The notes beneath the pieces were generated by a model that ran no database searches, was not told the origin of the DNA, and saw nothing but the letters and a program-made list of their open reading frames with translations. From Candidatus Levyibacteriota bacterium (lineage in GTDB: Bacteria; Patescibacteria; Microgenomatia; Levybacterales; UBA12049): a stretch of 20,322 nt of DNA. The position numbers and the translations under genes are program-made. Below, piece after piece: positions 1 through 20,322 of the stretch; within the stretch, counting starts at the first letter, position 1, and each line of letters starts with the position of its first letter. The stretch lies in assembly GCA_003173915.1 (NCBI GenBank), contig PPGL01000049.1, forward strand, positions 1-20,322, read 5' to 3'.

Positions 1-1
1 T

Positions 2-1714
2 GTTATTCATGATGGAGACAATATTTCCTTATCAGGAAGAGTAGAATTTAGCGGACATGCAGTTGTGCTCTCTTCACCAGAATACGAAATCATGAATGGA
101 AATCCCACGATTCATACAGGAAGACTTGTCCCTATTTATCCGGAGACAAAAGGTATTAGCTCGAAGTGGTTACGACGTCAGATATATAAAATAATATACG
201 AAAATAAAGATATTCTTACCGAATATCTTCCATACCCAATAATAGAAAAGGAGAATTTATCTGGATTTTTTGATGCAATTGAACAAATTCATTTTCCAAA
301 AACCATTGAGCACGCAAATCGAGCACGAAATAGACTCGCATTCGATGAAATATTCCTATTGCAACTTGCTGCAGCAAAAAGAAGAGAAGAGTGGAAACAA
401 AAAATACATGGAAATGCATTTGTTATTAAAAAATTCGAGAAAGAAATCCAAATTTTTTGGGAACATTTGCCTTTCGATCTTACAGGTGCACAACGAAAAG
501 TAATGCATGCAATGTTTGAAGATGTAGAAAAAACCGAACCAATGAATAGGCTTATCCAAGGGGATGTAGGAAGCGGAAAAACAGTTGTTGCAACAGCTGG
601 CATGTATGTAGCATTTTTGAATGGTTTTCAGTCAATTCTTATGGCACCAACACAAATTCTTGCAGAACAACACTTTAGAACAGCACAAAAACTTTTATCT
701 CCATTTAGTATAAAAATAGAACTTGCTACCGGAAACGTCAAACCAAAAACTCAGGATTTTGATATTTTAATTGGAACCCATGCGGTGCTGTCTGAAAAAA
801 TAACATTTAAAAATCTGGGCTTTGTTGCAATAGACGAACAACAACGGTTTGGGGTACAACAACGAGCAATTATACGAGAGAAGGGAAATAATCCTCATGT
901 GCTTACTATGACTGCAACACCAATTCCTCGCACTGTTGCGCTAACCCTGTATGGAGACTTGGATTTATCAGTTATTGATGAAATGCCAAAGGGGAGAAAA
1001 CTTGTTAAGACATGGCTTGTTCCAAATGTAAAAAGAGAAGCAGGATACAAATGGATTGAGAAACAAATTGTAGACAACGGTGACCAAGCATTTATTGTTT
1101 GTCCATTTATCGAAGAATCAGAAAATAACACAACAATTAAAGCAGCAATAAAAGAGTTTGAAAGATTACAAAAAGAAGTATTTCCTAATTTAAAACTTGC
1201 ATTACTCCACGGGAAAATGAAAGCAAAAGAAAAAGATACTGTTTTACAAGCATTTAAAAATAAAGACTATGATATTTTGGTTGCAACGCCAGTTGTCGAA
1301 GTTGGTATAGATATTACCAATGCAACAATTATTGTTATCGAAGCTGCAGAAAGATTCGGACTTGCACAACTTCATCAATTAAGGGGACGAGTTGGAAGAG
1401 GAGACAAACAATCCTACTGCTTACTGTATACAGAATCCACAAATGTAATGACTCAAACGAGATTAAAATCACTTGAAAAAATATATAACGGAGCAGAGCT
1501 TGCCGAAATTGACCTCAAAATGCGCGGAGCAGGAGATATCTATGGAACAGCACAAAGTGGATGGAAAATGCTTAAAATTGCATCATTTTCAGATATTATT
1601 TTAATAGAAAAAGCAAAAAGAGAAGCAGAAAATATCACAGACCAACTAGAAAAATACCCACTACTACAAGAAAAACTAAAAGAAATTAGCTCCAAAGAAA
1701 TTTCCCCAGACTAG
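2..1714 (+). CDS. recG: ATP-dependent DNA helicase RecG (5' end outside window)
   Basis: RecG is a double-stranded DNA translocase that remodels stalled replication forks and Holliday junctions. The frame is open from base 2, so the N-terminus lies outside the window; about 571 residues remain of a family usually near 690. The start of the visible part ('FSGHAVVLSSPEYEI') resembles the end of the wedge (OB-fold) domain. Counting from the GTG at 65, Walker A GDVGSGKT is at 167-173, motif II DEQQ at 257-260, motif III TATPIPRT at 283-290, and the motif VI block QLRGRVGRG follows. The C-terminal 'LKIASFSDIILIEKAKREA' matches the TRG translocation region. Motif II is usually DEQH in RecG; here the last residue is Gln. 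The next gene is separated by a 155-bp spacer with its own promoter. Identification is secure. Confidence 0.96.
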   Translation, partial: VIHDGDNISLSGRVEFSGHAVVLSSPEYEIMNGNPTIHTGRLVPIYPETKGISSKWLRRQIYKIIYENKDILTEYLPYPIIEKENLSGFFDAIEQIHFPKTIEHANRARNRLAFDEIFLLQLAAAKRREEWKQKIHGNAFVIKKFEKEIQIFWEHLPFDLTGAQRKVMHAMFEDVEKTEPMNRLIQGDVGSGKTVVATAGMYVAFLNGFQSILMAPTQILAEQHFRTAQKLLSPFSIKIELATGNVKPKTQDFDILIGTHAVLSEKITFKNLGFVAIDEQQRFGVQQRAIIREKGNNPHVLTMTATPIPRTVALTLYGDLDLSVIDEMPKGRKLVKTWLVPNVKREAGYKWIEKQIVDNGDQAFIVCPFIEESENNTTIKAAIKEFERLQKEVFPNLKLALLHGKMKAKEKDTVLQAFKNKDYDILVATPVVEVGIDITNATIIVIEAAERFGLAQLHQLRGRVGRGDKQSYCLLYTESTNVMTQTRLKSLEKIYNGAELAEIDLKMRGAGDIYGTAQSGWKMLKIASFSDIILIEKAKREAENITDQLEKYPLLQEKLKEISSKEISPD

Positions 1715-1728
1715 TTTCTCTAGAGAAA
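1715..1728. repeat. 14-bp perfect palindrome after recG stop
   Basis: TTTCTCTAGAGAAA begins at the base after the recG stop codon and is a perfect palindrome. No T-tract follows, so it is not a classical terminator. The half-sequence TTTCTCTA recurs at 1830-1837, between the anti-16S sequence and the terminator stem. It could form a weak 3' end structure or bind a dimeric protein; neither can be settled from sequence. Confidence 0.5.
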
Positions 1729-1777
1729 GCTACGTGAACAATAATTGCATATTTGCTTATTAATTCGCCCTCTTTGC

Positions 1778-1806
1778 TTGCAATGGCAATCTATTTTTGA
1801 TACAGT
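1778..1806 (+). promoter_or_regulatory. Promoter upstream of the J-domain gene / putative small RNA
   Basis: A -35 TTGCAA (1778-1783), a 17-bp spacer and a -10 TACAGT (1801-1806) preceded by TGA, which makes an extended -10. The predicted transcription start is near 1813, just before the AGGAGGTGATCC sequence. The same TGA-TACA(A/G)T extended -10 recurs before rpsP and trmD in this window, which supports the call. Confidence 0.6.
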
Positions 1807-1817
1807 GAGAGTATCTT

Positions 1818-1829
1818 AGGAGGTGATCC
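1818..1829 (+). promoter_or_regulatory. Extended Shine-Dalgarno sequence (12-nt complement to 16S 3' end)
   Basis: AGGAGGTGATCC is the exact complement of the canonical 3' terminal GGATCACCTCCT of bacterial 16S rRNA. Most ribosome binding sites use 4-7 of these bases. No start codon lies 5-10 bases downstream: the nearest ATG (1842) is 18 bases after GGAGG and opens only the frame ATG-GCA-TAA, while the J-domain gene ATG is at 1870 beyond the terminator hairpin. Confidence 0.6.
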
Positions 1830-1838
1830 TTTCTCTAA

Positions 1839-1869
1839 CAGATGGCATAAAAACCATCTGTTTTCTTTT
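1839..1869 (+). terminator. Rho-independent terminator immediately before the J-domain gene
   Basis: Stem CAGATGG (1839-1845), loop CATAAAAA, stem CCATCTG (1854-1860), then TTTTCTTTT (1861-1869). The stem is a perfect 7-bp match and the T-tract ends at the base before the ATG at 1870. It may end recG transcripts, end a short RNA started near 1813, or attenuate the downstream gene. Confidence 0.75.
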
Positions 1870-2694
1870 ATGAAACACTCATTACAAACAGTTACACTGG
1901 AGGAAGAAAAAAGAAAAACCCAACTCCGCACATCTATTCAAAGAAAAAGCAAAGTACTTGAAACAGTAACAGAAAAAGTAGAGCTTTTGAAAATGGAACT
2001 AGAACTAGTAAAAAATGAGTATAATTCTCGGATCGGTAGACTCTTTCTTAAAGACAATAATTTAGATTTAGAAATCATTAAATATAAAAATATTAAGCAT
2101 TTAATGGAAGAAGGGATGACATTTGGAGAGGCAGTAAAAGAACTCGAAGATAGATTTTATGAAGAACTTCTCCGCTTGCAAGGAATTCAAGAAGAAATAG
2201 ACAAAGCCGAGCAAGTATTTAAAGAATATACAGACATCAAACAAGAAGACACACAGGACAAAGATATTCGCAAACTCTGGAAATCACTTATTGTTAAATT
2301 CCATCCAGATTTAGTTACCGATCCAATTGAAAAAAATCGCCGTGAAGAACTTATGAAAAAAATTAATACCGCGTATAGGGAAGGCGATTTTGAAGCATTA
2401 AAAATTTTAGAAAGCAAAACATTCACAACAGGAAAAAATGAATCTGATATTATGTCTCTGGAAAAAACCTTAGTAAATCTCGAAAATATGATTATTCATT
2501 TACGGCAGGAATTTAAAAACTTAAAACTTTCCGACTGGTACGGCTGGGAACTTCGGATAGAAAAAGCGAAAAAGGAACATAAGGATATTTTTGCCGAACT
2601 TGAGCGAAGTCTTCTTGATGATATTGTAAAAAAAATTGAGATTTTAAATAGACTAAAAGTCCAGGTAAATAACACTTCAAACCAACCTATCTAA
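1870..2694 (+). CDS. Coiled-coil protein with a J-domain-like segment
   Basis: A 274-residue charged protein without signal peptide or membrane segment. Residues 5-55 and 95-125 are Lys/Glu-rich with heptad-like spacing, suggesting coiled coils. Residues 130-180 (about 'DKDIRKLWKSLIVKFHPDL' to 'INTAYREGDFEALKIL') match helices II and III of a DnaJ J domain, with the diagnostic HPD at 145-147, the tripeptide that stimulates Hsp70 ATPase. The usual Gly/Phe and zinc-finger regions of DnaJ are absent, so this would be a specialised DnaK partner; its client cannot be told. The start is the ATG right after an intrinsic terminator and has no close Shine-Dalgarno sequence, so translation may be leaderless or depend on readthrough. 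The C-terminus (210-274) is again helical and charged. The J-domain call rests on motif recognition. Confidence 0.8.
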   Translation: MKHSLQTVTLEEEKRKTQLRTSIQRKSKVLETVTEKVELLKMELELVKNEYNSRIGRLFLKDNNLDLEIIKYKNIKHLMEEGMTFGEAVKELEDRFYEELLRLQGIQEEIDKAEQVFKEYTDIKQEDTQDKDIRKLWKSLIVKFHPDLVTDPIEKNRREELMKKINTAYREGDFEALKILESKTFTTGKNESDIMSLEKTLVNLENMIIHLRQEFKNLKLSDWYGWELRIEKAKKEHKDIFAELERSLLDDIVKKIEILNRLKVQVNNTSNQPI

Positions 2695-2709
2695 AAATAC
2701 CAGAAGGGC

Positions 2710-2739
2710 TTGCGGAAGAGGCTTAATTTTTGGTAAAAT
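2710..2739 (+). promoter_or_regulatory. Promoter for rpmF
   Basis: TTGCGG (2710-2715), an 18-bp spacer and TAAAAT (2734-2739) with an extended -10 TGG at 2731-2733. The -10 ends nine bases before the rpmF ATG, so the predicted transcript has a leader of only about 2-3 bases and no Shine-Dalgarno sequence. Confidence 0.55.
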
Positions 2740-2748
2740 ATACGATAT

Positions 2749-2928
2749 ATGCCACACGAACCCAAAAGACGACATTCGCGAGAAAGAAAAGGCGAAAGAA
2801 GAGCCAGTATTAAACTAACGCTCAAAAAAGCTGTTACATGTGCTAATTGTGGGAGTAGAACAGCTCCTCACGTTGTTTGTGCAAATTGTGGCTACTACAA
2901 AGGCAAGCAAGTTGTAAAAACAAAGTAG
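2749..2928 (+). CDS. rpmF: 50S ribosomal protein L32
   Basis: A 59-residue basic protein starting MPHEPKRRHSRERKGERRAS, matching the 'PKRR-S-R' N-terminus of L32. It has two CxxC pairs (CANC at 31-34 and CANC at 44-47, then GYYKGK), the zinc-ribbon form of L32 that folds around one metal ion. The protein joins the large subunit near the peptidyl transferase region. It starts at the ATG just after a strong extended -10 promoter, so the message is probably near-leaderless. nusB follows after 7 bases, so the two are likely co-transcribed. Length and motifs are normal for the family. Confidence 0.93.
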   Translation: MPHEPKRRHSRERKGERRASIKLTLKKAVTCANCGSRTAPHVVCANCGYYKGKQVVKTK

Positions 2929-2935
2929 CACGTAC

Positions 2936-3286
2936 ATGAAAAGCCCTCAAGACCCTCGACATCAAAAGCGGCAACACCTTATTGAAGAACTCTTCAGTGC
3001 AGATTTTCATGACCAAAAGATAAGCGAGGAAGCTGGAAATATTTTAAAAAAGAAAAAAGAGCTTGATGATGCGATTACAAAAGCGGCTCCTGAATTTCCG
3101 GTAGAAAAGATAAATAAAGTCGATCTTGCAATTTTAAGGCTGGCAATGTACGAATTATTGTTTAAAAAAGATACCCCTCCAAAAGTGGTTATTGACGAAG
3201 CAGTAGAGCTTGCGAAAGAATATGGAGGAGAAACAAGTCCAGCCTTTATTAACGGCGCACTCGGACATGTAAAAAATTATGAATAA
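2936..3286 (+). CDS. nusB: Transcription antitermination factor NusB
   Basis: A 116-residue helical protein. The C-terminal half carries the most recognisable NusB signature: DLAILRLAMYELL (about 62-74), then 'PPKVVIDEAVELAKEYG' and 'SPAFINGALGHV' near the end. NusB binds boxA RNA with NusE (S10) and supports full-length rRNA transcription. The N-terminal half is somewhat shorter than in E. coli NusB (139 residues). The start ATG lies 7 bases after rpmF with no clear Shine-Dalgarno sequence, so translation is probably coupled. The 3' end overlaps rnc by 8 bases. Clustering with L32 and RNase III fits a shared role in rRNA synthesis and maturation. Confidence 0.92.
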   Translation: MKSPQDPRHQKRQHLIEELFSADFHDQKISEEAGNILKKKKELDDAITKAAPEFPVEKINKVDLAILRLAMYELLFKKDTPPKVVIDEAVELAKEYGGETSPAFINGALGHVKNYE

Positions 3287-3947
3287 TAATCTCCCAAAGT
3301 TTAAAAACCAAGCACTTTTTGACCAAGCATTTACCCATAGGTCTTATTTAAATGAAGCAAAAGGAGAAATTGCTTCTAACGAACGCCTAGAATTCCTGGG
3401 AGACAGTATTTTGTCGTTTTTAGTCTCAGAGTATTTATATAAAGAGTATCCACACTATAACGAAGGAGTACTCACCAATTTACGTTCTTTACTTGTCAAT
3501 ACGAAAAATTTAGGTACCATTGCGAAAAACCTTGGATTTGGTAATCTTTTAAAACTCTCCAAAGGCGAACACGAAGCACAAGGAAGAGAAAATCAGAGTT
3601 TGCTTGCAGACAGTTACGAAGCATTTGTGGGAGCTCTTTTTTTAGATCAGGGATTATCGGCAGTTGCCTCATTTGTAGAGATATCACTTATTGCTCACGT
3701 TAAAGAATTTGTTGAGCAAAAAACATTTAAAGACCCAAAAAGCTTACTACAAGAACAAGTACAAGCAAAAAAATTAGGCTCTCCAGTCTATAAAGTCACC
3801 CACGAAGAAGGTCCTGCGCACGCAAAAATCTTTACAGTAAGTGTCTTTGTTGCAAACGCTATAGTAGGTGAGGGAATAGGTAAATCTAAGCAAGAAGCAG
3901 AGGAAAATGCAGCAAAACAAGCTCTTGAGAATAAAGACCGAGAATGA
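3279..3947 (+). CDS. rnc: Ribonuclease III
   Basis: RNase III cleaves double-stranded RNA, including the stems that release pre-16S and pre-23S rRNA. The 222 residues show both family parts. The catalytic domain has the signature NERLEFLGDS (34-43, with acidic residues E38 and D42) and the second acidic site DSYEAFVGAL (111-120, with D111 and E114). The C-terminal double-stranded RNA-binding domain (about 152-219) has 'DPKSLLQEQVQ' at its start and a helix ending 'KQEAEENAAKQAL'. Length is typical. The ATG overlaps the end of nusB by 8 bases, indicating translational coupling. The promoter for rpsP is embedded across its last codons. Confidence 0.97.
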   Translation: MNNNLPKFKNQALFDQAFTHRSYLNEAKGEIASNERLEFLGDSILSFLVSEYLYKEYPHYNEGVLTNLRSLLVNTKNLGTIAKNLGFGNLLKLSKGEHEAQGRENQSLLADSYEAFVGALFLDQGLSAVASFVEISLIAHVKEFVEQKTFKDPKSLLQEQVQAKKLGSPVYKVTHEEGPAHAKIFTVSVFVANAIVGEGIGKSKQEAEENAAKQALENKDRE

Positions 3948-3953
3948 TACAAT
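3925..3953 (+). promoter_or_regulatory. Promoter for rpsP-khpA (overlaps end of rnc)
   Basis: TTGAGA (3925-3930), a 17-bp spacer and an extended -10 TGA-TACAAT (3945-3953). This is one of the best sigma70-type matches in the window. The expected start near 3960 gives a leader of about 40 bases containing AGAAGGA (3981-3987) ahead of the rpsP ATG at 4001. Confidence 0.65.
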
Positions 3954-4000
3954 AGAACGTATATTCTTCAAGCGTAATTAAGAAGGATAAATAAAAACGT

Positions 4001-4231
4001 ATGTTAGTCATTAGACTCATGAAAACAGGCAAAAAGGGAGAAAGTAAATACAGACTCGTTGTTAAAGAGCAACGGGATCGTCGAGATGGCAAAGCGGTTG
4101 AAATTCTTGGATGGTACGAAAAACGAGCAGGCGGGAAAAGTGCAAAAGATATTCAGATGGAACGCGTGAAATATTGGATATCTGTTGGAGCAAAACCTTC
4201 TCAAACAGTTAAAAAACTTTTGGCCTTATGA
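4001..4231 (+). CDS. rpsP: 30S ribosomal protein S16
   Basis: A 76-residue basic protein starting MLVIRLMKTGKKGESKYRLVV, which matches the S16 N-terminal strand 'IRL-R-G-KK-P-YRIVV'. Further matches are RRDGKAVEILGWY and the C-terminal 'ERVKYWISVGAKPSQTVKKLL'. S16 is an early assembly protein of the 30S body. It has its own leader with AGAAGGA 13 bases before the ATG and a strong promoter inside rnc. Its stop overlaps the khpA ATG in an ATGA junction. It is slightly shorter than E. coli S16 (82 residues). Confidence 0.96.
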   Translation: MLVIRLMKTGKKGESKYRLVVKEQRDRRDGKAVEILGWYEKRAGGKSAKDIQMERVKYWISVGAKPSQTVKKLLAL

Positions 4232-4461
4232 AAGACGCATTACACTTTCTTATAACCTCAATTGTAGACAATCCTGATGCTGTAGTAATAGACGAAACCG
4301 AACAAGAAGGCATAATAAGCTTTATTATTCATGTTGCAAAAGAGGACATGGGAAAAATTATTGGCAAAGAAGGAAAGGTCATCCGAGCAATTCGCAATGT
4401 TATGAAAATCCCTGCAATTAAACAACATAAAAAAATCCACGTAAGCATCGCAGAAGAATAA
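4228..4461 (+). CDS. khpA: KH-domain RNA-binding protein KhpA
   Basis: A 77-residue single KH-domain protein. The core GKIIGKEGKVIRAIR (42-56) carries the GxxG loop (GKEG) that contacts single-stranded RNA. Gene order rpsP-khpA is conserved across many bacteria, where KhpA (YlqC) works with KhpB as a global RNA-binding protein affecting cell division and elongation in Gram-positive species. Here it overlaps rpsP by the ATGA junction and is followed by trmD. In many bacteria rimM lies between khpA and trmD; it is absent here. Confidence 0.93.
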   Translation: MKDALHFLITSIVDNPDAVVIDETEQEGIISFIIHVAKEDMGKIIGKEGKVIRAIRNVMKIPAIKQHKKIHVSIAEE

Positions 4462-4474
4462 TTCTACCTCAATT

Positions 4475-4483
4475 TGATACAAT
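4475..4483 (+). promoter_or_regulatory. Extended -10 promoter before trmD
   Basis: TGA-TACAAT, identical to the extended -10 before rpsP, sits in the 31-bp gap after khpA. No convincing -35 is seen at the right distance. The -10 ends nine bases before the trmD ATG, so a transcript from it would carry only 2-3 leader bases. Confidence 0.5.
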
Positions 4484-4492
4484 ACGTTTGTC

Positions 4493-5191
4493 ATGAAAAT
4501 TACGATTCTTACTCTTTTCCCCGAAATGTTTGCTGGCCCTTTTGACTATTCAATTGTTAAGAGAGCAAAAGAAAAGAATCTCATTGAACTTCGATTTGTG
4601 AATATTCGTGATTTTGGCATTGGACAGCATAAAATGGTTGATGACAAACCATTTGGCGGAGGGACAGGCATGGTACTAAAAGTTGATGTTATTGATGCTG
4701 CCATACAAAATGTTAGAGATCCAAATTTAAATAAAGAAGAAGAACAATGTGTCCTCCTTGATGCTCGGGGAGAAACATACACACAAACAAATGCCAAGCA
4801 ATTTTCAAATTTAAAACATCTGATTCTCTTATGTGGACATTACGAAGGTGTAGATGAACGAATACGAACACTTGTTGATACAACAATCTCAATAGGAGAT
4901 ATTATTCTTACAGGCGGAGAAATTCCAGCAATGCTTATTATTGATAGTGTTACGAGACTTGTCTCGGGAGTACTTAAAGAGGACGCGACAACGTATGAAT
5001 CATTTTCATCACGCTCGGGGAAAGTTCTTCTTGAATATCCCCAATATACGCAACCAAGAGAATATAAAGGAATGAGTGTTCCTGAGGTACTCATTGGAGG
5101 AAATCACAAAAAAATTGAAGAGTGGAAAAAAGAACAAGCAGAAAAAATCACCTCACTCCATCGTCCTGATTTATTAAGGACCAGTCGGTGA
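4493..5191 (+). CDS. trmD: tRNA (guanine-N1)-methyltransferase TrmD
   Basis: TrmD uses S-adenosylmethionine to methylate G37 next to the anticodon, which prevents +1 frameshifting. The 232 residues begin MKITILTLFPEMF, the usual TrmD start. The SPOUT trefoil-knot motifs are clear: LLCGHYEGVDER (112-123) and SIGDIILTGGE (133-143), which form the cofactor pocket. The 'DDKPFGGGTGM' segment (50-60) is also typical. A short C-terminal domain ends 'PDLLRTSR'. There is no Shine-Dalgarno sequence before the ATG but an extended -10 lies nine bases upstream, so the message may be near-leaderless. The last 18 bases overlap the 3' end of pilO on the other strand. No rimM or rplS flanks it. Confidence 0.96.
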   Translation: MKITILTLFPEMFAGPFDYSIVKRAKEKNLIELRFVNIRDFGIGQHKMVDDKPFGGGTGMVLKVDVIDAAIQNVRDPNLNKEEEQCVLLDARGETYTQTNAKQFSNLKHLILLCGHYEGVDERIRTLVDTTISIGDIILTGGEIPAMLIIDSVTRLVSGVLKEDATTYESFSSRSGKVLLEYPQYTQPREYKGMSVPEVLIGGNHKKIEEWKKEQAEKITSLHRPDLLRTSR

Positions 5192-6016
5192 TGGAGAAGG
5201 AGTCCCTGTCGGAACTGTTTGGGTTGGAGATACCTGAGTTGGAGTTACCGCTGTTGGGACTACTCGTGTTGGTGCTATCGTAGGTACTGCTTGTGTTGGA
5301 ACAGTTTCGACTGGAACTACCTCTGTTGGAGTTGGAATTGTCTCAATTGGCGGCACAATTGGAGCTGAATTTTGTGATTGAAGAGATGAAATGATTTTTT
5401 GTTCGTCTGGTGATAACGGCTGCAACAGGGTATCCGCGGTATATGCAATTTGTGGAACAGCTTTATAATAAAAAACAATAGTAAGTGCTGCAGATTTATT
5501 TGATGTAAGATGTATCTCTATGACACGAGAAATTGGAAATTCATTTTGAAGAGAAGATACAAATTGGCGAATATGATCAATATTTCCAGTAAGCGTGATA
5601 TTTAGCTGCAAAAAAGAATCAGTAAGATCTTTTGTAGTCGAAAGATCTCCCACCTGAAAAGAGTAATCACCAAGACTTGTCCCTGATTGTTCTGCTGCAT
5701 CTGATATTGAACTTAAAATATCTGCAAAATCTTTTCCCTCTGGGAGAGCTGTTGTTGCTGTTTGGACATCAGTATCAAGCTCGTTGGAATTGATATTTTT
5801 TATTGTATTCATGCTTTGATTTAACTCATTAATTTTTGTTTCTACTTGTACCATTTTATTTTGACTATCAAACCATTGTTGTATTTCAGGAATGATAAGA
5901 TAGAAAACTAGTAAAATCGCTATTAGACAGGCAACAACTGGAATAATATAAATTTTGTACTTAAAGTACAAAACATGAAATGTTGTTTGGTTAATTGGCC
6001 GAATTTGAGTACTCAT
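5174..6016 (-). CDS. pilO: PilO-like type IV pilus alignment protein with Pro/Thr-rich tail
   Basis: A 280-residue bitopic membrane protein: short cytoplasmic N-terminus, one membrane helix at about 21-43, a coiled-coil stretch (50-80) and an alpha/beta domain (about 90-190), as in PilO. PilO pairs with PilN to form the inner-membrane alignment complex. Position at the end of a pilM-pilN-pilO series supports the call more than sequence identity does. Residues 219-280 form a low-complexity tail rich in Pro, Thr and Val with repeated VPT/APT units, not part of canonical PilO; it might span the cell wall or carry O-glycans. The ATG overlaps the pilN stop by 4 bases. The 3' end overlaps trmD on the other strand by 18 bases. 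Confidence 0.8.
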   Translation of the reverse strand: MSTQIRPINQTTFHVLYFKYKIYIIPVVACLIAILLVFYLIIPEIQQWFDSQNKMVQVETKINELNQSMNTIKNINSNELDTDVQTATTALPEGKDFADILSSISDAAEQSGTSLGDYSFQVGDLSTTKDLTDSFLQLNITLTGNIDHIRQFVSSLQNEFPISRVIEIHLTSNKSAALTIVFYYKAVPQIAYTADTLLQPLSPDEQKIISSLQSQNSAPIVPPIETIPTPTEVVPVETVPTQAVPTIAPTRVVPTAVTPTQVSPTQTVPTGTPSPSPTGP

Positions 6017-6549
6017 AAGGGTGTTGCAGAAACTGCTAATGAATATCTCCCATTTGCAACATCTACAGCAAGACTGCTGATTGTTATTTTTTTAAATAAG
6101 GATTTTTTATCTACCTGACTTTTGAGAAAATCCAAAAAGGAATTTATAGAGAGAAGAGACGGTGATGTAACAATAAGGTTTACTCCTGTTTCGTCAATAC
6201 CAAGTGTATCAACACTTACATCGCCGGGCGTATTTAATGCAATTGCTGTAAGTGTTTTGTCAAGCGACGTACTGTGCTGAAAAAGCGTAGTAATATTTTG
6301 CAATCTGTTCCGAAGAAGTAAGAGTTTTGCAATTTTTTCTTTTTGACTGAGTAGTTGTTGTGTTGTCGCTTGTTGTTGTGCTTCAAGTTTGGGCAAAGGA
6401 GAATAAAAATTAAGGAAAAATAATCCAACCGCACCTATAGCAACGATACCTAAACTACTATAAGCGATACGATTAAAAATCCTAACAATCCTTGCCTGTC
6501 TTTCAAGTGCAGCATGTTTGCTACTGATGAGATTAATCCCGTTATTCAT
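6013..6549 (-). CDS. pilN: PilN-like type IV pilus assembly protein
   Basis: A 178-residue bitopic membrane protein. The N-terminal 'INLISS' resembles the PilN motif (INLLP) that binds the groove of PilM. A membrane helix covers about residues 28-50, followed by a coiled coil (54-85) and a small alpha/beta domain. The gene lies between pilM and pilO and overlaps both. I chose the ATG at 6549; a GTG two codons earlier (6555) is possible. The start overlaps the pilM stop by 8 bases. PilN would link cytoplasmic PilM to PilO. Sequence conservation in this family is low, so the call leans on topology and context. Confidence 0.82.
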   Translation of the reverse strand: MNNGINLISSKHAALERQARIVRIFNRIAYSSLGIVAIGAVGLFFLNFYSPLPKLEAQQQATTQQLLSQKEKIAKLLLLRNRLQNITTLFQHSTSLDKTLTAIALNTPGDVSVDTLGIDETGVNLIVTSPSLLSINSFLDFLKSQVDKKSLFKKITISSLAVDVANGRYSLAVSATPL

Positions 6550-7573
6550 ATTCACGCATTGCCTGTCCTACCGCAAGGGCATATTCAGGTGCGTCAGCAG
6601 CAATTTCATCTGGAACCTCTTGCGAACCTAAAATTTTCCATGGATTTGCAGTAACTGTTGCTATACCGACAGTACTTGTGAAAAAAGGAATGAGTCCTGG
6701 AAGCTTGGCTGTTCCTCCAGATAAAATAATTTGCTGTATTGGTTCGGTAGGAAATTTTTCTGTGTAAAATGCTAGTGCTTTTTTCACTTCAGTAATAATA
6801 GCAGCTAGTACTGGTGCCGTTGCTCTTCCAATTTTCCCTCCAAAATCTCCCTGCGTGAGACCGTAGGTTTTTTTATATTCTTCTGCTTGCTGAAAAGAAA
6901 AACCAAAATCTGCAGCAATAGACCTAGTAAGAGCAATCCCTCCTGTTGATGCAGAATAGACAAATGTAAGTAAATTATTCCTGACAATCGCAAGAGATGT
7001 ACCCATTGCGCCAATATTGACGATAAGAACAGGTGGAGTGTTCTCTGCAGTAACGGTTGAGCGAACAATTGATAATATTTCTGTCTCAAGTGTAGCAATA
7101 GCAATACCTGCAAGGGAAAAAACACGTTCATATTTATCAATGAGCATGGTTGGCGCACCAACAAGTAATACACTCATTTTTGTTTCTGGGTCTGTAGTGG
7201 TTGGGCGATGCAACACTTTGTAATCAAGCGTTATGGAGTTAAGCGGAACAGGAATATATTGTTCTGCTTCCCAGTATATTGCAGAAGAAAGTTCTTTATC
7301 TGATAGGGCAGGCATTTCAATAATACGAGTAAATACCTGACTTTCCGGAAGCGATAGATTTACCAAACGACTTTCAATATGTGCTTCTTCAAGAATTTTT
7401 GTAATCTTTTGCGCGACTTCTTCTTGATCAAGAGGAGACTCAGACAACATGCCTCTGGCTGGTGTTGGCATAGTATATACCGAGTTAAGAGTATATCCTT
7501 GACTCGCTTTATCAAGCCATACAGCTTTCATAGTGGTCGTCCCAATGTCCAGGCCGAATACTTTATTTCTCAT
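6542..7573 (-). CDS. pilM: Type IV pilus assembly protein PilM (actin-like ATPase)
   Basis: A 343-residue cytoplasmic protein of the actin/FtsA fold. The phosphate 1 motif VFGLDIGTTTMKAVWL lies at about 5-20; 'LIVNIGAMGTSLAIV' in the middle corresponds to phosphate 2; and 'IILSGGTAKLPGLIPFF' (about 280-296) to the adenosine motif. PilM binds the cytoplasmic tail of PilN and couples the alignment complex to the assembly ATPases. An upstream in-frame start at 7621 would add 16 residues that lie inside the preceding gene; I chose the ATG at 7573 because it forms an ATGA overlap with the preceding stop and begins at the conserved N-terminus. Identification is firm. Confidence 0.94.
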   Translation of the reverse strand: MRNKVFGLDIGTTTMKAVWLDKASQGYTLNSVYTMPTPARGMLSESPLDQEEVAQKITKILEEAHIESRLVNLSLPESQVFTRIIEMPALSDKELSSAIYWEAEQYIPVPLNSITLDYKVLHRPTTTDPETKMSVLLVGAPTMLIDKYERVFSLAGIAIATLETEILSIVRSTVTAENTPPVLIVNIGAMGTSLAIVRNNLLTFVYSASTGGIALTRSIAADFGFSFQQAEEYKKTYGLTQGDFGGKIGRATAPVLAAIITEVKKALAFYTEKFPTEPIQQIILSGGTAKLPGLIPFFTSTVGIATVTANPWKILGSQEVPDEIAADAPEYALAVGQAMREYE

Positions 7574-8472
7574 TCTCTTACAAATAATGCGTGGTAATAT
7601 TCCGAAGGAAGTGCATCCCACGCTTGAAAGTAGGATACTTGGCGCTTTACCTCAGAAGAAGCTCCCGATACGCCAGTTGCTGTAATAAGCTGCCCTTGTG
7701 CAGGAAGGGCAGCATCTGTAGCAATACCCATAACAGCGCTTGCATACAATGGAATAACTCGAGCAATAAGTCCTCGTGTAATACCAATTGTTACTTTGTA
7801 TAAAAATGTTTTCCCACCTATTTGAGGGTTGACTGATGACGAAACTGCAGTAAAGTTATTTACCGCTTGTCGTCCGGTACTACACGGATCGTAAAGATAA
7901 CGGGCAACTTGTGGATTTGTTCGGTTATTATAAATAACAATAATTTCAAGGGCTGCCATTGTGTTGATTTGAGGACTCGGATCGCAGGTATTTGCTGCTG
8001 GATCTCCCCAATAGACAGTCAGATGTCCTGTTGCTGCTCCTCCGGGCCATGGATTTTGATAGAGTTGCGTTGGATCTGTATTATAGGTAGTAAGCCAAAT
8101 ATCATACCCATCATCTTGAGCAATATACGCACCGTTATTAAGAAGCAATTGATATGATCCTCCACTTAGTGAAGAACTAACTGGAGTAAGTGTTGCGTTA
8201 GAAATTTTGGTACCTGTTCCTAAATCAAGGGTAATATTATTTATGTTTCCTGACTGATTTGCTTTTGATCCGTACAATTGCAGTAGCTGCTCAACTCCTG
8301 CTTCCGCAGCTGAGAATGCTCGCTGAGAATTAACTTCTTCGGTAGTAAGTCTAACATTTGTCAAACTTCGTGAAGCAATTGAAAGTCCAACGGTTAGAGC
8401 AACCACCATTACCAAAACAACAATTAAAAACGCTTGTCCACGTTGAAGTGACTTCCTGTAAGGAATATGCAT
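7570..8472 (-). CDS. PilX/GspK-like minor pilin
   Basis: About 300 residues. The N-terminus 'RKSLQRGQAFLIVVLVMVV' has a Gly for prepilin peptidase cleavage and a long hydrophobic helix but lacks Glu at position +5 of the mature protein; Ile is there instead. That is typical of the tip subunits PilX and GspK. After the helix comes TTEEVNSQRAFSAAEAGVEQ, a segment highly characteristic of the PilX N-terminal family. The rest is a large extracellular domain of unknown fold with two Cys residues. Start choice is uncertain: ATG at 8472 gives a 10-residue leader, while a GTG at 8499 would add nine residues; neither has a convincing Shine-Dalgarno sequence. It sits between the prepilin series and pilM. 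Confidence 0.8.
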   Translation of the reverse strand: MHIPYRKSLQRGQAFLIVVLVMVVALTVGLSIASRSLTNVRLTTEEVNSQRAFSAAEAGVEQLLQLYGSKANQSGNINNITLDLGTGTKISNATLTPVSSSLSGGSYQLLLNNGAYIAQDDGYDIWLTTYNTDPTQLYQNPWPGGAATGHLTVYWGDPAANTCDPSPQINTMAALEIIVIYNNRTNPQVARYLYDPCSTGRQAVNNFTAVSSSVNPQIGGKTFLYKVTIGITRGLIARVIPLYASAVMGIATDAALPAQGQLITATGVSGASSEVKRQVSYFQAWDALPSEYYHALFVRE

Positions 8473-8508
8473 ACCTCTAGCGTAACAAGGAGGAATCACT
8501 CTGTCAAC

Positions 8509-9090
8509 TCATCGTTGATAATTACGAAATACTATTGAGGTGGAAAAATTAATAGCAGAAGAAGAAGCAATTTGCTCGACAAATGCATTGCTTCCTAATT
8601 GAAGTAGTGAAAAAGAAATCCCAATAACCGGATACTGTCCAGAATCCGCCTGCGAGCAAGTAAATGAGCATGCATGTGTTTGTACCAAACTTGTATCAAG
8701 AAGTGATGTCGGCGCGGCTCCTCCTGTTTGAAGTGTAATTGTGTTAGCTGGAATTGGAGCAACTGGATTTGCACCAGTGCAGGCAATTGTAGAAATATTC
8801 CCAGTCCCATCCAAAACAGAAATCGATGTAGTTTGGGTGGGAGCATTTGGACTTCCACAGGGAAATGTTGGAGATTTTATCGCATATGCATTTCTAATAA
8901 TTTTTGCTATCTGAGAAATTGTATAATCGCCATTTTGTTTGACTGTTGTTAAAATAGTAGATTTACTGGAAGTACGAAGAGTAGTGATAAGGGTTGCTGC
9001 AGCAATACCACCAATAATGCCAAATACCATCATAACCGCAAGAATTTCAATAAGCGTAAAGCCTGCACTATGTTGATAATTTTTTTTCAT
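8509..9090 (-). CDS. Prepilin-type N-terminal cleavage/methylation protein (PilW/GspJ-like)
   Basis: A 193-residue prepilin. The leader MKKNYQHSAG precedes FTLIEILAVMMVFGIIGGIA, a class III signal with Gly at -1, Phe at +1 and Glu at +5, so PilD should cleave and N-methylate it. The extracellular domain has four Cys residues, including a close pair in 'HACSFTC'. Phrases such as 'KQNGDYTISQIAKIIRNA' after the helix are typical of PilW/GspJ minor pilins, which join the pilus tip complex. It overlaps the preceding gene in an ATGA junction. The minor-pilin class is inferred from order and the post-helix segment. Confidence 0.83.
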   Translation of the reverse strand: MKKNYQHSAGFTLIEILAVMMVFGIIGGIAAATLITTLRTSSKSTILTTVKQNGDYTISQIAKIIRNAYAIKSPTFPCGSPNAPTQTTSISVLDGTGNISTIACTGANPVAPIPANTITLQTGGAAPTSLLDTSLVQTHACSFTCSQADSGQYPVIGISFSLLQLGSNAFVEQIASSSAINFSTSIVFRNYQR

Positions 9091-9650
9091 GGCGTTACAA
9101 CATTATTAATTGGTGAAAGACACGTTGTCACAGATACAGTATGACAATACGACCCTTGTGGACATTGTCCATCTGCCCAGGAAACAGCAACAGTTACCTG
9201 ACTTGGCCATTGAGAAGGGGGTGAAGCTTCAAACGTTGGATTAATGCATGAAGATGAACGTGTACGGTCAATGGTTACTCCCCGAACAAATGCATCGAGA
9301 TTTTGTGCTGTGCAAGAAGGAGTTGTCAGTAACCCACAATCTCCTGGATATGTTGTAAGCTGTGTACACGCTTTTGCCATACAATAGTGTTCAACATTAT
9401 CAGGAGTAGGTAAGTTACCTGGATTGGAAAGTGATAAAAATGCATCAAAATTATTTTCCCTCATCGACCTAACAAGCTCAATTCCTTGCTGAGCATATTC
9501 TGTTGCAAGATGTTGATTTTTTACAAATTGAGCGTTTGTGAGTGCTGAGATAACAACAAGTGTTGTTGAAACAATAATGACAGAAAGTGCTGCAAAAGCA
9601 ATCAGAACTTCAATAAGCGATTGTCCATGTTGTTGTCTTAATATACTCAT
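9087..9650 (-). CDS. Prepilin (PilV/GspI-like), cysteine-rich
   Basis: A 187-residue prepilin. Leader MSILRQQHG is followed by QSLIEVLIAFAALSVI: Gly at -1 and Glu at +5 are present but +1 is Gln instead of Phe, as is common in PilV/GspI minor pilins ('SLIEVLIA'). The segment 'YAQQGIELVRSMRENNFD' after the helix is a typical PilV-family feature. The exposed domain contains eight Cys residues ('CMAKAC', 'CGLL', 'SCTAQ', 'SSCINP', 'QCPQGSYC', 'TCLSP'), suggesting several disulfides. Both ends overlap the neighbouring prepilin genes in ATGA junctions, so translation is coupled. Order with the neighbours (GspH-like, GspI-like, GspJ-like, GspK-like) mirrors the minor pseudopilin order of type II secretion operons. 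Confidence 0.85.
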   Translation of the reverse strand: MSILRQQHGQSLIEVLIAFAALSVIIVSTTLVVISALTNAQFVKNQHLATEYAQQGIELVRSMRENNFDAFLSLSNPGNLPTPDNVEHYCMAKACTQLTTYPGDCGLLTTPSCTAQNLDAFVRGVTIDRTRSSSCINPTFEASPPSQWPSQVTVAVSWADGQCPQGSYCHTVSVTTCLSPINNVVTP

Positions 9651-10225
9651 TGTATTGTACCAATCGAACTCACTGTTGTCGAAAGTCTTTCTCCTTTATT
9701 TGATTGTAAATAAAATTCTACTGTTCCTGAAGAAATAGAATTTCCCTGAGTTCCATAGGTAACATTTCCTGTTATTGGAGCAAATTGAAACATGCGTGCT
9801 GTTGTTTGGCGTGTAATGACGACACCACTTGGTAATGTTTTTCCATTAACAAATGTATTTGTTGCAGTACCATTTCCATTAATACAGGTTTGATATAATT
9901 CGTAATCATACGACCCACTGCATCCAGTATCAGGACAATAGGCAGCAGGAGATTCATTGAGAGGATTATTTGGATCGCCTGTGGTCCGGCAACAAACAAC
10001 CACCAGGTATCCTCCAAATTGCTGAGACGAGGTACACGCATCATTATACTGAGAAAGCGTATTTGTCCTGGCAACATTGAGCATTGTATGAAAATCTGCA
10101 TTTGCATTTTTTAACAATTGTCGCTGAGAAAATATTACAAAACTTGCCAAACCTCCTACAGATAACAACGCAATAATGGAGAAAACAATAACCAGTTCTA
10201 TAAGCGTAAAACCTTTTTGGTACAT
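9647..10225 (-). CDS. Prepilin (GspH/FimT-like)
   Basis: A 192-residue prepilin with the very short leader MYQKG before FTLIELVIVFSIIALLSVGG (Glu at +5). After the helix, 'VIFSQRQLLKNANADFHTML' resembles GspH/FimT minor pilins. The C-terminal domain is mainly polar, with a Cys cluster ('VVCCRTT', 'YCPDTGCSG', 'QTC'). A longer frame starting at 10315 would run deep into the preceding gene; I chose the ATG at 10225, four bases after the preceding stop, because it gives a proper class III leader. It overlaps the next gene by an ATGA junction. Confidence 0.84.
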   Translation of the reverse strand: MYQKGFTLIELVIVFSIIALLSVGGLASFVIFSQRQLLKNANADFHTMLNVARTNTLSQYNDACTSSQQFGGYLVVVCCRTTGDPNNPLNESPAAYCPDTGCSGSYDYELYQTCINGNGTATNTFVNGKTLPSGVVITRQTTARMFQFAPITGNVTYGTQGNSISSGTVEFYLQSNKGERLSTTVSSIGTIQ

Positions 10226-10229
10226 ACTG

Positions 10230-10760
10230 TTATGGATTACGGACAACGTAATATGTCGAGGATGAACATCCGCCAACTCCATTACTTGGAGATGCTGTTG
10301 TCCCTTGAGTATCACCTACATTTTCAAGACATGCTGCAAGAACGTAACTGGTAGCACTGCCTGAATAGTAGTAACTTCCACTATTGTAGTAAGACTGTCC
10401 GCTCTCCTGGAATGGATCGCAGGGTATTTTTTGCATATACACCAAGCATCCACTTGTCCCAAGAGTACAACCTGGAGGATATACGAGCGGATTAATACAT
10501 GAAGGAATTGATGTTGGATATTGACTGTTGTCTGCGCGATACTGCTCAAGCGCTGCTTGAATTTGGGAAATGTCTGATTTTCTCCTTCCGTCTCTTGCGC
10601 GCTGGCGAATTCCAATAAAATTACTCATAAGAAGGGTTGCTAAAATTCCAATGATTGCAATAACAATAAGAAGCTCTATTAAGGTAAATCCTTTCTTGAA
10701 TCGTGAATCGTGAATCGTAAATCTTAAATCGTAAATCTTAAATCGTAAATCTTTCATCAT
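10230..10760 (-). CDS. Type IV prepilin with a leader encoded by heptamer repeats
   Basis: A 176-residue prepilin. The processed part starts FTLIELLIVIAIIGILATLL (Glu at +5) and continues with RQRARDGRRKSDISQIQAAL, a motif common to Patescibacteria pilins of the GspG-like class; 'PTSIPSC' and 'CDPF' suggest the disulfide-stabilised loop of such pilins. The leader is unusual: about 25 residues with a seven-residue period (DLRFKIY / DLRFTIH / DSRFKKG) produced by a 7-bp tandem repeat. Start choice: two adjacent ATGs (10760 and 10757) lie just after the preceding stop; an upstream frame to 10901 sits inside the previous gene. It is not certain that translation begins at the repeat, but no later ATG, GTG or TTG precedes the cleavage site. 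Confidence 0.83.
   Translation of the reverse strand: MMKDLRFKIYDLRFTIHDSRFKKGFTLIELLIVIAIIGILATLLMSNFIGIRQRARDGRRKSDISQIQAALEQYRADNSQYPTSIPSCINPLVYPPGCTLGTSGCLVYMQKIPCDPFQESGQSYYNSGSYYYSGSATSYVLAACLENVGDTQGTTASPSNGVGGCSSSTYYVVRNP
10696..10758. repeat. 7-bp tandem repeat (eight units plus a degenerate ninth) inside a prepilin leader
   Basis: On the plus strand the units are TTGAATC, GTGAATC, GTGAATC, GTAAATC, TTAAATC, GTAAATC, TTAAATC, GTAAATC (10696-10751), then TTTCATC. The consensus is (G/T)TRAATC. Three units make 21 bp, so the translated product repeats every seven residues. Similar 7-bp periodicity occurs at 13460-13501 and 15847-15895. Confidence 0.9.
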
Positions 10761-10761
10761 A

Positions 10762-11295
10762 TCATGGATTTGTATTTGGGCTTGATACACCATAATTACA
10801 TGCTGAACCTCCACAATGGGCCCCCTGAGGATCATTTTGACATATTCCACCCGAACATGCATCTGGATCTTTTGTTCCTCTGTCAAGAGATGCATAAACA
10901 TAATACATTTGATTATTTTGTGCGGTAACGTAAAGATATGTTTTTGATGGATACGATGGGTCTTTTGGTATTACTTCCATATACTTTTGCCACACCGGAG
11001 TACTTGTTCCCCAAGCAATCGGAGTGCCTGGCGGATAATTAGTACTCGTATCTATAATTTCAAATGAATTTACACCATTATTAAATCCTGTTGAAGGAGG
11101 GTATTGCTCATGATCTTGGTAATATTGCTCAAGTGCTTTCTGAATTTGTGCAAGATCCGATTTGCGCCGAGCGTCTCGGCTTTTTTCAAACTGAGTGAAA
11201 GGATCAAGAGTAACAATAATAAATACAGCAAGTACTGCTAAAATTGCAATAGAGATAACAAGTTCAATCAGCGTAAAACCAATCTGTTTGTTCAT
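10762..11295 (-). CDS. Type IV prepilin (GspG/PilA-like)
   Basis: A 177-residue prepilin with the short leader MNKQIG and mature start FTLIELVISIAILAVLAVFI (Glu at +5). The following RDARRKSDLAQIQKALEQYY and 'EQYPPSTG' are the typical Patescibacteria pilin pattern of the GspG-like class, where the segment after the helix is charged and precedes a short sheet. 'YMEVIPKDPSYPSKTYLYV' and the C-terminal Cys-containing loop complete the domain. It is a candidate major pilin because the architecture is compact, but which of the eight is major cannot be told. It starts three bases after the preceding stop with no obvious Shine-Dalgarno sequence. Confidence 0.86.
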   Translation of the reverse strand: MNKQIGFTLIELVISIAILAVLAVFIIVTLDPFTQFEKSRDARRKSDLAQIQKALEQYYQDHEQYPPSTGFNNGVNSFEIIDTSTNYPPGTPIAWGTSTPVWQKYMEVIPKDPSYPSKTYLYVTAQNNQMYYVYASLDRGTKDPDACSGGICQNDPQGAHCGGSACNYGVSSPNTNP

Positions 11296-11298
11296 ATG

Positions 11299-12045
11299 TT
11301 ATTGACTACAATAATCTAAGCAACACGCATTCCCGACACATCCAGGTGCCCCACAATACTGCCCCAGTCCATTGCCATTGCTATCTGTTCCGACAACATT
11401 ACATATCCCATTAGGATACTGGGGTGTTTTACTATTGCATGAATATATTTTTTGGCAACCGGGAACCGGCGTAAGAAGTATTACTCCTGTTCCCACATTA
11501 ATATTACCACACTGAACAGTTCCCGAGGTAACGCAGTAGTTATATCCATTTGTTTTATAAAAATCTGGCAAACATCCACCCGGTGTACTTTTGTCTAGTA
11601 CCTCAAGCGAGCAGAGTGTTTCTGGGGAGTTAGATTGCGTTGACACATTTGTTGCACGTAAATCTCCAAATAACACATTATATTGTGGACACGTTGAAGA
11701 TGTATCAGTTGCATAGACATAGCATTTTGACGAATCGATACCACATTGTGGATCTTGAGGAACTTTTTTCATATAGATAATGTTTGGTTTGTTGACATTA
11801 ATAAATGCTGCTCCAAAGGGAAGAGATGTTGGATAACATCCTGTATCATTGTAATATGCATCAAGGGCAATTTTTATTTGATGCAAATCTGATTCTCTTT
11901 TTGCATCGTTAGACTTAGTAAATTGTTCAAGAGGATTAAGAAGACCAAATACTCCAAGCATAAGAATTGCAATGATAGCAATAACAATAAGGAGTTCAAT
12001 AAGCGTAAACCCCAAATTTAGAGGAGTGTCAGTATTTTTTGCCAT
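11299..12045 (-). CDS. Cysteine-rich type IV prepilin
   Basis: A 248-residue prepilin. Leader MAKNTDTPLNLG, mature start FTLIELLIVIAIIAILMLG with Glu at +5. The segment 'FTKSNDAKRESDLHQIKIAL' and 'GCYPTSLP' match the neighbouring GspG-like pilins. A C-terminal extension of about 100 residues is very rich in Cys; I count 16 in the mature protein, including 'PGCVGNACCLDYC' at the very end. This suggests an extracellular disulfide-stabilised domain, perhaps adhesive. I chose the ATG at 12045 (preceded by GGGAG) over the frame opening at 12210, because the latter lies inside pilD. The start overlaps the end of pilD by 28 bases. Confidence 0.85.
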   Translation of the reverse strand: MAKNTDTPLNLGFTLIELLIVIAIIAILMLGVFGLLNPLEQFTKSNDAKRESDLHQIKIALDAYYNDTGCYPTSLPFGAAFINVNKPNIIYMKKVPQDPQCGIDSSKCYVYATDTSSTCPQYNVLFGDLRATNVSTQSNSPETLCSLEVLDKSTPGGCLPDFYKTNGYNYCVTSGTVQCGNINVGTGVILLTPVPGCQKIYSCNSKTPQYPNGICNVVGTDSNGNGLGQYCGAPGCVGNACCLDYCSQ

Positions 12046-12824
12046 AACATTGGCTCCCAAAACCAGCTTATGGTTGCGCCAATGATTAAGAATGGACCAA
12101 ATGGAATGGTACTTCCGAAGAACTGTTTTTTTCCCCATAGTATCAGTATGAGTGCAGCAATTGCTCCTGTCAAGAAAGCGATGTAGATAGCAAGAAATGT
12201 CCCAGGCCAACCAAGAAGTATTCCAAGAAAAAGTGCCAACTTAACATCCCCAAACCCCATACCTTTTCCCTTTGTTACGAGAAACAGTGCAAGAAAAAAA
12301 GCACAGGCAACAAATCCAGAAATAATGTGAAGCAAAAATTGAGAAGGATTCTGAAAAAGTAAGTAGAGAACTGTTATCCCTATTATTGGAAAAAGGACAA
12401 TATCTGGAATAATCCCAGACCATAAATCTGTATAAAAAATAACAATAAAGGAACAAAAAATAAGGAGAGAAAAAATAACAGAGAGAAAAAGTGTTACTGT
12501 GCTTTCATTAGCTAGTTGAGCGCTAAGCGGGGAGAGCAGTATAACAAACAACACACCAGTAGTCAGTTCAACAAGAGGATACTTGAGTCCAATCATTTTT
12601 TTGCAGTACCGACATTTACCCTCAAGAAAAATAAAGGAAAGAAGAGGAATAAGATCGTACCAGTACAATGTATGCTTACAAAATTCACAATGAGATCTTC
12701 CTGTCAAAAATGTTTCTTCACGGGGAACTCTATCGATAACAACATTGAGGAATGATCCAATTGATATGCCAAGAAAAAATGAAATTGTTGAATATGCTAT
12801 GTTCACGAGGATTATCTGGTACAC
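12018..12824 (-). CDS. pilD: Prepilin peptidase / N-methyltransferase PilD
   Basis: PilD cleaves the leader after Gly and methylates the new N-terminus of prepilins in the membrane. The 268 residues show the N-terminal methylase-type part with two CxxC pairs (CEFC and CRYC, zinc-binding) within 'GRSHCEFCKHTLYWYDLIPL' and the adjacent 'KCRYCKK'. The peptidase aspartates are in 'VIFYTDLWSGIIPD' and in 'GMGFGDVKLALFLG' (the GxGD motif of aspartic membrane proteases). About seven membrane helices follow from hydrophobicity. The start is a GTG at 12824 overlapping the upstream prepilin by 13 bases; a second in-frame GTG (12806) is an alternative. The 3' end overlaps the next prepilin. Identification is secure. 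Confidence 0.95.
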   Translation of the reverse strand: MYQIILVNIAYSTISFFLGISIGSFLNVVIDRVPREETFLTGRSHCEFCKHTLYWYDLIPLLSFIFLEGKCRYCKKMIGLKYPLVELTTGVLFVILLSPLSAQLANESTVTLFLSVIFSLLIFCSFIVIFYTDLWSGIIPDIVLFPIIGITVLYLLFQNPSQFLLHIISGFVACAFFLALFLVTKGKGMGFGDVKLALFLGILLGWPGTFLAIYIAFLTGAIAALILILWGKKQFFGSTIPFGPFLIIGATISWFWEPMLWQKILTLL

Positions 12825-13387
12825 CAGAAGCAGGTAGCGTCCGATCCTCCTTGAGACGCGCAGTTGGGTCTTGCTGTGCCATTTTGATTATATTTTGTAT
12901 TTGCGTCTTTTTGTTGCGATTTAGAAGATGGTTGAAAACATCCAATTACTTGATCTGCCCCATTGGCATTATTGTAGCTAATACTAATCTTTGAAAGATC
13001 GCCTGTGTCGAGAGAAAATGCTGACTTTAATTCATTGTCTCCTTGTAAGGCAGTAACACAATCACTCACTCCACTTGCTCCAGACAAAACCATAGGATTA
13101 AGTACTGGAGCAGTTTGACTATTACAAGCTCCTCCATTATTTGCAGCTGAATCCCATGGATAGGCATTGTGTGTTTCGTAGTAGCGAACTGTCGCATTTA
13201 AGAACTCAACAAGTACATTTTTCACATTTGCATCTTGTGCTTTTTTAAGCTGTTCGAAAGGATCAATGGTTGCGACAAGAGATGCAGCCAAAATACCTAA
13301 AATACCAATAACCACAAGAAGTTCAATAAGGGTAAAGCCTTTAGAGGAAGAAGAATTTTTTTTGAATAGGGCAGACAATTGCTTCAT
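12812..13387 (-). CDS. Type IV prepilin (first of the series)
   Basis: A 191-residue prepilin from the ATG at 13387: leader MKQLSALFKKNSSSSKG, mature start FTLIELLVVIGILGILAASL (Glu at +5). The post-helix segment 'DPFEQLKKAQDANVKNVLVE' and 'HNAYPWDS' fit the GspG-like pilins of this locus; Cys residues flank an insertion and 'CFWCTR' ends the protein. An in-frame ATG at 13414 would add nine residues, but a consensus -35 TTGACA at 13434-13429 would put the -10 over that codon, which favours 13387. The gene is separated from pilC by a heptamer-repeat spacer and overlaps pilD by 13 bases. Confidence 0.84.
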   Translation of the reverse strand: MKQLSALFKKNSSSSKGFTLIELLVVIGILGILAASLVATIDPFEQLKKAQDANVKNVLVEFLNATVRYYETHNAYPWDSAANNGGACNSQTAPVLNPMVLSGASGVSDCVTALQGDNELKSAFSLDTGDLSKISISYNNANGADQVIGCFQPSSKSQQKDANTKYNQNGTARPNCASQGGSDATCFWCTR

Positions 13388-13405
13388 TTTCTTACTATAA
13401 TTTAA

Positions 13406-13434
13406 CTTAAACATACTTTTGATTTCGCTGTCAA
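13406..13434 (-). promoter_or_regulatory. Possible promoter for the prepilin-pilD series
   Basis: On the minus strand a perfect -35 TTGACA (13434-13429) is followed after 17 bp by TTTAAG (13411-13406), a weak -10. It would let the prepilins be expressed apart from the upstream pilB-pilT-pilC genes, in line with the larger gap here. Confidence 0.4.
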
Positions 13435-13459
13435 GAGGGGAATTGGTAGCCTAATTAAA

Positions 13460-13501
13460 TAACCAAATAACTAATAACGAATAATAAATAACTGTTAATA
13501 A
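13460..13501. repeat. 7-bp tandem repeat between pilC and the first prepilin
   Basis: Six consecutive heptamers on the plus strand: TAACCAA, ATAACTA, ATAACGA, ATAATAA, ATAACTG, TTAATAA, with consensus ATAACNA. The array sits in the spacer just beyond the pilC stop codon. Its ends AATAAATAA and TTATTTATT could pair in an AT-only stem. Confidence 0.7.
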
Positions 13502-13506
13502 ATTAT

Positions 13507-14712
13507 TTATTGAATCGAGGATGTCAGATTATAAATTGGTGTAATAATAGAAATAATAAGAAATGCAACAGCAACACCAAGTACAACCATAATAAATGGT
13601 TCAAGCGCTGTGGTTAATCCTTTTACTTTTCCTTCGACTTCACGTTCAAAATATTCAGAAACTTTGAGTAGCGACTCATCAAGCTTACCTGTTTGTTCTC
13701 CAATTTTTACCATTTGAACCAAAATGGGCGGGAAAATAATATACGTAGATAATGCGTCACCAACACTGATTCCTTTTTCAACACGCTTGGCTATGTCAAC
13801 GATTGCATTTCTATAGACAAAATTTCCTGCGACATCGGCTGATTCATTTAATGATTGCACAACAAGGGTCCCTGCACCAACTAAAAGACCAAGCGTACGA
13901 GCAAATTCAGTAAGAATAGAAAGTTGTGAAATGTTGCCAAAAATTGGAATTCGCAAAAATAACTCATCGCGTAATAATTTTCCTGATTCTGTTGCTGTCC
14001 ACCGTTTATATGCAAATATAAGGAGAACTATCCCTCCAATAACAAACGGCCAATAATTGATAGTCAAATTCGAAATACCAACAACAACTCGTGTAGTAAA
14101 AGGCAATTGAATATTTAAATTTTCATACAGACTTGTTAGCTGCGGAACAACGAAAATCATCATAATAGACATAACAACTATCATTAAAATAACAATAATC
14201 ACAGGATACATAAGTGCCGATCGGACAGTCGCGCGCAGTTTCTGACTTTTTTCCAAATTATCTGCAAGCCGCTCTAAAATTTTATCCAAAAAACCAGATG
14301 ATTCTCCTGCACGAATAAGCGCAACGTAAATTGGAGAAAATATATTAGGATATTTACCAATTGCTAATGCTAAAGTTTTCCCTTCTTGGATATCTGTAAT
14401 AATTCCTTGCACGGTCTCTTTCATATTTGGGTTTTGTGTTTGCTCTTTGAGAATATTAAGTGCCTGCATGAGTGTTAGACCAGATGTAAGAATTGATGCA
14501 AGTTGTCTGGTAAAAAGCACTAAATCATTTCCATTTTGTCTTTTAAAAAAAGAAAGGAAAGGTAAAATAGCATCTTCTTGTTTTTGTTTGACAGCAATAG
14601 GAATAAGGTCTTTTGTACGAAGGAAATATACGGCTTCTGCTATGTCTTTTGCCTCTATTTCTCCTTCTTGCGTTTTTCCGTCTCTGGTTGTTGCATGATA
14701 GGTTAGCTTCAT
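13507..14712 (-). CDS. pilC: Type IV pilus inner-membrane platform protein PilC
   Basis: A 401-residue GspF-family polytopic protein, normal length. The N-terminal 'MKLTYHATTRDGKTQEGEIEA' is the typical start. Two repeated GspF domains follow (about 60-185 and 265-390), each starting with a pattern like 'FTRQLASILTSGLTLMQAL' and 'FARTLGLLVGAGTLVVQSL'. Membrane helices lie at about 165-190, 215-235 and 375-395. PilC sits under the pilus base and is contacted by PilB and PilT. It starts nine bases after pilT, so the two are one transcription unit; no clear Shine-Dalgarno sequence is seen. Confidence 0.95.
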   Translation of the reverse strand: MKLTYHATTRDGKTQEGEIEAKDIAEAVYFLRTKDLIPIAVKQKQEDAILPFLSFFKRQNGNDLVLFTRQLASILTSGLTLMQALNILKEQTQNPNMKETVQGIITDIQEGKTLALAIGKYPNIFSPIYVALIRAGESSGFLDKILERLADNLEKSQKLRATVRSALMYPVIIVILMIVVMSIMMIFVVPQLTSLYENLNIQLPFTTRVVVGISNLTINYWPFVIGGIVLLIFAYKRWTATESGKLLRDELFLRIPIFGNISQLSILTEFARTLGLLVGAGTLVVQSLNESADVAGNFVYRNAIVDIAKRVEKGISVGDALSTYIIFPPILVQMVKIGEQTGKLDESLLKVSEYFEREVEGKVKGLTTALEPFIMVVLGVAVAFLIISIITPIYNLTSSIQ

Positions 14713-14721
14713 ATTGTCACA

Positions 14722-15789
14722 TTACATCAGGAGTCTCATAAATTCATCTGGATGAAGTGCGTAACTTCGTGCCATTTCCAGGGTAACTGTTCCAGAAAGT
14801 ACCAGCTGAGATAACGAAGATTCCATGGTAATCATCCCAACGTCCTGGGATGTTTGAATAACTGAATCAATAAGATGCGTTTTCCCATCACGAATATTAC
14901 TTGAGGTTGCTGGAGTACCAATAAGTACCTCAAGTGCTGGGATTCTTCCTCCTCCAATCTGAGGAATAAGTCTTTGAGAAACAATACCTTTCAATACAAA
15001 AGCCAACTGAATTCGAATTTGTGATTGTTGATGCTCGGGAAAAGAATCAATAATACGATCAATACTTTGTGCTGCAGAATTTGTATGTAAGGTGGAGAAC
15101 ACCAAGTGGCCTGTTTCAGCAATTGTCATAGCAGATGCCATTGTTTCAGCGTCACGCATTTCTCCAACAAGAACAACATCTGGATCTTCACGAAGCGCAG
15201 AACGAAGTGCCAAAGACCAGGAATGTGTATCAATTTTCATTTCCCGTTGAGAGATAATACTTTTTCCTTTGGGATACACGTATTCTATTGGATCCTCAAT
15301 TGTTAAAATATGCGCTGCTCGTTCCATATTAACTTCATTGACCATTGCTGCAAGTGTCGTCGATTTTCCTTGTCCTGTTGGACCACACACAAGCACTAAT
15401 CCTTGTCGTAGCGCAGTAAAACTGTGCAGAATTTTGGGCATATGCAATTGCTCTATACTTCGAATTGAACGTGGTAGATACCGAAACGCTGCAGAGAGCG
15501 ATCCTTTTTGGTAATACGCATTCACACGAAAACGTCCTAGTTCACCTGATGTTCCACCTCCATAGGCAATAGAAAAATCCAACTCTTTATTTGCAAGAAG
15601 CACATCTTTTTGTTCGGGAGTTGTGATTGAAAATACCATCTTATCAATATCATCTCCTGTTAGAAGTTGCATGTTGGTTAAAAACATCAACTCACCATCA
15701 ATACGAAGTGCCGGAGGAATATCAGGCAACAAATGCAAATCTGATGCATTATTTGTTACTGTTAACTCTAGTAGTTGTTTTATATCCAT
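14722..15789 (-). CDS. pilT: Type IV pilus retraction ATPase PilT
   Basis: A 355-residue hexameric ATPase that drives pilus disassembly. The N-terminal 'MDIKQLLELTVTNNASDLHL' is the standard PilT start. Walker A is GPTGQGKS (136-143), with Gln in place of the usual Ser of GPTGSGKS. The Asp box, Walker B and His box lie in GEMRDAETMASAMTIAETGH (209-228) and 'FSTLHTNSAA' (231-240). The C-terminal retraction motif is represented by 'SSNIRDGKTHLIDSVIQ' (296-312), which matches the AIRNLIRE-type motif only loosely. Length is typical. The ATG at 15789 has no clear Shine-Dalgarno sequence and follows a repeat-rich spacer after pilB. A PilU-type function is possible but PilT is more likely. Confidence 0.92.
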   Translation of the reverse strand: MDIKQLLELTVTNNASDLHLLPDIPPALRIDGELMFLTNMQLLTGDDIDKMVFSITTPEQKDVLLANKELDFSIAYGGGTSGELGRFRVNAYYQKGSLSAAFRYLPRSIRSIEQLHMPKILHSFTALRQGLVLVCGPTGQGKSTTLAAMVNEVNMERAAHILTIEDPIEYVYPKGKSIISQREMKIDTHSWSLALRSALREDPDVVLVGEMRDAETMASAMTIAETGHLVFSTLHTNSAAQSIDRIIDSFPEHQQSQIRIQLAFVLKGIVSQRLIPQIGGGRIPALEVLIGTPATSSNIRDGKTHLIDSVIQTSQDVGMITMESSLSQLVLSGTVTLEMARSYALHPDEFMRLLM

Positions 15790-15798
15790 AGTTATTTT

Positions 15799-15877
15799 TT
15801 AATTGGTTATTTAGTTAACTGGTTAGTTAGTAAAAAGTTATTCTATATCTATGAACTATTAACTATGAACCAATTAA
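15799..15877. repeat. 10-bp inverted repeat in the pilB-pilT spacer
   Basis: TTAATTGGTT (15799-15808) is perfectly complementary in inverted orientation to AACCAATTAA (15868-15877). The 59 bases between them are AT-rich and include GTTA-type repeats. A long-loop hairpin or cruciform could form, but the repeat content of the spacer could also produce the match by chance. Confidence 0.45.
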
Positions 15878-15895
15878 CTACCTAACCCTAAACCC
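15847..15895. repeat. 7-bp tandem repeat between pilB and pilT
   Basis: Seven consecutive heptamers on the plus strand: ATCTATG, AACTATT, AACTATG, AACCAAT, TAACTAC, CTAACCC, TAAACCC. They decay in similarity towards the pilB stop codon at 15898. The 7-bp period is shared with the arrays at 10696-10758 and 13460-13501, though the unit differs. Confidence 0.65.
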
Positions 15896-15897
15896 CA

Positions 15898-17736
15898 TCA
15901 CTCTTGTGCCACTCTAATGACTTCTTCTATTGTTGTTACCCCTTGCAACACTTTTAAATATCCATCTTGCTTCATGGTTATCATTCCTTCCTGTGTTGCT
16001 TGTTTTTCTATCGTATCACTATCAGGATGTTGCAAAACAAGCTGTCCAATTTTTTCAGTAACAGGTAATACTTCAAAAATACCCATTCTTCCTAAATATC
16101 CCGAATCACCACACTCACTGCATCCTTGTCCTTTATAGAGAGTAATTGGTTGTTGTGTCGTGGGGAAAAGCGATCCTAAAATTGCTTTCATTTCATCAAT
16201 AATTTGTTGCGGAGGAGCATAAGGAGCTTTACAATGCTCGCAAATTTTTCTTACGATACGTTGTCCAACAAGAGCATTAATGGTCGATGCCAAAAGAAAA
16301 CTTTCTGCTCCTAAATCAATAAGACGAGGAAGTGCCCCAGCTGCACTGGAAGTATGAAGCGTAGAGAACACCAAATGTCCGGTAAGGGACGCTTGTATTG
16401 CGAGTTCGGTTGTTTCTTTATCACGAATTTCTCCAACAAGAATAATATTTGGATCTTGACGCAAAAAAGCCCGAAGACCTGAGGCAAATGTTAATCCAAC
16501 AGCAGGATTAATCTGTACTTGATTAACACCAGGAAGCTCATATTCAACCGGATCCTCAAGCGACATAATGTTAACTCGGGTTGTATTAAGTTTGGACAAA
16601 ACAGCATACAACGATGTAGTTTTTCCAGATCCAGTCGGTCCACAAACAATAATAATGCCATGTGGTCTAAGCATTGCATTTTCTAGATTTTTCAGAGCTA
16701 CTCCTGCAAGACCAAGTTCCACCAAGGAAGGAATACCCCCAGATTTTCGAAGTAAACGCATAACAATTTTCTCCCCATGCACTGTCGGCAGTACAGAAAT
16801 ACGAAGATCTACTTCTTTTTCATCAATTTTAAAATTAAACCGTCCATCTTGGGGGCTGCGGTGTTCGTCAATTTTCATTTCAGACAAAATCTTAATACGA
16901 GAAATAACAGCTTCCTGAACACTTTTGGGAAGTGTCAGTCGATCATATAAAATGCCATCAATTCTGTAACGGACTCTTACTCGATCTTCCATTGGTTCAA
17001 TGTGGATATCTGAAGCACGAGAGGTAACAGCATATTCAAGAATGGTTGAGACAATTTTTGCAATTGGAGCTTCCTTAATGATTTCTCCAATCTTTTTGCT
17101 ATCAATTGTTTTAATCGTACTTGAAAGCTCTTCTGTTTCTTTCACAGCCTTTCCAACTTCTCCAACCAATTCTTGTCGATATTGTGTTGCAATTGCTTTT
17201 GCAATATCACTTGCTGTTGCAGCATATGCTTTTATTACAAATCCAGTTTTTTGCTGAACAAATTGAATTGCTTCAAGGTCGGCAGGATTACTCATTGCGA
17301 TAGAAAGTGTTCTGGTTTTATCTTCGTAGTTAAACGGAATCAATTTAAATCTATCGACAACAGCTTGAGGAACAAAATTTAGTGCTTCCGGAGAAAATGC
17401 GGTAGTTGCAAGGGTAACAAATGGAATGCCAAGCATTTTTGCGCGAGCTTTTGTCAGCTGTTCTTCTGTAACAAATTTTAATTCCTGAAGAAGAGTTTCC
17501 GCTGATTTTCCCGTTGATGCACTTTGGGCTTTTATTGTCATCACTTGATCCGAAGTTAGTGTTCCATCGGATGCTAAAATATCCAAAACTCCTTGCATTG
17601 GACCAAGGGACTCATCTGTACTTACCGAAGCTGGAGGAGTAGGATCTGGAACATTTGATACAGAACCATCCGGCATTTGGGCTACCGGTTGATTAGGTTG
17701 ACTTTGAACTAGAACAGGATCAGATGAAGCGGGCAT
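15898..17736 (-). CDS. pilB: Type IV pilus assembly ATPase PilB
   Basis: A 612-residue hexameric ATPase that powers pilus extension. Residues about 50-150 form an N-terminal MshEN-type domain ('SAETLLQELKFVTEEQLTKA'), which in some relatives binds cyclic di-GMP. The core has 'ASDIHIEP' and 'RIDGILYDRL', Walker A GPTGSGKT (366-373), Walker B region 'PNIILVGEIRDKETTELA', and the His box 'FSTLHTSSAA'. The zinc-binding tetracysteine CEHC (499-502) and CSEC (539-542) separates PilB/GspE from PilT. The frame is open to a TTG at 17772, but the ATG at 17736 is preferred because a plausible promoter overlaps the longer version. It is the first gene of the pilus cluster. Confidence 0.96.
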   Translation of the reverse strand: MPASSDPVLVQSQPNQPVAQMPDGSVSNVPDPTPPASVSTDESLGPMQGVLDILASDGTLTSDQVMTIKAQSASTGKSAETLLQELKFVTEEQLTKARAKMLGIPFVTLATTAFSPEALNFVPQAVVDRFKLIPFNYEDKTRTLSIAMSNPADLEAIQFVQQKTGFVIKAYAATASDIAKAIATQYRQELVGEVGKAVKETEELSSTIKTIDSKKIGEIIKEAPIAKIVSTILEYAVTSRASDIHIEPMEDRVRVRYRIDGILYDRLTLPKSVQEAVISRIKILSEMKIDEHRSPQDGRFNFKIDEKEVDLRISVLPTVHGEKIVMRLLRKSGGIPSLVELGLAGVALKNLENAMLRPHGIIIVCGPTGSGKTTSLYAVLSKLNTTRVNIMSLEDPVEYELPGVNQVQINPAVGLTFASGLRAFLRQDPNIILVGEIRDKETTELAIQASLTGHLVFSTLHTSSAAGALPRLIDLGAESFLLASTINALVGQRIVRKICEHCKAPYAPPQQIIDEMKAILGSLFPTTQQPITLYKGQGCSECGDSGYLGRMGIFEVLPVTEKIGQLVLQHPDSDTIEKQATQEGMITMKQDGYLKVLQGVTTIEEVIRVAQE

Positions 17737-17763
17737 TAGTTTTATCGTACAAAAAGTTAGAGT

Positions 17764-17792
17764 ATAATACAAGATAGCGGATAGGGAGTTAA
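17764..17792 (-). promoter_or_regulatory. Promoter for pilB and the pilus cluster
   Basis: Minus strand TTAACT (17792-17787), a 17-bp spacer and TATTAT (17769-17764). The start site would be near 17757, giving a leader of about 20 bases before the ATG at 17736. The palindromic repeat element begins only 7 bp upstream of the -35. Confidence 0.5.
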
Positions 17793-17798
17793 AACATC

Positions 17799-17902
17799 GT
17801 CATTCCGAGGGTAGTCGAGGAATCTTCCTAACAAGAGTTTAACGTTGCACTTGTGATAGATCCCTCCACTCCCGAGCTGAGCTTGGGTTCGGTCGGGATG
17901 AC
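17799..17902. repeat. 104-bp dispersed palindromic element (intergenic copy)
   Basis: The ends GTCATTCCGA (17799-17808) and TCGGGATGAC (17893-17902) are imperfect inverted repeats. Inner blocks include CGAGGAATCTTCC and AGATCCCT. The reverse complement of the element inside pncB (19932-20018) shares the terminal GTCATTCYGAG, an inner CGARGAAYCTTC, AGATCCCT and a GGATGAC end, so the two are copies of one family. It occupies most of the divergent spacer between pilB and holB. No protein is encoded. Confidence 0.85.
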
Positions 17903-17943
17903 AAGATTATCTTTACGCTTGCCACCTAACGCACAACTATTAT

Positions 17944-18597
17944 ATGATCTCTTTACTCATCATCTCTTCTGACAAAAATCAGCGTGAGGAATACGCATAC
18001 AATATTTGTAAAGAACACACCATAAGCCCATTTGACATTACAACAGTACAACCGGAGAATTCCTTTGGGATCGAAGACGTGAGACAATTACAGAAAAAAG
18101 TCTATTTATCTCCATTAAAAGGTAAAGAAAAAGCGTGCATCATTTTGGATGCACAGGTAGCAACTATAGAAGCACAAAATGCATTGCTCAAACTTCTTGA
18201 AGAACCACCCTTACACACCTATCTAATACTTACTGCTTCTGCAATCAATCCATTTTTACCAACCATTCTCTCTCGTTGTAAAGTTATTACACTTGATACT
18301 ACAATACAAAAAACAGATGGTAATTTCTCTAAAGAGAAAGAACAAATCTCTCACCTATTAACAGCATCCATTTCGCAGAAATTATATTTCGCGCAAGAAC
18401 TTGCAAAAGAAAAGGAAACAGCCCTATCAAAGCTTGAAAAACTGCTGTATGCAGCACGAGAGCTTATGCTTGAAAATCCAACAGATACGACAACGACTCA
18501 ATTCGCATTTGCCCTTTCCCAAACTTTCAACAAAGCACAGAATACAAATATTAACCTACGATTCTTGCTAGAAGAAACTTTTTTGGAACTTATCTAA
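17944..18597 (+). CDS. holB: DNA polymerase III delta'-like clamp-loader subunit
   Basis: A 217-residue protein of the clamp-loader AAA+ family. The segment from about 60 to 125 ('LKGKEKACIILDAQVATIEA', then 'QNALLKLLEEPPLHTYLIL' and 'LPTILSRCKVITL') contains the LLKLLEEPP block and the SRC sensor motif typical of HolB and DnaX. The N-terminal position of the P-loop reads 'LLIISSDKNQREEYA', with no GxxGxGK(S/T), so ATP binding is not expected; delta' normally lacks ATPase activity. It is much shorter than E. coli HolB (334), ending soon after the lid region, which suggests loss of much of the collar domain. The ATG at 17944 has no clear Shine-Dalgarno sequence. It converges with the next gene with a one-base gap. 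Confidence 0.85.
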   Translation: MISLLIISSDKNQREEYAYNICKEHTISPFDITTVQPENSFGIEDVRQLQKKVYLSPLKGKEKACIILDAQVATIEAQNALLKLLEEPPLHTYLILTASAINPFLPTILSRCKVITLDTTIQKTDGNFSKEKEQISHLLTASISQKLYFAQELAKEKETALSKLEKLLYAARELMLENPTDTTTTQFAFALSQTFNKAQNTNINLRFLLEETFLELI

Positions 18598-18598
18598 A

Positions 18599-19135
18599 TT
18601 ATTGGGAAGCTCTTCTGGACGGAAAACTTCCAGGCGGTGACCCTTGCCTAAATTTTTCTCTAATTGCACGTTCACGATCTGGGCCAATCTGTCTAATATG
18701 TTGTAGCAAGTTATATTTTAATAAAAATTCTAACTCTGTCCGTGTGCTAATACGCGCATCCAGCAATATGCGCCTCGATGGAAACCCATCTATTTCATGC
18801 TTCGTTTCTTTATACCATTGATGTAGCCATATCCTATGTTCACGTGAAGCAGGGGGTGTTCTCTCTTCCGAGTCAACTCTCAGCTGAAGATCTTCAAATT
18901 GATTGTATTGCAGTCTTTCTGCGATAGCTCGTTCTTTTTCATCAGTAAATTTCTCCATCTGTTCTGGAGTAAAATATGGTAATCCGTTAAGTGTCTTATC
19001 CTCAGATGTTATAAATTCTGGTTTACCTTCACTATCCCAACGTTTATAAGTTGCTTGAAGCTCCTCAGCCATTTTATTAACTTCTGGATCAGATGATTCT
19101 TGATACCTTCTAATTAAGTCTCTAAATTCGCGCAT
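18599..19135 (-). CDS. Hypothetical protein, charged and helical
   Basis: A 178-residue soluble protein that I do not recognise. It has no signal peptide, membrane segment or Cys. It is rich in Arg, Glu and Gln, and most of it is predicted helical by composition ('MREFRDLIRRYQES' at the start, 'RTELEFLLKYNLLQHIRQ' near residues 130-147). The last 20 residues are Ser/Pro/Arg-rich and probably disordered. The gene ends one base after holB on the opposite strand and starts 28 bp from pncB, with which it shares a divergent promoter gap. The frame spans its whole space without interruption, which supports it as a real gene. Function unknown. Confidence 0.7.
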   Translation of the reverse strand: MREFRDLIRRYQESSDPEVNKMAEELQATYKRWDSEGKPEFITSEDKTLNGLPYFTPEQMEKFTDEKERAIAERLQYNQFEDLQLRVDSEERTPPASREHRIWLHQWYKETKHEIDGFPSRRILLDARISTRTELEFLLKYNLLQHIRQIGPDRERAIREKFRQGSPPGSFPSRRASQ

Positions 19136-19149
19136 AAAATGTAAGGTAC

Positions 19150-19157
19150 TGTATAAT
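19150..19157 (+). promoter_or_regulatory. TATAAT -10 for pncB, overlapping a divergent -10
   Basis: TATAAT at 19152-19157, preceded directly by TG, ends six bases before the pncB ATG at 19164, so the transcript would be leaderless. On the opposite strand TATTAT (19158-19153), with TTATCA 16 bp upstream (19180-19175), could serve the hypothetical gene starting at 19135. The two -10 elements overlap in a 28-bp gap. No good -35 is seen for pncB. Confidence 0.45.
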
Positions 19158-19163
19158 ATCTAT

Positions 19164-20312
19164 ATGAAATTTTTTGATAAGAACATGTTAAAAGATATAC
19201 AACAAGGTTTTTATTCTGCTGCCTATTTTAATCGAACACAACAGATACTTTTAAAAGAACAAAACCTTACTCCCGTTACTATGCAGATATTTCAGAAACA
19301 GAACAATCAGATTGTTTGTGGTATCGATGAAATTATAGAGCTTTTTAGAGAATGCACTGGATTTTTTGAGAATGGAACCTTTGTAAAAAAATTTAATGAA
19401 CTGAAAATTGAAACCTTGAAAGATGGAGAAGAAACAAACGAATGGGAAACAGTAATGCATATCACTGGTCCATATGCATATTTTGCACATCTTGAATCAG
19501 TATATTTAGGTATTCTTGCAAGACGAACAAAAGTTGCAACCAACACCAAACGTGTCGTTGCTGCAGCAAATGGAAAATCTGTTATTTTTTTTGCAGATAG
19601 ATTTGATTATTTTCTCAATCAAGAAGGTGATGGATATGCTGCCAAACTTGGGGGAGTAAAAGGTGTTGCAACAGATGCCCAAGCATCTTGGTTTGGAGAA
19701 AAGGGGATTGGAACAATTCCCCACGCGCTTATTGCAATCAATAATGGAAATACCGTTGAGGCAGCAAAACAATTTGCAAAATACTATCCGGATGTTCCGC
19801 TGATTATCCTTGTAGATTTTGATAATGATTGTGTAAACACTTCTCTTGAAGTAGCAAAGGCGTTAGGGAATAAGCTTTGGGGAGTGAGACTAGATACGTC
19901 GGAAAAGCTGATTGATAAATCACTAGAAAATGTCATCCTGAACGCACGTGAAGCCTTGCCTGCCGGCAGGCAGGGATCTTCTCAGAAAGAAGGTTCTTCG
20001 CCAAAGGCTCAGAATGACAATGTTCATGGAGTCAATCCAACTCTTGTTAAAAATGTTCGAGAAGCATTAAATACTCATGGATTTAGCCATGTAAAGATAG
20101 TCGTTTCAGGTGGATTTAACGAAGAGAAAATTAAAAAATTCGAACAACAACAAACCCCTGTTGATATGTATGGCGTAGGCTCATCTCTTCTTCGCGGACA
20201 TGCTGAATTTACAGCAGATATTGTAAGGGTTGGAAATCGAGAAATTGCAAAGGTGGGAAGAAAATTTACTCCGAGCAAAAAATTACAGGTTATTGACAGC
20301 AAGCAGATTTAA
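19164..20312 (+). CDS. pncB: Nicotinate phosphoribosyltransferase with an in-frame repeat-derived insertion
   Basis: The enzyme makes nicotinate mononucleotide from nicotinate and PRPP in NAD salvage. The 382 residues show the family layout: 'PYAYFAHLESVYLGILARRT' (103-122), 'GVATDAQASWFGEKGIGTIPHALI' region (167-190), 'LWGVRLDTSEKLIDKSL' (239-254) and 'HVKIVVSGGFNEEKI' near 310-325, followed by 'YGVGSSL'. The last blocks bind the PRPP phosphate. Residues 257-285 are encoded exactly by an 87-bp palindromic repeat (19932-20018) and contain 'ALPAGRQG'; they lie between the 'GVRLDTS' strand and the helix starting 'NPTLVKNVREAL', probably in a surface loop. Sequence on both sides is intact, so the gene is probably functional. 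Start at the ATG six bases after a TATAAT. Confidence 0.9.
   Translation: MKFFDKNMLKDIQQGFYSAAYFNRTQQILLKEQNLTPVTMQIFQKQNNQIVCGIDEIIELFRECTGFFENGTFVKKFNELKIETLKDGEETNEWETVMHITGPYAYFAHLESVYLGILARRTKVATNTKRVVAAANGKSVIFFADRFDYFLNQEGDGYAAKLGGVKGVATDAQASWFGEKGIGTIPHALIAINNGNTVEAAKQFAKYYPDVPLIILVDFDNDCVNTSLEVAKALGNKLWGVRLDTSEKLIDKSLENVILNAREALPAGRQGSSQKEGSSPKAQNDNVHGVNPTLVKNVREALNTHGFSHVKIVVSGGFNEEKIKKFEQQQTPVDMYGVGSSLLRGHAEFTADIVRVGNREIAKVGRKFTPSKKLQVIDSKQI
19932..20018. repeat. 87-bp palindromic element inserted in frame in pncB
   Basis: Ends GTCATCCTGA (19932-19941) and TCAGAATGAC (20009-20018) are near-perfect inverted repeats. The centre holds the perfect 16-bp palindrome TGCCTGCCGGCAGGCA (19957-19972), unusually GC-rich for this window. 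The element starts on a codon boundary (codon 257) and is 29 codons long without a stop. AAT flanks it on both sides, possibly a 3-bp target duplication. Its reverse complement matches blocks of the element at 17799-17902. Confidence 0.88.
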
Positions 20313-20322
20313 CGCTAATCTT

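Follow-up and report, generated by a model that had tools for sequence, protein, structure and literature searches.

The pncB gene of the window, by which we mean the whole 20,322-nucleotide stretch of DNA analysed, most probably (a probability of roughly 0.82) contains a copied, non-coding palindromic repeat, a CGTC-type pair with a smaller palindrome nested inside it, which has been retained in a permissive loop of the protein. Comparisons made at the level of sequence show that the insert is a repeat, that many relatives do not carry it, that the nested palindrome has empty sites 20 bp shorter, that the reading frame is preserved and that the same pncB loop has been used recurrently. The insert would have been kept because it has no stop and preserves the frame, and because the loop tolerates very different lengths. 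Nearly all of the data are metagenome assemblies.

The pncB ORF matched NF005529 (nicotinate phosphoribosyltransferase) at 404.6 bits, above the curated cut-off of 378. Its named matches were from Levybacteria, Gottesmanbacteria, Roizmanbacteria and Patescibacteria, and the window resembles Microgenomates (Patescibacteria). An initial reading of the DNA alone (the sequence-only reading) had claimed that a palindromic element lies within the pncB frame, starts on a codon boundary and contains no stop, and the window sequence together with the ORF confirmed this. Codon 257 starts at base 19932, and the 87 bp given by that reading (19932-20018) correspond to 29 stop-free codons, residues 257-285; with the outer T/A pair included, the element is 89 bp long. 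Its inverted ends are TGTCATCCTGA and TCAGAATGACA, the left end being TGTCATCCTGA and the right end, as read from the other strand, TGTCATTCTGA. The second, intergenic copy claimed by the same reading was also found, between two divergent ORFs. As an aside, this setting differs from the main ones given for REPs, which, in the accessible text of PMC3733652, lie mostly between unidirectional and convergent genes. The features are collected in Table 1.

Table 1. Positions of pncB, the parts of its inserted element and the intergenic copy in the window.
Feature	Position	Strand	Remark
pncB, nicotinate phosphoribosyltransferase, 382 aa	19164..20312	+	
Whole element: head-to-head pair of CGTC-type, REP-like units, in frame in pncB	19931..20019	+	
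First unit as far as the nested insert (TGTCATCCTGA...GTGAAG)	19931..19953	+	read from sequence
Nested palindrome, 21-bp form of the 20-bp Patescibacteria palindrome	19954..19974	+	ALPAGRQ including first codon
Spacer separating the two units	19975..19993	+	read from sequence
Second unit (TGTCATTCTGAGCC... on minus strand)	19994..20019	-	
Intergenic copy, head-to-head pair CGTCATTCCGA ... TCGGGATGACA	17798..17903	+	

Inside the first unit of the pncB element lies the 21-mer CCTTGCCTGCCGGCAGGCAGG (19954-19974), which contains a perfect palindrome of 16 bp; no longer one occurs in the window. Without this 21-mer the first unit reads ...GTGAAG-GATC... and forms a 9-pair stem with two mismatches and the tail CTT; the stem closes only when the nested 21-mer is omitted. 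Terminal tags with AT stem pairs were seen in both copies, as TGTCAT at both ends of the pncB element and as CGTCAT and TGTCAT in the intergenic one. Both are head-to-head pairs, a count of two pairs made within the window alone. Palindromy by itself is weak evidence, since fold z-scores of both copies were weak (-1.5 to -1.8) and shuffling the codons of pncB, with those of the insert retained, also produced a 16-bp palindrome in 8 of 300 cases. An Rfam search of the window gave no match at the gathering threshold. The strong evidence for a real repeat comes from sequence comparison with relatives, not from the palindromy of the window copies.

Among the closest counterparts are the CGTC-tagged REPs of Di Nocera, De Gregorio and Rocco (2013, PMC3733652). 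As far as the available text of that paper goes, these have a C/TGTC tag, AT first stem pairs, an 8-9 bp stem, a 4-5 bp loop and mostly a CCA tail, occur as head-to-head pairs and fall into four families, and their intragenic copies encode mostly 20 to 30 amino acids; five phyla are given there, with Patescibacteria not among them. The window element shares the tag, the AT first stem pairs, the head-to-head pairing and the intragenic coding, but lacks a perfect 8-9 bp stem and a CCA tail and is placed here in none of the four families. Because of its mismatched 9-pair stem and its CTT tail, it is labelled here as CGTC-type and REP-like, with no family. The portion of the same paper at hand also equates the Rickettsia palindromic elements (RPE) RPE-4 and RPE-6 of R. 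conorii with the CGTC-4 and CGTC-1 REPs, respectively. In-frame RPEs are already published, as are intragenic MITEs (ERIC and Coxiella QMITE1) whose repeat-encoded peptides are fused in frame to host proteins (PMC10969869, as far as its text was accessible). As with RPEs, palindromic repeats lie in frame in unrelated protein genes, here in relatives. In contrast to RPEs, however, the phylum is another one, the pncB relatives being Patescibacteria, the window's pair holds a nested second palindrome, and insertions recur in a single loop of the same enzyme; the element thus works like an RPE but is none.

The 20-bp palindrome, CCTGCCTGCCGGCAGGCAGG, translates as LPAGRQ. The peptide ALPAGRQG had been taken as the signature of the whole 87-bp repeat, and this part of the claim has to be corrected: LPAGRQ is the translation of the inner 21-mer and the palindrome also occurs alone, so the signature belongs to the nested 20/21-bp palindrome. 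The other part, that it marks further invaded proteins, holds. Of 373 genomes belonging to the same class as G001 (Gottesmanbacteria), 155 contained an 18-mer of the palindrome, TGCCTGCCGGCAGGCAGG, and none of the 373 had a match to the reversed-pattern control. In the class to which G005 (Azambacteria) belongs, 67 of 188 genomes likewise had the 18-mer core. It was absent from 42 mixed non-Patescibacteria genomes and from 149 genomes of the class that includes G378 (a Gemmatimonadetes record), the last set giving one reversed-pattern match; the two outgroup sets have four genomes in common. Separately, the palindrome was found in 39 stretches of IMG/VR viral contigs (L328-L366), several with 3-4 copies.

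In 445,646 bp of the genome G202, the 16-mer core was the commonest perfect 16-bp palindrome, with 22 copies vs 5 for the next. An empty site, defined as the flanks joined without the palindrome in the same genome with at most 2 mismatches in 22, was exactly 20 bp shorter for 13 of the 22 copies with sufficient flank and had no duplication; two others fitted only at one base less, one was an artefact match and six had no match. Among the sequences that carry the palindrome are CGTC-type repeats (GAAGAA^TCCCC) as well as further hairpin repeats. Judging by the exact 20-bp empty sites, the palindrome enters by clean insertion or copying that does not duplicate the target. Classical MITEs, in contrast, duplicate their target. 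The 21-bp form of the window recurred in 28 fetched loci and the form in the ValS gene of G016 in 10, all fetched by a pattern that admits the window's form; these recurrences make a ready-made 21-bp form as likely, on the sequences compared, as a compensating extra base after a 20-bp insertion. A 1-bp target duplication was also considered for the 21 bp and dropped, as the bases flanking the 20-mer agree at some in-gene sites only.

The pncB protein was compared in an alignment of 120 rows, namely the window protein and 119 of the best 120 of 7999 scored homologues; P0001, the window's own protein, was removed before counting and tree building. The loop S253-G289 held 668 inserted residues in 49 of the 120 rows (28 rows with 8 or more), and the next insertion site held 76 residues in 7 rows. 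The segment is not alignable across all homologues, many being without it, as the sequence-only reading had anticipated; its further expectation, that these would lack precisely residues 257-285, was not borne out, the loop being 35 residues long in the window and 12 in P0006, and 10 or 12 in 42 of the 120 rows. The predicted pncB structure had a mean confidence of 91.4 with low values in the insert (block means of 65 and 50 across residues 261-280), a pattern consistent with a flexible loop but silent on surface exposure.

A translated CGTC signature, composed after inspection of the loops, was found in 7 of the 120 loops, using at least two readings (VIL/VIP and HSD/HSE), and was absent from the 41,085 residues lying outside it. 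On a FastTree tree built without the loop columns, the signature requires 7 changes for 7 rows, and six of the seven rows have a sister leaf without it, with node supports of 0.05 to 1.0. The insertions of P0003 and the window may be common by descent, since P0003 is sister to a group of six containing the window. At the DNA level, a Gottesmanbacteria pncB (L001) carries a CGTC pair of other sequence in the same loop, while L086 has a different palindrome and a tandem repeat there, and L087 a tandem repeat. An earlier part of the Gottesmanbacteria gene (L001, 5180-5220) also holds an ATGCACA tandem repeat in frame.

Two rival explanations bear on this loop. It could be hypervariable through ordinary indels, with a likeness to repeats that is due to chance; the extra residues in many of the 49 rows are not recognisable as CGTC repeats, and the weak fold z-scores agree with this. 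We nevertheless judge it improbable, as the CGTC tag and pair structure are seen in the DNA of two pncB genes (the window and L001), the signature is confined to the loop, and the nested palindrome is a widespread repeat whose reversed pattern had no match in the 373 genomes. It is quite improbable that the insert was recruited for a function of pncB, such as regulation or binding: it is retained and open, but at this position relatives have either unrelated sequences read in different frames or just a minimal loop.

CGTC-type pairs were also analysed in G001, the genome of L001, which holds 23 exact-pattern CGTC units. Across 31 loci examined, 14 of 53 units lay within ORFs of at least 150 aa and 19 of 53 had a strict-pattern partner within 120 bp. 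Six ORFs translate a CGTC pair in frame, 23-36 aa each, and five of these have Pfam families (TopA, SpoU, GT2, DegT and Wzy_C), the repeat in GT2 and DegT lying at or just beyond the end of the matched domain stretch. The whole L001 insert is not multi-copy in G001, where only pieces of it match elsewhere. The five Pfam genes, together with the segment-free pncB homologues, support the proposal that this lineage has a protein-invading repeat comparable to the Rickettsia palindromic elements.

The position of the palindrome relative to genes was assessed at 93 distinct sites in 91 loci, taken from the matches listed, which cover the first places in each genome, L084 being excluded as a second hit of L081. 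Within ORFs of at least 150 codons lay 46 of the 93 sites, read as LPAGRQ in 34, PACRQA in 7 and CLPAGR in 5 (chi-square p = 4e-8); ORFs of 150 aa are not necessarily genes, and several with PACRQA or CLPAGR readings look spurious. Since ORFs cover 70% of these loci, copies are depleted within them (p = 6e-5), which argues for tolerance and not preference. In G202, the sampled genome richest in palindromes, none of the 22 copies lay in an ORF of at least 150 aa. It is very improbable that RNA removal or ribosome hopping eliminates the insert, ahead of translation or in its course, to give a protein without it. The element can fold into a hairpin and bypassing elements exist in some mitochondria; stop-free, in-frame inserts and a bias of 34, 7 and 5 among 46 readings are, however, features that removal need not have.

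When 20 of the 46 ORFs, chosen as conserved-looking, were scanned with NCBIfam, 18 had a family match and 12 were above the curated cut-off: Ddl, MiaA, DNA ligase, class II aldolase, GlmS, TatD, ValS, TrmD, Fpg, DnaX, GuaA and RecF. CysS and AroC with the palindrome were identified through solved structures. A search of related genomes for LPAGRQ proteins thus yielded other invaded proteins, among them ValS, GlmS and CysS, as had been predicted. In CysS, L367 (G200) reads KK-SLPAGRQ-GFEP vs KKGFEP in L368, the two being 87% identical and differing here by 21 bp, at a site compared in 5 of 15 genomes. Alignment to solved structures gave an 8-residue gap for CysS (8qhp) and a 7-residue gap for GlmS (4amv). 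In one ValS loop, G015 and G016 carry 7-residue inserts whose positions differ slightly, G017 has another insert and G018 also has LPAGRQ there, and 9 of the 12 genes compared (of 15) are uninterrupted. FBA, Ddl, DnaX and AroC showed no clean 7-residue gaps against solved structures, and the MiaA alignment simply broke at the palindrome. The least probable account, that the insert is an assembly artefact joining repeat copies, can draw on the window being a metagenome contig and on short repeats favouring misassembly, but the frame is kept in pncB and 46 ORFs from many genomes and different record sets, the CysS and ValS inserts are exactly 7 residues, and 20-bp repeats are shorter than a sequencing read.

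Two further observations were made in these proteins. A second CysS loop (after WHIECSAMS and before DIHTGG) is hypervariable in L367, L369-L371 and L374; depending on the relative, it is as short as 3 residues or as long as about 45, and it contains repeat-like peptides. In Fpg of G092 and G109 (L278, L281), the PACRQA reading falls in the apparent zinc-finger region and brings its own cysteine.

The preferred reading, a copied repeat retained in a permissive loop, can be put as a sequence of steps. Both repeat types are widespread in Patescibacteria genomes, with genic copies fewer than expected and in frame where seen; gene-breaking copies would be purged, while those in permissive loops would survive and be translated, and the peptide would be present in the pncB protein and harmless. 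The repeats may move by copying or by insertion of a single-stranded hairpin, driven either by a trans-acting enzyme or by slippage during replication; the hairpin route taken by itself is somewhat less likely than not. GTAG REP/RAYT systems are similar in having short palindromes, often paired, and Y1_Tnp genes occur in 9 of the 12 pncB-bearing relatives; the window element, however, has no GTAG tag. Among 30 Y1_Tnp loci in relatives (L141-L170), none was flanked on both sides by CGTC units. Three of the 30 (L152, L161 and L167) had a GTCATYC/GRATGAC motif, a pattern that would miss degenerate units, no more than 150 bp from the ORF and on one side each; only that of L167 resembles a unit end. 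The flanks of these 30 loci thus gave no support to Y1_Tnp/RAYT as the mover. By eye, many of the same genes are flanked by short palindromes of their own, which differ from gene to gene.

In-frame REP insertion is already known, including CGTC pairs encoding 20 to 30 amino acids (PMC3733652, in its accessible part). A literature search with partial coverage, including few subscription papers, found nothing on the LPAGRQ palindrome, on CCTGCCGGCAGG or on palindromic repeats within Patescibacteria proteins. New, as far as we have seen, are a 20-bp palindrome spread across Patescibacteria, whose empty sites are clean and whose peptide signature turns up in core proteins, and the repeated landing in the pncB loop. 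Protein invasion by palindromic repeats, known mainly from Rickettsia, would thereby extend to a large, mostly uncultured phylum of small genomes, which points to repeat DNA as a continuing source of additions to functional proteins. With one peptide signature (LPAGRQ, PACRQA, CLPAGR), invasion becomes searchable in any proteome, and annotators and structure modellers should treat such peptides as an inserted repeat and not as a conserved motif. The loops of pncB, ValS and CysS are natural tests of loop tolerance to insertion, and the exact 20-bp empty sites make REP movement directly testable. A broader proposal, tentative and a little short of evenly balanced, is that CCTGCCTGCCGGCAGGCAGG, a perfect 20-bp palindrome, is a minimal mobile unit found throughout Patescibacteria, non-coding and inserting cleanly, with no duplication of the target, into repeats and core genes; it would have added LPAGRQ-type peptides to the loops of numerous conserved enzymes. 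Being stop-free in every reading on both strands, the palindrome would be an almost codon-safe insertion and, if the proposal is true, would give repeat DNA a permanent means of extending proteins across a whole phylum.

Elsewhere in the window, a type IV pilus-like cluster occupies the minus strand of 5174-17772, and the prepilin-motif DNA (repeat family D1) occurs in it six times. A 14-bp tandem repeat at 10694-10763 forms a putative long leader, KDLRFKIYDLRFTIHDSRFKK, before the prepilin motif GFTLIELL (ORF 10230-10901, minus strand).
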